Assembly: GCF_902806985.1 (NCBI RefSeq)
Contig: NZ_CADCXY010000004.1
Span: 62,001 to 126,000, forward strand
From: Pseudidiomarina piscicola
GTDB lineage: Bacteria; Pseudomonadota; Gammaproteobacteria; Enterobacterales; Alteromonadaceae
Length of the DNA stretch: 64,000 nucleotides
Reading direction: 5' to 3'
The notes under the pieces were generated by a model. That model did not search any database, was not told where the DNA came from, and saw only the letters and a list, made by a program, of their open reading frames with translations. Both the position numbers and the translations under genes were made by a program. This document shows, one piece after another, positions 1-64,000 of this stretch (positions within the stretch are counted from its first letter, which is position 1; every line of letters starts with the position of its first letter).

Positions 1-131
1 TGAAACTCAGCTTGGTCTTGCCAATCACTCATCGGTGCCACCGTGCATTGCGTCACGTCTTTGGCCGGACTACACGCCGCCACCAAACCTACCGTCATCA
101 CAACCATTGCAAACATTGAATAAGACTTCAT
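1..131 (-). CDS. Small lipoprotein, N-terminal part only (runs off the window)
   Basis: Only the first 43 codons are inside the window. The start codon at 131 follows a clear TAGGAGAATGCG ribosome site. The protein begins MKSYSMFAMVVMTVGLVAAC, a lipoprotein signal peptide with the acceptor Cys at residue 20, followed by a short stretch with Cys and Trp (QCTVAPMSDWQ). That stretch is reminiscent of small secreted PepSY-type (PepSY_2) proteins, but too little is visible to assign a family. Transcribed leftward, away from the rest of the window. Confidence 0.6.
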   Translation of the reverse strand, partial: MKSYSMFAMVVMTVGLVAACSPAKDVTQCTVAPMSDWQDQAEF

Positions 132-215
132 CGCATTCTCCTAATTAACTGAATTACCGAGCTAACTTCACTCACCCTCAGCATAGCCTAAACCACCACA
201 TCCCGCACACCCACC

Positions 216-276
216 CCAGAGGGGGCAGCCCCTACATTGTAAAGATGTCTTCCCAGAGGGGGGCTGCCCCCTCTGG
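216..276. repeat. 17-bp perfect inverted repeat, the right arm itself a hairpin
   Basis: Bases 216-232 (ccagagggggcagcccc) are the exact reverse complement of 260-276, with 27 bases between. The right arm is also part of a smaller perfect hairpin, 253-262 against 267-276 with a GCTG loop, followed by TGTCTTTT. That gives a terminator-like structure reading rightward, although no rightward gene is seen upstream. It may be a dispersed REP-like element or a relocated terminator. Confidence 0.7.
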
Positions 277-370
277 TGTCTTTTATATCGGAAGTGGTAT
301 TAATGTGGTGGATGCGCTATATCTAATCGTATATGACTATATTTGTTTACGTATATATGGGGTGGTGGAC

Positions 371-598
371 ATGCGAGTTGATGATGCGAATGAGTTAGGG
401 GCGGCTATTCGGTTGGCGCGTAAGGAGCTGGGCTGGTCGCAGGCTTTTCTGGCTGAGCGGGTTGATACCACTCAAGCGTTAATTTCAAAGTTTGAGAATT
501 CCGGCGACGGCCGTATTGATACGCTGCTGCGCATTACCGATGCGCTTGATCTGCAATTGCTGCTATTACAAAAGCGCGAGAGCCCACTATGGGATTAG
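371..598 (+). CDS. HipB-like XRE-family HTH regulator (orphan)
   Basis: A 75-residue helix-turn-helix protein. The HTH covers about residues 8-62 (AIRLARKELGWSQAFLAERV ... ISKFENSGDGRIDTLLRITDAL), the usual layout of HipB antitoxin-type regulators. The open frame extends upstream to 245, but those codons run through the inverted repeat at 216-276, so I chose the ATG at 371 behind ggggtggtggac. HipB proteins normally sit directly before a HipA kinase. Here the next genes are on the other strand and unrelated, so either this is a lone regulator or the toxin gene has been lost. Targets cannot be inferred. Confidence 0.8.
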   Translation: MRVDDANELGAAIRLARKELGWSQAFLAERVDTTQALISKFENSGDGRIDTLLRITDALDLQLLLLQKRESPLWD

Positions 599-604
599 CA
601 CCCG

Positions 605-799
605 TCATTCATCGTCGGTGCGCGCAATCACCTCAAAGTCGCCATCACTGTGTTGCGTGATCATTACCTCGATCGGCTGACAGCAGATTTGGCAATCGAC
701 GATTTGCTGTTGCCCGACATCATGCTCGGCGTCAATTTCGATACTATTTGGCGCCATGCAATAAGGGCAACCAAATTCTGCTTCGTAGGTTAAAGACAT
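605..799 (-). CDS. CPXCG-type cysteine-rich small protein
   Basis: A 64-residue acidic protein with two cysteine pairs, CPYC at residues 11-14 and CQIC near residue 36, typical of the CPXCG-motif cysteine-rich family thought to bind zinc. Function is unknown in the family. Its start overlaps the stop of the upstream DUF1653 gene (TAATG), so the two are translated from one message. Confidence 0.8.
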   Translation of the reverse strand: MSLTYEAEFGCPYCMAPNSIEIDAEHDVGQQQIVDCQICCQPIEVMITQHSDGDFEVIARTDDE

Positions 800-1017
800 T
801 AGCTACCTCGCAAAAATTGAAATCGTGGTACCTGCTCGCCGTCCACCGTTACGCTTTCGACAAACATCGAAAAGGGTCGCACCCAAAGTTTTCGCTCGCC
901 ATACAGCGGCCGATAAAGTACCAACACTTCTTCTGTTTCTGAGTGCCGCACCGTATCAATCACTTCATACTCGGGCCCTTTGTAGTGTTGATAGATTCCT
1001 GATTTTAACTGCTGCAT
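799..1017 (-). CDS. DUF1653 protein
   Basis: A 72-residue protein matching the DUF1653 pattern: a start close to GIYQHYKGPEYEV, then VLVLYRPLYGERKLWVRP and a C-terminal RFQFL. Members are short soluble proteins of unknown role, found widely in proteobacteria. It forms a two-gene unit with the cysteine-rich gene downstream through a TAATG stop-start overlap. Confidence 0.85.
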   Translation of the reverse strand: MQQLKSGIYQHYKGPEYEVIDTVRHSETEEVLVLYRPLYGERKLWVRPFSMFVESVTVDGEQVPRFQFLRGS

Positions 1018-1115
1018 CGCGTGATTCCATTAAACTTTAGAAGTAGTTATAGTGGGAGTATTCCTACACAGCATAGCACGTGAGAACGGTGTATCGCGTC
1101 GTTAAGGATCACACA

Positions 1116-1901
1116 ATGAACAGCATCTTCGTTTCCGGCGCTGCCGCAGGCATCGGCAAAGCAACCACACTGCGTTTCCTTGACGCTGGATGGTTGGTTG
1201 GCGCCTATGACCTCGATCAAAAAAATCTCAAGCAACTAGTTGCGCAGGTAGACGAAGAGAAGCGTCAACGCTTGGTCACAGGCACTCTCGACGTGACCGA
1301 TGAGCTGTCTTGGCAGCAGGCCCTTGATGACTTTTGCCAACATACGCAAGGCCAGCTTAATCTACTTTACAACAACGCAGGTATTCTTCACTCAGGCCCT
1401 TTTGAAAGCATCTCGCTAGATGCGCAGCAGTCGATGATAGACGTTAACGTGAAAGGGCTGCTAGCAGGCTGTTACCTGGCACTACCCTTCCTTGAAAAGG
1501 CCGCCAACGAAAGCGGTAGCGCTCGTGTAATCAATATGAGTTCGGCCAGTGCTATTTATGGACAACCGAACCTCGCGATCTACTCCGCCAGCAAATTTGC
1601 TGTGCGTGGCATTACCGAAGCACTCGACCTCGAGTGGTCGGCAAAAGGTATTAAGGTGATGGATGCCATGCCGCTATTCGTCCGCACCGAAATGGTCACC
1701 GACATGCAAGGCCACACCATTCAACGATTAGGGGTACGCCTTACGCCTGACATGATCGCCGATACCATTTATACCATGGCGCACTACCGCGGCAGTCGCG
1801 TTCACTGGTACGTGGGACGCCAAGCTAAACTTATGGGCATCGCCAGCAAATTATCACCTAGCTGGCTGGTGCGGCTCAGCAACAAATGGATCGCACGCTA
1901 G
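1116..1901 (+). CDS. Short-chain dehydrogenase/reductase (SDR family)
   Basis: A 261-residue classical SDR. The NAD(P)-binding glycine motif GAAAGIG is at residues 8-14, NNAG near residue 89, and the catalytic Tyr156-x-x-x-Lys160 (YSASK) follows a Ser-rich strand (NMSSASA). An open frame reaches back to 1080, but ATG 1116 has the AAGGA ribosome site and places the Rossmann fold at the N-terminus as expected. The substrate cannot be told from sequence. The next gene, a methyltransferase-HNH fusion, begins 9 bases after the stop, so they are probably co-transcribed. Confidence 0.88.
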   Translation: MNSIFVSGAAAGIGKATTLRFLDAGWLVGAYDLDQKNLKQLVAQVDEEKRQRLVTGTLDVTDELSWQQALDDFCQHTQGQLNLLYNNAGILHSGPFESISLDAQQSMIDVNVKGLLAGCYLALPFLEKAANESGSARVINMSSASAIYGQPNLAIYSASKFAVRGITEALDLEWSAKGIKVMDAMPLFVRTEMVTDMQGHTIQRLGVRLTPDMIADTIYTMAHYRGSRVHWYVGRQAKLMGIASKLSPSWLVRLSNKWIAR

Positions 1902-1910
1902 CGAGCGCTT

Positions 1911-3608
1911 ATGGACAAAACCATCACCTATTATTCAAAACATGCAGAATCGTTGCGCGAGCAATACGATAGCCTCACCTTCGAGCAGGTACATGGTCAC
2001 TGGCTGGCCGAGTTACCCAGCGAAGGCATGGTACTGGATGTGGGCGCTGGCTCAGGTCGTGACGCGCGTCACCTAGCTGCGAAAGGGCTTAACGTAGTTG
2101 CGGTAGAGCCTGCTGACGGGCTTCGTGAGCAAGCGCAGCGGTATCATGCCGGGCCACCCATTCATTGGCTCGACGACAGCCTACCAGAGCTCAGCCGAGT
2201 TCATAAGCTGCAGACCAAATTCGATCTCATACTGCTGAGTGCGGTATGGATGCATATTCCAAAGTCACAGCGCCAACGCAGCTTCCGCAAACTTAGCTCG
2301 TTACTGAAGCCCAATGGCAAAATGGTGGTTTCGTTACGTCATGGCGCTAGCACCGACGAGCGCACTATGCACTCAGTGTCTGCCGACGAACTGGCGCAAC
2401 TCGCACAAAACTATGGCTTAAGCTATCAACTGCTTACCTCACCTGACGACCAACTTCAGCGCCCAGAGGTGCATTGGGAAACTGTGTTGCTGCGTCTGCC
2501 AGATGATGGCACCGGTGCGTTTCCACTGATCCGTAATATCGTCGTCAATGACGCCAAAGCATCTACCTATAAAGTCGGCCTATTAAGAACACTTCTGCGC
2601 ATCGCCGAGGGTCACCCCGGTGCCGTACTCGAACAAACTGAACACCAAGTATCGTTGCCGATGGGGTTAGTCGCACTCTACTGGTTAAAGCTCTATAAAC
2701 CCTTACTCGACCATTACGATATTCAGCAAAGTACTAGTCCTACAGGGTTGGGGTTCGTGAAAGCCAATGGCTGGGATAAGATCCGTAGTATTAATAGCAA
2801 CGATTTTTATATCGGCGCCTGCTATCTTGACACCACTACCGCGCAAGATATTTACCGAACCCTTAAAGACATCGCTTCGGTGATTAAGAACATGCCGGCG
2901 CGGTATATCACATTGCCCGGGACTAAAAATGAAGTCTTTCACGTTGAACTTGAGCGCACCCAAAAGCCCTCAGGACCGCTCGTTTTAGACCATTCGTTTC
3001 TTACCTCGCTAGGTCGCTTCTATGTACCCCGTGATATTTGGGATGCGCTTGCACGCTTTAGTATCTGGATTGAGCCAGCTCTCGTTAACGAGTGGAGCCA
3101 ACTTATGGCCAGCTACCAGAGCAATCAAACGCGGTTTTCCGCGACTGATTATTTACAGGCCCTGAGCTGGGAACATCCAGAGCGCACAACAAGCCGTGTT
3201 CGCAAGCGTGTCGAACAAGTACTTCAATCCGACTCGGTGCAGTGCTGTTGGTCGGGGCGCGCCATTCAACGTTCTGACTACGCCATCGATCATGCCTTCC
3301 CATTTGCGCGATGGCCGAATAACGACTTGTGGAACCTACTTCCCACAAAGCCAACGATCAATTCGGCAAAATCAGATAAACTTCCGTCGACCCAAACCTT
3401 GAGGCACGCGAAAGAGCTTATTTTGCATTGGTGGCGCCAAGGTTGGGGCGAAGCTCAACAAGACGAGTTCTTCACGCAGGCAAACTTCGCCTTACCGAAC
3501 TTATCGCCTAAAAATAGAAACTTTGATGATGTTTTCGAAGCCTTTGCGCTACAACGCGACCGCATTAAACACCTTCAACAGCTGCAAGACTGGCAGAACA
3601 ACACTTAA
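1911..3608 (+). CDS. Class I SAM methyltransferase fused to an HNH nuclease domain
   Basis: A 565-residue two-part protein. Residues about 1-195 form a small-molecule-type class I methyltransferase: SAM motif I LDVGAGSGR at 42-50, an acidic strand end AVEPADG, and a FDLILLSAVWMHIP motif. There is no NPPY-type DNA-methylase motif. A middle region of unknown fold (about 200-430) leads to a C-terminal HNH domain. That domain has Cys445-Cys446, Asp460-His461, then WNLLPT and NSAKSDKLP, the usual HNH asparagine and lysine positions. The gene sits 9 bases after the SDR gene and 15 bases before the parvulin gene. A nuclease paired with a methyltransferase suggests modification-linked DNA cleavage or self-protection, but that is inference, because the methyltransferase half looks closer to protein or small-molecule enzymes. 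Confidence 0.75.
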   Translation: MDKTITYYSKHAESLREQYDSLTFEQVHGHWLAELPSEGMVLDVGAGSGRDARHLAAKGLNVVAVEPADGLREQAQRYHAGPPIHWLDDSLPELSRVHKLQTKFDLILLSAVWMHIPKSQRQRSFRKLSSLLKPNGKMVVSLRHGASTDERTMHSVSADELAQLAQNYGLSYQLLTSPDDQLQRPEVHWETVLLRLPDDGTGAFPLIRNIVVNDAKASTYKVGLLRTLLRIAEGHPGAVLEQTEHQVSLPMGLVALYWLKLYKPLLDHYDIQQSTSPTGLGFVKANGWDKIRSINSNDFYIGACYLDTTTAQDIYRTLKDIASVIKNMPARYITLPGTKNEVFHVELERTQKPSGPLVLDHSFLTSLGRFYVPRDIWDALARFSIWIEPALVNEWSQLMASYQSNQTRFSATDYLQALSWEHPERTTSRVRKRVEQVLQSDSVQCCWSGRAIQRSDYAIDHAFPFARWPNNDLWNLLPTKPTINSAKSDKLPSTQTLRHAKELILHWWRQGWGEAQQDEFFTQANFALPNLSPKNRNFDDVFEAFALQRDRIKHLQQLQDWQNNT

Positions 3609-3623
3609 CAAAGAGGTTACTCC

Positions 3624-3902
3624 ATGGCACGCGCTCACGCCTTACACATTTTGGTCAACACCCAAACGGAAGCCACTGAACTAAAAAAGCAGCTCGCCGC
3701 CGGCAAGAAATTTAGTGATCTAGCGCGTAAGCACTCACTTTGCCCCTCTGGCAAGAAGGGCGGTGATCTAGGTGAATTCCGTCGCGGAGAAATGGTACCT
3801 GCGTTCGACAAGGTTGTATTTGGCAAGCCCACGCTCGAAGTGCATGGGCCGGTAAAGACCAAGTTTGGCTGGCATTTGATTAAGGTTTTGTCGCGAGGCT
3901 AG
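3624..3902 (+). CDS. ppiC: Parvulin-type peptidyl-prolyl cis-trans isomerase
   Basis: A 92-residue single-domain parvulin. It shows the hallmark order [46 protein letters not shown] and [12 protein letters not shown]. With no signal peptide it should act in the cytoplasm, catalysing cis-trans isomerisation at Xaa-Pro bonds. An AGAGG ribosome site precedes the ATG. It is the third gene of a tight SDR / methyltransferase-HNH / ppiC cluster. Confidence 0.92.
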
Positions 3903-3971
3903 CTAGTAACTTTAATGTCCCGATATAACCTGGCACACTGAAAGCGACTTTCCGAACTACGGTTATATCTT

Positions 3972-5126
3972 ATGACTCAGCTTGATTACTATCTAACGCA
4001 ACTTAGTAACGTACGCCCGTTTAAAAGAGCTGGCTCGAAAAGCCCTCATAAAGCATGCTTGTTATTTGCGGTCATTGATTTAATTCAAGATGGGCTTTTG
4101 GTTACGAACAAAATTATTCTCGATGAATCATTAAAAAGTCGATTTGCTTGGCACTTTAATCGATTAAAAACAGATAAAGATAAATTAGATATCGCAAAGC
4201 CGTTTTTTTACCTACGCTCGTCGAGCTTCTGGCACCACAAACTAAAAGGCGGTCAAGAAACGATATATGAAAAAATAAAAACGCCATCAGAGCGGCTAAT
4301 ATATGGAACTATTGAGTACGCGTATATAGATGATCAGTTATTCCGCTTTATACAAGATTACGCCAAAGCACGTAAACTTCGACATGCATTATTTGAAAAC
4401 GTGGATAGTAATGAAGAAAGCTTTAAGCATTGGGCGATATCAATCGGAAAATCCGAGTCGACCGCCAGTAAATATACAAATGCGTTGAAAGGAACCATAT
4501 CAAAGCTACTTATATCGGAAGGCGACTCCCATCGTAACATTTTTGACATCACCGACTATTTTGACGTCGCTCGATTAATTAATAAAGCAAGCGAAATACG
4601 CGAATTCCAAGAATATAACTACCGTGGTAACGGGATGTATTCTGCAGCCCTAAAACTATATCGCTCATACTTAGATCAGGTCTCAGATTCGCAGTTGGAA
4701 GTCGATGTAGCTGAAGTGAACACTAATAGTGAGCTAACAGAAACGACGAAACTTCGACTCATTCAAGCTCGCCTAGGGCAGGGTCTTTTTCGTCAAAGAC
4801 TTTTAACCCAGTGGAACGCTCGATGCGCAGTTACCGGATACTCAAATATCTCGTTACTTATGGCATCCCACATTAAACCATGGTCAATTAGCACTAGCGC
4901 AGAGCGGCTTGATCCGCACAACGGTCTGCTTCTAACCCCAAATTTGGACAAGGCTTTTGATCTTCATTTCATATCGTTCACAAATAAAGGCAATATTCTT
5001 ATCTCTGATGAACTAGGTGACTATCACTCTCTGGGATTCGATAAAGACATGAAAATAGCCATAAACGACTTTCATAGCGCATACCTTGCTGAACACCGAG
5101 AAAGATATTTTGAGAAGTTGATATAG
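3972..5126 (+). CDS. HNH restriction-like endonuclease with N-terminal reader-like domain
   Basis: A 384-residue protein of the predicted restriction endonuclease type (COG3440-like). Three parts can be seen. The N-terminal region (about 1-130: KSPHKACLLFAVIDLIQDG, then PFFYLRSSSFW) resembles the modified-DNA-reading part of ScoMcrA-like enzymes. A helical region (about 140-240) resembles the first ~90 residues of the McrB at 24.5 kb. The C-terminal HNH domain has Cys285, the His of ASHIKPW (about 300), then DPHNGLLLTPNLDKAFD. It probably cuts modified or foreign DNA. Its DNA is visibly more A/T-rich than its neighbours, with many AAA/ATA codons, and it stands alone, which fits horizontal acquisition. 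Confidence 0.8.
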   Translation: MTQLDYYLTQLSNVRPFKRAGSKSPHKACLLFAVIDLIQDGLLVTNKIILDESLKSRFAWHFNRLKTDKDKLDIAKPFFYLRSSSFWHHKLKGGQETIYEKIKTPSERLIYGTIEYAYIDDQLFRFIQDYAKARKLRHALFENVDSNEESFKHWAISIGKSESTASKYTNALKGTISKLLISEGDSHRNIFDITDYFDVARLINKASEIREFQEYNYRGNGMYSAALKLYRSYLDQVSDSQLEVDVAEVNTNSELTETTKLRLIQARLGQGLFRQRLLTQWNARCAVTGYSNISLLMASHIKPWSISTSAERLDPHNGLLLTPNLDKAFDLHFISFTNKGNILISDELGDYHSLGFDKDMKIAINDFHSAYLAEHRERYFEKLI

Positions 5127-5498
5127 CTACCGATGCTGATCAATCAGTATCACATTTCCATCAGGATCACGCAGCGTGAAACTCCCGCGACGGTCTGGTC
5201 CATCTAAGTTGGTGTTAGATACTTGAACTCCAGCGCTCTGAAGTAGCTGATGCAGCTCTCGGATATCGGTAAACGGCTCAGTTTCTTGTCCAGTTTGATC
5301 CCAGCCCGGATTAAAGGTCAGAATATTTTCGTCAAACATCCCCTGAAACAAACCGAGTACATGCTCTCCGTTTTTAATTATGGCCCAACCTTGTTCGCTG
5401 TGGTTAACCATAGGTTTGAACCCTAGCTTTTCGTAAAAAGCCAAAGACGCTCTGATATCTTTCACTGTAAGACTTACTGAAAATGCACCTAAGTTCAT
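5127..5498 (-). CDS. VOC-superfamily (glyoxalase/bleomycin-resistance-like) protein
   Basis: A 123-residue single-domain vicinal-oxygen-chelate protein. It starts with the typical pattern FSVSLTVKDIRASLAFYEKLGF and ends with GSFTLRDPDGNVILID, the strand that usually carries the metal-binding Glu or Asp. A GGAGGAAG ribosome site supports the start. Its substrate is unknown. Its stop codon touches that of the HNH gene on the other strand. Confidence 0.88.
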   Translation of the reverse strand: MNLGAFSVSLTVKDIRASLAFYEKLGFKPMVNHSEQGWAIIKNGEHVLGLFQGMFDENILTFNPGWDQTGQETEPFTDIRELHQLLQSAGVQVSNTNLDGPDRRGSFTLRDPDGNVILIDQHR

Positions 5499-5525
5499 AA
5501 TACTTCCTCCCCCGTCTCTCTATTT

Positions 5526-6392
5526 TTAGAATGAAATAGCCAAAAACTCCACAAACGCCCGCGCCTTTGCCGATAAATTGCGGTTCGGCGTGAACACCGC
5601 CCAAATACCTTCGCGGGTGTCGCGATAGTTGGCAAGAACCTCAACCAGCTCGCCACTATGCAGGCTTTCTTGCACATAGTAGTCGGGCAACTGCACCAGC
5701 CCTAAGCCAGCTTTGCACGCGTTTAGCAGCGCTAAGCCAGAGTTGCAGCGAATGCGCCCCGACACCCGCAGTGAACGCTCGTTACCTTGCTCCCGAAAAC
5801 GCCAGTAGTCCATGGCACTTATCAAACACTGGTGCGCAGCCAGATCATCAAGGTGTTCAGGTGTGCCATGCTGCGCCAAGTAGTCTGGGCTTGCGCACAC
5901 ATAAAGCTGCCGGTCGCCCAAGCGTTTGGCAATCAGCGATGAGTCTTTAAGACGCCCCAAGCGTATGGCGATATCGATACCATTGTCGACCAAGTCTAGG
6001 GTTTGATTGGTAAGATTGAGATCCAGGCTTACCTGCGGGTAGTGTTTAAGAAATTCATGCGCCAGCGGTGCAATATGTTGCTCACCAAAGGTTACCGGAG
6101 CCGTTACTCGCAGCAACCCTTTGGGTTCGCGTTGCATTTGCATCACCGCCAGTTCAGCTTCTTCAAGGCCCTCAACCAACTGCTTGCATTGATCAAAGTA
6201 CAACTGTCCCGCCTCGGTAAGCGCAACGTTGCGGGTCGTGCGATGCAACAGCTTCACGTCGAGCCGTTGTTCCAGCGCCGAAACCTTACGGCTCACTTGT
6301 ACCACACTGGTACCCAGCTTTTTCGCGGCCACAGTAAAGCTATTCACTTCGGCAACAGCCACAAACTCAGATACCCCTTGCCAGCCGGCCAT
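5526..6392 (-). CDS. LysR-family regulator, divergent from frmA
   Basis: A 288-residue LysR-type protein. The N-terminal winged HTH (residues about 1-65: FVAVAEVNSFTVAAKKLGTSVVQVSRKVSALEQRL) is followed by an effector domain starting at GLLRVTAPVTFGEQHIAPL. An AGGGAG ribosome site precedes ATG 6392. The gene is divergent from frmA, and a TAGAC-N11-GTCTA dyad lies between them at 6505-6525. It probably controls glutathione-dependent formaldehyde oxidation and its own expression; this is inferred from the layout. Confidence 0.9.
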   Translation of the reverse strand: MAGWQGVSEFVAVAEVNSFTVAAKKLGTSVVQVSRKVSALEQRLDVKLLHRTTRNVALTEAGQLYFDQCKQLVEGLEEAELAVMQMQREPKGLLRVTAPVTFGEQHIAPLAHEFLKHYPQVSLDLNLTNQTLDLVDNGIDIAIRLGRLKDSSLIAKRLGDRQLYVCASPDYLAQHGTPEHLDDLAAHQCLISAMDYWRFREQGNERSLRVSGRIRCNSGLALLNACKAGLGLVQLPDYYVQESLHSGELVEVLANYRDTREGIWAVFTPNRNLSAKARAFVEFLAISF

Positions 6393-6433
6393 AGATACTC
6401 CCTATTTGATTTCTTCGTCGTTGGTTTGACGCT

Positions 6434-6462
6434 ATTATTTCATATATGTAAAAATCATTTTC
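6434..6462. promoter_or_regulatory. A/T-rich stretch with a Fur-like motif between lysR and frmA
   Basis: Read on the minus strand, AATGAAAATGATTTT agrees with a 15-base part of the Fur consensus (AATGATAATCATTAT) at about 12 positions. In an A/T-rich promoter this can arise by chance, so I offer it only as a possible iron-responsive site or as part of the lysR promoter. Confidence 0.25.
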
Positions 6463-6504
6463 ATTTTAGACGGATTATAAATAATTAAAACTTCTTTAAA
6501 GTAC

Positions 6505-6525
6505 TAGACTATCTATTCAGGTCTA
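6505..6525. promoter_or_regulatory. LysR-type box TAGAC-N11-GTCTA before frmA
   Basis: A perfect 5-bp inverted repeat, TAGAC at 6505-6509 and GTCTA at 6521-6525, with exactly 11 bases between. This is the T-N11-A dyad expected for a LysR-type regulator. It lies 20 bases before the frmA start and 113 bases before the divergent lysR start, so bound protein could block or reposition polymerase at frmA. Confidence 0.6.
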
Positions 6526-6526
6526 A

Positions 6527-8142
<1,616 letters not shown>

Positions 8143-8199
8143 AACCACCTCGTTGCATTCACCAAAGATGCCTCAAGCATAACCCAGCGCGCCGCTTTC

Positions 8200-9339
8200 T
8201 CATAACCGCTTTACACGTTTGCGGGCGCGCTTACTGCGACGTTGCCACCAAAGGTAAGTACCGGTGACCGCCAGCAATAATGGCAAGACCCCAACAAAGC
8301 TATACCAAACCTTCACCGTAAGCCCGCCCCAACTGCCAAAATGCAGGCGCCGCACGGCATCAAGGGTTTTGCTGCCAGCACCTTGCTCATTAAGGTTATA
8401 AGTACTGAGGTGCGCGCCGGTGCTGGCATCATAACTCGACACGCTGCCATAGTTACTTAGCAACGGATTTGCCGTGGGCGCACGACCAAACACCGTAAAG
8501 GGAAGGCCAGGCTCGTAAGGAAACAAAATATAGGTCGGTTTAAACCCATCAATGCGCTCACGGCTGTCGGCGACGATTTCATCAATGTTGACGCTGTCAC
8601 TGTACAAGCGCTCGGCCATGATGTGGTGTTCCTGCCCCCCACCATGCTCGGTCCACTCTTCGTAAAAAATCAGTCCGTTGTAGTACACACCGGTGATACC
8701 CAGCACTAACAAAACTGGCGACGCAAAGGTGCCACCCATTTTATGTAAGTCACTGAACACCACCAACATGCGCTGATTCCAGCGCAAGGTGAAAAACCTG
8801 GCCCAAAAGCGTCGGTACATGATCAGCCCCGAGATACCCATGAAGAGCAAAAATAGCCCTAACACCAAGGTCAGCAACAAACCAAAATGCTCGGTCGCAA
8901 AGCTGAACTCTAACCATTCAATGTCATTCAGCAGTAACGTGTAATGAAGCTCGACAAGCCAATCGGTTAAATAATGGCTGGGCTCGGTTGGCAAACTGGT
9001 CAATTGACCCGTTTTAGGGTTCAAATGAACCTTATGCCAGATATCAGTGCCTTTTTTGATGACAAAAACACGGTCGGCTTCATCATGACCAGGAGGGAAA
9101 ATTTCCCAACTACCAATTTCAAAGTTAGGCAGCTGGTGGTTCACCCGTTGCTTTAGCTCATCAAGGGGTAAACGTGGTTGTTGCGAGGGTGCCAGCGTTG
9201 CGACCTCGGGCAGTAACAAACTATCGATCTCTTTTTTAAAGATCAAAATGCTGCCGGTTAAACAAATAAGCAGAAAGGGGACCATGAAGATGATCCCCAA
9301 CCAGCCATGCCATTTATGTAACGATTTACGCATGCTCAT
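8200..9339 (-). CDS. PepSY-associated transmembrane protein (PiuB-like, siderophore uptake)
   Basis: A 379-residue inner-membrane protein. The first helix carries the family signature LHKWHGWLGIIFMVPFLLICLTG. A large periplasmic part with PepSY-like sequence follows, then two to three helices (FGLLLTLVLGLFLLFMGISGLIMYRRF; SPVLLVLGITGVYYNGLI) and a C-terminal helix with a basic tail. Such proteins accompany TonB siderophore receptors and are implicated in releasing or reducing iron from ferrisiderophores. It directly follows the receptor gene (17 bases) in the same direction. Start codons GTG 9345, ATG 9339 and ATG 9333 are all possible; I use 9339. Confidence 0.85.
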   Translation of the reverse strand: MSMRKSLHKWHGWLGIIFMVPFLLICLTGSILIFKKEIDSLLLPEVATLAPSQQPRLPLDELKQRVNHQLPNFEIGSWEIFPPGHDEADRVFVIKKGTDIWHKVHLNPKTGQLTSLPTEPSHYLTDWLVELHYTLLLNDIEWLEFSFATEHFGLLLTLVLGLFLLFMGISGLIMYRRFWARFFTLRWNQRMLVVFSDLHKMGGTFASPVLLVLGITGVYYNGLIFYEEWTEHGGGQEHHIMAERLYSDSVNIDEIVADSRERIDGFKPTYILFPYEPGLPFTVFGRAPTANPLLSNYGSVSSYDASTGAHLSTYNLNEQGAGSKTLDAVRRLHFGSWGGLTVKVWYSFVGVLPLLLAVTGTYLWWQRRSKRARKRVKRL

Positions 9340-9356
9340 AGTCACTCAACGCCCGC

Positions 9357-11504
9357 TTAAAATGCGTAGCTGACATTCGCCGAATAACTACGTTCTGCGC
9401 CATAATAACCTTGGGCCCACAGCAAGCTATTGAGGTACTTTTCGTCGGTTGCGTTGTTTACATTAACGCTTAATTGCAGCGCTTTCGTTAACTGGTAACT
9501 GGCCATCAGGTTAAGCCGACCATAAGCATCTTGCGTGGTCACTATGATGTCACCAGCGTTGGCATAGGTGTCACCAACGGTGCCCTGTACGCGCGAGATT
9601 TTGTCTTGCCAAATGTAGGTGGCCCCCAGCTTTAACTGGTCCATACTCGCTGGCCGATAGGTTAACGAGCTACGGAATAGGTTCTCAGGGGTATAGTCCT
9701 CCACCAACGCGTCACCGTCGATACTAAACGAGGTTAACGCCACGTTGCCTTGAAGGCCGGGTAGAATTTCTCCCGACAGCTCTACTTCAAAGCCCTTACT
9801 TTCAATGCCATCAACGGCTCGGTAAATAGGCTCTGGAACATTTGTTTCTGGGTTCATTACCTCGCCAGCACCGACCCCAAGGTTTTCCTGCTGCACATCA
9901 AAGTAGGCTGCTGAGAGCAACGCACCGCCGTTAAAAAGGTCGGCCTTAAAGCCAATTTCGCTGTTTTTGCCGGTTAGTGCGGGTAAGCGTTCAAAGTTTT
10001 CATCTCGCAAGTTCTGCGCCATGAAAGTTTCAGTGTAAGAAGCATAGGCGGTCACTTGCTCAGTCATGGCATAGGTGACACCGAAATAAGGTACGAACTT
10101 GCTTTCGTCGCGCGAGTTATCAACGCCATAGCCGAAACCTTCGGTTTCAAAGTTGGTGTAACGACCACCGGCCAAAAACTTAAGATCTTCCGTGAGCGAC
10201 AAACGAGTTTGCATGTACACCGAACGTTGGGTGTTATCGATAGCGCTCCCTGCCAAGCCATCAGTAAATTCTGGGAAGGGGGTCGCGCCATTCCAATCTT
10301 CAAGAGCTGGCAAGGCTGGGAAGCCATTTCCCGTGTGAAAGTCGTACAGGCTGGTATCGGTATAGTCTAAACGCGCATAGCTCGCCCCTACTACCAGTTG
10401 GTGCTCTTCACCCCAAGCACGGAAACTTCCGCTGACATAGGCATCAAGCGTATCTTGTTTGTCGTCGAGGTCGTATTCACTGCCATAACCAATCAGCCCC
10501 AACCCTGTTTCAGGATCAAGCCCGGCTGCCGGGTCCGCTAAGTAGGTATAAAACAAATAGCTGTCTTCATCGGTGCGTACACGGTTGTACGCCACACGCA
10601 AGTTCCAATAATCACTTAACGCAGTTTCGATATCAACGAAGGTACGGCTTTCTTGCACATCCCACTGCGACCAGTCTGCGGCGATATTGGTGCTGCTATC
10701 AAAGTTGGTCGGGCTACCATCACCGTAATAGAGCGTTAACGCGCCCCAAAGGTTGCCCTCAGTTTTGCTAGTGCTTTCGCTGTGTCCAACGGTCACTAAG
10801 GTTTCGCTATTCGGAGCATAGTCGGCGACGGCATAAAATACTTGGCTTTGGTTCGCGTAGCGATCGAGGTAAGACTCGCGATCGTCGGCCACCACTACCG
10901 TTCGAACACGGAAGGCATCATTGATGACCGCAGAGAAGTCGCCTTCAATACGAAAGGTGTCCCACGAGCCGGCCGTGGCGCTTACGTAGCCTTTGGTTTC
11001 GCCAGTAGGGCGTTTGCGTACTAAGTTAACCGTTGCTGAAGGGCTGCCGATACCGGTCATCACACCATTGGCGCCATGCACAATTTCAATGCGCTCGTAC
11101 AGTGCCGCGTCAACCCGGCCATGGGTATTGTCATTGATCAATGGCAAACCTAAACCATCAACTTGGAAGTTGTTCACCGCGAAACCGCGTGAGGTGTAGT
11201 AAGTACGGTCGCTTTCAACTTGCTCAACGTTAATAGTGGCAGAGCTTTCAAGGGCGCTATTGAGGTCATTCAGGGCAAAGTCTTTAAGCTTTTCGGCGGT
11301 GATCACCGTCACCGTCTGGGGTGTTTCCTTCACGCTTAAGTCGAGTTTTGATGCGGACTGCTGTTCGTTGGCTAAATAACCGCTTTGTTGTTCACCACGA
11401 ATTTCTAATCGCTCCATGGCTTCGGTGGTTTGTAGCTCGGCGGCAAACGCGGCTGGGGCGAGGGCAATACTTACGGCTATAGCGACTGGCGACATCAACT
11501 TCAC
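9357..11504 (-). CDS. TonB-dependent siderophore receptor
   Basis: A 715-residue outer-membrane receptor. The signal peptide (residues 1-21) ends AAFAA. A plug domain follows (ETPQTVTVITAEKLKDF ... VEQVESDRTYYTSRGFAVNNFQVDG), then a 22-strand-type barrel ending with the aromatic YSANVSYAF. The plug pattern is that of ferric-siderophore receptors of the FhuE/FpvA type. The start is GTG 11504 behind AGAGGA. A Fur-like box lies about 50 bases upstream, and the PepSY membrane gene is downstream in the same operon. The ligand is not predictable, although a hydroxamate or mixed-type siderophore is common for this group. Confidence 0.92.
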   Translation of the reverse strand: MKLMSPVAIAVSIALAPAAFAAELQTTEAMERLEIRGEQQSGYLANEQQSASKLDLSVKETPQTVTVITAEKLKDFALNDLNSALESSATINVEQVESDRTYYTSRGFAVNNFQVDGLGLPLINDNTHGRVDAALYERIEIVHGANGVMTGIGSPSATVNLVRKRPTGETKGYVSATAGSWDTFRIEGDFSAVINDAFRVRTVVVADDRESYLDRYANQSQVFYAVADYAPNSETLVTVGHSESTSKTEGNLWGALTLYYGDGSPTNFDSSTNIAADWSQWDVQESRTFVDIETALSDYWNLRVAYNRVRTDEDSYLFYTYLADPAAGLDPETGLGLIGYGSEYDLDDKQDTLDAYVSGSFRAWGEEHQLVVGASYARLDYTDTSLYDFHTGNGFPALPALEDWNGATPFPEFTDGLAGSAIDNTQRSVYMQTRLSLTEDLKFLAGGRYTNFETEGFGYGVDNSRDESKFVPYFGVTYAMTEQVTAYASYTETFMAQNLRDENFERLPALTGKNSEIGFKADLFNGGALLSAAYFDVQQENLGVGAGEVMNPETNVPEPIYRAVDGIESKGFEVELSGEILPGLQGNVALTSFSIDGDALVEDYTPENLFRSSLTYRPASMDQLKLGATYIWQDKISRVQGTVGDTYANAGDIIVTTQDAYGRLNLMASYQLTKALQLSVNVNNATDEKYLNSLLWAQGYYGAERSYSANVSYAF

Positions 11505-11550
11505 AACAAAATCCTCTTGCTCACAAAAAATGAGCGGCGATCTTAATCTA

Positions 11551-11569
11551 AATGATAACGATTCGCAAT
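11551..11569 (-). promoter_or_regulatory. Fur-like box before the TonB receptor
   Basis: The sequence AATGATAACGATTCGCAAT resembles the Fur consensus (about 12 of 16 core positions). It sits 47-65 bases before the receptor start, where a Fur repressor would block the promoter. The receptor's function makes iron control plausible. Confidence 0.6.
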
Positions 11570-11601
11570 AGCATTAATGCATAGATTTATTTGTCGGCCA
11601 T

Positions 11602-11632
11602 AAAAAAACGCAGGCCCTAAGACCTGCGTTTT
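11602..11632 (-). terminator. Intrinsic terminator of the DUF885 gene
   Basis: AAAACGCAGG at 11605-11614 pairs exactly with CCTGCGTTTT at 11623-11632 across an 8-base loop. Read on the minus strand the hairpin runs into a stretch of seven T (11602-11608), about 20 bases after the DUF885 stop. Confidence 0.88.
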
Positions 11633-11653
11633 AGCGAGAACTACAACAGTGAA

Positions 11654-13519
11654 TTAGTTGCTTTTCGTTTCACTAATGTAATCGTTGACGAACTGCTCAA
11701 GTACATTCAAAGGTACCGGGCCATTCGCTAACACAACATCGTGGAACTCTCGGATATCAAAGGCGTCACCAAGTTCGGCTTTGGCTTTTTCACGTAATTC
11801 TAAGATCTTGTTCATACCGATCTTATACGCAGTTGCCTGGCCGGGCATCACGATATGGCGCTCAACCATTTTTCGTGCATCGGCTTCAGCATTTGGCGTG
11901 TTGGTAACGTAGAAATCGATGCCTTCTTCACGAGTCCATTTCTTATCATGAATACCGGTGTCGACCACTAAGCGAACCGCGCGCCATAACTCCATGGCCA
12001 AACGCCCGAAGTCTGAGTAAGGGTCTTCATAGAAGCCAATTTCTTTCGGTAACTTCTCGGTGTAAAGCCCCCAACCTTCAGAGTAAGCCGTGTAGCGACC
12101 AAACTTACGGAACGATGGAATATCTTCCAGTTCTTGCTGAATCGCAATTTGCATGTGGTGGCCCGGAATACCTTCATGGTAGGCCAGTGCTTCCATTTGA
12201 TAGGTTGGCATTGACGCCATGTCATACAAGTTTGCGTAGTAAATACCTGGACGCGTACCGTCCATTGAAGGTTGTTGATAGAACGCTTTACCCGCAGATT
12301 TTTCACGGAAAGGTTCGACCGCTTTCACAATCATGTCGGCTTTTGGCTTCGTGATAAACAGCTCATCTAAGCGTCCGCGCATGGTATCGATCAAGGCTTT
12401 TGCTTCGGCTAAATACTGCTCACGTCCGGCTTCGGTATCTGGGTAGATAAAGTCTTGATTGTTGCGCATGTGTACGAAGAATTCTTGCAGCGTGCCATCG
12501 AAGCCCACTTTCTGCATGATCACACGCATTTCGTCGTGAATACGCTCAACTTCGCTTAAACCAATTTGGTGAATTTCTTCAGCCGTTAAGTCGGTGGTGG
12601 TCGTGCGTTGCAATGCGTTGTTGTAGAACGCTTCGCCGTCAGGGAATTTCCATGCGCCGTCTTTGGTCGTGGCTTGTTCTTCAATTTCTTTGACAGCGCT
12701 AATCAAGTTCTCATACGCCGGCTTAACCGATTCCACAAGGGCTTTTTCGGCGGCACTGACCAACTCGTTGTACTGACTTTCATCAATATCGAGGTTATCA
12801 ACTTTACCGGTGAAGTCGGCCCATAAGGCACTTGGTTCACCATCGTCAAAAGGCGCGCCTGAGACAATATTCTGGCTATCGCTGATCACGTACGGATAAA
12901 CGAACTTCGGTGCAATGATGCCTTTTTCGGCACGAATACGTAAATTCTCAGCAAGTTGGTCAAACAACTCAGGTAAGCCATTCAAACGTGCAATGTAGGC
13001 CTCGGCGTCGGCAACTTCTTTTACGCCATGTTGGTTGATCAGCAACGAGGCAACACTTGAATGCATGCCAAACATTTGATTCACGGGGTAGTTATAGTGA
13101 CGCCATTGGTAGTCCGCAATGTCTTGCTCAAGCTTCTGCTTCATTAGCATCCAGCTAAGACGCGTTTGCTCATTGAGTTTCGTTTCATCAATGGCCATCA
13201 CTTTTTCAAGCTGCGCTTTTTGGAAGGCGAGATCTTCAGCAGCACGCTCGTCCGAGATATCGTCCCATTTGTCTTGGTCTTTTTTAATGCCCAAATATGA
13301 CTGATACATAGGGCTGCGCATCACCGTGGCCATGAAGATATCTTCAAAAAGCTTATTGGCTTTTTGTGATTCTGTTTGCTCGGTTTCCTGCGTACTTGCT
13401 TCGGGCGCAGTTTGCGTCGTTTCAGCGGCGGTCGTCGCAGTTTCTTTGGGGGCTTCTGAGCAGGCGCCCGTTAGTAACACTAGCGAAACGGCGAGTGCGA
13501 GTTTTTTATATTCGAACAT
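11654..13519 (-). CDS. DUF885-family lipoprotein, peptidase-like
   Basis: A 621-residue exported lipoprotein (lipobox LVLLTGAC near residue 20, then a Thr/Glu/Ala-rich linker). The body is all-helical and carries HEGIPGHHMQIA with a downstream Glu (YSEGWGLYTE), the HExxH-like zinc site seen in DUF885 proteins that resemble M32/thimet-type peptidases. An upstream in-frame start at 13573 exists, but ATG 13519 has the AGGAGAG ribosome site and the signal peptide directly after it. It probably hydrolyses peptides in the periplasm. It ends at an intrinsic terminator. Confidence 0.85.
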   Translation of the reverse strand: MFEYKKLALAVSLVLLTGACSEAPKETATTAAETTQTAPEASTQETEQTESQKANKLFEDIFMATVMRSPMYQSYLGIKKDQDKWDDISDERAAEDLAFQKAQLEKVMAIDETKLNEQTRLSWMLMKQKLEQDIADYQWRHYNYPVNQMFGMHSSVASLLINQHGVKEVADAEAYIARLNGLPELFDQLAENLRIRAEKGIIAPKFVYPYVISDSQNIVSGAPFDDGEPSALWADFTGKVDNLDIDESQYNELVSAAEKALVESVKPAYENLISAVKEIEEQATTKDGAWKFPDGEAFYNNALQRTTTTDLTAEEIHQIGLSEVERIHDEMRVIMQKVGFDGTLQEFFVHMRNNQDFIYPDTEAGREQYLAEAKALIDTMRGRLDELFITKPKADMIVKAVEPFREKSAGKAFYQQPSMDGTRPGIYYANLYDMASMPTYQMEALAYHEGIPGHHMQIAIQQELEDIPSFRKFGRYTAYSEGWGLYTEKLPKEIGFYEDPYSDFGRLAMELWRAVRLVVDTGIHDKKWTREEGIDFYVTNTPNAEADARKMVERHIVMPGQATAYKIGMNKILELREKAKAELGDAFDIREFHDVVLANGPVPLNVLEQFVNDYISETKSN

Positions 13520-13716
13520 GTTTTCTCTCCTGTAGTTTTTATCTTTGATATCCGTTGTGCGAGGGGATGTCAAATTAGCGCGGTAACAGGCTCAATTGAT
13601 ACGGCAAATAGCGGCAAGTCTTGTTACCATTGGAATTGCCGTTGTGTTGGATAATGCTGCGCTACTACAAACTGGCAAAAGGCGCTTAGCGACTCAGATG
13701 TAACTTAGGATGTAAA

Positions 13717-14454
13717 ATGCTGAAAACAATAAACTCGATTAAACTTATTTTCGTGGCGATGCTCTTGATGCTGTCGCAAGCTGCTAATGCGCAAACCATT
13801 ACTGAAAGCCAAGAACAAGATCTACAGGCTATCGAGCGACTGCTGCGTGATAACCCGCAGATGATAAGTAACATCCGTACGAGCCTTGAGAATTTTATGC
13901 AGCAACAAAAAGCCCAGCAGCAAATCTTTGAACGCTACCAGGCATGGCTGTATGAAAGTGGTGAGCACCCGGTCATTGGCGATCCGGATGCGGAGCATTC
14001 AATCGTCGTGTTTACCGATTACAACTGCCCCTATTGCAAAAAATTAGAGCCAAGCATTGAGAAGATCATTGCCGATTATCCGTCCATTAAGTTTATCAAC
14101 GTGCTGTTGCCACTGCGCCAGCAACGAGTGGCAGGTATTAGCGGTAACTCGATTCTTTATGGCCTGAACGTGTGGGCAAGTTCACCTGATAAGTACTTCG
14201 ACGTACATACCATGTTAATGGACCGTTCAAGTATGCATAACGCAGACTCGTTGCGCTCGATCGCTCGGCGCACACAAACGATGGGTGATCTCAAAGCGAC
14301 CATTGGCGCAAATAACGTTGTTGATAAAAACTTGAGTGCTTTTCGCGACCTCGGCTTTCGTGGTACGCCAACCATTATGGTGGGCGATCAATGGATTCCT
14401 GGCTTTATTGAGCACGACGAGCTTGAAGCTGTGATTAAAGCGGAGTTCTTTTAA
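13717..14454 (+). CDS. DsbA-family periplasmic thiol-disulfide protein
   Basis: A 245-residue secreted protein: signal peptide ending SQAANA (about residue 24), a helical stalk (about 30-70, Gln-rich), then a thioredoxin fold with CPYC at Cys104-Cys107 (FTDYNCPYC) and the cis-Pro loop FRGTPTIMVG. The stalk before the fold resembles ScsC/Com1-type DsbA relatives, in which it mediates oligomerisation. It probably oxidises or isomerises disulfides. An AGGA site lies 6 bases before the ATG. The rlmA gene follows 14 bases later. Confidence 0.87.
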   Translation: MLKTINSIKLIFVAMLLMLSQAANAQTITESQEQDLQAIERLLRDNPQMISNIRTSLENFMQQQKAQQQIFERYQAWLYESGEHPVIGDPDAEHSIVVFTDYNCPYCKKLEPSIEKIIADYPSIKFINVLLPLRQQRVAGISGNSILYGLNVWASSPDKYFDVHTMLMDRSSMHNADSLRSIARRTQTMGDLKATIGANNVVDKNLSAFRDLGFRGTPTIMVGDQWIPGFIEHDELEAVIKAEFF

Positions 14455-14468
14455 CCGGTGAGCAACCT

Positions 14469-15329
14469 ATGATACGCCCGTTTACGCAGCTCTGCTGCCC
14501 GCTTGACGGTGAGCCGTTAACGCTGTCAGAAAACACTTGGCACTGTGCCAGTGGCCATAGCTTTGATGTCGCCAAACAGGGGTACGTGAATCTGCTACCC
14601 GTACAGAACAAGCGTTCCAAAGACCCTGGTGACAGTAAGAGCATGGTACAGGCACGCGCGACCTTTCTCGCCCAGGGGTACTACCAACCGTTGGCCGAAG
14701 CGATTTCTGAACTGGTATTAAACAAAGGGCAGCAAAATCTTCTCGACGCCGGTTGCGGCGAGGGCTACTACCTGCGCCATGTGCTTGAAAACGCGACCAC
14801 CAACGAGCTTAAGGTGGCTGCGTTAGATATTTCCAAATGGGCCGTGCTTGCAGCCGCCAAGCGCGACAAGCAGAGCACCTATATGGTCGCTTCAAATAGC
14901 CAGATACCGGTGGCTGAAGGTAGTATCGATACCTTGCTTTGTGTGTTTGGCTTTCCGGTAGACAGCGAGTTTCGGCGGGTACTCAAACCTGACGGGCGAT
15001 TGCTGATGGTTGACCCGGCTTCGGAGCACTTAGCCGAGCTTAAACAAGTGATTTACGCCGAGGTAAAAAACAAACCTGAACGCTTGCCAGTATCAACCGA
15101 GCAATGGCGCCTTGAGTCTGAACGGCGGGTGACCTTTAGTGTGCATTTGCCAACCCCTGCAGCAATCAGCAATTTACTGGTAATGACACCACATTTATAT
15201 CGTGCCAGCAGTGCCGGCCGCGACCGCGCTGAAGCCTTGAACAACTTGACCGTGACCGTGGACGTCTGGCTGCGAGAGTTTAGGCTGCGAGAGTTTAGCC
15301 TGCGCTCGTCACATCTACAGCAAGGTTAG
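14469..15329 (+). CDS. rlmA: 23S rRNA (guanine-N1)-methyltransferase RlmA
   Basis: A 286-residue enzyme that methylates G745 of 23S rRNA in E. coli. The N-terminal zinc-finger region (CCPLDGEPL ... HCASGHSFD) is followed by the diagnostic GYVNLLPVQNKRSKDPGDSK and the SAM site LLDAGCGEGYYL. In E. coli the finger reads CPLC; here the second Cys position is Asp13, with an extra Cys at 9, so the zinc ligands differ. The C-terminal end holds a 15-bp tandem duplication (15268-15297) that repeats LREFR/LREFS. Confidence 0.92.
   Translation: MIRPFTQLCCPLDGEPLTLSENTWHCASGHSFDVAKQGYVNLLPVQNKRSKDPGDSKSMVQARATFLAQGYYQPLAEAISELVLNKGQQNLLDAGCGEGYYLRHVLENATTNELKVAALDISKWAVLAAAKRDKQSTYMVASNSQIPVAEGSIDTLLCVFGFPVDSEFRRVLKPDGRLLMVDPASEHLAELKQVIYAEVKNKPERLPVSTEQWRLESERRVTFSVHLPTPAAISNLLVMTPHLYRASSAGRDRAEALNNLTVTVDVWLREFRLREFSLRSSHLQQG
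15268..15297 (+). repeat. 15-bp tandem duplication inside rlmA
   Basis: GGCTGCGAGAGTTTA occurs twice head to tail (15268-15282 and 15283-15297). It keeps the reading frame and adds five residues near the C-terminus of RlmA. Confidence 0.95.
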
Positions 15330-15419
15330 GTTGTTTTCATTACTGTTAAATACCTTTAGTATAGCTTCCACTAAAACGTATTAGCGCAATGTTGTGTTTT
15401 TGGGATACTGATAGACGGC

Positions 15420-16538
15420 ATGGATATTATCACGATTATTGTACTTACCGGGCTGACAAACCTGACCTTTGCCCTGTACAGCTGGCAGCAGGTAAGTAAT
15501 CCCGAATCTCACGCCGCGTGTAAGCCGTTTGCCCAAGCTCAGTTGATTAAAGCTGTGTCGTATTTTATTTTCGCCGCCTCGTTGTATCACGCCCTCGCCG
15601 ATATGCGACTCATTGCAAACCTTCTTATTTTTATTGGCTGTTGGGCCGAAGCAAGAGCCTACATCCAGCTCGCTGGAACAAAACTCAGAGGGCGGTTCTG
15701 GGCCATTGGCATTGTCACCACCTGTGCGGTGTTCACTTGGATGCACTATACCAGCGGCGACAACCTCAATAACATCATGATCGTCACTTCCTCTGTGTTG
15801 TTGCTGTTGCCAATTGGCACCAGCGCTTATGCACTGTATCAGCTTTATCGACAACACCCGGGAAGTGCTTTTGCACGAGTGCTACTCACCGTGAATAGCA
15901 TGATGCTACTGTTTTGCATCGTACGCGCACCAGTGGCCGCCACGAATCCAGACTTCTACATTACGCAACGGCTGTTTATGAATCAGGCCTTTATGTTTGC
16001 AACCTTTATTTTTGCTCTTGGCAACGGCATTGGGTTTATTGGCTTTTTAAAAGAGCGCTCGGATCAAAAGTTGCGCCAACGTGCGGACGTTGATTATTTG
16101 ACGGCAATCTATAATCGTCAATGCTTCGAGAAGCTCACCAAAGAGAAACTTAAATCTGGTGCATCCTTCAGCCTTTATTTTCTCGATATCGATAAGTTCA
16201 AATCGGTCAATGATCGCTTCGGCCATGCCGCTGGCGACCAAGCTCTGCGTTGTTTTGGAAAGCTACTGCGCAACAAACAAGAAAAGCATCATGGCATTGT
16301 TGGTCGTTTAGGCGGGGAAGAATTTGGTTTGTTGCTGCCCCAGTCGACCGCTAGCAGCCATCAACAAATCCTACAAACACTGCGTGATAACTTTGCAGCC
16401 GAAACCCAAACACTGATTGGCGAACCACTCACTTTCAGCCTCGGCTATTGCACCTCGAACAACGCCGCGTCGCTGCACGAACTGATGCACAAAGCGGACA
16501 TCCTACTCTATGCTGCTAAAGCTGAATTAGCCAAATGA
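15420..16538 (+). CDS. Membrane diguanylate cyclase (GGEEF)
   Basis: A 372-residue protein with six to seven hydrophobic helices in the first ~205 residues and a GGDEF domain after. The domain shows DYLTAIYNRQCFE, FLDIDKFKSVNDRFGHAAGDQ and the active-site variant GGEEF at 298-302, which is catalytically competent in known cyclases. It should make cyclic-di-GMP from GTP at the inner membrane. No RxxD inhibitory site is evident five residues before GGEEF. Its stop overlaps the next start (ATGA). Confidence 0.9.
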   Translation: MDIITIIVLTGLTNLTFALYSWQQVSNPESHAACKPFAQAQLIKAVSYFIFAASLYHALADMRLIANLLIFIGCWAEARAYIQLAGTKLRGRFWAIGIVTTCAVFTWMHYTSGDNLNNIMIVTSSVLLLLPIGTSAYALYQLYRQHPGSAFARVLLTVNSMMLLFCIVRAPVAATNPDFYITQRLFMNQAFMFATFIFALGNGIGFIGFLKERSDQKLRQRADVDYLTAIYNRQCFEKLTKEKLKSGASFSLYFLDIDKFKSVNDRFGHAAGDQALRCFGKLLRNKQEKHHGIVGRLGGEEFGLLLPQSTASSHQQILQTLRDNFAAETQTLIGEPLTFSLGYCTSNNAASLHELMHKADILLYAAKAELAK

Positions 16539-17638
16539 AAAAGACCAACCGTGTCACTCGACGGCTTAGAATTATCATGCCGATAGTGGCACTTATAGTT
16601 ACCCTTGCTATCGCACCTATTGATTTGCTGCCGTACTGGCTTGCCCCGGTACCCGACACGGTGCAAGAACAGGTGGACGAAGCGGTAGAACAAGGCCTTG
16701 ATGGCATCATTGTGGCTATTGATAAAGCCGGTCAAGCACCCGAGTTCTACGCCGCAGGCTGGAAGAATAAAGCCCTACAACAACCCGCTGACCCGCAGGC
16801 ACTATTTAAGATCGCAAGTATCAGTAAGCTCTATATCGCCACTGCCGTTGCCAAACTGGCTCATGGCGGAGTGATATCCCTCGACCAGTCTCTGGCTGAC
16901 TACCTACCCGAACTGGCGGACCGTATTGAGCATGCCGATGCCATTAGCTTGCGCATGATGGTGCAGCATCGCAGCGGCATTCCTAACTTTACCGACACCG
17001 AAGGCTGGGACTGGTTTACACCGAAAGCTTCTAGCGTAGAAGCACTTAGGTTAGTCCTCGACTTGCCTGCTGATTTTGAACCCGACGCGCGCAATAGTTA
17101 TTCCAATACGAATTATCTACTGATCGGCCGCATTTTAGATAAGGTTTTGGGCTATCGTCACCAACACTACATTCAACAACAGATATTGTTACCACTAGGC
17201 CTTACCGACACTTACAGCTTATTTGGTCAAGTAGACAGCGAGCAGGTGGTAAGCGGTTATTGGTACCACTACGAAGACGACCTTAAGTCACTTGACCACG
17301 TTATTCCCGGAGGCTCGATGATTGCCACGATAGAGGATGTCGGGCGCTTTGTGCGCGCACTAAACGACGGCAGTCTACTCAACGACCAAGAACAAGCTAT
17401 TTATACTTCACTTTACCCTTACCACCATAAAGGCTGGCTGCCTGGCTATCACAGTATTGCTAAGTACTATGAAGCAAGTGATACGGTGATCGTACAATTT
17501 GTGAATACCACCGGCGGTGATACCTGGGGCGTGGCATCGGTTGTCGGCGGCAAAGCCACCGCCATTTCGAGCATTGTTTATGATCGTATTGCCGCTATTG
17601 TCGCTAATCGGCCGGAAAGTAGTATACGCGGCGAATAA
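16535..17638 (+). CDS. Class C beta-lactamase-like serine hydrolase
   Basis: A 367-residue protein with an N-terminal membrane or signal helix (residues about 11-28). The serine hydrolase motif S95-I-S-K98 and the Tyr189-Ser-Asn191 motif define the class C/DD-peptidase fold. In place of a KTG motif there is HKGW at about residue 293, as in many esterase-like members. It probably hydrolyses a peptide or ester outside the cytoplasm. It is translationally coupled to the upstream cyclase by an ATGA overlap and overlaps the convergent NTF2-like gene by 35 bases. Confidence 0.85.
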   Translation: MKKTNRVTRRLRIIMPIVALIVTLAIAPIDLLPYWLAPVPDTVQEQVDEAVEQGLDGIIVAIDKAGQAPEFYAAGWKNKALQQPADPQALFKIASISKLYIATAVAKLAHGGVISLDQSLADYLPELADRIEHADAISLRMMVQHRSGIPNFTDTEGWDWFTPKASSVEALRLVLDLPADFEPDARNSYSNTNYLLIGRILDKVLGYRHQHYIQQQILLPLGLTDTYSLFGQVDSEQVVSGYWYHYEDDLKSLDHVIPGGSMIATIEDVGRFVRALNDGSLLNDQEQAIYTSLYPYHHKGWLPGYHSIAKYYEASDTVIVQFVNTTGGDTWGVASVVGGKATAISSIVYDRIAAIVANRPESSIRGE

Positions 17639-18014
17639 GGTGGTTGCTGAATTCATAAATAGCGATGCTTTGTTGAGCGCGACGTTGACCATTTCGCAGC
17701 CAACTCGCTTCTTCAATGGTGCTGACGCGCGAGCCTGATGCAGATAGCTTTATGAGTCTGCTTTGGCACGACGAACAGGACTCAAAATAGCCCTTCATCG
17801 CCTCTAGCAGCGCCTGTTTACCGCTCGTTTCAACGGCTATTTCAGCGCCGTTCACCGACAACCATTGCACGTCATCGGTCACATAGTCTGCCATGCGTTC
17901 ACTGTCATGCGCATTAAACGCCGCCATAAAGGCTTCTACCTGCTTTATCGGTTCTGGGCTCGCTTGCACCGATGCGGAAGCGAGCGTCATCAGTAGTAAT
18001 AATACATAGCGCAT
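17604..18014 (-). CDS. Secreted NTF2/SnoaL-like protein
   Basis: A 136-residue protein: signal peptide to SVQAS (about residue 19), then one NTF2-like cone domain (VEAFMAAFNAHDSERMADYVTDDVQWLSV ... RAQQSIAIYEFSNHLIRRVYYF). Members bind small ligands or have minor enzymatic roles; none can be assigned here. AAAGGACACAACCC before the ATG is a good ribosome site. It overlaps the serine-hydrolase gene tail to tail. Confidence 0.82.
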   Translation of the reverse strand: MRYVLLLLMTLASASVQASPEPIKQVEAFMAAFNAHDSERMADYVTDDVQWLSVNGAEIAVETSGKQALLEAMKGYFESCSSCQSRLIKLSASGSRVSTIEEASWLRNGQRRAQQSIAIYEFSNHLIRRVYYFPAD

Positions 18015-18105
18015 GGGTTGTGTCCTTTTATCAGTGGCTTTGAGTCTACTCGAGTATCATGAATTATGAAATGCACAGAAGTCCAGTAGTGGCGCCAGCG
18101 TATTA

Positions 18106-18402
18106 TTAATTCAGACGATGCTCACGACGAGCTTCAATCTGTGCCGCAGGTAACTCGCTGCCAACAATAGGTTCGAGCGCAAACTGCACTTTAGGGATAA
18201 GCGCCTTGAACTCCGCTAACATCACTGTTTCGCTAACCACTTCATTAAACACCAACGTCACTCTCAAACTTTCCGGAAACTTCGTATAGTCGACGGAGTG
18301 CGTGAGCCATTCAAAGCCGCTACAGATAGATTTCGCCTGTTCACACACGGCGGTCAACTCACGAATGATGTCCCGTTCTATTTTTTTGTCGGTTTTGCGC
18401 AT
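18106..18402 (-). CDS. Conserved hypothetical protein (98 aa)
   Basis: A soluble protein beginning MRKTDKKIERDIIRELTAVCE and containing FEWLTHSVDYTKFPESLRVTLVF. Proteins with this start are found in related marine bacteria and are sometimes labelled Fis-family regulators, but I see no Fis-type helix-turn-helix. The start has an AAGGAT ribosome site. Function unknown. Confidence 0.7.
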   Translation of the reverse strand: MRKTDKKIERDIIRELTAVCEQAKSICSGFEWLTHSVDYTKFPESLRVTLVFNEVVSETVMLAEFKALIPKVQFALEPIVGSELPAAQIEARREHRLN

Positions 18403-18430
18403 GACTGTATCCTTAGGGGGTAAGCTCTCA

Positions 18431-18790
18431 GTGAGTGCCTCAACGTGGTTGCTGTGTTATGTTTTAGTTGTTGGAAACACCTTTGGCGATAGCGATCAAA
18501 CAATGACAGATGCAAGCTTAGTAAAATTGCTTAAAACAGCCATGATTCTAGGGGTCACTCTGTTGATCTGCGGCCACATTGTATTAGCGATAACCTTCGC
18601 CAACGATGACATTGGGCACCAAGGCTTCATTGCCGGGGCAGCGATGAGTGCCGTTGGTATTATTTTGTCGTTACCGACGAAAATTTATCTGACCATACTG
18701 TTGATGGAACACACCGAGAAAACCGATAAGCGGTTTACCCGCTCCGCTGATGGCCAAGCTCGGTCTGAAACCACCGAGTTTAAGGAGTAG
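18431..18790 (+). CDS. Small inner-membrane protein of unknown function
   Basis: About 119 residues from GTG 18431, which is preceded at a good distance by AGGGGG. The frame is open from 18302, but the first 40 codons overlap the divergent gene. It shows three hydrophobic helices (WLLCYVLVVGNTF; AMILGVTLLICGHIVLAITF; GFIAGAAMSAVGIILSLPTKIYLTILLM) and a charged tail. ATG 18401 or 18503 are alternative starts. No family recognised. Confidence 0.6.
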   Translation: MSASTWLLCYVLVVGNTFGDSDQTMTDASLVKLLKTAMILGVTLLICGHIVLAITFANDDIGHQGFIAGAAMSAVGIILSLPTKIYLTILLMEHTEKTDKRFTRSADGQARSETTEFKE

Positions 18791-18850
18791 CTGCAAGCGA
18801 TAGTTCAACGAGGCTTGGTAGGGCTTGATCCAGAGCCAAGTTGCGATACA

Positions 18851-19537
18851 TCACACCAACCGCAAGTCCGGCTCTTGTTTATGCGGGTTTGGAAAATCAC
18901 CTTCTTTGGCACCCGGAGTGGCTCCGTCGCAGAGCCCTTTCGCATAACGATACAGGTTGTCGTACAAGAATCGTTCAAAAGGCACAAACTCAGCACTTTT
19001 ACGGCGTTGTTTGTTCACTCGTTTTGTTTCCTGATTAAGCATTTCACAAAAGTGCCAGGCGTGTTCGCTATCGAATAGACGTGGCTTAACATCTCGTTTA
19101 TAAGCTTCTAGCCAAAGCTTTGCATCGGCTAAATGGCCGTTAATGCTCATATCTAAGTTGCGATGGCATTCTGCTACCGGCTTCGTGTTAAATTGCCGCA
19201 CGACTTCGGCAATTTGTGCATCTGTTCGCACAAAACCGCCCATACGAAACCAAGCCAACATATGCTCTAACCATAACGCATCAAAATCCCGCGCAATTTC
19301 ATTCCAGTCCGGCTTTAATACGTAGGGCATGACAATGCTATAGCGGCTATAAGATTCCATCGCAAACACCAACCAGCAAAGCTCATCGCGCACGACATGA
19401 AATTGCCAGCCACATTGCACGCTGTTTGTTACCACTGGCTGTACACCAGGATTCTCGCCGTTCGCATCAGTAAGCCGGGGGAAGTCCAGTTTACATAGCT
19501 TGGTGAGTTGATTTGAGATACTGAATCTGAGTTTCAT
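18851..19537 (-). CDS. DUF6933-type protein
   Basis: A 228-residue protein starting MKLRFSISNQLTKLCKLDFP with QCGWQFHVVRDELCWLVFAMESYSRYSIVMP, the pattern of the DUF6933 N-terminal domain, plus a helical C-terminal extension. Its biological role is unknown. It is 28 bases downstream of the Fic gene and may belong with it in the older island remnant. Confidence 0.7.
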   Translation of the reverse strand: MKLRFSISNQLTKLCKLDFPRLTDANGENPGVQPVVTNSVQCGWQFHVVRDELCWLVFAMESYSRYSIVMPYVLKPDWNEIARDFDALWLEHMLAWFRMGGFVRTDAQIAEVVRQFNTKPVAECHRNLDMSINGHLADAKLWLEAYKRDVKPRLFDSEHAWHFCEMLNQETKRVNKQRRKSAEFVPFERFLYDNLYRYAKGLCDGATPGAKEGDFPNPHKQEPDLRLV

Positions 19538-19565
19538 TGCATTTTGCTGTCCTGTTTATTAGCAT

Positions 19566-21122
19566 TTAAATCTCTTCGTTCATCACCGCAACAACATCAA
19601 TTTCAAATTTATCCTTAATTTCTTCGATTAGGTGGATCGCCAGCTGCTCCAGTTCTTTGAGAATCGGACCATCTACTAGAGCTTCTAATTGCTTACGTTT
19701 GCGATTCGGAACTTCACCACCGTTTTGAATAATAATCGACAAAACCATATCGATTTTAGTGTTCGGCAAGTCCGCATTTTCATTGATAAATTTTTTCAAG
19801 CGATCGAACACGGTAAGTAAGCATACTTCCTTTAGTAAATCATCGGAGATGGCCGTATCCATCATTTCATATACAAACTTTACATGCTCGGTGTAGTCCG
19901 GAAAGCGATACATGTAATCAATATCATTATTGATTACGATTTTATTGGAATGGTCGAATTCGTAATCCAACATCGCCATTATTGGTATCGAAATGGTTTC
20001 AAGAACCCGGTCGTATTTTTGTTGGTTTTTTAGGATCGCAGCAGATATCGGAATAATAAACTTATGCACTGGTTCTCGATGCTTCATGACGTCATGAATC
20101 AGATAGCGATGAATGCGACCATTTCCATCGTCAAATGGGTGAATATAAACTTCACCGAAAGATATCAAAGTTGCATGGAATAATGGGGGAACTGAGCCAT
20201 CGATCATCAAGTTTTCATGTAGCTTAAATAGACCATTCATCATACTTGCTACGTGTTCTTGTTTAGCTCCAACGTAATGAACATCCTCGTCTCGATTCCC
20301 AAACCGTTGAATCGTTGTACCGACATAAATCTCCGATTCACGGTAATCGACCGATTTAAATCTCTCATCCACAATTTGATTCTGAACGTTGATAAGCGAA
20401 TGCTTATTCAACTCATATAAGCCAACATTTTTTATGGCATTTAGGAATCTTTGCATTCGCTGTCGGTTTGGCTTTTCTCTCTCTATCTCCGTCGATGACT
20501 TTGTTTCTTTTGTATAAAGGTAATTAACTGATCGTCCAATCACATCAACTGATAACTGCTCTCCGATGCGCTGCATTTTCGCAAATGCAGTTTTATAAAC
20601 GTCAGCCTCATCAAGTTGACTTATATCAGCTGTTTTTCGGATCGTTGGACAAAATTCGGGTGTACCTAACGCGTTGTTAATAACCCGCGTTCGTTTGTCT
20701 TTCTGCCCATTTCCTAGGGTGTAGTAGAACTCGTCCTCAAACAGTTTTATATAATTCGACGACTTTAAGTCCGGGATATCAAGCTTCCGCCCAGTTAACC
20801 ATTCGTACAGAAACCAGAGGACTCGGTTATATTGACTTGTCGGTTTATCTAAAATAAACGCAGTAAATTCAGTCACATTAATTTTTTTATAAACTGCCGC
20901 AAAGAAATGTAGCCTGATGCCTTGGTTTTTTATTGCCGCATGCATCTGCCAGTAGGGGTTGTCATCGTACTTTAGATGGCCAGGAATTACCTTGCGCTTG
21001 CTACCACCATATTGGATCAACTGTTCCTTTTCCGCGTTTGGATCCTGATAAACCTCCACACCGAGCTTCGGTAGACGTAGATCGTAATGCAGATTGAGGT
21101 AAGCATATCCAACTGGTTTCAT
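19566..21122 (-). CDS. Fic-domain protein (predicted AMP/UMP-transferase)
   Basis: A 518-residue protein with a perfect Fic motif HPFDDGNGR at 328-336 (GEVYIHPFDDGNGRIHRYL), whose His performs nucleotidyl transfer to target hydroxyls. The stretch SSTEIERE (near residue 210) aligns with the inhibitory S/T-x-x-x-E-G/N helix motif, with Arg where Gly/Asn is usual. A long N-terminal part (about 1-190) and a helical C-terminal part (about 400-518) flank the core. The ribosome site is AAAGGACTGCT. A/T-rich codon use differs from nearby core genes, and it lies beside an integrase relic, so it was probably imported. It may act as a toxin or in phage defence. Confidence 0.9.
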   Translation of the reverse strand: MKPVGYAYLNLHYDLRLPKLGVEVYQDPNAEKEQLIQYGGSKRKVIPGHLKYDDNPYWQMHAAIKNQGIRLHFFAAVYKKINVTEFTAFILDKPTSQYNRVLWFLYEWLTGRKLDIPDLKSSNYIKLFEDEFYYTLGNGQKDKRTRVINNALGTPEFCPTIRKTADISQLDEADVYKTAFAKMQRIGEQLSVDVIGRSVNYLYTKETKSSTEIEREKPNRQRMQRFLNAIKNVGLYELNKHSLINVQNQIVDERFKSVDYRESEIYVGTTIQRFGNRDEDVHYVGAKQEHVASMMNGLFKLHENLMIDGSVPPLFHATLISFGEVYIHPFDDGNGRIHRYLIHDVMKHREPVHKFIIPISAAILKNQQKYDRVLETISIPIMAMLDYEFDHSNKIVINNDIDYMYRFPDYTEHVKFVYEMMDTAISDDLLKEVCLLTVFDRLKKFINENADLPNTKIDMVLSIIIQNGGEVPNRKRKQLEALVDGPILKELEQLAIHLIEEIKDKFEIDVVAVMNEEI

Positions 21123-21289
21123 AGCAGTCCTTTACTTCTCGCCAAAAAGGTCTTATTTTTAGTCAACGTTTATGTATACGTATATGATAGCTGGTTTATC
21201 AGAGAAATCATTACATTTTAGATGTTTTAATTACAAAATAGGTTTTTAACTTACAAATCGAGATTTACTTTTTGAATTTCGAGTTTTAG

Positions 21290-21481
21290 TTACCTCAAGT
21301 CGTACCAAACCATCGGCTCAATCACATCAGCAACCTGTTGATGCGCCTGCCGTCGCTCCTCATAGTAATCATACCGGTCATAAATACCTTCTACGCCTTT
21401 CAGGCTATGGTTTATAGCCCGTTCGCCAACGGCGCCGCTGAAACCTAAAGCAGATACTTGGCTACGAAACGGAAAAACCAA
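21290..21481 (-). pseudogene. Tyrosine integrase relic, C-terminal end only
   Basis: The 63-codon frame encodes FRSQVSALGFSGAVGERAINHSLKGVEGIYDRYDYYEERRQ, the last part of a P4-type integrase, including the catalytic Tyr in GIYDRYDY. All N-terminal and core catalytic parts are gone. It is on the same strand as the intact island integrase and sits just outside the left attachment repeat, where the integrase of an earlier insertion into yicC would be expected. Confidence 0.85.
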
Positions 21482-21502
21482 GAAGATCCAGAAACAACAA
21501 TG

Positions 21503-21524
21503 CCCTTTATTTAAAAGGGCTTTG
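21503..21524. terminator. Terminator-like hairpin beside the integrase relic
   Basis: GCCCTTT at 21503-21509 pairs with AAAGGGC at 21515-21521 across a 5-base loop, followed by TTT. It lies between the integrase relic and the left attachment repeat. No gene reads into it clearly. Confidence 0.5.
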
Positions 21525-21564
21525 GAAGCATCAGGAAAATATCAGATAGGGCAGAGAAATTTAC

Positions 21565-21581
21565 TCAATGTTCTGGATCTG
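21565..21581. other. Left attachment repeat (copy of the yicC 3' end)
   Basis: TCAATGTTCTGGATCTG matches 37754-37770 with one mismatch; the last 14 bases are identical. Read on the minus strand it gives the codons for QIQNIE followed by TAA, exactly the end of YicC. This marks the left junction of the island. Confidence 0.88.
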
Positions 21582-21644
21582 AATATATTTAACGACCATA
21601 CCTGTATGATATGCATAACTATTAACGGAAAGATGGCTTATGTA

Positions 21645-21663
21645 GTCACCACTTTTGTCACCA
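21645..21663. repeat. Left arm-type repeats (GTCACCA twice)
   Basis: GTCACCACTTTTGTCACCA contains two GTCACCA units 12 bases apart. The same arrangement with two changes stands at 37624-37642 inside the right end. Such paired repeats near both ends of an island fit arm-binding sites of a tyrosine integrase or its excision factor. Confidence 0.6.
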
Positions 21664-21702
21664 ATACTGCTTCGACAAAAAGCTGTGTTTTGAGAGGAAT
21701 AT

Positions 21703-21731
21703 AAAAAAGAAAGGGAGCCCAAAGGCTCCCT
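21703..21731 (-). terminator. Intrinsic terminator ending the PRTase/RNA unit
   Basis: On the minus strand AGGGAGCC pairs with GGCTCCCT across a 4-base loop (8 bp), followed by TTCTTTTTTAT. Confidence 0.92.
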
Positions 21732-21938
21732 AAGTTCTTTTCTTACGACCAGCTTAGCTGGAAGGAGAAGCCGCTGCCATTCTCAAACTGCTTTCTACTC
21801 CTTACGAGTTGACCGCAGTAGGTGCTTGCACGGACCCACAAGTCTTTCGACTTGCCTCATTTTTATAGACCGAAGGGGCGTAAACTTGGTCTTGCACACA
21901 TAATAGCCGTTTCGAGTAAAACATTCAAGCAACTAGCA
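21703..21938 (-). ncRNA. Candidate structured RNA downstream of the phosphoribosyltransferase
   Basis: No gene is found in ~235 bases between the PRTase stop and a strong intrinsic terminator on the same strand. The minus strand contains several perfect helices: AGACC/GGTCT (21867-21871 with 21888-21892), CAAGTC-GAAA-GACTTG with a GNRA loop (21839-21854), nested CTACT/AGTAG and ACTC/GAGT (21795-21821), CCAGC-TAA-GCTGG (21749-21761), and the terminator stem (21712-21731). The density of helices and the ending argue for a folded RNA rather than a trailing UTR. I do not recognise an Rfam family. It may be processed from the PRTase message. Confidence 0.6.
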
Positions 21939-22652
21939 TTATAAAGCACTTAGCAAGCAAACAGCTCCAGCGACATTAAACCCACTAGCTTTTAACAGTT
22001 TCGCCGCATTCGAAATAGTTGTGCCGGTGGACAGCAAATCATCGACCAACAATAAGTTTTCAGCTGGTAAGCACTCTAGCAGATCGGTATTTAACGACAA
22101 TGGGTTAAAATAAGGACGTATTTTATTCCTCATTTCCTTGAGGGTTACCAATTCATTCGGATCAAGCTTGGCAAATGTCGCTAGTTGCGACTTTACCTCT
22201 GCTCGATGCTGCCTTTTGACTGCAGCTTGATCAAATCCCGCGATAACTTCCCCAACGGTCGCTTTTTTGAAGATGCTATTGAATATTTCTGCGCCGTTTT
22301 TCCTAGATATTCGACGAGCTAAAATTTCTGCTACAGGATAGGAGGATGGCACCGTTACTAAACCGCCGCACGGAACTCTCTCCATGATTTTATCAAGAAT
22401 GGCGTCGAAACTTGGATTAAATCGCACTAGTTCTCGACTGCGGATCCGAAAACCTTTGGTTTTCTTTAGCGCATATATAAACGGATTACCGTCCCTCTCT
22501 TTATCACCATCTTTTGTTCGTCGGTATACGCTGTAAGTTAAAAGGTTAGGATACTTCTTCAATGCAGGATTTCTGTCAGGGCATGTTACAAGACGTAACT
22601 GATGATCTTCATTTAAAGTCACAAACTTATCTCTTGAAACATCTATACCCAC
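21939..22652 (-). CDS. Phosphoribosyltransferase-like protein of a putative defence unit
   Basis: A 237-residue protein with a type I PRTase fold. The PRPP-binding loop LLLVDDLLSTGTTIS is at 200-214, and a VTVPSSYPVAEILARRI strand-helix stands near residue 97. The N-terminal ~90 residues (YRRTKDGDKERDGNPFIYALKKTKGF) are not those of purine or pyrimidine salvage enzymes or of ComF, which has a zinc finger. The start is GTG 22652 behind AAAGGAATTAGC. Upstream on the same strand are a T-arm-like hairpin and an XRE gene; downstream is the candidate RNA. PRTase proteins occur as effectors of type III retrons, but no reverse transcriptase is present. The reaction and target are unknown. Confidence 0.8.
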   Translation of the reverse strand: MGIDVSRDKFVTLNEDHQLRLVTCPDRNPALKKYPNLLTYSVYRRTKDGDKERDGNPFIYALKKTKGFRIRSRELVRFNPSFDAILDKIMERVPCGGLVTVPSSYPVAEILARRISRKNGAEIFNSIFKKATVGEVIAGFDQAAVKRQHRAEVKSQLATFAKLDPNELVTLKEMRNKIRPYFNPLSLNTDLLECLPAENLLLVDDLLSTGTTISNAAKLLKASGFNVAGAVCLLSAL

Positions 22653-22706
22653 GCTAATTCCTTTTAACAGTTTGCGTTCACGATAACCTGGTGGAAGTCC
22701 TTGAAG

Positions 22707-22732
22707 TGGTTAAGGGAGGGATTCGAACCCTC
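22707..22732 (-). other. tRNA T-arm-like hairpin between the XRE and PRTase genes
   Basis: The minus strand reads GAGGG-TTCGAAT-CCCTC, a perfect 5-bp stem and the 7-base TTCRANY loop of a tRNA T arm, followed by CCTTAACCA, which resembles a tRNA 3' end with CCA. The acceptor strand would be about two bases short and there is no D arm or anticodon arm upstream, so it is not an intact tRNA. The 11-base GATTCGAACCC (plus strand) recurs at 22764-22774 in the 3' end of the XRE gene. It could be an attachment relic or a tRNA mimic. Confidence 0.55.
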
Positions 22733-22748
22733 TCAAGTGTTCAATTCA

Positions 22749-22985
22749 CTAACGCTTCCTAACGATTCGAACCCCATTCGCGGGGTCTAAATCTAATGCT
22801 TCACAATACTCAATAAACTCTATCAAGTCTAATCGCCGCTCGCACTGCTCGACCTTGCCCACAAAGGAGTGAGGGACTCCCAGCTTGGCTGCCAGATCGC
22901 GCATAGTTAGTCCTTGGTCGCATCTAGCTTTTTTGAGCCAGGCAACTAAGCGCTGATGTTGTGGACTATGAAGTGTCTTGTGCAT
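22749..22985 (-). CDS. XRE-family HTH regulator of the PRTase unit
   Basis: A 78-residue regulator: an HTH (LVAWLKKARCDQGLTMRDLAAKLGVPHSFVGKVEQCERRLDLIEFIEYCEAL) fills most of the protein. The frame continues upstream to 23036, but that part is the palindromic operator, so ATG 22985 is preferred. The 22999-23018 palindrome lies directly in front, which suggests autorepression and joint control of the divergent 23060 gene. It probably forms an operon with the PRTase 97 bases downstream. Confidence 0.85.
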   Translation of the reverse strand: MHKTLHSPQHQRLVAWLKKARCDQGLTMRDLAAKLGVPHSFVGKVEQCERRLDLIEFIEYCEALDLDPANGVRIVRKR

Positions 22986-22998
22986 TGTCCCATTCTTA

Positions 22999-23033
22999 GG
23001 TACAAGTGACCTTGTACCCAATTCAGGTACAAA
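22999..23033. promoter_or_regulatory. Palindromic operator GGTACAAG-N4-CTTGTACC plus extra half-site
   Basis: A perfect 8-bp inverted repeat at 22999-23006 and 23011-23018 with a 4-base spacer, followed by a further half-site GGTACAAA at 23026-23033. It stands between divergent genes, 14 bases before the XRE start and 42 bases before the 23060 gene, the usual place for an XRE autorepressor site. Confidence 0.8.
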
Positions 23034-23059
23034 CAATGTTAAGCAAGGACGGATAAGTT

Positions 23060-23245
23060 ATGAGCTACGGCTATGAGCCAAAGGTTTGGAAAGAAAAGGC
23101 GCGCCAGCACTGGCAAGAATTTCAACCTACGCTATTTAACGAACTAAGTGCATCGAATCAGTTGGAAGATGCGCTTCATTATGCGGTCGAACAAACGTGG
23201 GCTGAAATGCAAAGTTTGATGAGTGAGGGCTTTCAGGCGCACTAA
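23060..23245 (+). CDS. Small protein, probably the N-terminal part of a split gene
   Basis: 61 residues, MSYGYEPKVWKEKARQHWQEF ... MQSLMSEGFQAH then TAA. It resembles small proteins found next to regulators in integrative elements, where the sequence usually continues past this point. After the TAA the same frame continues AWEMVRENYLFVPEEEG into the next gene with no frameshift. A single GAA-to-TAA change would explain the stop. It is divergent from the XRE gene and shares its operator. Confidence 0.6.
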   Translation: MSYGYEPKVWKEKARQHWQEFQPTLFNELSASNQLEDALHYAVEQTWAEMQSLMSEGFQAH

Positions 23246-23254
23246 GCCTGGGAG

Positions 23255-23848
23255 ATGGTTCGCGAGAACTACTTATTCGTCCCTGAGGAAGAAGGGTTGT
23301 ATGACGACGAGGAACTGCCGGTTAATGTCATGCACGAATATAACCAATGGCTTCACGAAGAATCGATTCGCCAAAACGAGGAATGGTTAAAACAGTTTGA
23401 GCAAGACGCTGAAGTCGAATCAACTGTAACCAGTGACAACAACAAAAATAAGCAACCAAACGTTGCGTGGTTGACAGTTCTTCGCTGGATAATCATGTTA
23501 CCAGCAGCGTTGGTGGTAGCCTATCTAGCAAGTCGTCTCGCGATTTTAGTGATAGGCTTTGGGCTCACCTCTGAAGGTTATTCAAACTTCTCTTTTTGGA
23601 CCCGATTTTACTTAGTAACTTCAGAGCATGTCGTTTTGGGTATAGCCCTAATTTTTACAGCTGTCGGTATCGCCCCAAGCCACAAGCACATCGTTGCCAT
23701 ATCTCTATCCATTTTTACTCTTTTATTTACCGGCTTCCTGATTCATTCGATACTCCTTCTCAGCGATTACTGGGCCCTATGGGGTGCTTTTTGCCTAGTT
23801 ACCTCGGTAATGGTTAGTGCAACCAACGTGTACCGATGTTATCGGTGA
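23255..23848 (+). CDS. Membrane protein, same frame as the preceding small gene
   Basis: 197 residues. An acidic N-terminal part (VRENYLFVPEEEGLYDDEELPVN) leads to four hydrophobic helices (residues about 70-95, 118-142, 146-168, 172-192). The first ATG has GGGAG directly against it with no spacing, a poor ribosome site, which supports this being the downstream part of a gene interrupted at 23243-23245. If translated alone, re-initiation after the stop would be needed. No function can be assigned; membrane partners with acidic linkers are common in defence islands. Confidence 0.6.
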   Translation: MVRENYLFVPEEEGLYDDEELPVNVMHEYNQWLHEESIRQNEEWLKQFEQDAEVESTVTSDNNKNKQPNVAWLTVLRWIIMLPAALVVAYLASRLAILVIGFGLTSEGYSNFSFWTRFYLVTSEHVVLGIALIFTAVGIAPSHKHIVAISLSIFTLLFTGFLIHSILLLSDYWALWGAFCLVTSVMVSATNVYRCYR

Positions 23849-23937
23849 ATTACAGAACTCGTCGAATCAACCTTATTTTATTGATTTCATGTTAGCGATC
23901 GGAGATGGTAAGCACTCTCAGTAACGAAGGGACTGTT

Positions 23938-24492
23938 ATGGGTAGCGGCGTTCACAATAAACTAATAGGACAAATCGGTGAAAACTTAGTTGCGGCCAAA
24001 CTCGGCACACTTGGATATTATGCATCGCCTTATGCCGGTAATGTACCTGGTTTTGACTTGACTGCGGTCGATAGCAAAACACTTTCATCGTTTCCTATTC
24101 AAGTAAAATGCAGTACTGCTAACACCCTTGTGCACTCGCAAATTGACCGTTGGATTGAGACCACTATTGATTCAACTGGCAAATATTTTTTTGGCGAGTT
24201 AATCCACCTCGAGCACCCGAACATGCTTTGGATCATGGTTAATCTACCCCATGGCCAGATTGAGAATGCCCGCTATTTTATATGCCGTGAATCTGATATT
24301 CAGGAGCTGGCTGTCGAGCGTTTTATTGCCTTTATTAAGCGTCATGACTACCGTCGTCCTAACGGTGGCAACTCCAAACAAGCAATTCTCACTCTCAAAG
24401 AACTTGGTAGATATGAAGATAACTGGTCGCTCATTGCGCCAGCTAGTAAGACTATAACAACTCATGATGGAAGGGAATCAAATGACTTATAG
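23938..24492 (+). CDS. PD-(D/E)XK-like small nuclease at the head of the McrBC operon
   Basis: 184 residues from ATG 23938 (GAAGGGA site); an upstream start at 23905 is less well placed. The N-terminal half has GQIGENLVAAKLGTLGYYASP, then PGFDLTAV and FPIQVKCS, the Glu ... Asp ... Gln-x-Lys order of the PD-(D/E)XK fold. The C-terminal half is helical. It overlaps the McrB start by 11 bases, so it is translated with it. It could be an extra nuclease or a processing partner of the McrBC complex. No specific family is recognised. Confidence 0.68.
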   Translation: MGSGVHNKLIGQIGENLVAAKLGTLGYYASPYAGNVPGFDLTAVDSKTLSSFPIQVKCSTANTLVHSQIDRWIETTIDSTGKYFFGELIHLEHPNMLWIMVNLPHGQIENARYFICRESDIQELAVERFIAFIKRHDYRRPNGGNSKQAILTLKELGRYEDNWSLIAPASKTITTHDGRESNDL

Positions 24493-26518
24493 CTCAAATG
24501 GATTCAAAACCTTTCTCCGCAATGAGCGGAAATCCAATGGCGAGGCATATTCAAATAATACGGTTAGCCAGTATGTCTCAGCTGTAAATAGAGCCGCACA
24601 CCATGCAGGTTTTGATTTGTGGTCTTCTCAAAGCGAAGAAGTCGATAACTTTGTTCAAAAGTTTGAACCGGGTCATGAATTTGAAGAATTTGGAGCGCAA
24701 GGTAACAACACCGTCATATCTGCTTTGCGATTGTTGAAAAGATACTTTGCCAATAGCAACAGCTACCTACTCACATGGAATCCTGAGAAATATCACGTTG
24801 GCGGCAATTCGGGTGTAGAGCTAGGGAACGAACAACAGTGGAGTTGCAATAGCACCAAACCACAAGTGGGTGATCGTGTATACCTCATGCAAGTAGGTGT
24901 TGAGCCAAGGGGAATTATTGCAGCTGGTATCGTGACTCAGGAGTCTTTTGAAGACAAAGATTGGGGTGATGAAACCAAAACTAAAAAATATATAAAGTTC
25001 AAACCAGTAGCCGTGCGGAACCCCCCTGAAGCTGGTCAACAGGTCTTAAATCAACTTAATCAACTAGCCCAAGAAACCGGCATTAATTTTAGCTGGAGCC
25101 CCCAAAGTTCTGGTATCAGTATTCCAAATAAAATATCTGATAAATTAGCGAGTTATTGGTTTGATGAAGATAGCTCGGTTGAGGAGAACACAATGACCGA
25201 CAACGCCATCACAAAAGTATCTCAACCGCTTAACCAAATCCTATTCGGCCCCCCTGGCACCGGTAAAACGTTCACAACTATTGAACGCGCTGTGCGAGCT
25301 GCAGAGCCGAATTTCACTTGGTCCAACCGAGATAAACTAAGAACTAGGTACCAAGAGCTTATCCACCAAGGGCGTATTCGGTTTGTCACTTTTCACCAAA
25401 GCTTTAGCTACGAAGATTTTGTGGAGGGGCTTACCGCACATACTGATAACGGAAACTTGGTCTATGAAAAGAGGCTAGGCATCTTCCGACAAATTGTTAA
25501 AGCGGCGAAGGAATACCAAGTTAGCGAGATTAAAAATGCTGCAACCTCATTTGATGAGTGTTGGGAGGCTTTTTTAACCGAATTAGAAGACAGTAATAAA
25601 GGTATCAGCATCACAACGCGCCGTAGCAACTTCACCGTTACAGAAGTTGATGCCAACACCATTCGTTTTGATAAAAGCCAAGGTCAATCGGTTCATACGC
25701 TTTCAGCCACCACATTAGAAGCTGTCTTTAACGGCGAACGAGAAATCAAAGGCGGCTTGCAGCCATATTACGAATCGCTCGTGCGTCGATTAAAAGAAAT
25801 TGGTTCTAAGCTAAACAACAAAAAGGTTGAGCGCCAGAATTACGTGCTCATCATCGACGAGATCAATCGCGGTAATATCTCACGGATTTTTGGTGAGCTG
25901 ATCACACTAATCGAACCATCTAAGCGCTCTGGTGCAACAGAAGCGCTAGAGGTAACACTTCCACTGACTGGCGACCGGTTCTCGGTGCCTGATAACTTAT
26001 ACATCATCGGTACAATGAACACTGCCGACCGTTCACTTGCAGGGCTCGATTTGGCCTTGCGTCGTCGCTTCGATTTCATTGAAATGCCGCCCCTTCCTGA
26101 AGAACTCAAAGGGGTTAGCGTTGACGGCATTGATGTTGAAGAGATGCTCGACGTTATCAATCGCCGAATTACGGCACTACTGGATAAAGACCACTGTATT
26201 GGCCATGCCTATTTTATTCATTTGAAAGACAAATCAGATGTTGTGTTACATGACCTCGCCGAAATTTTTCAGCAGAAGATCATTCCGCTGCTTCAAGAAT
26301 ACTTCTTTGAAGATTGGCAGCGTATCCGTTGGATATTGAATGATCAAAGCAAGTCGAACGACCATGCATTTATCGTGAAAGATGATGCGATTAATTTTGA
26401 TGAGCTGTTCCCCGGCGATGTGCAGCTAAACTCGCGTGACCGGTGGCGATTGAATGAGTCTGCTTTTGAACAGGCCGCATCTTACAAACAGATTTATGAA
26501 ATGGGTAGTGCTGAGTAA
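24482..26518 (+). CDS. mcrB: McrB-like AAA+ GTPase with N-terminal EVE-like domain
   Basis: A 678-residue protein. A helical domain (about 1-90: FKTFLRNERKSNGEAYSNNTVSQYVSAVN) precedes an EVE/PUA-type reader (about 95-195: LLTWNPEKYH ... VGDRVYLMQVGVEPRGIIAAGIV), then the McrB motor. The motor has Walker A GPPGTGKT at 256-263, VLIIDEINRGNISRIFGE, and the McrB signature GTMNTADRSLAGLDLALRRRFDF. EVE domains bind modified bases, so this should recognise modified invading DNA and drive cleavage by McrC. ATG 24482 follows GGAAGGGA. Stop and next start overlap (TAATG). Confidence 0.9.
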   Translation: MTYSSNGFKTFLRNERKSNGEAYSNNTVSQYVSAVNRAAHHAGFDLWSSQSEEVDNFVQKFEPGHEFEEFGAQGNNTVISALRLLKRYFANSNSYLLTWNPEKYHVGGNSGVELGNEQQWSCNSTKPQVGDRVYLMQVGVEPRGIIAAGIVTQESFEDKDWGDETKTKKYIKFKPVAVRNPPEAGQQVLNQLNQLAQETGINFSWSPQSSGISIPNKISDKLASYWFDEDSSVEENTMTDNAITKVSQPLNQILFGPPGTGKTFTTIERAVRAAEPNFTWSNRDKLRTRYQELIHQGRIRFVTFHQSFSYEDFVEGLTAHTDNGNLVYEKRLGIFRQIVKAAKEYQVSEIKNAATSFDECWEAFLTELEDSNKGISITTRRSNFTVTEVDANTIRFDKSQGQSVHTLSATTLEAVFNGEREIKGGLQPYYESLVRRLKEIGSKLNNKKVERQNYVLIIDEINRGNISRIFGELITLIEPSKRSGATEALEVTLPLTGDRFSVPDNLYIIGTMNTADRSLAGLDLALRRRFDFIEMPPLPEELKGVSVDGIDVEEMLDVINRRITALLDKDHCIGHAYFIHLKDKSDVVLHDLAEIFQQKIIPLLQEYFFEDWQRIRWILNDQSKSNDHAFIVKDDAINFDELFPGDVQLNSRDRWRLNESAFEQAASYKQIYEMGSAE

Positions 26519-27843
26519 TGACGTCGACGGTTGTTGTTCGCGAATATGCCTATTTGACCACTGCACCGGTAGTGGTGAACACACTCGATCGCGCACATAT
26601 TAGCGAGTCGGCATTTCGTTGGCTCGTTGAACTTGGGCAGCAATTTCGGCGCAATGGCCTACCGTTATTTGAGCTTGATAGTCAGAAGCTTCTTCGTTTG
26701 GATAATTACGTCGGCGTGCTTGAGTCACCCTGTGGAACGGTGATTGAGGTGCTACCGAAGCACACAACAGAACAAACTTCCGCGGCCGAAGCTCGCGCTT
26801 TGCTAAAACGGCTAATCAAAACCTCAATGCAACTTTCAGTGCGCGAGGCAGACTTTGCCGATGTTGAGCGATTTGAAATGCCGATTCGCGAGTGGCTTAT
26901 TACTTATTTTTTGAGTGAGCTGGAAGTTTTACTAAAGCGAGGTCTGCAGTTCGATTACCAAGTTCGAGAGGAAGAAGCACGCTTCTTGCGCGGCCAAATG
27001 GATATCGCAAAACAACTGCGCCAGCCACCCGGAAAAGCGCATGTATTCAATATTCGCCATGACTTGTTTTTACCGGATAGACCAGAGAACCGTCTTATCA
27101 AATCTGCGCTTGTTGCTGTGTGCTCAGCCACTCAAGACAACGACAACTGGCGGTTAGCTCACGAGATGCTCTCACAACTCCTACAATTGCCCGAATCGTC
27201 GGACCCTAGGGCTGATTTCAAATCTTGGTCAACAGACCGCTTGTTGACGCATTACCGACCAATTAAGCCTTGGTGTGAGTTTATCCTCAACCAACATGTT
27301 CCACTTTCTGTCTCTGGTGGCTGGCGCGGCATAAGCATGCTCTTCCCAATGGAAAAGCTGTTTGAGAACTATGTTGCTGAACAGCTTCGACGAGCCATCG
27401 GCAGCAAGGGCACTGTCAGAACCCAGCTTGCTACCGAGTACCTTTGCCAACATAAGGGCAAAGGAGTGTTTAAGTTAATACCGGATATAGAGGTTGTCAT
27501 TGGTGACAAGCGCTGGATCCTGGATACCAAGTGGAAGCTACTTGATGTATACGATGGTGGTTCAACTTACGGGCTGAGTGAACGGGACTTTTACCAGATG
27601 TTGGCGTATGGAAATCAGCTACTAGGATGCTCGGGTCATTTAATGCTGGTCTACCCTGCCTGGGACAAGTTTCAAGCCTCTAAAAATATTGAGCTATTTC
27701 ATTTTAGTCAGACTTTAACTTTATCCGTATCCAGCTTCTGCCTAACTAAGGACTCATTAGCATCCACAACTGAAGTGTATCGAAAACTCCTGAATAACGA
27801 ACTCAGTGAAGAGGCACATACCTCGAGACGCTCAGCACGTTGA
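26518..27843 (+). CDS. mcrC: McrC-like nuclease subunit
   Basis: A 441-residue protein of the McrC family: an N-terminal beta-rich region (FELDSQKLLRLDNYVGVLESPCGTVIEVLPKH), a helical middle, and a PD-(D/E)XK site in the C-terminal third (KLIPDIEVVIGDKRWILDTKWKLLD, giving the Asp and the D-x-K). A conserved FPMEKLFENYVAEQL comes just before it. It cuts DNA together with McrB. The overlap with mcrB is one base. A gap of 145 bases with no gene separates it from hsdR. Confidence 0.9.
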   Translation: MTSTVVVREYAYLTTAPVVVNTLDRAHISESAFRWLVELGQQFRRNGLPLFELDSQKLLRLDNYVGVLESPCGTVIEVLPKHTTEQTSAAEARALLKRLIKTSMQLSVREADFADVERFEMPIREWLITYFLSELEVLLKRGLQFDYQVREEEARFLRGQMDIAKQLRQPPGKAHVFNIRHDLFLPDRPENRLIKSALVAVCSATQDNDNWRLAHEMLSQLLQLPESSDPRADFKSWSTDRLLTHYRPIKPWCEFILNQHVPLSVSGGWRGISMLFPMEKLFENYVAEQLRRAIGSKGTVRTQLATEYLCQHKGKGVFKLIPDIEVVIGDKRWILDTKWKLLDVYDGGSTYGLSERDFYQMLAYGNQLLGCSGHLMLVYPAWDKFQASKNIELFHFSQTLTLSVSSFCLTKDSLASTTEVYRKLLNNELSEEAHTSRRSAR

Positions 27844-27988
27844 AACAGAAGTGTCTGACTTCAATTCGAATATGTTGTGATACAGACTCAAAGTGATAGA
27901 TTAATTAACAGTAACAAAAGATAGTGTTAACAACTAAGCGAACTGCTACTTGAGCAGGCTCCGAATAAAAGCGAACACAAGGAATGTC

Positions 27989-30900
27989 ATGACCTTCAGT
28001 ACGAATAAATTCAACGAAGATAGCCGGGTCAAAATACCAGCAATACTGCACCTGATGCGCTTAGGCTATCGGTATCTATCACTCAAGGGTCAAACCTGGG
28101 ACTTAGATACCAATATCTTCCCGGATTTATTCAAAGCGGCTATTGGAAAAATTAACCCCGGTATTGAAGATGCCGAAGTAGGCCGTTTATTCGACGATGT
28201 CAAACTGCTGCTTGATAACGAAGACCTTGGCCGTGCTTTTTTTGAGCGCTTGTCTGAACGATCAAACACCAAACTGATCGATTTAGAAAACTTCAACAAT
28301 AACAGTTTTCATGTTGTCACCGAGCTGACTTGTCAGAATGGTGATGAAGAGTTCCGCCCAGATATCACTGTGTTGATTAACGGAATGCCGCTGGTGTTTA
28401 TTGAGGTGAAAAAGCCCAATAACCGCGAAGGTATTCTGGCCGAGCGTGACCGCATCAACAAACGCTTTCAGAACCCTAAATTCAAGCGTTTTGCTAACAT
28501 CACCCAGTTTATGATTTTCTCCAATAACATGGAGTACGACGACGGCGACCCTGAACCAGTACAAGGTGCCTTCTACGCCAGTAGCTCATATAATAAGCCT
28601 GTTTTTAACTATTTCCGCGAAGAAGAAGTATTAAACTTAACCGCGCTGCTTAAACCTTTGCCGGATGAAGATGAACTTAAAGTTTTAAAAGACAATAATC
28701 TGGAAGTGATCCGCAGTAACCCAGAATTTCAAACCAACAAGCAACCCGAGCGCCCAACCAACCGCATTTGTACCTCTTTACTGAGCCGTGAACGCCTAGC
28801 TTTTATCTTGCGCTATGCACTGGCCTATGTATCAGAGTCAGATGGGCTACAAAAGCATATCATGCGCTACCCGCAGTTGTTCGCAACCAAAGCTATTGAA
28901 CAAAAACTAAGCGAAGGTATCAAAAAGGGCATAATCTGGCACACTCAAGGTAGTGGTAAAACCGCTTTAGCCTTTTATAGTGTTCGCTATTTAACCGACT
29001 ACTTCCAAAAACAGCAGATAATTCCAAAGTTTTACTTTATCGTTGACCGGTTAGACCTTCTACAACAAGCACAACGGGAATTTACTGGCCGAGGCCTAAC
29101 CGTGCATATAATTAATTCACGTGATGCGTTTACACGTGATATTAAAGCTACACAGGTGATCCATAACCATTCTGGTAAACCAGAAATTACCGTGGTGAAC
29201 ATTCAAAAGTTTAAAGATGATCCGGATGTGGTTAGTACCAATGACTACAACGTGGCAATACAGCGCGTCTACTTTTTGGACGAAGTGCATCGCAGCTACA
29301 ATCCCAAAGGCAGTTTTTTAGCGAATTTAAGTCAATCAGACAAAAACGCCATCAAAATTGGCTTAACTGGTACACCATTATTGGGTGATGACTACAACTC
29401 GCGTGCGTTGTTTGGCGACTACATTCACAAGTACTATTACAATGCTTCAATAGCCGATGGTTACACTTTGCGCTTAATTCGCGAAGAAATCAGCACACAA
29501 TACAAAATCGAACTACAGAAAGCCCTTGAAGAAGCCGAAGTCAAAATGGGAGATGTGGACCGTAAATTAATATACGCTCACCCAAGCTTTGTAGAGCCCA
29601 TGCTAGCTTATATTGTGAATGACTTTGAAAAAAGCAGAGGTGCTTTGAACGAATCTAGCATTGGCGGGATGGTCATCTGTGATAGTTCAGACCAAGCAAA
29701 GCAGATGTTCGAAATATTCAATGAGGTTTATTCCCAATCACCAATTTTACCGCAAATGTCTGGAGACCAAACACCAGTATTGCAAGAAGCTGCCGAACCA
29801 CCGCCAATCACCTATGGAGGCGCTGCTAAACAAGCACAAAAGGTAAAAAACGCGGCTCTGATTTTGCATGACATAGGCACCAAAGAAGAGCGTAAAGATT
29901 GGGTAGAGGACTTTAAAGCAGGTAAAATCGACTTTCTGTTTGTCTATAACATGCTTCTCACAGGCTTTGATGCTAAGCGGCTGAAAAAGCTATACCTAGG
30001 TAGAGTGATCCGCAAACATAATTTGCTACAAGCCCTTACACGGGTAAACCGCACGTACAAAGATTTCCGCTACGGTTATGTCGTGGATTTCGCTGATATT
30101 CGACAAGAGTTTGATGCAACGAACAAAGCCTATTTTGAAGAGCTACAGTCGGAGTTAGGCGATGAGATGGAGCATTACTCACACCTATTTAAATCTCAGG
30201 AAGAGATCGTACAAGAAATTGAGCATATCAAAGACGTTCTGTTTCGTTTTAATACCGACAACATGGAAGAGTTTTGCAACCAAATCAGCCAAATTCAAGA
30301 CCGTGATACCATTTTAGCGCTGAAAAAGGCCCTCGCCGATGCTCGCAGCCTGTATAATTTGATCCGCTTGCAAGGTGATTATGACTTTCTGGATGAACTG
30401 GATTTTGCCAAGCTCAATGTACTTTACCGTGAAACCAGCAACCACCTAGACTTACTCAACCTTAAAAATGATTTAGAAAGCGGCCAAGATACCAGTACCC
30501 TGCTAAACCGCGCCTTGGAAGACATTATTTTCAAGTTTGTTAAAATTGGCGAAGAAGAACTGGTACTTGCCGACAAGCTTAAAAACACCCTGCGCCAAAC
30601 ACGCGAAGCCTTAGCTAGCAATTTTGACCAACAAGACCCGAAGTTTATAACCTTAAAAGAAGAACTAGAGCGCTTATTTAAGAAGAAAAACTTAAGTGAA
30701 GTCACCCAAGAGGAAATGGTTGCCAATATTGATGCCCTGAATAAAATACACGACCGCGTCAAAGAGCTAAACCGCGAAAACAATCAGCTAAGGCAAAAAT
30801 ACCTCGGCGATGCTAAATACACGCGTATCCATAAACGCCTTCAAGAACGTCAGCGGAGGCAATGTGATATCAGCGAGTCCGAGCGTAAAATATTTGAAGC

Positions 30901-31120
30901 CCTCGCGGGTGTGAAGCAAGATGCTGACGAACAGGTACTCAACAACAGCCAAGTGCTCGATAACGAAAACTACTTCGAGCGCCAGATGATGCCGCTCGTG
31001 ATAGCACGCTTTATGAAAGAGCAAAAGATTAAACTCAACTCCGATGCCTCACGTTATATCAATCACTTGGTCGTCGCCGAATATTTAAAAGAATTTAATA
31101 CCGGCAGCCAAGCTTGGTAA
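27989..31120 (+). CDS. hsdR: Type I restriction endonuclease subunit R
   Basis: A 1043-residue motor-nuclease. The N-terminal nuclease domain has FRPDITVLINGMPLVFIEVKKP (Asp ... E-x-K). The helicase part has Walker A TQGSGKT at 319-325, LDEVHRS, and LTGTPL, with a coiled C-terminal tail that docks on the methyltransferase. ATG 27989 has AAGGA; an upstream TTG at 27950 is open but weaker. HsdR moves along DNA and cuts it when the site is unmodified. hsdM and hsdS follow in order. Confidence 0.94.
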   Translation: MTFSTNKFNEDSRVKIPAILHLMRLGYRYLSLKGQTWDLDTNIFPDLFKAAIGKINPGIEDAEVGRLFDDVKLLLDNEDLGRAFFERLSERSNTKLIDLENFNNNSFHVVTELTCQNGDEEFRPDITVLINGMPLVFIEVKKPNNREGILAERDRINKRFQNPKFKRFANITQFMIFSNNMEYDDGDPEPVQGAFYASSSYNKPVFNYFREEEVLNLTALLKPLPDEDELKVLKDNNLEVIRSNPEFQTNKQPERPTNRICTSLLSRERLAFILRYALAYVSESDGLQKHIMRYPQLFATKAIEQKLSEGIKKGIIWHTQGSGKTALAFYSVRYLTDYFQKQQIIPKFYFIVDRLDLLQQAQREFTGRGLTVHIINSRDAFTRDIKATQVIHNHSGKPEITVVNIQKFKDDPDVVSTNDYNVAIQRVYFLDEVHRSYNPKGSFLANLSQSDKNAIKIGLTGTPLLGDDYNSRALFGDYIHKYYYNASIADGYTLRLIREEISTQYKIELQKALEEAEVKMGDVDRKLIYAHPSFVEPMLAYIVNDFEKSRGALNESSIGGMVICDSSDQAKQMFEIFNEVYSQSPILPQMSGDQTPVLQEAAEPPPITYGGAAKQAQKVKNAALILHDIGTKEERKDWVEDFKAGKIDFLFVYNMLLTGFDAKRLKKLYLGRVIRKHNLLQALTRVNRTYKDFRYGYVVDFADIRQEFDATNKAYFEELQSELGDEMEHYSHLFKSQEEIVQEIEHIKDVLFRFNTDNMEEFCNQISQIQDRDTILALKKALADARSLYNLIRLQGDYDFLDELDFAKLNVLYRETSNHLDLLNLKNDLESGQDTSTLLNRALEDIIFKFVKIGEEELVLADKLKNTLRQTREALASNFDQQDPKFITLKEELERLFKKKNLSEVTQEEMVANIDALNKIHDRVKELNRENNQLRQKYLGDAKYTRIHKRLQERQRRQCDISESERKIFEALAGVKQDADEQVLNNSQVLDNENYFERQMMPLVIARFMKEQKIKLNSDASRYINHLVVAEYLKEFNTGSQAW

Positions 31121-31177
31121 CATTTGCTTCGTCATTGATAACTACGCCGGTAAAACTTATTAGGAAGTAAAAACTAA

Positions 31178-32815
31178 ATGGTTGAATTAGAATTTCAGCA
31201 AAAAACCAAAACTCTGATTGATAGCTTAAAAAGCATTTGCGCCAACTATGGTTTAGGTAACGACGGTAACGAATTTAAAATCATTACCCAAACCTTTTTG
31301 TACAAGTTTTTAAACGACAAATTTGCATTTGAAGCCAAAAAACTGGACGACAACATCGCCACAGCCGATAAGTGGGAAGATGCACTCGCGGCCATGTCAG
31401 AAGACGACCTCGACATGCTGCAACTGCAAATGGGCGGCGATACAGCACGGCTAAAACCGCAACATTTTATCAGCTACCTGTTTAGCCAACAAAACACACC
31501 TGACTTTGCCAAACTTTTTGACGACACGCTAATCGACATAGCTATTACCAATAACGATGTATTCGCGGTAAAAACAGATGGCGGTGCAAAAGTGGTGCTG
31601 TTCGACCGCATCAGCCAATACATTGCAGACGACTCTAAACGCGATGCCTTCTGCCGGGCAATCATCAACAAACTGGTGGAGTTCAGCTTTGAGCGTATTT
31701 TCATCCAAAAATTTGACTTCTACGCCACCATCTTTGAATACCTGATCAAAGACTACAACAGTAATTCCGGCGGTAAATACGCCGAGTACTTTACACCACA
31801 TGCGGTAGCACGCATCATGGCCGAAATCCTAGTTCCAAAAGATCAACGTGGCACAGTGCGCAATGTCAGCTGTTATGATCCATCCGCAGGTTCCGGCACT
31901 TTGTTAATGAACGTGGCTCATGCGATTGGCGAAAACCGCTGTAGCATTTACACGCAGGATATTTCACAAAAATCCTCCAACTTGCTGCGTTTAAACCTAA
32001 TCTTAAATAACTTGGTACACTCCATTCCGAATGTTATCCAGGGTAATACTATTCAACACCCGTACCATAAAGATGGCAAGGAACTGAAACGCTTTGACTA
32101 TATCGTTTCAAATCCGCCGTTTAAGCTGGACTTCAGCGATTTTAGGGATGAACTAGACAGTAAGGAAAACAAAGAGCGCTTTTTTGCTGGCATCCCCAAA
32201 GCGCCAGCGAAAGCCAAAGACAAAATGGCAATCTATTCGCTATTTTTACAACACATTATCACTTCGCTTAAACCTGGAGGCAAAGCGGCTGTCGTAGTCC
32301 CCACCGGTTTTATTACCGCACAATCAGGTATCGATAAAAAAATCCGTGAGCATTTGGTGAAAAACAAGATGCTCGCTGGTGTAGTTTCTATGCCATCCAA
32401 TATTTTCGCGACTACCGGCACTAACGTGTCGATCCTGTTTATCGATGCCAGCAACGATGGCGATGTGGTGCTGGTAGATGGTTCAAACTTGGGTGAAAAG
32501 GTCAAAGACGGCAAAAACCAAAAAACCGTATTAACCGCCGGTGAAGAACAAAAGATTATTGATGTATTTAATGGTAAACAAGCGGTAGAAGATTTTTCTG
32601 TTGCGGTAAGTTACAGCGACATCGAAGCCAAAAATTACTCGTTAAGTGCAGGCCAGTACTTTGATGTCAAAATTGAATATGTGGATATTACTCCAGAGCA
32701 GTTTGCTGAAAAGATGCAAGGCTTTACCAGCAACTTAGATAGCCTGTTTAGTCAATCTCGTGAATTAGAAACGGAGATTAAAAAGCAGTTGGCGGGGTTG
32801 AAGTATGTTATGTAG
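31178..32815 (+). CDS. hsdM: Type I modification methylase subunit M
   Basis: A 545-residue N6-adenine methylase. The SAM motif is DPSAGSGTLLMNV and the catalytic motif NPPF (IVSNPPFKLDF). The N-terminal helical domain (residues about 1-150) and C-terminal helices contact HsdS. AGGAAG precedes the start. It overlaps hsdS by 11 bases, so translation is coupled. Confidence 0.95.
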   Translation: MVELEFQQKTKTLIDSLKSICANYGLGNDGNEFKIITQTFLYKFLNDKFAFEAKKLDDNIATADKWEDALAAMSEDDLDMLQLQMGGDTARLKPQHFISYLFSQQNTPDFAKLFDDTLIDIAITNNDVFAVKTDGGAKVVLFDRISQYIADDSKRDAFCRAIINKLVEFSFERIFIQKFDFYATIFEYLIKDYNSNSGGKYAEYFTPHAVARIMAEILVPKDQRGTVRNVSCYDPSAGSGTLLMNVAHAIGENRCSIYTQDISQKSSNLLRLNLILNNLVHSIPNVIQGNTIQHPYHKDGKELKRFDYIVSNPPFKLDFSDFRDELDSKENKERFFAGIPKAPAKAKDKMAIYSLFLQHIITSLKPGGKAAVVVPTGFITAQSGIDKKIREHLVKNKMLAGVVSMPSNIFATTGTNVSILFIDASNDGDVVLVDGSNLGEKVKDGKNQKTVLTAGEEQKIIDVFNGKQAVEDFSVAVSYSDIEAKNYSLSAGQYFDVKIEYVDITPEQFAEKMQGFTSNLDSLFSQSRELETEIKKQLAGLKYVM

Positions 32816-34061
32816 CTCTTGGACATATGTTCCTGGTAATGAGTATTGTACAAAAATCACCGATGGAACACATGACTCCCCAAAACAAGCTGAGTATGGG
32901 AAACCACTTATCACCTCCAAGCATATAAAGGGTGACGTGATCGATTTTGATACTGCTTACCTAATAAGTGAACATGACTTCAATGAGATCAACAAAAGAA
33001 GCAAGGTTGATCAGTGGGATGTCATTATCAGCATGATCGGGGCTTATTGTGGTTTCTGTTTTATTGAAAGCAATGAAGAAATAGACTATGCCGTAAAAAA
33101 TGTTGGTTTATTTAAAGCTGGCTCTGAGGTTAATGCCAAGTGGCTCTACTACTATCTCAAATCACCAATAGGCAAAGCCCATCTTGATGCAGTGAAAAGT
33201 GGTTCAACACAACCATATATAGCGTTGGGTGCACTTAGGAACCTTCCAATTCTCGTCCCTAAGAAAGATGAAGTTAAGGAAAAAATAGTTGCTATTTTAG
33301 ATGCGATAGATACGAAAGTACGAGTGAATAACCGTATCAACGCCGAGCTGGAAGCGATGGCCAAAACCTTGTACGACTACTGGTTTGTACAGTTTGGCTT
33401 CCCCGATGCCAACGGCAAGCCCTACAAAAGCTCTGGCGGCACAATGGTCTACAACCCAACCCTAAAGCGCGAAATACCGGAGGGGTGGGAAGATTCAACG
33501 ATAGGTGAAATTGAACCCAATATTGTTACAGGGAAAACACCCTCGAAAGATAATCCTGAGTATTTTGGCGGTAATGTGCCATTTATCACAATTGGTGATA
33601 TTCGAGGGAATACATATATCGTTTCCACCGAAGAAACACTTACAGCCAGTGGCGCGGCAACCCAGAAAAACAAATTTTTGCCAGAAGATAGTATCTGTGT
33701 AACCTGTATAGCCAGCCCTGGTTTAGTTGGTTTTGTGACCACACCAGCACAAACAAATCAGCAAATTAACTCTGTAGTTTGTAGTAATAAGATCAGTAAA
33801 TATTATTTGTATTTTGCTATTAAAGGGTACTTTGAGGGAGCAAAAGCTAAGACTGGTAACACTTTCTCAAATATGAATAAAGGTGACTTTAGTGCAATCG
33901 TAATTCTGAAACCATCAGATCAAGTATTACAAGACTATCATCAGAAAGCTTACCCATTATTTGAACAGATAAAGCTCAAGTCATTGGAAAATAAACAATT
34001 GGTTAAGCTCCGCGATTGGCTACTCCCCATGCTAATGAACGGCCAAGTAACAATAAAATAA
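32805..34061 (+). CDS. hsdS: Type I specificity subunit S
   Basis: A 418-residue protein with two target-recognition domains (about 1-150 and 215-385), each followed by a conserved helix: KIVAILDAIDTKVRVNNRINAELEAMAKTLYDYWF in the middle and ENKQLVKLRDWLLPMLMNGQVTI at the end. The repeat of LRD/LYDYW-type helices is the hallmark of HsdS. The recognised sequence cannot be predicted. The frame is intact through both domains. Confidence 0.93.
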   Translation: MLCSSWTYVPGNEYCTKITDGTHDSPKQAEYGKPLITSKHIKGDVIDFDTAYLISEHDFNEINKRSKVDQWDVIISMIGAYCGFCFIESNEEIDYAVKNVGLFKAGSEVNAKWLYYYLKSPIGKAHLDAVKSGSTQPYIALGALRNLPILVPKKDEVKEKIVAILDAIDTKVRVNNRINAELEAMAKTLYDYWFVQFGFPDANGKPYKSSGGTMVYNPTLKREIPEGWEDSTIGEIEPNIVTGKTPSKDNPEYFGGNVPFITIGDIRGNTYIVSTEETLTASGAATQKNKFLPEDSICVTCIASPGLVGFVTTPAQTNQQINSVVCSNKISKYYLYFAIKGYFEGAKAKTGNTFSNMNKGDFSAIVILKPSDQVLQDYHQKAYPLFEQIKLKSLENKQLVKLRDWLLPMLMNGQVTIK

Positions 34062-34073
34062 GGATATTGGACG

Positions 34074-34172
34074 ATGACCATAAGCCAAATCGAGATAAGG
34101 AACATCAAAGGCATTTCACATAAATGCTTTAAGGTGCAACTAAAAGCTGACGTCTCCCCTAAGAATAGAACC
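34074..34172 (+). pseudogene. Truncated start of an AAA/SMC-like ATPase gene after hsdS
   Basis: 12 bases after hsdS an ATG opens MTISQIEIRNIKGISHKCFKVQ, the typical first strand-turn-strand of RecF/OLD-type ATPases (IxIxNxKGI). The expected Walker A (G-x-x-G-x-G-K) never appears; after KADVSPKN the sequence becomes transposon-like. The gene was evidently cut by an insertion. It probably was the fourth gene of the type I operon. Confidence 0.65.
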
Positions 34173-34221
34173 ATGACATCGATGAGATTTCCATTAAAAT
34201 GGGTCAAGTGGAGATCTCAAT

Positions 34222-34395
34222 ATGAAAAAACGTTACAGCGAAGAACAAATCATCAAGGCCATCAAAGAGCATGAGGCCGGTGCCAAGGTTGAAGACATTT
34301 GCCGTCGCCTAGGTATATCGAACGGCACTTTTTATAACTGGCGCAGTAAGTACGCTGGTATGGAAGTCAACGAAGCTAAACGCCTACGCGAGCTT
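34222..34395 (+). mobile_element. IS3-family orfA fragment
   Basis: MKKRYSEEQIIKAIKEHEAG...VEDICRRLGISNGTFYNWRSKYAGMEVNEAKRLREL is the DNA-binding OrfA (transposase subunit) of IS3-group elements. It breaks off after LREL, where the Leu-zipper should continue, and no orfB follows. What remains is a decayed insertion-sequence scar. Confidence 0.85.
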
Positions 34396-34417
34396 TGTTC
34401 GAGAGCCGCATCATTGA

Positions 34418-34741
34418 CCTCAGGGAGCCCGCTGGTCTGATCACTTTCGCAAAACCAAAGAGTATGGGTCTGAAGTTTTTGATCTTTCATGTTTTGCTCC
34501 TGGAAGCGTCCCATCTTGGGAGGAGAATCATAAACTAAGAATGACGTTTGTTACAGCTAGCACACTTTCCCCTTGTTTTCAATGTTCTGTTACGTGGGGG
34601 CTTTCATACTATACACAGGCAAGTTTTTGCCTTCCTTTTCTATCTACAGATTATGAAGAATTTCATCTATTCTTAGTGAAACATCTTTTTGGGTACCTCC
34701 GTTTACCTTCTAGACGCGAGAGACCATCCATAATTAATTAG
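34418..34741 (+). pseudogene. Orphan C-terminal coding fragment after the IS scar
   Basis: An open frame with no usable start in its first part encodes HFRKTKEYGSEVFDL ... PSWEENHKLRMTF ... CLPFLSTDYEEFHLFLVKHLFGYLRLPSRRERPSIIN. The sequence has the look of a real protein end (aromatic, mixed charge, natural stop), but I do not recognise it. It may be the tail of the truncated ATPase gene at 34074 or of another gene brought there by a deletion. Confidence 0.45.
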
Positions 34742-34777
34742 AATCACTCAGTATCGCTACAATATGTGTCGCACGAC

Positions 34778-35332
34778 TCAATACAACTCGCTAATTGTTG
34801 CACTAAACCGTCTAACTTTGGGGGCTCTCGCGTTTTTCCCCTTGGTTTTTGCTAAGTAACTACAATGCCATATTGCCTCGAAAAGGTCACTTTCGTTGTC
34901 ACGAGTCAAATTGTAATAACGAGGCTGATGATACCTGCCGTAGGACTGCCAATAAGATTTGATCCAAGTCGCCAGTTGATGTGGGTGCTTAACCTTGCTC
35001 CCATCCAGCACAATGATCACGTGGTAATGTTGTGTGGGCGCATCATGCATCTCCCTTACCCAACATATTCCAACTCGTTTTGAATAGCGATTCTTCCGCA
35101 CCCTGGTTTTTAGCCATTCAATTAGGGCACTTACCTGTCGATTATCCCTCTGGTAGGAGGAACAAGATACATCAAATCTAAGAAGGAACACCTTTCGATG
35201 ATGGTCTAGCATCTGCATTGGCAATTCGATGACGTTACGCAAAATCAAAGAGTCCAACGCGCTACCATTTGCATTGACTTGCCAGTCGATGCCTCTGTGA
35301 TGAAACCAGGTTACCTTTTTATTGTGAGCCAT
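34778..35332 (-). CDS. YagK/YfjJ (inovirus Gp2-like) replication-type protein
   Basis: A 184-residue protein with the YagK/YfjJ C-terminal domain pattern: KVFLLRFDVSC, VGICWVREMHDAPTQHYHVIIVLDG (an H-x-H as in HUH Rep proteins), WIKSYWQSYGRYHQPRYYN, and the end LAKTKGKNARAPKVRRF. Relatives are found in CP4-type cryptic prophages and as Gp2 of inoviruses. It probably helps the island replicate. It lies downstream of alpA on the same strand. Confidence 0.82.
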   Translation of the reverse strand: MAHNKKVTWFHHRGIDWQVNANGSALDSLILRNVIELPMQMLDHHRKVFLLRFDVSCSSYQRDNRQVSALIEWLKTRVRKNRYSKRVGICWVREMHDAPTQHYHVIIVLDGSKVKHPHQLATWIKSYWQSYGRYHQPRYYNLTRDNESDLFEAIWHCSYLAKTKGKNARAPKVRRFSATISELY

Positions 35333-35480
35333 AAGATACTCATAGATATTATTAATTACCTAGTAATTCCCCATGGACTTTGCTCCTCCATGAGCCATGT
35401 TGATTGGGCTAGGTATAAATAATTGCACGCTCAAAAAGTTAGGTTGACGCTCTTAACGGTCCGAGAAAGACACCTGTACA

Positions 35481-35711
35481 TCAAATCAGTCCGTTTTCGG
35501 ACACTTCCTCAATCCACTTTTCAAGATCGCTCAAGCGCCATGCAACGGATCGCTTACCGAGGTAGACACGCTTAGGAAACTTGCCTTGTTTTTCAAGTTC
35601 CCAGCGTCGTTGACGGGCTAACCCGGTAATTGCTCTGCATTCCCGCTCACGAACTAAACGATCTTTAGGTTTTCTTTGTACAGGTATGAAGGTTGTGGTT
35701 TGTATTTTCAT
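35481..35711 (-). CDS. alpA: AlpA-family regulator
   Basis: A 76-residue winged-helix protein of the AlpA/MerR-like type: RERECRAITGLARQRRWELEKQGKFPKRVYLGKRSVAWRLSDLEKWIEE. In P4 and CP4-57 related elements AlpA switches on excision through the integrase. GAGGCAACGAC before the ATG is a good ribosome site. Upstream lies a 13-bp perfect inverted repeat (35770-35813). Confidence 0.9.
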   Translation of the reverse strand: MKIQTTTFIPVQRKPKDRLVRERECRAITGLARQRRWELEKQGKFPKRVYLGKRSVAWRLSDLEKWIEEVSENGLI

Positions 35712-35769
35712 GTCGTTGCCTCTAACAGGTTGTGAATGTCAGAAGCAAATTAACTGATGGGAATCGGCG

Positions 35770-35813
35770 ACATGCGCGCAACATTCACGCCTTCCGTAGG
35801 GTTGCGCGCATGT
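35770..35813. repeat. 13-bp perfect inverted repeat before alpA
   Basis: ACATGCGCGCAAC at 35770-35782 is mirrored exactly by GTTGCGCGCATGT at 35801-35813 with an 18-base spacer. Neither side is followed by a T-run, so it is not an ordinary terminator. It sits right after the stop of the 35815 gene and 59 bases before alpA. It could be an operator, an excision-factor site, or part of a replication origin for the neighbouring Rep-like protein. Confidence 0.75.
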
Positions 35814-35814
35814 T

Positions 35815-36348
35815 TCACGAAAAATTTTGAATTGCCTTGTAAAAGAAGTTCTTTGTCGCTTTAAACTTCGGCTTTGATGGTGGCTCAGGACTTCCGTGAT
35901 GATTTCCCGTTTCTGCATTTTTTGGGATCGCATTTTTATCTTTCTCTACTTTACGGTCCGCTTTAAACAGCTTGAGTAGCCAATCTGCTGCGTTATTTTT
36001 GCCTTCTCGCTTCGAACGATAACTCCGGCCAAGACTGTCAGATTCCTTGCGATCTTTTAAATACATATCGACCGCCCACTTGCGTAAACAAGTTCTGTAC
36101 TCCTCAAGCCCTTCATGTCTTGCAGTTGCTGCATTTTTAGGTTGCCCTCTCCGTTTTACATTCTCGTCGAAAACTGGCTCAACCGAGTCATAAACAGTGC
36201 CAGCTTTCTGCCGCAGCAATTCAATCTCGCTCCTTAGCAATTCCGCCTCGCGCTCAAACCCAGCATCTTTAACCCGCTGCAAGCTCTGCTCTATTTGCGC
36301 CAACCTGAGTGCATTGGGACCTTTGATAAACTCATCACGTTTACTCAT
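35815..36348 (-). CDS. Island protein of unknown function downstream of the integrase
   Basis: 177 residues from ATG 36348 (GGAGGTAGCG). Highly charged, with a coiled-coil-prone N-terminal part (LAQIEQSLQRVKDAGFEREAELLRSEIELLRQK) and a Lys-rich C-terminal tail. It overlaps the integrase stop by 8 bases, so it is translated with it. No family recognised. Confidence 0.7.
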   Translation of the reverse strand: MSKRDEFIKGPNALRLAQIEQSLQRVKDAGFEREAELLRSEIELLRQKAGTVYDSVEPVFDENVKRRGQPKNAATARHEGLEEYRTCLRKWAVDMYLKDRKESDSLGRSYRSKREGKNNAADWLLKLFKADRKVEKDKNAIPKNAETGNHHGSPEPPSKPKFKATKNFFYKAIQNFS

Positions 36349-37570
36349 CGCTACCTCCATGTATTAATGGTTCAAGAAAATTAGCTACTTTGCCGTTTGC
36401 TTCTCTGCGCTCTTCAAGGTAATCGTATTGATTGTAGACCTTCAAGACACCCCGCAGCTCATGATTCAAGCATCGCTCGGCAATGGCATCTGGCACTTTC
36501 AACTTAGCAAGCAATGTTCGATAGGTTCTGCGTAGGTCATGCACCGTAAAGTGGTCGACTCCAGCTGAACCAAGAACATTTGGGTAGGGCTTTTTCTTGC
36601 TATCAACTTTCTGTCCGAATAGTTTGGCTAACGCATGATTCAACGTATCGTCAGAAATATAGCCTCTTCTTTTGCTTCTTCTGCGCGAAGGAAACACATA
36701 TTCAGAGCCTGCACAGCGCACTTTTAGTTCTTCAATCACGGGTAGCATTTGATTTGGGATCGGCACCGTAATTGGCTTACTGGTTTTGTTCTCGGGAAAG
36801 AACCAAGTCTGGTTCTCTAAATCAATTTGTTCCCACCGCGACGATATGATTTCTGATTTGCGACAACCTAGGTGCAAGAGTAAAAGGCATGCAAGATAGT
36901 TGTCACGAGTGAAGATATCTTGTTGCTCGCGGAAAGTAGCAAATGCCACCTCTATTTCGGTCTCCGATAATGAGCGCTCTCGAGGCGAATAGTCTTGGCC
37001 AACATCGACTCCGGTAAAATAGATCGCTGGATTACTACTGACCAAATTTAGCTTGATGCCGTGGTTAAACATACGCTTCATTATGCTTAGCGCTCGCGCT
37101 GAGGTAGTCTTATTACCTGTCTGCTGCAGCTCATCGAGAACATTGCGAACATCAATCGGTGTAATGTCTTTTAGCGAATATTTGCCCAAGCGGCTCTTGA
37201 GGTAATTACGGTATACGCGCTCGTCATTGCCTGGATGCTTAACGCGGTTCTTTACTGCGCGGTCAAACCAGTCATTAAAAAGATCGTGAACTGTGTGAAT
37301 AGCACCGCCAGTTTCTCGACGACGCTCAAGCTGGGGGTCAATGCCATTCTTAACTTTTGAGCGAATTGCAGCAGCTTGAATCTTAGCGTCAGCCAATGAG
37401 CAGTTCGGATATCCTTCCAGCAAGGTGATGGTCTTGCGCTTGCCCGCATAGGTATATCGCACAAACCATGAAGCAGTACCTTGTTCAATTCTGAAATAGA
37501 GCCCATCACCCACACTTTTCCGAACGTCCTCTCCGGCTCTAAAAAGTGCTTTGATCTGACTACTATTCAT
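36341..37570 (-). CDS. P4-type tyrosine integrase targeting yicC
   Basis: A 409-residue integrase. An N-terminal DUF4102-like arm-binding domain (GDGLYFRIEQGTASWFVRYTYAGKRKTITLLEGYPNCSLADAK) precedes a core-binding domain and the catalytic domain with Arg in HLGCRKSEI, HDLRRTYRT, LNHELRG and the Tyr in VYNQYDY. ATG 37570 follows GGAGATAGTC. It starts about 180 bases from the yicC end, where the right attachment repeat lies, which strongly suggests it inserted the island there. Confidence 0.93.
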   Translation of the reverse strand: MNSSQIKALFRAGEDVRKSVGDGLYFRIEQGTASWFVRYTYAGKRKTITLLEGYPNCSLADAKIQAAAIRSKVKNGIDPQLERRRETGGAIHTVHDLFNDWFDRAVKNRVKHPGNDERVYRNYLKSRLGKYSLKDITPIDVRNVLDELQQTGNKTTSARALSIMKRMFNHGIKLNLVSSNPAIYFTGVDVGQDYSPRERSLSETEIEVAFATFREQQDIFTRDNYLACLLLLHLGCRKSEIISSRWEQIDLENQTWFFPENKTSKPITVPIPNQMLPVIEELKVRCAGSEYVFPSRRRSKRRGYISDDTLNHALAKLFGQKVDSKKKPYPNVLGSAGVDHFTVHDLRRTYRTLLAKLKVPDAIAERCLNHELRGVLKVYNQYDYLEERREANGKVANFLEPLIHGGSDE

Positions 37571-37623
37571 GACTATCTCCATGTGGTGACAAAACCTAAA
37601 GATGGAGACCCTATAAACTCTTT

Positions 37624-37642
37624 GTCACCACCCTTGTCACCA
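37624..37642. repeat. Right arm-type repeats (GTCACCA twice)
   Basis: GTCACCACCCTTGTCACCA, the partner of 21645-21663. A further inverted GGTGACA stands at 37585-37591 beside the integrase start, so the integrase promoter may lie under its own binding sites. Confidence 0.6.
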
Positions 37643-37749
37643 CAATATAGCGGACAATCACGAACATTGCATTACCATTAGATACGAAAAAGGCCGCAAT
37701 GACGCGACCTTATCCAAACTTAGTATACTTAACAAAACTTAACATGACC

Positions 37750-38613
37750 TTATTCGATGTTCTGGATCTGCTCCCGCATCTGCTCAATCAGCACCTTCAA
37801 CTCCACCGCAGCGGTGGTGATGTCGGTGTTGATAGACTTCGAGCCGAGAGTGTTCGCTTCGCGGTTGAATTCTTGCATCATGAAGTCAAGACGGCGGCCG
37901 CAGGCGCCACCTTTGCGCAAAATTTTGCGGGTTTCAACGACGTGGGTGTCGAGGCGATCGAGTTCTTCAGCAACGTCGGTTTTTTGCGCCAGCATCACCA
38001 TTTCGCTTTCCAGGCGTTGTGGGTCGAGCTCGACTTTGGCTTCCTCGAGTCGAGTAAGTAAGCGCTCACGTTGCCACTCAAGTACTTCCGGCATGCGTTT
38101 GCGCACAAACGCCGCCTGCTCTGATACGCCCTCTAGGCGCTCTTCAATGAGGCGTTCAAGGGCTTTACCTTCGCTTGAACGGTTGTCAATAAACTCAGCG
38201 ACGGCGGTATCAAATGCCGCGCGAACATCGCCTTGTATGGCGTCCATGTCGTCTTCACTTTGCGCCACTACTCCTGGCCAGCGCAGCACATCAAGCGGGT
38301 TAATTTGTGCCGATGCACTTTGGTTGGCGATCCAGTTGGCACTTGAAATCACGCTTTTCGCAAGCTCTTCGTTCAGTTGCAGGCTACCTTCCGCTTGCTC
38401 AGCAAAATGTACCCGCAGGTTGCATTCAACTTTGCCGCGCTGCAATTGTTTGCGCAACTTTTCGCGCAGCATGTTTTCCATCGAGCGAAATTGCTCGGGC
38501 ATACGAAAGTAGGTTTCCAAAAACCGTTGGTTTACCGAGCGCAGCTCCCACGTCACTGTGCCCCATTCGGCTTTGTGTTCGTGGCGCGCATATCCGGTCA
38601 TACTTTGAATCAT
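37750..38613 (-). CDS. yicC: YicC family endoribonuclease
   Basis: A 287-residue protein of the YicC/YloC family: MIQSMTGYARHEHKAEWGTVTWELRSVNQRFLETYFRMPEQFR at the N-terminus and RRLDFMMQEFNREANTLGSKS near the end. E. coli YicC is an RNase that affects small-RNA stability. An upstream start at 38667 is open, but ATG 38613 gives the conserved family start. Its final codons (QIQNIE) lie within the attachment repeat and so come from the island side of the junction; the protein end is preserved. It is divergent from rph. Confidence 0.94.
   Translation of the reverse strand: MIQSMTGYARHEHKAEWGTVTWELRSVNQRFLETYFRMPEQFRSMENMLREKLRKQLQRGKVECNLRVHFAEQAEGSLQLNEELAKSVISSANWIANQSASAQINPLDVLRWPGVVAQSEDDMDAIQGDVRAAFDTAVAEFIDNRSSEGKALERLIEERLEGVSEQAAFVRKRMPEVLEWQRERLLTRLEEAKVELDPQRLESEMVMLAQKTDVAEELDRLDTHVVETRKILRKGGACGRRLDFMMQEFNREANTLGSKSINTDITTAAVELKVLIEQMREQIQNIE
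37754..37770. other. Right attachment repeat within yicC
   Basis: TCGATGTTCTGGATCTG, the partner of 21565-21581. It spans the last codons of yicC, the usual target of this integrase group. Confidence 0.88.
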
Positions 38614-38733
38614 AATCTGGTGTCTCTTATCTAAAGTTGCCGACAGTTTAACATTGTTTTTCAGCACGCGGAATTTCGTCTGTAACTCTGCTATAATTCC
38701 CGCCCATCAAAAAGCTATCAAAGGAGCCTGCCC

Positions 38734-39447
38734 ATGCGTCCAAGTGGTCGTACTACCCAACAAATTCGTCCGGTGACCATTACTCGGAACTACACCTGTC
38801 ATGCTGAAGGCTCGGTACTCATTGAGTTTGGCGAAACCAAGGTGCTGTGTACCGCCAGTGTGGTGAAAGGCGTACCACGCTTTTTGAAAGGTAAAGGCCA
38901 GGGCTGGGTCACCGCCGAGTACGGCATGTTGCCACGGGCAACGCACACCCGTATGGACCGTGAAGCAGCGCGCGGTAAACAAGGTGGTCGCACCGTTGAA
39001 ATTCAACGCTTAATTGGTCGTTCATTGCGCGCTTGTGTCGACTTAAACGCCTTAGGTGAGAACTCGATCACCATCGACTGCGACGTGATTCAGGCGGACG
39101 GTGGTACGCGTACCGCGTCAATTACCGGTGCTTGCGTAGCATTAGTGGATGCGCTGAATTGGATGCGCAAAGAAGGCATGGTTAAAACCAATCCATTGAA
39201 AGGTTTAGTGGCCGCTATTTCTGTGGGCATGTACAACGGTCACGCAGTGGCCGACTTAGACTACCCAGAAGACTCCAAAGCCGAAACCGACATGAACGTA
39301 GTAATGACCGAGGCCGGCAAGTTCATTGAAGTACAAGGCACCGCCGAAGGCGAAGCCTTCTCGATGGAAGACATGAACGAAATGCTAGACCTAGCACGTC
39401 ACGCCATCCGCGAGCTTATGGACCTACAAAAACAAGCTCTCGCTTAA
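38734..39447 (+). CDS. rph: RNase PH
   Basis: A 237-residue phosphate-dependent 3' exonuclease that trims tRNA ends. It begins [21 protein letters not shown] and shows [42 protein letters not shown], the conserved core, then [26 protein letters not shown] precedes the ATG. pyrE follows 61 bases later as in many gammaproteobacteria. It is full length, unlike the frameshifted rph of E. coli K-12. Confidence 0.96.
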
Positions 39448-39466
39448 GGTTTGTTATTTTCACGAG

Positions 39467-39492
39467 TAACGAACAACGAACAACGAATAACG
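39467..39492. repeat. Period-7 tandem repeat between rph and pyrE
   Basis: Almost four copies of a 7-base unit (AACGAAC/AACGAAT) fill 26 bases of the rph-pyrE gap. No hairpin-plus-T-run attenuator like that of E. coli pyrE is seen here. Confidence 0.75.
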
Positions 39493-39508
39493 CTTTTGGG
39501 TTGTTAAC

Positions 39509-40153
39509 ATGAAAGACTATCAAAAAGACTTTATCAGCTTCGCCATCGCCCGTGGCGTCTTAAAATTCGGCCAGTTTACCCTAAAATCTGGCCGCACCAG
39601 CCCGTATTTTTTCAATGCGGGTTTATTCAATCAAGGCGCCGATCTGGCCCGGCTTGGCCGCTTTTATGCGGCCGCACTACAAGACAGCGGTGTCGATTAC
39701 GACGTGCTGTTTGGCCCCGCCTATAAAGGCATCCCGATTGCCACCGCGGCGGCGATTGCTTTGTATGACCGGTTCAACAAAGACGTACCTTACTGCTTTA
39801 ACCGCAAAGAGAAAAAAGACCACGGCGAAGGTGGCAACCTAGTAGGTTCGCCACTGCAAGGCAAAATTATGTTGGTCGACGATGTCATCACCGCAGGTAC
39901 CGCCATTCGTGAGTCAATGGAAATTGTCAAAGCGAATGATGCGGAACTCGCTGGGGTATTGATTGCGTTAGACCGGCAAGAAAAAGGCCAAGGCGAGCTA
40001 AGCGCGATTCAAGAAGTTGAGCGCGACTTTGCCACGAAGGTGGTGAGCATCGTTAAACTTAACGATGTGATCGAGTACTTACAAAACAGCCCCGAGCTGG
40101 CTGAGCATCTCGAGGCTGTTGCGGCTTACCGTGCGAAATACGGCGTCGCTTAA
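39509..40153 (+). CDS. pyrE: Orotate phosphoribosyltransferase
   Basis: A 214-residue enzyme converting orotate and PRPP to OMP in pyrimidine synthesis. The PRPP loop is [17 protein letters not shown], with [18 protein letters not shown] and the flexible-loop [13 protein letters not shown]. Its gene follows rph. It ends 3 bases before the convergent S51-like gene. Confidence 0.97.
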
Positions 40154-40156
40154 TAC

Positions 40157-41830
40157 TTAAAAGCTCTTCGAAGGCGCGTATTGCAGGCCAATGCGCGCGT
40201 TCTGCACTTGGCATTCTGCGCCGGCTTTCTGGCTGGTCACACCTTCACCGCCGAGTAAGTTAAGCACGAACTGTTCTTGCTTCACTTCAATGCTGGCCCG
40301 ATCGTTACACAGTAAGCGCAAAGCATCGTACATACCACGGCCATCAAGGAAGTTAGTGGTCGGGTCTTCTTGCACTACTTTGGCACTGTCGGCAAAGCTT
40401 ATGTTATTCACCTCGTTGCCCTCAAGGGTGCCGGTAGCGCCGGCCATCAGGTAATGAAAGCTCGCGGCGACGGCGCGCTCGTTCTGCTGAGCACCCAAAG
40501 CGAAAAACACGCCACGTTCGCCCACCACTTTAAAGTGACCCGATTTTAAGTTAACCATGAGTGCGGTGGCAGCGTCGATGCCGACCGCCAGCGGTACACG
40601 GTTGGTCGCTGCAACACGCAGTAAGCGGCCATGATGCCCAGCCTCACCTACTTCGGTGTCTAAAGTGCCCCAACGGAATAGTCCGGCACCGCCGAGCGGA
40701 TGATAGGTGGTGCTGTTTTCATTTAAGCCGCGTGGGCAAGTGTCGTCCTTATGGCAACCATAGCCTGGCATTGGGGCCGCATGTGCGCCGTCTTTGAGGG
40801 CTTCGCGACTCGTTCCAGCCGATAGCACTGCTTTGCTAGTCAATACGTTCACCGCCATACCGGCGGCAGCCACCACCAGCTGTTCTTCTGCTACGCGCTC
40901 GGCAATGCCCACCGCCAGTGCGTTGGGCTCATTGAATGGCGTCATAAACAGCGGACGCAGTAGGTCTGGCGAGCCGTCGGCAATGAAAATAGCGTCGGCA
41001 TTACGAATTTGTGTCAAGGCGTCTCCGGTTTCACAAAACGCCAGCTGACGCAGGTGCAAGTCGCGATGAACCTTGCCACGACGATACGCGTCCATTTCAG
41101 TTTCACGGTACTCATCAAGGTCGTTGCAGGCCTTTGCGTCGCGCGCGGCGACTACCGCTTGGTCAAGTGGTAACCAAGAGGCATCGGCACCTGCGGCGGC
41201 AAAACTCTGTAAGTAATAATTCACTTTGTCGAGGCTGTCGCGCTGACCTGCTGTCATAACCAGCACATGCGGTGTTTCCGTATCACTAACCTTCGCCGCC
41301 TGACGCGTTACTTGGCGCAGTAAGCTCGTTTGCACGGTGTCTTTAGTGGCATCTAGGTTGATGCCATAGCGCGCACCATCAGGCACACGCATCTCTAGGT
41401 AATCAATGATCATGTTCCATTCGCGCTCAGACAACTGATCATACATGTAGCGTGTGGCACGGCGTGTGAACTCTTCTAAAAACACGCGCTCGGAAATCAC
41501 ATCTTGCTTCATACGGTCGTGCAACAGTTCTAAAGCTTCACGCAAGTCGTCACGAGTGTCACGACGCATCGGTGTCCAATTTCTATCATCTAACAGCCGT
41601 TCAACGTAAGACGAGCTCAAATTAACGTAGCGGTCGGACCGCATGGCATCGGTGTCGATCCAATCGGTGTCGTTACAACGCTGCCACGCCATGCTCGAAC
41701 ACACCTCTAGCGACTGGCCTAGGGCAATAAATGGAAAGAAATCGCTTTTGCTTTTGGGTTGAGCGGCAACGCTGCCTACAACCGTACCTGTGACTAAGGT
41801 CAGGCAAACAGCCAAAATGGACGTGCGCAT
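40157..41830 (-). CDS. Secreted cyanophycinase/S51-like protein lacking the catalytic serine
   Basis: A 557-residue exported protein (signal peptide to SVAAQ, about 24). After a helical N-terminal region, residues about 185-520 follow the S51/cyanophycinase plan: HVLVMTAGQ, ADAIFIADGSPDLLRPLF, and GGAGLFRWGTLDTE ... HHGRLLRVA ... PLAVGIDAATALMV. Where the family has G-[TN]-S-A-G with the nucleophile Ser, this protein reads AAAGMAVN, so the nucleophile is gone. The D-Q-H-F histidine loop is also changed (DTEVGEAGHH). It is probably a binding or otherwise repurposed protein. GGAGTAACTCG precedes the ATG. Confidence 0.75.
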   Translation of the reverse strand: MRTSILAVCLTLVTGTVVGSVAAQPKSKSDFFPFIALGQSLEVCSSMAWQRCNDTDWIDTDAMRSDRYVNLSSSYVERLLDDRNWTPMRRDTRDDLREALELLHDRMKQDVISERVFLEEFTRRATRYMYDQLSEREWNMIIDYLEMRVPDGARYGINLDATKDTVQTSLLRQVTRQAAKVSDTETPHVLVMTAGQRDSLDKVNYYLQSFAAAGADASWLPLDQAVVAARDAKACNDLDEYRETEMDAYRRGKVHRDLHLRQLAFCETGDALTQIRNADAIFIADGSPDLLRPLFMTPFNEPNALAVGIAERVAEEQLVVAAAGMAVNVLTSKAVLSAGTSREALKDGAHAAPMPGYGCHKDDTCPRGLNENSTTYHPLGGAGLFRWGTLDTEVGEAGHHGRLLRVAATNRVPLAVGIDAATALMVNLKSGHFKVVGERGVFFALGAQQNERAVAASFHYLMAGATGTLEGNEVNNISFADSAKVVQEDPTTNFLDGRGMYDALRLLCNDRASIEVKQEQFVLNLLGGEGVTSQKAGAECQVQNARIGLQYAPSKSF

Positions 41831-41990
41831 CGAGTTACTCCTAATGACTTGCGTGTCTTGATGACGACTTGGTAACGACTTGATTACTTACGATGGCGCC
41901 AAGTGTAACACCTTTTCTTCGACAACCGAGGTGCTATACTTCCTCGGCATTTATGATCTAACTTAATAGACCTAACAGAGACCTTAAAAG

Positions 41991-43472
41991 TTGCACTATT
42001 TTCGTAGACTTTCTGCCACCTCGCTGTTCACACTAATGCTGCTGTGTTGTACCTCTGCGTTGGCGCAAACCCCTGCACCAGATGAAGGGCAAAACGCACC
42101 CGAGCGGCCTAAAGAGTTGGTGTTTCGCAAGCCGGTCTCATCGCCTATCGCCGACTTCGTGGTGCAGCTATTTCGCGAGGCCTATGCGCAGCTCGGTATT
42201 CAGTTACGCTTTGAAGAGATGCCTCGTAATCGCAGTTTAACCGAAGCGAATAATGGTCGTATTGCGGGTGAACTAGGTCGCATTCCACGTTTACACGATG
42301 AGTACACTAATTTAGTGCGGGTGAACTTCCGGCTTTATGAATCGGAAGTAGTGATGATCGCCGATCGTCGGGAATGTGGGCTATGTGGCTTTTCAACCAT
42401 TGATAGCTTTGCCTACATTGGCGGCACTCAGTCGGTTGAAGCGGTACTTAACGAGCGCGCTATTGATCTGCCGAACATACAAGTGGTCGACCTTGCCCAA
42501 TTAAAGCTGCTATTTAACAACCAACGCGTCGACGCTATTTTAGTTAATGATTTTGAAGCTGAACAGCTGAATCTCGACAGCGACTACACGATTTCAGTGC
42601 CCTACAAGCGGAATAGTGGTTATCACTTTTTACATAAGAAATATGCCTTCTTAGTGCCACAAATTGAAGCCATTCTCGGCGAAATGCTGACCAGCGGTCG
42701 CGTACTTGAAATAATACAAGAAAACCAAGCACAAATTCGCACCACCCCTGGTTTTGAGCAAGCGCCGCAGTTTGGTCATGTGCGTTTAACGGCAGGCCTG
42801 TGGCCAGAGTATACGAACCCCGATGGCACCGGCTCTTATTGGGACGTAGTCGAGAAAATATTTGCGCCCGTTTCCTCACAGTTAAGTTTACAGACCAATA
42901 CCTTCCATCGCGCCTATCGCGGCATCGATGGCAATCGCTTTGATGCGTTTGTCGGTGCCTTAGGCCAACAAATTCCAACTGACACTATTTTGTCACGCAA
43001 TCATATTGATTTTGACAGTCCGTTGTTTCTATTCGCAGCCTCAGACCAAGCCCTTGAGCAAGTTTTGAAAGGCACCATGAGACAACCTATTTGCCATGTC
43101 GCAGGCTACGATTATCAAGACTTACTGCCAGCGCAGCTCAACTATTATTCAGCCAGCAGTCAGCTTGATTGTTTTGCAATGCTCGACATGAATCGAATGG
43201 GTGCGGTGATCAGTTACCCTGAGAACGCGCCCGATTGGACCAATTCACCCTATAGCATGGTAAAATTACGCGACGCTGTGCCTATTTATGTGGTGTTTCA
43301 GAAAACCCCTCGTGGCTATCACCTGCGCGACTGGTTTGATACGAAGTTTCGTGAAATGGTGAGAACGGGCGCCATTAAAGACCTTTACTCTGAGCAGATG
43401 CTGCAACGCGCTTATTTAAATTTGAGTTTACCCGACGCTCGGCAAACGCCGGTTAAAGCACCGACAAGGTAA
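41991..43472 (+). CDS. Periplasmic protein with two substrate-binding (SBP_bac_3-like) domains
   Basis: A 493-residue secreted protein; the signal peptide ends TSALA (about 25). Two consecutive solute-binding-like lobes can be traced: the first with [43 protein letters not shown], the second beginning [28 protein letters not shown]. No transporter genes are near, so it may be a sensor-like or orphan binding protein. The start appears to be TTG 41991; no ATG fits a signal peptide as well. Confidence 0.75.
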
Positions 43473-43501
43473 CTCATAGAACTTCTCAAGGACGCTGGTT
43501 A

Positions 43502-43966
43502 ATGTTTCATATCGCTCTGCACACACCGGTCATGCCGGCCAATACAGGGAATATTATTCGCCTGACCGCCAACAATGGCTGTCTGTTGCATTTGATTGAA
43601 CCTTTAGGCTTCGACTTTGAGGAGAAGAAGCTACGCCGCGCGGGGCTAGACTACCACGACTTGAGTAAGGTCATGCGCTACCCCAATTTTGCTGCGTTCC
43701 AAGAGGCAATGGGCGAGCGACCTATGTTTGCCTGCACCACCAAAGGTAGCCATTGTTATACGGAATCACGTTACCCCGATGAGTCGGTGTTGTTATTCGG
43801 CTCTGAAACCCAAGGGCTACCCGATGATGTAATGGCGCAGTTTAGCGCTAGCCAGCGCATTCGTATTCCGATGATGCCTAATAATCGTTCACTTAACCTT
43901 GCCAATGCGGTGGCGATTATCAGCTACGAAGCTTGGCGCCAGCATGATTTTGCCGGAGGCAGTTAA
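43502..43966 (+). CDS. trmL: tRNA (cytidine/uridine-34 2'-O)-methyltransferase
   Basis: A 154-residue SPOUT methyltransferase that modifies the wobble base of tRNA-Leu. It has [31 protein letters not shown] and [20 protein letters not shown], the three SPOUT motifs of TrmL. AAGGA lies upstream of the ATG. fieF begins directly after its stop. Confidence 0.95.
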
Positions 43967-44929
43967 TTGACTAAAAAGGTAGCGTCGCGCCCCGAGCGCG
44001 ATTATGCATTCTGGGTAAAAACCGCGACACGCGCATCGGTTTCTGTAGCGCTGACGCTGATTGTGGTCAAGCTATGGGCGTGGGTGAGTACCGATGCTTC
44101 GAGCATGCTGGCATCGGCTACGGACTCATTACTCGACAGCCTGGCTTCATTGTTTACCTTTTTCTCGGTGCGCTATGCGCTGCAGCCAGCCGACCATGAA
44201 CACCGTTTTGGTCATGGTAAAGCCGAGTCACTGGCGGCGTTAGTGCAGTCGGCGCTGATCACAGGGTCGGCCCTACTGCTACTTATCCACAGTGCGCAAC
44301 AATGGTACCAAGGCGGCGCGGTCGCTAAGCCAACGCTGGGCATTTATGTCTCAATTTTTGCCATCGCCGTGACGCTTGGCTTGGTATTGCTGCAACGGGT
44401 GGCGATTAAACATACCCAGTCAAAAGCAATTGCCGCAGACCACCTCCATTTTCAGTCTGACTTACTGCTAAATACTGCGGTCATCGTTGCGCTTGGGCTA
44501 AGTGCTTATGGCTTCTATTGGGCTGATAGTGTTTTTGCGATTTTAATTGCAGTGTATTTGGCCTACGGCGCTATAAAAATTGGCTGGGATGCCTTTCAAG
44601 GGCTTATGGATCGTGAATTACCCGACGCTGACAAAGAAAAAATTGTGGCTGTATTAGCCGCCACTAAGGGGATTCATGGCTGGCATGATTTGCGTACGCG
44701 TGCGTCAGGGCCAGTGCGATTTATTCAGTGTCATGTTGAGCTCGACGACCATTTGTCGCTACGTCAGGCCCATGATATTGCTGACCATGCCGAGCAAGAG
44801 CTACGTGAACTGTTTCATGAAACGGATGTGATCATTCACATGGACCCGCTTTCTGCGGTGCCCGATCACCCGCAAACCAGCGAATCAGCCGCTCAACCAC
44901 CGGCTTGCGATAACGATCACTCTCGATAA
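43967..44929 (+). CDS. fieF: Cation diffusion facilitator (FieF-like)
   Basis: A 320-residue transporter that exports Fe2+/Zn2+ using the proton gradient. Six membrane helices occupy residues about 20-210. Metal-site motifs DSLLDSLAS and HEHRFGHGKAE (second helix and loop) and AADHLHFQSDLL (fifth helix) match FieF. The C-terminal domain (about 210-300) is the usual cytoplasmic metal-binding part. The start is TTG 43967 with GGAGG 7 bases upstream. Its last 98 bases overlap the convergent hydrolase gene. Confidence 0.92.
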   Translation: MTKKVASRPERDYAFWVKTATRASVSVALTLIVVKLWAWVSTDASSMLASATDSLLDSLASLFTFFSVRYALQPADHEHRFGHGKAESLAALVQSALITGSALLLLIHSAQQWYQGGAVAKPTLGIYVSIFAIAVTLGLVLLQRVAIKHTQSKAIAADHLHFQSDLLLNTAVIVALGLSAYGFYWADSVFAILIAVYLAYGAIKIGWDAFQGLMDRELPDADKEKIVAVLAATKGIHGWHDLRTRASGPVRFIQCHVELDDHLSLRQAHDIADHAEQELRELFHETDVIIHMDPLSAVPDHPQTSESAAQPPACDNDHSR

Positions 44930-45851
44930 AGATTTCATGCATTGCCTCGGGCACCACTTGCAACTGACTTTCGGGGTGCGCCAGCGCAGCGACAAAGTCT
45001 TGCTGTGCTTTCGCATCCACCACCGTATCGCCCCCGGCTTGCACCACCAGCACTGGTATTTGAATCGCGCCGGCTTCAGTCACTGCTTGGCGCGCGGCAC
45101 TTAACGCTTCAGCAACCCAGCGCAACGTTGGCCCGCCAAGTTGCACTTCGGGATGCTCTCGATAGTGCTCACGAAAGGTCTGATAACGGGCCACACTATG
45201 CGATAAGTTGTTATCGCTAAATGGCACTTCAACATAATCACCCGTGCCCCATATGTACCAAGGTTTTTGCGGACTAAGCAACGAGTTGAGCGCGGCTCCG
45301 GTGCGCGAAACGGCGACCGCTAACCAGTGGGGAAGTTTACCGGTGTTGATACCAAACATCGGCGACGACAATACCGCAGCTTTAATGTCATGGGGATAAC
45401 GAGAAAAGTACAACGCCGCAATAGCACCGCCCATCGAGTGCGCGACCAGGTAAGTCGGCAAGCGGCTGCCATAATGGTCTAGCATTTGTTGTTCGGCGGC
45501 CCGCACAAAGCTAGCAAAGTCATCGACGAAGTCGTCAAAATGATGCACATGCCCATTGTGCGGGTTATCGGTGAGCCGATCGGAAAAACCTTGCCCCCGA
45601 TGGTCAATAATCGCCACCGCATAGCCTTGCTGGCCAAGCTCCCATACCAGCTCTGGGTATTTAATCGCCCCTTCAATACGACCAGGGCTAATCAGTACGA
45701 TGGCCTTCGCCTGAGGCGGCTGTATCAGGTAATAACACAGCTTGATCTGCTGCGGGCGCTGTAGGTAGCGGCGCTCGGCATATTGATGCCAGTAAGGCAG
45801 AACGGTGTCATTGTAAAACGCCTGCCAAGCGTCTTTGTTATCGTCATGCAC
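44832..45851 (-). CDS. pldB: Alpha/beta hydrolase, lysophospholipase L2-like
   Basis: A 339-residue protein with the serine nucleophile elbow AHSMGG, an oxyanion strand LISPGRIEGAIKYPEL, DHRGQGFSD, and an Asp/His pair late in the chain (VQAGGDTVVDAKA and EAMHEIFIESD). This is the layout of monoglyceride lipase/PldB enzymes acting on lysophospholipids. It overlaps fieF tail to tail by 98 bases, so both proteins use the same stretch on opposite strands. Confidence 0.82.
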   Translation of the reverse strand: MHDDNKDAWQAFYNDTVLPYWHQYAERRYLQRPQQIKLCYYLIQPPQAKAIVLISPGRIEGAIKYPELVWELGQQGYAVAIIDHRGQGFSDRLTDNPHNGHVHHFDDFVDDFASFVRAAEQQMLDHYGSRLPTYLVAHSMGGAIAALYFSRYPHDIKAAVLSSPMFGINTGKLPHWLAVAVSRTGAALNSLLSPQKPWYIWGTGDYVEVPFSDNNLSHSVARYQTFREHYREHPEVQLGGPTLRWVAEALSAARQAVTEAGAIQIPVLVVQAGGDTVVDAKAQQDFVAALAHPESQLQVVPEAMHEIFIESDRYRKPVVERLIRWFAGDRAPQKAGPCE

Positions 45852-45888
45852 GCCAAGGTGCTCCTACGGTAAAATAAACATTGCTGCG

Positions 45889-47238
45889 TTACAGTGCCAC
45901 CAGCGGCATCTGCACCGATACCTCAAGCCCACCGTCGGGGTGATTACGCGCCGAAACGGTACCACCTAACACGGCACCAGCACGCAAGCTTAACGCCATA
46001 CCCAAGCCAACACCAGCCTTATGGTTCCGTGATGGGTCGGCGCGGTAAAACGGTGTAAACAATTGGCTTAAATGTTCTTCTGGCACGCCAGGCCCATGGT
46101 CGCGAATCACTATAGTGAAAGTGCTGGCGTTTGCCTGACAACTTAGCTCGATACTCTCGTCGGTATACTGCAAAGCGTTGCGTACTAAGTTTTCGAGTAC
46201 CAAACGCAAGAGTTCTGCGTCACTACCGGTAGTTGGCCATTCGTTCGGTTCTTGCAACTTCACGCGCTGCCCTTGTTCGGCATCCACGTAGCGTAGATCT
46301 TTGATAAGCTGTTCAACAAGTGCACGTGTATCAACTTTCTCACGTTGTAGCTGCACCAGCCCATTTTCGAGGCGAGACAGCGACAGAATACGCTCAATGA
46401 TGGTGCTTAAGCGTTCTAAGTCACGCCCCAACTGCGCCATATGGCTTTCTTGCTGTTCTTGCGAGTCATTGCCCTCGGTTAACATCAACGCCACTTGCAT
46501 CCGTGCTAGGGGTGAGCGAAGTTCATGTGAGACATCCGAAAGTAAACGCCGCTGGGCATCACGGGAAACCGCAAGATCATGCGCTGTGGTGGCAAGCGCG
46601 CGCGCTAACTCGCCTAACTCGTCGTTGCGCTTAGGCAGGCGCCTTAGGCTGAGCTTCTCACTACCTTCGGCGATTTCGCGAGTAGCGCGGGTCAACCGCC
46701 GCAAGGGCATGACTAGCCAGGCGCCAAGTAAAATGGCGATAGCCAAACTACCTATCAGCAATACTAAGGTTTGTACCCGCTGGGTTTGCTGTTCGGTGAC
46801 CACCTGCTCTTGACGCTCACTTGAAGTGATAGGGCGGGTGATTAAGATCCGATAGTTTTCGAGCTCAAAAGGCCCCATCAGCATTAGATTGCCCAGCGGA
46901 TACTGCTGGGCCTGCTCGGCCTCAAGCTGACGCATCATGATATCGCGATGATTTAGCGCTAAGCTGCGATCAAGTTGCAAGCGTTCTTTGCCACTTGGCG
47001 CCAAACTGGCGGCGACTCGGTAGTCGCCGGCAAGCAGTCGACCCGGTGTTAACGAGCGAAAGGTGGTTACTTCCGATAGAAGCGGTGCGAGCGAAGCTTG
47101 CACGGTTGCAGGTACCGGCTCCGCCGCAATGGGTTTGCTAAACCACAGTGCCAGCAGATAACCACTGCTTGCAACCGCGAACAACAGCACCCAAAACAGT
47201 AACAACAGCCGCAGTGATAGGGAGTGGTACCAGCGCAT
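45889..47238 (-). CDS. cpxA: Sensor histidine kinase, CpxA-like
   Basis: A 449-residue kinase: helix about 8-30, a periplasmic sensor, helix about 150-172, HAMP (MPLRRLTRATREIAEGSEKLSLRRLPKRNDELGELARAL), the phosphorylated His in SDVSHELRSPLARMQ, and ATPase boxes ending GVGLGMALS. Kinases with this HAMP and gene order pair with CpxR and sense envelope stress. It lies 17 bases after the regulator gene. No cpxP is seen beside it. Confidence 0.85.
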   Translation of the reverse strand: MRWYHSLSLRLLLLFWVLLFAVASSGYLLALWFSKPIAAEPVPATVQASLAPLLSEVTTFRSLTPGRLLAGDYRVAASLAPSGKERLQLDRSLALNHRDIMMRQLEAEQAQQYPLGNLMLMGPFELENYRILITRPITSSERQEQVVTEQQTQRVQTLVLLIGSLAIAILLGAWLVMPLRRLTRATREIAEGSEKLSLRRLPKRNDELGELARALATTAHDLAVSRDAQRRLLSDVSHELRSPLARMQVALMLTEGNDSQEQQESHMAQLGRDLERLSTIIERILSLSRLENGLVQLQREKVDTRALVEQLIKDLRYVDAEQGQRVKLQEPNEWPTTGSDAELLRLVLENLVRNALQYTDESIELSCQANASTFTIVIRDHGPGVPEEHLSQLFTPFYRADPSRNHKAGVGLGMALSLRAGAVLGGTVSARNHPDGGLEVSVQMPLVAL

Positions 47239-47255
47239 CGCTCGGGTGCTCTAGC

Positions 47256-47933
47256 TTAAGCGAGTTGCAAAATGCGATAGCCACGACCGCGAACTGTCTG
47301 TATCCGCTCAGGACTCGTCGGTAATTTTTTACGAATATTGCTCACGTGTACGTCGAGGCTGCGGTCAAACGGCGCCAGCGAGCGGCCAAGGGCAGCCACC
47401 GACAATTGGTCTTTGCTGATCACTTCACCAGTACCACCGACCAAGGTTCTTAAAATATCAAATTCCGTCGGTGTGAGATCTAACTCGACGTCATCGCAGG
47501 TCGCTTTATTATTTTTGGGATCAACGGTAAAGCCGGCAAATTCAGCGGCTTCTTGGCGCACACTCGTGGCCGGCGTGCGGCGCAGTAGGGCTTTTACGCG
47601 AGCGACGAGCTCTTTCGGGTAAAACGGCTTGGGCAAGTAGTCATCGGCGCCCAATTCAAGTCCGGCCACTCGATCGTCGTCGTCACCGCGTGCCGTCAGC
47701 ATCAATACTGGCGTGTTACGCGCTTGCTGGCGCAGGCGTTGTAACAGTTGGAAGCCGTCGATACCAGGCAACATAACGTCGAGCAAAATTAAATCGTAAG
47801 ATCCGCTTAGCGCGCGCTCGAGACCGGTCTCCCCGTCTGCAGCTAGCGTTAACTCAAAACCTTCCTTGGTGAGGATCTGCTCTAACATACTGCTTAGTTC
47901 AGCATCGTCATCAACAAGTAATAATTTGCTCAT
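47256..47933 (-). CDS. cpxR: OmpR-family response regulator, CpxR-like
   Basis: A 225-residue regulator: a receiver with the acidic pair DD (8-9), phospho-Asp in ILLDVMLPG and Lys in LPKPF, then a winged-helix DNA-binding domain (VELDLTPTEFDILRTLV ... VHVSNIRKKL). AGGGAAACTT precedes the ATG. An inverted CTTTAC/GTAAAG pair lies upstream and may be a site for its own control. Confidence 0.87.
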   Translation of the reverse strand: MSKLLLVDDDAELSSMLEQILTKEGFELTLAADGETGLERALSGSYDLILLDVMLPGIDGFQLLQRLRQQARNTPVLMLTARGDDDDRVAGLELGADDYLPKPFYPKELVARVKALLRRTPATSVRQEAAEFAGFTVDPKNNKATCDDVELDLTPTEFDILRTLVGGTGEVISKDQLSVAALGRSLAPFDRSLDVHVSNIRKKLPTSPERIQTVRGRGYRILQLA

Positions 47934-47959
47934 AAGTTTCCCTGTGGTTTTATAGTTGG

Positions 47960-47985
47960 CTTTACAGACTAAGCATTATGTAAAG
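47960..47985. promoter_or_regulatory. Inverted CTTTAC-N14-GTAAAG before cpxR
   Basis: The two 6-base arms at 47960-47965 and 47980-47985 contain GTAAA half-sites like those bound by CpxR, but in inverted rather than the usual direct orientation. Possible autoregulatory site. Confidence 0.35.
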
Positions 47986-48008
47986 ACGCCTATAAATAGA
48001 TAGTGTAT

Positions 48009-49406
48009 TTACGTTTCTTTTACCAACTCTTTTAGCTTTCGGGTCAAGGTATTGCGGCCCCAACCTAATTTTTCCGCCGCCTGTTGTTTGTGGCCGTCGG
48101 TATGCTCCAGCGCAGTTTCCAGCGCCAGCCGCTCAATTACCTCGACGACGTCCGATAAAATACCGTCATCGCCCGCTGCTAAACGTTGTTGAATGTGGTT
48201 GCGCATGGCGTCTTGCCAACCGCTAGCTTGGTGTTCATTGCTGGCTGAAGGCGTTGTATCTAGGGTATCGGGTAAATCGGCAACATCGACCCAACGCCCA
48301 GGAGCCATTACTGTAAGCCAGCGGCAGGTATTTTCCAACTGTCGAACATTGCCCGGCCAGTGCGCCTGTTGCAACTGCACTTCGGCGGCACTGGTTAATT
48401 GCTTCGGCTCAGCATTGAGCTCTTGTGCCGCTTTTTGCAAAAAATGGTGCGCCAACTGCGGTATATCACTGCGCCGTTCAGCCAGTGTCGGCAACTGAAT
48501 TCGGATCACATTTAAGCGATGAAATAAGTCTTCGCGAAAGGTGCGTTCGCTGACGTGCTGTTCCAACTGCTGGTGGGTCGCCGCAATGATGCGCACGTTG
48601 ACGCGTACCGGCTCATAACTACCAACTGGGTAAAACTGCCCTTCAGCCAACACTCTTAGCAGGCGTGTTTGCACCGCTAAGGGCATGTCTCCGATCTCAT
48701 CCAGAAACAAGGTGCCGCCGTCGGCTTGCTCGAAGCGACCGCGCCGACGTTGGGTCGCTCCAGTAAAGGCGCCTTTTTCGTGACCAAACAGTTCAGATTC
48801 GATGAGGTCTGCAGGAATGGCGGCCATGTTTAGTGCGATAAACGGCTTGGCCTTACGTGGACTATGTTCGTGCAAGGCGCGCGCTACCAATTCTTTACCG
48901 GTGCCCGAAGCACCGGTCAGTAATACCGTAACACTCGATTGCGACAACCTACCAATGGCGCGAAATACATCCTGCATCGCCGGCGCGGCACCTACTAAGC
49001 CTGCGGGCGCGGCCGCTGGAGTAGCTTGTTTGGGGGTTGCGGTTTGCAGGGCGCGTTGCAAGGTTCGCAGTACTTCATCCAAATCGAAAGGCTTGGCCAG
49101 GTACTCAAATGCGCCGCCTTGAAAGGCACTTACTGCGGAATCGAGATCAGAGTGAGCGGTCATCACCACGACTCGCAACTGTGGGTAACGTTGCTGCACG
49201 TGCTCAAGCACGGCCAAGCCATCGTCACCGGGCATGCGAATGTCGGTCAACAATACTTGTGGCTGTTCTTGCTCTAATGCGGCATATAGGCTCGCCGCCT
49301 CAGCAAAGCTACGACTATGGATGTCAGCGCGCTGCAGCGCACGCTCTAAAACCCAGCGAATCGAGCTGTCGTCGTCGAGTAGCCATACTGGGTGCTGACT
49401 TTGCAT
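48009..49406 (-). CDS. ntrC: Nitrogen regulator NtrC (sigma54 activator)
   Basis: A 465-residue regulator with a receiver (phospho-Asp55 in LLTDIRMPG), a sigma54-interacting AAA+ domain (Walker A GASGTGKE, the GAFTGA loop in [14 protein letters not shown]) and a Fis-type HTH at the end ([22 protein letters not shown]). When phosphorylated by NtrB it opens sigma54 promoters such as that of glnA. AAAGGAATCGCTC precedes the ATG. The ntrB gene is upstream, ending 14 bases before. Confidence 0.95.
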
Positions 49407-49420
49407 GAGCGATTCCTTTG

Positions 49421-50515
49421 TTAGTCGCTACCAGCAACTCTGCCGCTGCTGTCAAAACGTGTTTCAATATAAGGTAAATAAAGCCGAAAACGCGTGGTAT
49501 GGGGCTCTGATAACAGTTCAATTTTACCCGCATGCTGGTGTACGGCGTTCTGCGTGATGGCGAGGCCTAAACCAGTGCCACCGGCGCGGCCACTGACCAT
49601 CGGGTAAAATAGCGTTTCTTTTAACGGTTCAGGTACCCCAGGACCATTGTCTTGCACTTCGATCACGGCACAGCGCCGATAACGCAAGCCATATAAGGTT
49701 TGCTGATGTTTCACGCGCGTGCGCACAGTCACGTGGCCATCTTCAGTTCGACCGGCTTCGGTGAGTGCTTCGACGGCGTTCATAACCACATTCAGCAGTG
49801 CCTGTTCGATGCTGTCGGCGGCCACTGTCAACTCTGGCAAACTAGGATCATAATCGCGCTCAAATTGAATACCTGACGCCGCACTTAGCTGGGCAATTGC
49901 GATCACCCGTTCAATCACTTCATGCACATTTGTCGGTGCGCGGGCGGGTAATTCATGTGAGCCCAGCATTCGGTCGACCAGATTCCGTAACCTGTCCGCT
50001 TGGCTAATAATAAGATCGGTATACTCGAGTAACGGACGTTCACCTAGCTCACCGGCGAGTAGCTGCGCCGCACCGCGTAAACCACCTAACGGATTTTTGA
50101 TTTCATGCGCAAGCCCACGAACCATACTGTGAGCTGCTTGGAGTTGTTGTTGCTGAGAGTTTTCTTGATTAATACGGCGAATTTGGTCGACACGCCTTAG
50201 CTCAAGCAGCACATGTTGGTGACCATCATTTTGCCGCAAGGGTTGCGCAATAAACTCCACTGTGACCCGTTGCCCGTCGTGGAAAACCCAGGTCACATCA
50301 CTGTCAGAGACACTTTGCTTGTCGCGCAGAGCCTGTCGCACGACCTCGGGTGCGAGTGAACTAAACCGAAACAGGCCAAACAAAGGTGTGCCCAGCAAGC
50401 GCTTACGACTGCCATCGAGCAGAGTTTCTGCAGCGGCATTCATGTAGCAAATATGCAGTTGTTCGTTGAGCTGAACGATACCTGTCAGCAGTTGGTCCCA
50501 GTCCGGTTGCACCAT
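49421..50515 (-). CDS. ntrB: Nitrogen sensor kinase NtrB
   Basis: A 364-residue soluble kinase/phosphatase. The PAS domain (LTGIVQLNEQLHICYMNAAAETLL) precedes the H-box VRGLAHEIKNPLGGLRGAAQLL and the N/G boxes (NVVMNAVEALTE; GRAGGTGLGLAITQNAV). An in-frame GTG at 50548 would add 11 residues but overlap the DUF4124 gene; I prefer ATG 50515. It controls NtrC phosphorylation according to nitrogen state via PII. Confidence 0.93.
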   Translation of the reverse strand: MVQPDWDQLLTGIVQLNEQLHICYMNAAAETLLDGSRKRLLGTPLFGLFRFSSLAPEVVRQALRDKQSVSDSDVTWVFHDGQRVTVEFIAQPLRQNDGHQHVLLELRRVDQIRRINQENSQQQQLQAAHSMVRGLAHEIKNPLGGLRGAAQLLAGELGERPLLEYTDLIISQADRLRNLVDRMLGSHELPARAPTNVHEVIERVIAIAQLSAASGIQFERDYDPSLPELTVAADSIEQALLNVVMNAVEALTEAGRTEDGHVTVRTRVKHQQTLYGLRYRRCAVIEVQDNGPGVPEPLKETLFYPMVSGRAGGTGLGLAITQNAVHQHAGKIELLSEPHTTRFRLYLPYIETRFDSSGRVAGSD

Positions 50516-50525
50516 GTTGGTGCAA

Positions 50526-51113
50526 TCAGTTCTGGCCACTCGTCCCACCTGTGTTGTTGTTCAGAGCTGGATTAAAAATAGAAGCTTGGTGCATGTAAAT
50601 TACGGTCGTATCAGAGCGCGCTAGTTCGGCCCCTTGCTCATTGTACATGCGTACCTGCAAGCGATGTTCACCGCGGTTTAAGCCTTCTAAGCTAACGCCG
50701 GTCGCAAGCCCTTGATAGGCAACCTGACCATCGACATAAAGCTCGTAGTTAACGCGCCCTCGAACATTACGCACACGGTCAGCCCAGGCGACTATGAGTC
50801 GCCCTTCATTATCGCGTACCGTCGCTTCGTGGGCTGGGCTGACAATTTCTACCGAGGCACTCACTTGAGGGTCGGTGTCGATCGCTTCGTCAGTGTCAGC
50901 GTCGGTCGCCACAAACTTATCTTTAGGTGGTGCAAATTCACTCGTCGTAACATTTAGCGAAACCTGCTCAGCACCTTCCTCTTTTTGGTCGGTGTAAACC
51001 ACGGTGCCATCTTCCAGCACTTTACGGTATACCTGAGCGTCGCTAGGTACGGCCAACAGCAAAAGGCTCACGAACATCGATACGACAATACCTTTGCCAA
51101 CTAATCTATGCAT
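50526..51113 (-). CDS. DUF4124-domain periplasmic protein
   Basis: A 195-residue secreted protein; the signal peptide ends PSDA (about 26). QVYRKVLEDGTVVYTDQKEEGAEQVSL is the DUF4124 motif; the rest is an Ig-like beta sheet (VEIVSPAHEATVRDNEGRLIVAWADRV). Such genes are commonly found between glnA and ntrB. Function unknown. Confidence 0.85.
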   Translation of the reverse strand: MHRLVGKGIVVSMFVSLLLLAVPSDAQVYRKVLEDGTVVYTDQKEEGAEQVSLNVTTSEFAPPKDKFVATDADTDEAIDTDPQVSASVEIVSPAHEATVRDNEGRLIVAWADRVRNVRGRVNYELYVDGQVAYQGLATGVSLEGLNRGEHRLQVRMYNEQGAELARSDTTVIYMHQASIFNPALNNNTGGTSGQN

Positions 51114-51157
51114 CGCGGGCCTCCTGTGTTTAGCCGCTTATGAATTAGACACTGTAC

Positions 51158-52570
51158 TTACACACTGTAATACAGATCAAATTCAATTGGGTGCGTGGTC
51201 ATTTTTAACGTCATCACTTCTTCTTGTTTAAGGGCAATGTAGGCGTCGATCATATCGTCGGTCATTACACCGCCTTGCTTCAAGAAGTCGCGGTCTTTGT
51301 CTAACGCTTCCAATGCCATTTCTAAGGAATGACACACGGTTGGAATTTCTTTCGCTTCTTCCGCCGGTAGGTCGTACAAGTCTTTATCCATAGCGTCGCC
51401 AGGGTGGATCTTGTTTTTAATACCATCAAGACCCGCCATCAGCAACACGCTGAAGCATAAGTACGGGTTCGCTGCCGGGTCAGGGAAACGAACTTCGATA
51501 CGACGGCCCTTGGTATTGGCAACCAACGGAATACGAATCGACGCAGAACGGTTACGGGCTGAATAAGCTAACATTACTGGCGCTTCGAAACCTGGAACCA
51601 AACGCTTATACGAGTTGGTGGCTGGGTTTGCGAACGCGTTGATCGCCCGCGCATGTTTAATGATACCGCCAATGTAGTAAAGCGCAGTTTCACTCAAACC
51701 GCCATATTGATCGCCCGCGAACAAGTTTTTGCCGTCTTTCGCAAGTGACATATGCACATGCATGCCTGAGCCATTGTCACCTACGAGCGGCTTCGGCATA
51801 AAGGTCGCGGTCATACCGTAGGAATGAGCGACGTTGTGCACTACATACTTGTAGATTTGAATTTCGTCGGCTTTCTTGGTCAACGTGTTGAAGCGGGTAG
51901 CGACTTCGTTTTGGCCCGCTGTTGCCACTTCATGGTGGTGCGCTTCGACCACTAAGCCCATGTCTTCCATCACCGTGCTCATGGTGCTACGAATATCATG
52001 CGCTGAATCAACTGGAGGCACTGGGAAATAACCACCTTTCACACCCGGACGGTGAGCGAGGTTACCATCGGCGTACTCTTTACCTGAGTTCCATTTTGCT
52101 TCTTCCGCTTCAATTTTATAGAACGAGCCACTCATATCGGTGTGGAAACGCACATCGTTAAACAAAAAGAACTCTGGCTCAGGGCCAAACAATGCGGTGT
52201 CAGCGAAACCAGCACTTTGCAAATAGGCTTCTGCACGACGCGCAATCGAACGCGGATCACGGTCATAGCCTTGCATGGTATCCGGCTCAAGAATGTCACA
52301 CACCACGTTCAACGTAATTTCGTCAGTGAAGGGGTCAATCACACATGAATCACAGTCCGGCATAAGCACCATGTCTGATTCGTTGATGCCTTTCCAGCCG
52401 CCGATGGAGGAGCCATCGAACATTTTGCCTTCTTCGAAGAAGTCTTCGTCGATTTGCGACACCGGAATGGTGACGTGCTGTTCTTTACCTTTGGTATCGG
52501 TAAAGCGCAGATCTACGAATTTCACTTCCTTTTCTTCGATTAATTTCATTACGTCTTGTGCTGTCGACAT
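51158..52570 (-). CDS. glnA: Glutamine synthetase type I
   Basis: A 470-residue enzyme making glutamine from glutamate and ammonia. It contains [19 protein letters not shown], the metal/substrate residues of [21 protein letters not shown] and the adenylylation loop DLYDLPAEE whose Tyr is modified in the enteric enzyme. GGAGGAACAC precedes the ATG. A perfect sigma54 promoter and two NtrC boxes lie upstream. DUF4124, ntrB and ntrC follow in order. Confidence 0.98.
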
Positions 52571-52659
52571 GTGTTCCTCCGGGATCGCGAATGTCTCTAT
52601 CTGTCAATGAAAACGAGTATAACCTGTTCTGGATAATTTTTCTTCCGTTACCTTGCGTT

Positions 52660-52676
52660 TGCAAAGGTTGTGCCAA
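52660..52676 (-). promoter_or_regulatory. Sigma54 promoter of glnA
   Basis: On the minus strand TTGGCAC-AACCT-TTGCA matches the -24/-12 consensus with the right 5-base spacing. It lies 90-106 bases before the glnA start. Confidence 0.92.
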
Positions 52677-52770
52677 AACAGTGCTTCCTTTATTTTTCAG
52701 CTAGTTACAGGAGTTCCCTTTCGGTGAACGCCGCTGTGACCGCCGGAAAGGTCGTTTTTCATCTCTTTTC

Positions 52771-52786
52771 GCACCATTCTAGTGCA
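52771..52786 (-). promoter_or_regulatory. NtrC box 1 upstream of glnA
   Basis: Minus strand TGCACTAGAATGGTGC, close to the NtrC site TGCAC-N5-GTGCA; it stands about 95-110 bases before the -24 element, in the usual enhancer position. Confidence 0.82.
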
Positions 52787-52793
52787 ATAGATC

Positions 52794-52809
52794 GCACTAT
52801 CATAGTGCA
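52794..52809 (-). promoter_or_regulatory. NtrC box 2 upstream of glnA
   Basis: Minus strand TGCACTATGATAGTGC, a second dyad 23 bases (about two helical turns) from box 1, overlapping the 3' end of the RND gene. Two sites in phase fit cooperative NtrC binding. Confidence 0.82.
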
Positions 52810-55800
52810 TTCACTTTCGCCTGCTGTCGTTTAAGCAGTGACGCATACAGTAAAGGTATCACTAATAGCGTCAACACCGTTGACACCGCAATACCGAAGA
52901 TCAAACTCACCGCCAAGCCGTTAAAGATCGGGTCATCCAATATAAAGAAAGCCCCCATCATGGCCGCAATCGCGGTAAGTACGATAGGCTGAGTACGCAC
53001 CGCTGCAGCTTCAATTACCGCGTCATTGATGGGTTTGCCCGCCGCCACCGATAGGCGGACAAAGTCGACCAGCAAAATCGAGTTACGCACAATAATTCCA
53101 GCCAGCGCAATCATGCCGATCATCGATGTGGCGGTGAATTGAGCGCCTAATAGCGCATGCCCTGGCATAATACCGATAAGCGTTAACGGAATGGGCGCCA
53201 TAATCACTAAAGGTGTGCCATAGCTACCAAAGTGACCCACCACCAATAGGTAAATCAATAACAGTCCCACCGCATAAGCTAAACCCATGTCACGAAAGGT
53301 TTCATAGGTGATTTGCCATTCACCGTCCCATTTCAGGGCTGCTTGGTCCCACTCTGGTGGTTGGGTGATATAGCTTTGCGGTAAATCAATCGCCCCTGCA
53401 GCGGCGAATAAACCATACAGCGGCGAGTCTAATTCGCCGGCCATGTCTGCCGTGACATACACCACCGGGCGCAAGTCTTTATGGTAACGCGGTTGCTGCA
53501 GCGGCACCGGTACAGGCTCCAGCAGTGCACTTAGCGGTACACTGGCACCGCTGTTGCTGGTTACCGTAAGCGCTTCAAGTTGCCGCACTTGGCCCTGCCA
53601 GTTTGCCGGCAAGTACAACTTTACGGGCACTGGTTGTAGCTGGTCGAGCGCTGCAACGTAGGTTACCGGTAGGCCACTAAGCGCGGTTTGTAAGGTGAGC
53701 AATGCCTGCTCCGGCTGAACGCCCAACTGCGTCGCTCGGGCAGTGTTGATTTGCCAAACTTCCTCAGCGGTTTCATCGGGGCCACGTTGCGCCACTAAAG
53801 TCGTGTCGACATCAACCACGCCAGCGGTAGCGGCCAGTTCGCGCTGTACCTGCTCTGCTGCCTGCTCTCGCGCAATTGCGGATGGGCCATAAACTTCAGC
53901 CACGATGGGCGCCATGACCGGCGGCCCAGGTGGAACTTCAACGACTTTTAAACGAGCGCCAGCTGCTTCGACTAAGGGCGCCAACAATGGCCGAATTGCT
54001 AGTGCGACTTCATGACTCGCGCGGTCGCGCTCGCCTTTAGCGGCCAAACTCACCTGAATGTCACCCTGATGCGCTTGTCGCCTAAGGTAATACTGCCGTA
54101 CCAAACCGTTAAAGCCGATCGGTGACGCCGTGCCCGCATAGATTTGCGTAGCAGTGACTTCCGGCACCTCGTCGAGCTTTTCCGCCAACTGCAATAATAG
54201 GCCGTTGGTCTGCTCTAAACTTGAGCCCTCGGGCATATCCAGTACCAGTTTTATTTCGCTTTTATCGTCAAACGGTAGCATTTTCATGACCACCGCTTGC
54301 ACCGCCGCTAAACCAAGCATCGCGACGATAAGCACAATCAGCCCAGCGCCCATAAAATACCTGCGCTTGCGACTTTCAAGAAGCGGCCGCATGAGCGCGC
54401 TGAACAGGCGTTGCAAGCGTCCGGCCTTGGGCTCGGCGTCAGGGGTCGGCTGCGAGTCAGCCTTGCTGGCGGAGTGGTCACTCAAAATATGCCGTGCCAG
54501 CCACGGTGTTACGGTTAAGGCAATAATCAACGATAGCAACATGCCTAGTGACGCATTGATGGGGATCGGGCTCATATAGGGCCCCATTAAACCGCTCACA
54601 AAGGCCATTGGTAACAACGCAGCAATTACGGTGAAGGTGGCTAAGATGGTGGGCCCGCCCACTTCGTCCACGGCCGGGGGTATGGCTTCTTTTAACGACT
54701 TGCCAAGGGCTAAATGGCGATGAATGTTTTCCACCACAACGATGGCGTCGTCCACTAGAATGCCGATCGAAAAAATCAGCGCAAACAATGAAACTCGGTT
54801 AAGCGTGAAGCCCCATGCCCATGACGCAAATAAGGTCGTGGCGAGGGTTAACACTACTGCACTGCCGACAACCACGGCTTCACGTTTGCCCAAGGCAAAC
54901 AGCACTAAGGCCACCACTGAAATAGTCGCAAAGATAAGTTTCTGAATCAGCTTCGAGGCTTTATCGTCGGCGGTCTGACCGTAGTTACGTGTTACCGCCA
55001 CCTCAAGCTCAGGTGGTAGCCATTGTTGCTCTAAGTCCGCTAGCCGCTGCAACACCGCGGCGGCCACATCGACCGCATTTTCGCCGGCTTTTTTGGTCAC
55101 GGTCATCGTTACCGCAGGTTCTGCCTGTGCGCCTTTAGTGCGTGACCACACATAGCGCGATGGGCGATTTGCACCACTGCTAACCGTTGCGACTTGTTCG
55201 AGTCGTACCGGGCGGCCATCGACCACGGCAACAATCAGCTCACGTAATTCTTGCGCACTGGCAATGAAGCCGCCCGCTTGCACCGCAATCTGCTCGCCTT
55301 GTGCCAAGCGATAACCCGCCTGCGTACTCACATTTTGCCGCGTTAGGGCCTGCGCTACTTGGCTAATATCGAGCCCCACTTGGGCTAACGCGGTGGTATC
55401 TAACGTCACACTTAGTTGCTCAGGTTCGGCACCAATGATCGCAATGTCGCGCACGCCACTAACGTTTTGTAAGGGCGCACGTAAGGTATCGGCCACGGAC
55501 TTTAAATCGAGGTCGCTAGAGGTTAGGGTCAAACCCAAAATAGGTACATCATCAATACCGCGTGCCTTCACTAGGGGCTGACTGGTTTGCGGGTGCCCCT
55601 GCTGCCAAGACGCTAAACTATCAAACAATTCAAGCAGCGCTTTGTCACGCGCAACACCTACTTCAAATTGCACGGTCACCAGTGCTTGTCCGGCCTGAGA
55701 AACAGAATAAATGTGTTCAATGCCCTGCATGCGCGAGAAGTGTTGCTCTAACGGTGTGGCCAATTGCTGTTCAACTTGGTCCGCACGTGCACCGGGAAAG

Positions 55801-55970
55801 GCCACCATGACATCGGCCATAGTGACATCAATTTGGGGTTCCTCTTCGCGCGGCGTAATGAACGCAGCCATTACTCCTAATAACAACCCAAAGAGTGCCA
55901 ACAGTGGCGTAATTTGTGACCGCTCACCCCACGCAGCCAGGCGCCCTGCCAGGCCAAATTTAGTTGCCAT
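52800..55970 (-). CDS. RND efflux transporter, inner-membrane pump
   Basis: A 1056-residue RND pump with twelve expected helices and two large periplasmic loops. It shows ITPREEEPQIDVTMADVMVAFPG, GILVDDAIVVVENIHRHLALG (the fourth-helix Asp pair) and the C-terminal repeat GIIVRNSILLVDFV. This branch of the HAE1/AcrB-type family occurs in marine bacteria as a two-gene system without a dedicated outer-membrane channel. It starts at ATG 55970, overlapping the adaptor gene by 11 bases. The substrates are unknown; multidrug or solvent export is likely. Confidence 0.9.
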   Translation of the reverse strand: MATKFGLAGRLAAWGERSQITPLLALFGLLLGVMAAFITPREEEPQIDVTMADVMVAFPGARADQVEQQLATPLEQHFSRMQGIEHIYSVSQAGQALVTVQFEVGVARDKALLELFDSLASWQQGHPQTSQPLVKARGIDDVPILGLTLTSSDLDLKSVADTLRAPLQNVSGVRDIAIIGAEPEQLSVTLDTTALAQVGLDISQVAQALTRQNVSTQAGYRLAQGEQIAVQAGGFIASAQELRELIVAVVDGRPVRLEQVATVSSGANRPSRYVWSRTKGAQAEPAVTMTVTKKAGENAVDVAAAVLQRLADLEQQWLPPELEVAVTRNYGQTADDKASKLIQKLIFATISVVALVLFALGKREAVVVGSAVVLTLATTLFASWAWGFTLNRVSLFALIFSIGILVDDAIVVVENIHRHLALGKSLKEAIPPAVDEVGGPTILATFTVIAALLPMAFVSGLMGPYMSPIPINASLGMLLSLIIALTVTPWLARHILSDHSASKADSQPTPDAEPKAGRLQRLFSALMRPLLESRKRRYFMGAGLIVLIVAMLGLAAVQAVVMKMLPFDDKSEIKLVLDMPEGSSLEQTNGLLLQLAEKLDEVPEVTATQIYAGTASPIGFNGLVRQYYLRRQAHQGDIQVSLAAKGERDRASHEVALAIRPLLAPLVEAAGARLKVVEVPPGPPVMAPIVAEVYGPSAIAREQAAEQVQRELAATAGVVDVDTTLVAQRGPDETAEEVWQINTARATQLGVQPEQALLTLQTALSGLPVTYVAALDQLQPVPVKLYLPANWQGQVRQLEALTVTSNSGASVPLSALLEPVPVPLQQPRYHKDLRPVVYVTADMAGELDSPLYGLFAAAGAIDLPQSYITQPPEWDQAALKWDGEWQITYETFRDMGLAYAVGLLLIYLLVVGHFGSYGTPLVIMAPIPLTLIGIMPGHALLGAQFTATSMIGMIALAGIIVRNSILLVDFVRLSVAAGKPINDAVIEAAAVRTQPIVLTAIAAMMGAFFILDDPIFNGLAVSLIFGIAVSTVLTLLVIPLLYASLLKRQQAKVNAL

Positions 55971-56955
55971 ACTGCACCGCCTCACCTGCGGCTAAGCCGG
56001 CAATAATTTCAATGTCGCTGCCGTAGCGAGCACCAACACGTACGGCTCGCCAATTGCCTGAGGCCAACTTCACCATGGTGAGCTCACCTTGTCGGTACAG
56101 TGCAGCGGCTGGAATTACCACACCTTGGTGCTCACCGACCTTCACTTTGACACTTTGCCATTGGCCGGGCAGAAAACCGGTCTGGCTCGGCAGCGTCAGA
56201 CGCAGTCGTTGTGTCCCTGAGCGTTGGTGCGCGGTAGGAAATACCAAGAACTCCAGCGGTGTCACCCCGGCCACACGTGCCCATGCGAAATTTGCCGCCG
56301 CAGACGCATAGGTCGCAGGTAAATCGACATGAATACGAAGTTGCTCGGGATCAAAGCCGCTCATCAAAGGCGTGCCTGGTTGCACTAACTCACCCGGTTC
56401 GACCAAGCGTTCACTCACCAGCCCCGCATAAGGCGCTTTCACTTCAGTGTACGAGAGTTGCTCTTGTGCTCTGGCGACCGCGGCCTGGGCGCTAGTTTTT
56501 TGCGCTTTCGCGGTTTCAAGGTTGGCTTGCACCCGATCACGTTCGGCCGTCGAAAGTAGGTTTTGTGCCACCATTTTCGTCACTCGGTCATGCTCTTGCT
56601 GCGTCGCCAGCAGGTTTGCATTTGCGGCGGCCAGCTCTGATTCTGCTTGCGCTAAGGCTTGATATTGCTCGACCGAGGTAAGCGTAACTATGGTGCTACC
56701 AGCACTGACATTATCACCCACATCTACCAGTACTTGCTGAACGCGGCCTGACACTTGGGCGGAAACTGTCGCCGCATTACGAGCTTCAACTACGCCTTGC
56801 AGTTGCAGGTAATCGGGCAGCTTTTGCTGCTCGGCAACGATATGATTTGCCGCTGAACCCTGCGCCATTGCTGGTGTCGCGAACAGGCCAGCAACAAGCA
56901 CAATCGACAGAACGAATAGCCCACCAAGAGAGCGGGGAATGGTAACAACGTACAT
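55960..56955 (-). CDS. RND membrane-fusion (adaptor) protein
   Basis: A 331-residue periplasmic adaptor. It has a signal helix (LFVLSIVLVAGLFATPAMA), the lipoyl-like half GVVEARNAATVSAQVSGRVQQVLVDVGDNVSAGSTIV, a coiled hairpin (about 95-160) and the second lipoyl half VKAPYAGLVSERLVEPGELVQPG. It links the RND pump to an outer-membrane channel. The pair is transcribed from 56955 leftward, with nested palindromes in the promoter. Confidence 0.9.
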   Translation of the reverse strand: MYVVTIPRSLGGLFVLSIVLVAGLFATPAMAQGSAANHIVAEQQKLPDYLQLQGVVEARNAATVSAQVSGRVQQVLVDVGDNVSAGSTIVTLTSVEQYQALAQAESELAAANANLLATQQEHDRVTKMVAQNLLSTAERDRVQANLETAKAQKTSAQAAVARAQEQLSYTEVKAPYAGLVSERLVEPGELVQPGTPLMSGFDPEQLRIHVDLPATYASAAANFAWARVAGVTPLEFLVFPTAHQRSGTQRLRLTLPSQTGFLPGQWQSVKVKVGEHQGVVIPAAALYRQGELTMVKLASGNWRAVRVGARYGSDIEIIAGLAAGEAVQYGN

Positions 56956-56993
56956 AGTGTGAACCTTTTCCGAGACGGTTTATATCTATTAGT

Positions 56994-57019
56994 TTAGAAG
57001 ATTCTAAAATAGAATTCTA
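56994..57019. promoter_or_regulatory. Nested palindromes before the RND operon
   Basis: TTAGAA-GA-TTCTAA (56994-57007) is followed by the perfect palindrome TAGAATTCTA (57010-57019), giving three TTCTA/TAGAA half-sites at even spacing. They lie 39-64 bases before the adaptor gene start, where a repressor would act. No TetR/MarR gene is adjacent, so the regulator must be elsewhere. Confidence 0.6.
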
Positions 57020-57106
57020 GTGCCAGTCACACCCTGTCACAAAGTCTTTATTTCTAATTCTTGTTTGCTATGCTAGTTTTGCAATTAAAGTCCTAGAGTA
57101 GAGTGT

Positions 57107-59821
57107 ATGTTTACTCGGTTAACATCTTCTGCAGCTACCAAGTTTGTCATTGCCGTTGCTAGCTTTTTTAGTGTGACTGGCGTGGTTGGCTTTACCGAAC
57201 TTGGCTTGTACCAAGACCAACTCTTAATGGCCTTGATACCTAGCTCATTGTCTGCATCAACCCTGCTTATAGGTATGGGTTACTTTGCGCTGCTTTATCG
57301 CAAACGTGTTTTTGCCCGGCTCGTCGGCTGTTGTCTATTAGCAATCATTGCTGTTGTTTTCGCGCTTGTTGTTTACGCCGACACTACAAGCCTGCTAGCA
57401 CTACCACTCGAAGTGGTCATGACTGTGGTGGGTGGCACTGCATTACTTTTTATAGTCTCACCTAAAAGCTCTTTCGGGCGTTGGCTATGGCCTATTATTT
57501 TAGCGCTTAACCTACTTGTTTTTGTTTTATTACAAAGCAGCATTTGGGGCCTTTCAGTATTACCTGGCTTAGACTCTGAGCAGGCCAACTATCTAGCGCT
57601 CACCTTGGTCGCCATGCATATTTTATTCGGCACCGCGAGCTTAGCGATGCTTTACTGGTTTAGCCGCAGAACCTATAACTGCCGTCCAATTTTAAAGCGT
57701 ACCTTAGTGACCATAGTCGTCATTGTTGCCACTGGCTTTGGCGTTTGGTACTCGTCAAGCTACAGCGACTTGGCCGCAGCCAGCGATAAAGCGCGTACCA
57801 AAATAGCCATGATTGGCAACATGATCGATGAAACCTTAAGTGAGCAACGTAAACTCGCGCGACGCTTGCAGGAACGCATAGCAACGACGGAAAGTGAGGC
57901 GCACTTCCAATATTTATTAACGGATCACCTTGAGGTTTATCCGCAGGACTACCCAATTATTAGAGGTTTCGTTGTGTTCGATGAGCAAGCACAACCTTAT
58001 ACCTCGACTCACTATGGCGATCAGTTTTTGGCACAGGGACATTTAGCCTCCGAGCGTTTCCACCAATGGTTGCAAAGCATTGAAGCCACACCTGAAGTGA
58101 TTATTAGTGGTACTTCATTAACCACTGACAATCCAACCTTTATGATTGGTATACCGGCGCCAAGCCCCAGTGGCGAGTTTTATCGTGTGGTGATGCTGAT
58201 GGATATTAACCGTGTTATCACCCCAGAGTACATTGAGCCTTTTGCCGATATGCGTACCTACCTACGGCTCAACTCCGAACTACTGATTCCCATGGGGGAT
58301 GATACCAGTCAAGTGATCACTGAGGCTGAGCTAAGCGAGCACTTCCCACACTACCTCGCTGCGAGTGTGATGCTAGGGCAAGGTGCACAAACCACGTTTT
58401 ATAGCGTGCTTGGTGACTACGCTGAAATCAAAGCCAATGCGCAAATCAATCAGCTGATGTTATGGCTCACCTTTGCCTTTATTTTTATTTACGTGTTAGC
58501 TGAAGACAACGCCCAGCGGCTGGTCGATAAGCAAGACGAATTGCGCTATCTCGCCTTACACGATGAAATTACCGGTTTGCTCCGACGCGATACGTTTACC
58601 AACTACCTGAACCAACGTGATGCCATTGCTGCATCCCTGGCGCCACATTATCGTGCGATTCTATTTCTGAACTTAGACGGCTTTAAACCGATTAACGACA
58701 GTTTGGGTCATCGCTTGGGCGATGATGTGTTGGCCGAAACGGCAGCACGCATTCGGGCCGTATCACCTGCCGATGCTCGTGTGGCACGATTCAGTGGTGA
58801 CGAGTTTGTTATTTACTTTGAGAGTAACACTGAAGTTGACCTCCAAAAGGTTGCAGAGACCCTGTTACGCGTCGTTCGCAAACCCTACTTTATTAACAAT
58901 ATCGAAGTGCATCTGACGGTCAGTATCGGTGCCGTAAGCAGTAACGGTGATGACCGCCATGCAAGCAACATGATGCAACACGCCGAAATCGCCATGAGCC
59001 AAGCAAAACAACTTGGCGGTAATTTGGCGCAACACTTCGTCAGCCAGATGGCGCAAGACTACCAACGCCAAGTGCAGTTGCGTAACGCCTTACAATTGGC
59101 ACTAGATAAAAATGAACTCGAAGTACATTACCAGCCTATTTATGACACGCAGAGTCGCAAAATTGTGGCCATCGAAAGCTTAGTCCGCTGGCGTGATAAC
59201 GGTGCTTATGTCTCACCTGCTGAGTTTATACCGATTGCCGAAAGTACCGGGCAAGTGATTCCTCTTGGCGAGCAAGTACTTGACCTGGTGCTAAGCGACA
59301 TTCAGCGGCACCCCGCGCTGCAGCAGCTACAAGTTGCGGTGAATATCTCCGCCCAACAGTTGCAACGCTATAACTTTGCCAAATACCTGAAGGGTCGGCT
59401 GGCGCATTTCAAAGTGGCACCAGCTAACCTTGCGCTCGAGCTCACCGAAGGCATTTTTGTTGGCGAAGGCAAAACAACCATTGCCTCATTACAAGCGTTG
59501 AGCGATTTAGGTTGTACCGTCGCCATCGATGATTTTGGTACCGGTTTTTCGAGTTTGTCTTATTTAAATCGTTTACCTGCCGATGTCATAAAAATTGACC
59601 GAGCCTTTACCGCTGGCCTTACCGAAGATCTAGAACTTCAGGCCGTGGTACGCGGTATTGTCGAACTTTGTGACTACCTCGGCAAAAAAGTTGTGGTCGA
59701 AGGCATCGAAAGTGAAGCCCAATGCGAAATCTTTCAACAGCTTGGTGTGCAGCGCCTACAGGGCTTTTATTTTGCCCGGCCAATGCCCCTCGACAAGCTA
59801 CTCACCAACCTTAATAATTAG
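57107..59821 (+). CDS. Membrane GGDEF-EAL cyclic-di-GMP protein
   Basis: A 904-residue protein. Seven helices in the first ~190 residues (MASE-like) and another at about 200-215 precede a periplasmic sensor region (about 220-440), a further helix and the enzymatic part. The GGDEF site is SGDEF (ARFSGDEFVIYF), still an accepted active variant. The EAL domain has IESLVRW in place of EAL, with the other residues kept: LELTEGIF, IDDFGTGFSSLSYL, KIDRAF, VVVEGIE, QGFYFARP. Hydrolysis may be weakened. It is divergent from the RND operon. Confidence 0.9.
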   Translation: MFTRLTSSAATKFVIAVASFFSVTGVVGFTELGLYQDQLLMALIPSSLSASTLLIGMGYFALLYRKRVFARLVGCCLLAIIAVVFALVVYADTTSLLALPLEVVMTVVGGTALLFIVSPKSSFGRWLWPIILALNLLVFVLLQSSIWGLSVLPGLDSEQANYLALTLVAMHILFGTASLAMLYWFSRRTYNCRPILKRTLVTIVVIVATGFGVWYSSSYSDLAAASDKARTKIAMIGNMIDETLSEQRKLARRLQERIATTESEAHFQYLLTDHLEVYPQDYPIIRGFVVFDEQAQPYTSTHYGDQFLAQGHLASERFHQWLQSIEATPEVIISGTSLTTDNPTFMIGIPAPSPSGEFYRVVMLMDINRVITPEYIEPFADMRTYLRLNSELLIPMGDDTSQVITEAELSEHFPHYLAASVMLGQGAQTTFYSVLGDYAEIKANAQINQLMLWLTFAFIFIYVLAEDNAQRLVDKQDELRYLALHDEITGLLRRDTFTNYLNQRDAIAASLAPHYRAILFLNLDGFKPINDSLGHRLGDDVLAETAARIRAVSPADARVARFSGDEFVIYFESNTEVDLQKVAETLLRVVRKPYFINNIEVHLTVSIGAVSSNGDDRHASNMMQHAEIAMSQAKQLGGNLAQHFVSQMAQDYQRQVQLRNALQLALDKNELEVHYQPIYDTQSRKIVAIESLVRWRDNGAYVSPAEFIPIAESTGQVIPLGEQVLDLVLSDIQRHPALQQLQVAVNISAQQLQRYNFAKYLKGRLAHFKVAPANLALELTEGIFVGEGKTTIASLQALSDLGCTVAIDDFGTGFSSLSYLNRLPADVIKIDRAFTAGLTEDLELQAVVRGIVELCDYLGKKVVVEGIESEAQCEIFQQLGVQRLQGFYFARPMPLDKLLTNLNN

Positions 59822-59861
59822 GCTGTTGATTATTTAGCCTGCTATTTGTACGAAAATCCTG

Positions 59862-59867
59862 TATAAT
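59862..59867 (+). promoter_or_regulatory. Likely -10 box of the typA promoter
   Basis: TATAAT stands 59 bases before the typA start, with TG directly upstream of it; no good -35 hexamer is seen, so it may depend on the upstream A/T-rich stretch. Confidence 0.45.
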
Positions 59868-59893
59868 TCACGCCATTTTTCACCCCCCAATCA

Positions 59894-59913
59894 ACGGGAC
59901 TTGTCCCGTCTTT
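59894..59913 (+). terminator. Hairpin in the typA leader
   Basis: ACGGGAC and GTCCCGT form a perfect 7-bp stem with a TT junction (about 5 bp pair once a loop is allowed), followed by CTTT. It lies between the -10 box and the typA start, 16 bases from the ATG. It may end transcripts from the GGDEF-EAL gene or act as a leader structure for typA. Confidence 0.45.
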
Positions 59914-59925
59914 GAGATCTACTTC

Positions 59926-61773
59926 ATGAGCAAGTTTGTAAACAGTAAAGAAATTAGTAAGTTACGTAATATCGCGATCATCGCGCACGTTGACCATGGT
60001 AAAACAACATTGGTCGACAAGTTATTACATCAATCAGGTACTCTCGAGAGTCGTGGTGAAGTCCAGGAACGTATCATGGACAGCAACGACATTGAGAAAG
60101 AACGCGGCATCACCATTTTGGCGAAAAATACCGCGATTGATTACAACGGTTACCGTATCAATATCCTAGATACCCCTGGACACGCCGATTTTGGTGGTGA
60201 GGTTGAGCGTGTACTGTCAATGGCCGACTCGGTACTTCTTTTGGTTGACGCAGTTGATGGCCCGATGCCACAAACGCGTTTTGTGACCCAAAAAGCGTTC
60301 TCCCACGGCTTGAAGCCTATTGTTGTTGTAAACAAAATTGACCGTCCAGGCGCACGCCCCGACTGGGTCGTTGATCAAGTTTTCGATTTATTCGATAACC
60401 TTGGTGCCACCGACGAACAATTGGATTTCCCAATTGTTTACGCATCTGCGTTGAACGGCTTTGCAACCCTTGATCCGGAAAACACCAGCGCCGATATGAC
60501 GCCGTTGTTTGAGACGATTTTAGAGCGTGTTGAAGCACCTGATGCAGACCGCGATGGTCCATTACAGATGCAAGTGTCACAGCTCGACTATTCAAGCTAC
60601 CTTGGCATTATCGGTATTGGCCGCATCAAGCGCGGTACGTTGAAAGTCAACCAAGCGGTCACCGTGGTCGGTGCCGATGGCTCACAGCGTAACGGTAAAG
60701 TAGGCAAAGTTTTTGGCTACCTTGGCTTAGATCGCCTGGAAACCGAAACCGCAAGCGCTGGTGACATTGTTGCCATCACTGGTTTGGGTGAGCTGAAAAT
60801 ATCAGACACCATTTGTGCTGCGGGAAGCCCTGAAGCACTGAAACCGCTGTCAGTTGACGAGCCAACAGTGACCATGACTTTCCAGGTCAATACGTCACCA
60901 TTTGCCGGTAAAGAAGGTAAATTTGTCACCTCGCGCCAGATCCTTGAGCGGTTGCAACACGAGCTGATGCACAACGTGGCGTTGCGCGTTGAAGAAACCG
61001 ATAACCCAGACCGTTTCCGCGTGTCGGGTCGTGGTGAATTACACCTCGGTATTTTGATTGAAAATATGCGTCGTGAAGGCTTTGAACTCGCCGTTTCACG
61101 CCCAGAAGTTATTATCAAAGAGGAAGACGGTCAAACTCTTGAGCCGTTCGAAAACTTAACCGTTGATATCGAAGAAGAGCATCAAGGTTCGGTGATGGAA
61201 AAACTAGGTCTACGCAAGGCCGAAATGACCAACATGACACCTGACGGTAAAGGTCGCGTGCGTATCGACTTTATGGTGCCAAGTCGCGGCTTGATCGGTT
61301 TCCAAACTGAATTCATGACCCTGACGTCAGGTTCAGGCTTGATGTACAAAACCTTTGATCATTATGGCCCGCACAAAGGCGGCAAAATTGGTCAACGCAT
61401 GAACGGTGTATTGATTTCTAATGCAACCGGTAAAGCATTGACCTACGCGCTGTTTAATCTGCAAGAGCGCGGCAAGTTGATGGCGTCTCACGGTGATGAA
61501 GTTTACGAAGGTCAGATTATCGGTGTTCACAACCGTGGTAACGACCTTACCGTCAACTGTTTGAAGGGTAAGCAGTTAACCAACGTACGAGCGTCAGGTA
61601 CGGATGATGCCTTAACGCTTTCACCACCGATTCGTTTAACGCTTGAGCAAGCGCTTGAGTTTATTGATGACGATGAGTTGGTCGAGATCACGCCTAAGTC
61701 AACGCGTATCCGTAAGCGCCTGCTTACGGAAACCGAACGTAAGCGTGCAGGTCGAGCACCTAAAGATAGTTAA
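59926..61773 (+). CDS. typA: Ribosome-associated GTPase TypA/BipA
   Basis: A 615-residue translational GTPase that aids 50S assembly and growth at low temperature. The G1 motif is [10 protein letters not shown], the switch region ERGITI, G3 [13 protein letters not shown]4 NKID; then EF-G-like domains and the TypA-specific end ([23 protein letters not shown]). Three extra residues (SKF...) precede the usual start; ATG 59926 is the only good start. It ends before a clear terminator. Confidence 0.97.
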
Positions 61774-61802
61774 GCTTTCCTGCTTAACGTTTTGCTGAAC
61801 AA

Positions 61803-61836
61803 CGTAGCGGCCAACTTTGGTCGCTACGCTTTTCTT
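61803..61836 (+). terminator. Intrinsic terminator after typA
   Basis: CGTAGCGGCC (61803-61812) pairs with GGTCGCTACG (61819-61828) with one G-T pair across AACTTT, followed by CTTTTCTT. Confidence 0.88.
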
Positions 61837-62227
61837 AACCATTTAACGATTTGTCTATTTGGTTGACAAGATAATAAATATCAAAGGGTTTACCAATAAA
61901 CCCGGCCATTCCTAACGCCTCAGATTTTGCCTTTAACTCATCAGACGCCAGCGCCGTAACGAGCAGGCCAATGGGGTTTTGCGCCAGTACGAAACAAAGT
62001 TGCTCATACAGTTCCAACCCTGTCCGATCAGGCATGTTTTGGTCCAACAGCACCACATCAACATGGCTCCGCTTAACAAACTCTATTGCATCGGCCGGGT
62101 GGCTTAAAGCGGTTACGTTGCAAAAGCCTGCGGTTTTTAGCACTTCCACGAGAAGCATCAGGTTGGTTGGGTTGTCATCCACCACCAGCAGCTTTGCCTG
62201 TGGGTGCTGCGTCATCAAGTGTTTCAT
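61835..62227 (-). CDS. Single-domain response regulator
   Basis: A 130-residue CheY-like receiver: acidic pocket VVDDNPTN, phospho-Asp in VVLLDQNMPDRTG, Thr/Ser in LLVTALAS and Lys in FIGKPF. There is no output domain. Its start overlaps the kinase stop (ATGA), so the kinase upstream is its likely partner. It may relay phosphate or bind a target protein. Confidence 0.88.
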   Translation of the reverse strand: MKHLMTQHPQAKLLVVDDNPTNLMLLVEVLKTAGFCNVTALSHPADAIEFVKRSHVDVVLLDQNMPDRTGLELYEQLCFVLAQNPIGLLVTALASDELKAKSEALGMAGFIGKPFDIYYLVNQIDKSLNG

Positions 62228-64000
62228 GCTGACGGCTCGTTATAACGAGGTAACGTGATGGTGAACATGCTGCCATGATCGAGGGTACTCATCACCTGAA
62301 TGCGCCCGCCCATGCGCGCGACTAAATCGCGACTTATGGTTAAGCCGATCCCGTTCCCTTGCACATTCGATGTTTCTTTGCCATTACGCTCATAAGGTTC
62401 AAAAATGGCCTCAACCTGGTCTGCATCAATGCCATGTCCTTCGTCTCTAACTTGCAGGTGCACGTCGCTTTCATCGCTTTCACAGCTTACATACACACGG
62501 CCACCCTGACGGTTATATTTGATTGCATTCACAAGTATGTTGGTCAGAACTTGCTTGATGCGCTGCGCATCGCCAACAACCGCAGGGCAGTTTAAGTGAG
62601 TACAATAGATACTCACCGCTTTTTCGTCGGCCGTTGGCATGACCCAGCTCTTCGCTTCGGCCACCACTTCGCTCAAGTCAACGCGAGACGCTTGCACTGA
62701 AAGTGACCCTGCCTCAATTTCGTTGTGCGTCAGAATATCGTCAATCAAGCGCAATAAATGACTACTCGCACGCTTGATTTGATGAATCGAAAGTTGCTGC
62801 TGTTCGGTCAAAGGCCCAAGTTCAGTCAGTTGCGTAAAGCCGACAATAGCGGTCAACGGCGTTTTCAATTCATGGGTGACCGACGACAAAAACAGCGATT
62901 TTTCACGGTTCCCTTTATCCGCATCTTGTTTCGCTTGTTGTAGATGCAGTTCAGCTCGTTTGCGCTGTTCTACATCGGTCAAGGTCGCAACAATTCGAGT
63001 ACGCGTACCGAGAGTGCTTAACGTACCTTGCCCACGCGCATGGAACCAAAGGTAGTCACCTGTACTGGTTCTCAATTGAAACTCTTCGTCGAACGGTGTG
63101 CCGTTGGCAAGGCTTGCGTCCATACTCTGCAAAAATTTTAGTTTATGATCGGGGTGCACCCGCGCCAGCACTTGGTCCAGTGCAACCGGCTCTTTGGGCG
63201 GTTCCTCTCCAAGCCGCTTAAACAGTGGTTTGCTGCCAAACACATCGCGGCTCATACGATCGATCTCAATGGCGATATCACCGCTCGATTGCATTGCTTC
63301 ACGTAACCGCCGCTCACTTGCTGCCAGCCGCTCGACATGCTTTTTCAATATTCTTGCCATGCCTTCGACGCGCTCGCCAAGAGCTTTAAATTCAACGATC
63401 GGCGTATCTAACCGAAGGGGATGGTCGTAGTTTCGTTGTTCTATTTCGCCGAGTCGCTGCGAGAGGCTGTCGACGGCATGTTCGAGCACCCCACCTAAGC
63501 GTTTGGTCCGCTGCCAAATATAGAAAAAGTAAACGATATAAAACAGTACTAAGCCGGCCAGCATCCAATAAATTGCATGTTTTAATTCATCGTTTAGCTG
63601 CTGAGTGCTGGCGAACAATTGTTGTTCGTCGACCACCGTAAGCAGCGTCCAGTCGGTGGTTTCTATCGGGCTCCAGCCGAACATAAAGTTACTTTCATCA
63701 ACGGCAAGTCGCAATTGCCCGCTGTCACGCTCAAGCTGTGCCTTCAGTTCGCTGTATTGCGACACAGCGGCCAGATTATAGTTCTGCTGTTGTATGCGTT
63801 GTTCACTTATAATGCCTTTATCAGCTTGCTTCGGTAGGGCTTCAAGACCTAAATCAGCAGCCCCACGGTCACTTATCGCCATAACATTTGAAGACTCATC
63901 AAGAAGAACGGCGTAACCTTGCCACGGTAATTCGAACGATTGTACTTCTTCAAGTAGTTCATCGATGGTGATGTCGAAGCCAGCGACGCCCATAAATTTA
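62224..64000 (-). CDS. Membrane sensor histidine kinase, N-terminus beyond the window
   Basis: The last ~592 codons are visible; the frame stays open to the window edge (KFMGVAGFDITIDEL), the start of a membrane-proximal Cache lobe, so the first lobe and signal helix lie outside. A helix follows (IYWMLAGLVLFYIVYFFYIW), then HAMP-like coiled helices, a PAS domain (GDYLWFHARGQGTL), the H-box SSVTHELKTPLTAIVGFTQL and the ATPase boxes NILVNAIKYNRQGG and GNGIGLTISRDLV. It probably senses a small extracellular ligand and phosphorylates the downstream receiver. Confidence 0.88.
   Translation of the reverse strand, partial: KFMGVAGFDITIDELLEEVQSFELPWQGYAVLLDESSNVMAISDRGAADLGLEALPKQADKGIISEQRIQQQNYNLAAVSQYSELKAQLERDSGQLRLAVDESNFMFGWSPIETTDWTLLTVVDEQQLFASTQQLNDELKHAIYWMLAGLVLFYIVYFFYIWQRTKRLGGVLEHAVDSLSQRLGEIEQRNYDHPLRLDTPIVEFKALGERVEGMARILKKHVERLAASERRLREAMQSSGDIAIEIDRMSRDVFGSKPLFKRLGEEPPKEPVALDQVLARVHPDHKLKFLQSMDASLANGTPFDEEFQLRTSTGDYLWFHARGQGTLSTLGTRTRIVATLTDVEQRKRAELHLQQAKQDADKGNREKSLFLSSVTHELKTPLTAIVGFTQLTELGPLTEQQQLSIHQIKRASSHLLRLIDDILTHNEIEAGSLSVQASRVDLSEVVAEAKSWVMPTADEKAVSIYCTHLNCPAVVGDAQRIKQVLTNILVNAIKYNRQGGRVYVSCESDESDVHLQVRDEGHGIDADQVEAIFEPYERNGKETSNVQGNGIGLTISRDLVARMGGRIQVMSTLDHGSMFTITLPRYNEPSA

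What the first reader, a model, noticed from the sequence alone, without database searches (positions are those of the whole stretch)
21703..21938. Unrecognised folded RNA with GNRA hairpin and intrinsic terminator
The minus strand holds at least four perfect local helices, including CAAGTC-GAAA-GACTTG with a stable GNRA loop and CCAGC-TAA-GCTGG, before an 8-bp terminator stem. TCGTAAG occurs twice beside stems. There is no open frame of note. It does not resemble 6S, tmRNA, SRP or RNase P RNA as far as I can see.
Basis: seen in the sequence. Interest (0 to 1): 0.65.

Follow-up and report, generated by a model that had tools for sequence, protein, structure and literature searches.

The report
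Knotted RNA beside a likely toxin
A small, knotted RNA that sits right behind a likely toxin enzyme gene in many bacteria, and that several giant viruses of bacteria carry alone among their tRNA genes, looks like the toxin's antidote and the viruses' own copy of it.

Summary
The minus strand of about 21703-21893 encodes an RNA (about 190 nt, own promoter-like site) 46 nt behind a 237-aa phosphoribosyltransferase (PRTase) gene. It belongs to a widespread RNA family not covered by Rfam in the window or the 31 loci scanned: 57 aligned copies share a core with two pseudoknots; all 29 base pairs show changes on both sides, covariation score 0.715 against 0.219 shuffled. Of 43 Pseudomonadota PRTase loci examined, all 36 with an essentially complete gene and readable downstream DNA have the RNA. 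The RNA also occurs without PRTase: beside tRNA genes in 14 of 20 RNA-bearing viral records, and behind other genes on mobile elements, once at an orthologous site where PRTase is replaced by a PBECR4 nuclease. Best explanation (0.6): an RNA-antitoxin/PRTase-toxin module that works like type III toxin-antitoxin systems but differs in toxin fold, gene order and RNA; phages carry stand-alone copies as counter-defence. Toxicity, binding and expression are inferred. PRTase relatives outside Pseudomonadota lack a recognisable copy.

The parts
21939..22652 (-). PRTase gene (237 aa, GTG start), likely toxin; PRPP-binding motif LLLVDDLLSTGTT
   Evidence: ORF; Pfam Pribosyltran 8e-6, 25.7 bits, just under its 26.3 cut-off; PADLOC ShosT 1.6e-4; AlphaFold2 pLDDT 93.5, fold nearest to ComF, ShosT and other PRTases
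21900..21928 (-). sigma70-like promoter of the RNA: TTGAAT, 17 nt, TATTAT, 7 nt before P1
   Evidence: 9 of 12 matches; shuffled mean 7.1 for this site; sequence
21703..21893 (-). predicted RNA transcript, about 190 nt (both ends inferred)
   Evidence: promoter and terminator positions
21763..21892 (-). conserved RNA core (model R1 match; the window is a training row)
   Evidence: 91.6 bits
21867..21892 (-). P1 hairpin (21887-21892 with 21867-21873)
   Evidence: covariation
21834..21879 (-). pseudoknot PK1: P1 loop 21876-21879 with 21834-21837
   Evidence: covariation (pairs not used to build the model)
21839..21854 (-).
   Evidence: alignment
21771..21833 (-). pseudoknot PK2: CCGU 21830-21833 with P5 loop GCGG 21771-21774
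   Evidence: helix found by RNAalifold; covariation (99.1% of cells paired)
21787..21819 (-). P3 (21815-21819 with 21787-21791)
   Evidence: covariation
21797..21809 (-). P4 (21806-21809 with 21797-21800), loop GUAAG
   Evidence: covariation (97.8% of cells paired)
21765..21784 (-). P5 (21780-21784 with 21765-21769), loop holds one side of PK2
   Evidence: covariation
21749..21761 (-). P6, optional hairpin CCAGC-TAA-GCTGG followed by TCGTAAG
   Evidence: sequence; similar hairpin at this place in several relatives by eye, absent in phages XbC2 and Kaldavass
21703..21730 (-). intrinsic terminator
   Evidence: sequence; fold

Best explanation
It is the RNA half of a two-part toxin-antitoxin (abortive-infection) module. 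The PRTase is the toxin (inferred; by analogy with ShosT it would disturb the nucleotide pool or modify a nucleic acid with PRPP). The double-pseudoknot RNA, made from its own promoter, binds the folded PRTase and keeps it inactive (inferred: a protein-RNA, type-III-like mode, not antisense). When a phage shuts down host transcription or degrades RNA, the RNA is lost sooner than the enzyme and the cell stops or dies (inferred by analogy with ToxIN and ShosTA). Phages counter by carrying the RNA among their tRNA genes, where tRNA processing would free it, and conjugative elements that have lost the toxin keep the RNA as immunity (inferred). Shown: the RNA family and its structure, linkage behind the PRTase in Pseudomonadota, co-divergence, a promoter signal, the one-sided loss pattern, stand-alone phage copies and a same-site toxin swap.
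For: (1) Structure under selection: 57 copies, all 29 pairs with changes on both sides, score 0.715 vs 0.219 +- 0.009 shuffled and at most 0.121 when slid; pseudoknots alone, not used by the model, 0.493 vs 0.201. (2) Linkage: of 51 PRTase loci examined, 43 are Pseudomonadota; 36 of 36 with at least 231 of 241 profile positions in one frame and readable downstream DNA have the RNA behind the gene on the same strand; 4 of 4 with a PRTase in pieces still have it; 2 truncated PRTases lack it; 1 contig ends 30 nt after the gene. A possible counterexample, G294, whose filtered survey gave no RNA, has a variant without P4 behind its PRTase (24.2 bits, E 1.2e-5 unfiltered). (3) No upstream gene recurs across lineages in the 13 annotated of 15 plasmid/phage neighbourhoods read. 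(4) PRTase and RNA distances correlate, Mantel r 0.747, n 36, 0 of 9999 permutations. (5) Promoter: 21 of 40 PRTase-linked RNAs have a site with at least 9 of 12 matches, mean 8.43 vs 6.98 shuffled; 16 RNAs without PRTase show no excess, 7.12 vs 7.06. (6) RNA without toxin in phages: 14 of 20 viral records with the RNA have it within 211 nt of a tRNA gene, 9 of these 14 within 6 nt; no PRTase of this family in those 14 records; structure kept by compensatory change in the 13 aligned. (7) Toxin swap: L146 and L086 are 99.1% identical over 1618 nt beginning 6-7 nt before the RNA and are homologous again further upstream, but in between one has PRTase and the other a PBECR4 nuclease. (8) PADLOC ShosT matched by 11 of 12 PRTases; ShosT 8zvc/8zvd among nearest solved folds. 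(9) Mobile setting: plasmids and conjugative elements. (10) Pairing to the PRTase 5' region no better than shuffled, mean z -0.05, 12 loci.
Against: No experiment shows that the PRTase is toxic, that the RNA is made, or that the two bind. The linkage count contains near-identical loci. The Mantel correlation would arise from joint inheritance alone. The RNA also follows AbiEii, VapC, ParE, PBECR4 and a DUF6630 gene, some of them toxins with protein antitoxins of their own, which a PRTase-specific antitoxin does not directly explain. PRTase relatives of Bacteroidota, Bacillota, Fibrobacterota and a Lak phage have no recognisable copy of the RNA (8 of 8), and of 13 PRTase relatives in viral contigs that were searched only 1 has it, so the enzyme can exist without this RNA. 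19 of 40 PRTase-linked RNAs lack a clear promoter match. ShosT is level with ordinary PRTases in fold comparison. Phage copies beside tRNA genes could serve another purpose.
Confidence: 0.6

Rival explanations
1. The RNA is an activating cofactor, guide or substrate of the PRTase (an RNA-dependent effector), not its inhibitor; phage copies are competing sponges.
For: Linkage and co-divergence fit any functional pair; a compact double-pseudoknot RNA could be a substrate or scaffold; PRTases use PRPP and could modify RNA (general knowledge).
Against: Loss or breakage of the PRTase with retention of the RNA, and no complete PRTase without RNA among the 36 testable Pseudomonadota loci, is the pattern of a toxin that cannot be kept without its antidote; for an obligate cofactor either loss would be harmless.
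Confidence: 0.15
2. The RNA is a general module that serves several unrelated toxins (PRTase, PBECR4, AbiEii, VapC, ParE), for example a tRNA-like decoy or a sensor of tRNA damage; PRTase is only its most frequent neighbour.
For: RNA directly behind PBECR4 in two genomes, AbiEii in two viral contigs, VapC, ParE and DUF6630 genes in one genome each; phage copies lie beside tRNA genes; colicin-like nucleases, VapC and AbiEii relatives are known to act on tRNA (recalled, no call).
Against: VapBC, ParDE and AbiE have protein antitoxins (recalled; upstream AbiEi- and MazE-like genes seen); of 8 non-phage RNAs without PRTase on the RNA tree, 7 lie in clades with PRTase-linked RNAs (L087 groups with jumbo phages; branch support not examined), so the swap looks secondary; the promoter signal is missing there; no tRNA or other Rfam model matches the RNA.
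Confidence: 0.15
3. The RNA is a cis-acting 3' end (stabiliser, attenuator or terminator) of the PRTase mRNA.
For: It lies 3' of the gene on the same strand and ends in a terminator.
Against: Promoter signal of its own; stand-alone copies with conserved structure beside phage tRNA genes without any PRTase of the family.
Confidence: 0.04
4. Type I-like module: the RNA pairs with the PRTase mRNA and blocks translation.
For: Small RNA next to a likely toxin gene.
Against: No complementarity to the PRTase 5' region (-60 to +90 of the assumed start) beyond shuffled RNA in 12 loci; encoded on the same strand; structure conserved with compensatory changes.
Confidence: 0.03

Closest known systems
Type III toxin-antitoxin systems (ToxIN, CptIN, TenpIN, AbiQ)
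   Same: Small structured, pseudoknotted RNA beside a toxin gene; abortive-infection setting on mobile elements; phages known to carry antitoxin-RNA mimics (pseudo-ToxI of phage PhiTE, PMC3475682, abstract and passages read).
   Different: Here the RNA is downstream, with a promoter signal of its own, a single non-repeated unit of about 121 positions, and the protein is a PRTase, not a ToxN-fold endoribonuclease.
AbiF with RCd22 RNA (PMC12373285, passages read)
   Same: Non-ToxN toxin held by a structured RNA with its own promoter and terminator, acting in cis and trans, binding the protein.
   Different: RNA upstream with two abiF motifs (RF03085); the protein is AbiF; Rfam finds no abiF motif in the window or the 31 loci scanned.
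ShosTA (and PsyrTA) toxin-antitoxin
   Same: PRTase toxin; PADLOC ShosT model matched weakly by 11 of 12 PRTases, ShosT among nearest folds (Z 8.9). ShosTA is described as disturbing purine metabolism (review PMC12593503, one passage read).
   Different: ShosA is a DNA-binding protein antitoxin; here the only recurrent neighbour seen is an RNA.
Type III retrons
   Same: PRTase effector with a structured non-coding RNA in a phage-defence setting (PMC12548924, passages read).
   Different: No reverse transcriptase among the window neighbours scanned nor annotated on the 5.4-kb Acinetobacter plasmid.
AvcID (type III with a deaminase toxin; PMC10511110, start of abstract in a search listing)
   Same: RNA antitoxin for a nucleotide-metabolism enzyme.
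   Different: Different enzyme; its RNA was not compared here.

Membership tests
Type III toxin-antitoxin (ToxIN superfamily) | RNA antitoxin binds and inhibits the toxin protein | not testable with these tools
   Inferred only
Type III toxin-antitoxin (ToxIN superfamily) | Tandem-repeat RNA gene upstream of the toxin gene | tested here: not met
   RNA is 3' of the gene and single-copy: one R1 match per locus
Type III toxin-antitoxin (ToxIN superfamily) | ToxN/AbiQ-fold endoribonuclease toxin | tested here: not met
   Protein has the PRTase fold and PRPP motif
ShosTA | ShosT-type PRTase | tested here: inconclusive
   PADLOC ShosT E 1.6e-4 for the window protein, 11 of 12 relatives; ShosT Z 8.9 but many PRTases within 1 Z
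ShosTA | ShosA (DprA-like) antitoxin gene beside it | tested here: not met
   Next gene upstream is a 95-aa HTH protein; no such annotated gene in the 13 annotated of 15 plasmid/phage neighbourhoods read (the plasmid gene tables are incomplete)
Type III retron | Reverse transcriptase next to RNA and PRTase | tested here: not met
   None among the 8 neighbouring proteins scanned; none annotated on the 5.4-kb plasmid L034
Any of 4227 Rfam 15 families | Covariance-model score at the gathering threshold over the RNA | tested here: not met
   Window, 13 loci (one PK-repBA elsewhere in L042), 18 loci (only tRNAs, none over the RNA)
New RNA family (this work, model R1) | P1, P3, P4, P5 plus PK1 and PK2 with compensatory changes | tested here: met

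The most novel reading that the evidence does not exclude
A phage-defence module in which a double-pseudoknot RNA cages a PRTase toxin, against which unrelated phages, several of them giant, have repeatedly acquired the antidote RNA and installed it among their tRNA genes, so that tRNA processing releases it; the same RNA is kept as immunity by conjugative elements after the toxin is swapped for another. This would be an RNA-caged metabolic-enzyme toxin, and phage tRNA arrays would be a place to look for RNA counter-defence genes.
Probability: 0.45. Interest if true: 0.92.

Novelty: new variant of a known kind. Interest (0 to 1): 0.85.

Why it matters
It adds a well-supported RNA family with a testable partner, found on plasmids, integrative elements and chromosomes of many Pseudomonadota including E. 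coli, and not annotated as an RNA in the records looked at (the plasmid gene tables list no RNA genes). If the reading is right, RNA antitoxins reach beyond ribonuclease toxins to a nucleotide-metabolism enzyme, and the stand-alone copies beside phage tRNA genes bear directly on why phages keep such arrays: some of the cargo would be counter-defence RNA, not tRNA. The toxin swap at one site shows an addiction module caught with the antidote retained.

Tried and rejected
Known RNA families: no match over the RNA at the gathering threshold in the window or in 31 further loci (tRNAs and one PK-repBA elsewhere); at E<=10 in the window only weak hits such as MicX on the other strand, 19.5 bits against a threshold of 75. 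Antisense (type I) action: no complementarity beyond shuffled. A protein antitoxin upstream: no recurrent gene in the 13 annotated neighbourhoods. Retron: no reverse transcriptase beside it. DNA of the window locus against E. coli: no match; other RNA subtypes are in 2 and 1 of 5426 genomes. RNA beside the non-Pseudomonadota PRTases with the model unfiltered: nothing above 7.4 bits in 7 loci (the eighth, L081, was searched with filters only, and has masked bases downstream). Possible counterexample: G294 (PRTase match at 4.8e-4, no RNA in the filtered surveys) was fetched and does carry a shortened RNA without P4; the filtered genome surveys therefore undercount. One alignment (A3) was set aside because MAFFT misplaced P1; A2 was used. 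Rows with misplaced gaps in P3 and P5 of A2 were kept and counted as unpaired.

Pattern scans of viral contigs: model matches in 5 of 20 loci, 6 of 10, 8 of 22 and 1 of 5 (L154 and L152 recur, L149 is the contig of L121); the rest were dropped, two of them scoring 13 bits (L101, L102). The four dropped loci are one coding stretch that matches the pattern by coincidence.

Literature: searches brought no listing that describes this RNA or a PRTase with an RNA antitoxin; the library lacks preprints and most subscription papers, so this is not proof of novelty. DefensePredictor (PMC13092281, passages) names a PRTase only in a figure legend; I could not tell whether it is this family.

Full report
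What was checked. Folded alone it is only modestly stable (z -2.04, 5 of 200 shuffles as good), and no Rfam family matches. The window lies in a genome of 2.51 Mb in 16 contigs and the stretch has one match there, itself.

Neighbour. 46 nt upstream on the same strand ends a 237-aa open frame (22652-21939, GTG start) with a C-terminal phosphoribosyltransferase (PRTase) motif: Pfam Pribosyltran 8e-6, 25.7 bits against a cut-off of 26.3, PADLOC ShosT 1.6e-4 and PsyrT 5.3e-3. AlphaFold2 on 21 aligned relatives gives pLDDT 93.5 and pTM 0.88; the nearest solved folds are ComF (7p0h, Z 11.7, 171 residues at 4.3 A) and, level with many ordinary PRTases, the toxin ShosT (8zvd and 8zvc, Z 8.9, 158 and 166 residues at 3.6 and 3.8 A).

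The RNA family. A tblastn search of plasmids found 33 of 72,556 records with a relative of the PRTase, one of phages 9 of 50,697, all Lak phages; I read 14 of the 33 and 1 of the 9. A scan of genome contigs gave 36 more loci. Reading the DNA behind the gene showed the same RNA again and again. An alignment of 34 copies yielded P1, P3 and P4 and a helix that joins CCGC to the loop of P5 (RNAalifold), and inspection a second pseudoknot from the P1 loop. A covariance model (R1) was built with P1, P3, P4 and P5 only. In the 54 sources first searched it gave 43 matches: the 34 training rows, which include the window and match by construction, 8 near-copies of training rows or of the window, and one divergent locus (L003, 49 bits) that was new. 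Later finds are all outside the training set.

Structure statistics. On 57 copies aligned to R1 all 29 pairs, pseudoknots included, show changes on both sides; 93.0% of cells are paired; the covariation score is 0.715 against 0.219 +- 0.009 in shuffles and at most 0.121 with partners slid by 1 to 3 columns. The nine pseudoknot pairs, which the model did not use, score 0.493 against 0.201 +- 0.015; PK2 is paired in 99.1% of cells, PK1 in 88.0%.

Linkage and its one-sidedness. Of 51 PRTase loci (15) 43 are Pseudomonadota. Of these, 36 have at least 231 of 241 profile positions in one frame and readable downstream DNA, and all 36 have the RNA; 4 have a PRTase in pieces and still have the RNA (L034, L036, L039, L065); 2 have a truncated PRTase and no RNA (L040, L079); L058 ends 30 nt after the gene. 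Some loci are near-identical, so the number of independent cases is smaller. The other 8 (Bacteroidota, Bacillota, Fibrobacterota, a Lak phage) show no copy, also not unfiltered in the 7 searched so. Of 24 viral-contig relatives of the PRTase, many matched only at the C-terminal motif, 13 were searched and 1 has the RNA (L121). One more case was tested while checking this report: G294, a PRTase match without RNA in the filtered surveys, has a complete PRTase followed by a shortened RNA that lacks P4 (24.2 bits, E 1.2e-5, unfiltered). PRTase and RNA distances agree (Mantel r 0.747, n 36, 0 of 9999 permutations), which joint inheritance alone would also give.

Promoter. PRTase-linked copies carry a sigma70-like site just before P1: mean best match 8.43 of 12 against 6.98 in shuffled upstream sequence, 21 of 40 with at least 9; the 16 copies without PRTase show no excess, 7.12 against 7.06, 4 of 16 with at least 9. 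In the window it is TTGAAT-17-TATTAT. The shuffles kept base composition only.

The RNA without the PRTase. (a) Phages. BLAST with one RNA hit two jumbo phages, XbC2 and Kaldavass; the model confirms both at 75.0 and 81.8 bits, between tRNA-Gln and tRNA-Gly. Pattern scans of viral contigs followed by the model bring the total to 20 RNA-bearing viral records: 14 with the RNA beside or among tRNA genes, all within 211 nt (L095, L096, L103, L105, L109, L152, L154, L157, L169, L176, L178, L180, L185, L186, the last a match cut by the end of the locus), 2 behind AbiEii (L110, L115), 2 behind a PRTase (L121, L156), 1 on a conjugative element without PRTase (L158), 1 beside a terminase-like gene (L183, by eye). 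In 9 of the 14 at most 6 nt separate the RNA core from a tRNA gene. No PRTase of this family is found in the 14 records (a 34-residue match in a 460-aa frame of L169's contig, E 2.4e-4, is not counted); many are fragments. Thirteen of these copies, aligned by themselves, keep the structure with 23 of 29 pairs changed on both sides, score 0.709 against 0.220 +- 0.023. On a rough tree of 62 RNAs the 13 tRNA-side copies need 7 changes of state (500 shuffles: mean 12.0, least 9): fewer than at random, so related phages share it, yet several acquisitions; the tree rests on about 120 columns and its branch support was not examined.

(b) Bacterial elements. Model searches with stricter filters found the RNA in 4 of 394 genomes of the order (own genome included), 2 of 369 of the class (own included) and 10 of 140 of another family of the order. 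In the 11 genomes other than the window's, the gene before the RNA is a PRTase in 5 (L085, L142, L143, L144, L146), PBECR4 in 2 (L086, L147), VapC in 1 (L148), ParE in 1 (L084, about 100 nt away), a DUF6630 gene in 1 (L145), and none obvious in 1 (L087). L146 and L086 carry the same flanks: 99.1% identity over 1618 nt starting 6-7 nt before the RNA, and 87-88% identity in two blocks further upstream, but PRTase in one and PBECR4 in the other between them. In G074, G377, G847 and G849 only short PRTase matches were found (34 to 78 of 239 positions, E 1.3e-5 or weaker), of the kind housekeeping PRTases give; G659 has none; G791 has pieces of a family PRTase on another contig (4.3e-15).

Interpretation. 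In Pseudomonadota a gene not seen complete without the RNA, an RNA kept without the gene, presence on plasmids and conjugative elements, and stand-alone copies in phages together fit toxin and antidote. Action on the protein is favoured over antisense because there is no complementarity beyond shuffled (mean z -0.05, 12 loci) and because structure is conserved through compensatory change. Phage-borne antitoxin RNA has a precedent in pseudo-ToxI of phage PhiTE (PMC3475682, abstract and passages), and RNA antitoxins outside the ToxN family in AbiF/RCd22 (PMC12373285, passages). The review PMC12593503 (passage) reports ShosT as a PRTase and pyrophosphatase that disturbs purine metabolism and is triggered by T7 Gp0.7; transfer of that activity to this protein is an inference. 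What remains open is why the RNA follows other toxins: I read this as retained immunity after toxin replacement, but a wider role of the RNA is not excluded.

Verdict. Real, structured, not in Rfam, and coupled to a likely toxin. By the features tested it is not a member of the ToxIN superfamily, ShosTA or the retrons, though it probably works like the first.

Noticed in passing
18851-21122 (-): Fic protein matching PADLOC candidate PDC-S24 (5e-152) beside a protein matching PDC-S63 (4.5e-12, DUF6933-like): another candidate defence pair next to the RNA.
   Followed up: no
23905-34061 (+): McrB-like AAA gene with a following gene, then a type I restriction-modification set (from reading translations): the module sits in what looks like a defence island.
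   Followed up: no
21290-21481 (-) and 36341-37582 (-): A 63-aa frame resembles the C-terminal end of the tyrosine integrase at 36341-37582 (by eye), as if the island had an older insertion edge next to the RNA.
   Followed up: no
22712-22745 (+): Sequence like the T-arm half of a tRNA gene (by eye), but no tRNA is called in the window; possibly an attachment-site remnant.
   Followed up: no
MK250024.1 (L044:3001-3771) and other Lak phages: Lak megaphages of Prevotella encode a PRTase of this family (9 of 50,697 phage records); the one read has no recognisable copy of the RNA.
   Followed up: partly
L074, L078 downstream of the PRTase: Bacteroidota PRTase loci have intergenic stretches with a shared GTAGATAATTCCGA-like string and, in L074, a terminator: perhaps a different RNA partner (by eye).
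   Followed up: no
L143, L144, L148, L084 (and a relative in L142): A small secreted-looking protein (EGGICHVEAEYFYPGVWEKYG) recurs near the RNA on mobile elements of one family (by eye).
   Followed up: no
L095, L103, L105, L109, L152, L154, L157, L186: The nearest tRNA gene to the phage RNA is tRNA-Gly(TCC) or tRNA-Gln(TTG) in each of these, though not in L169, L176, L178, L180 or L185.
   Followed up: partly
L196:2207-2300 (+): A shortened natural variant of the RNA without P4 behind a complete PRTase: shows which helix may be dispensable.
   Followed up: partly
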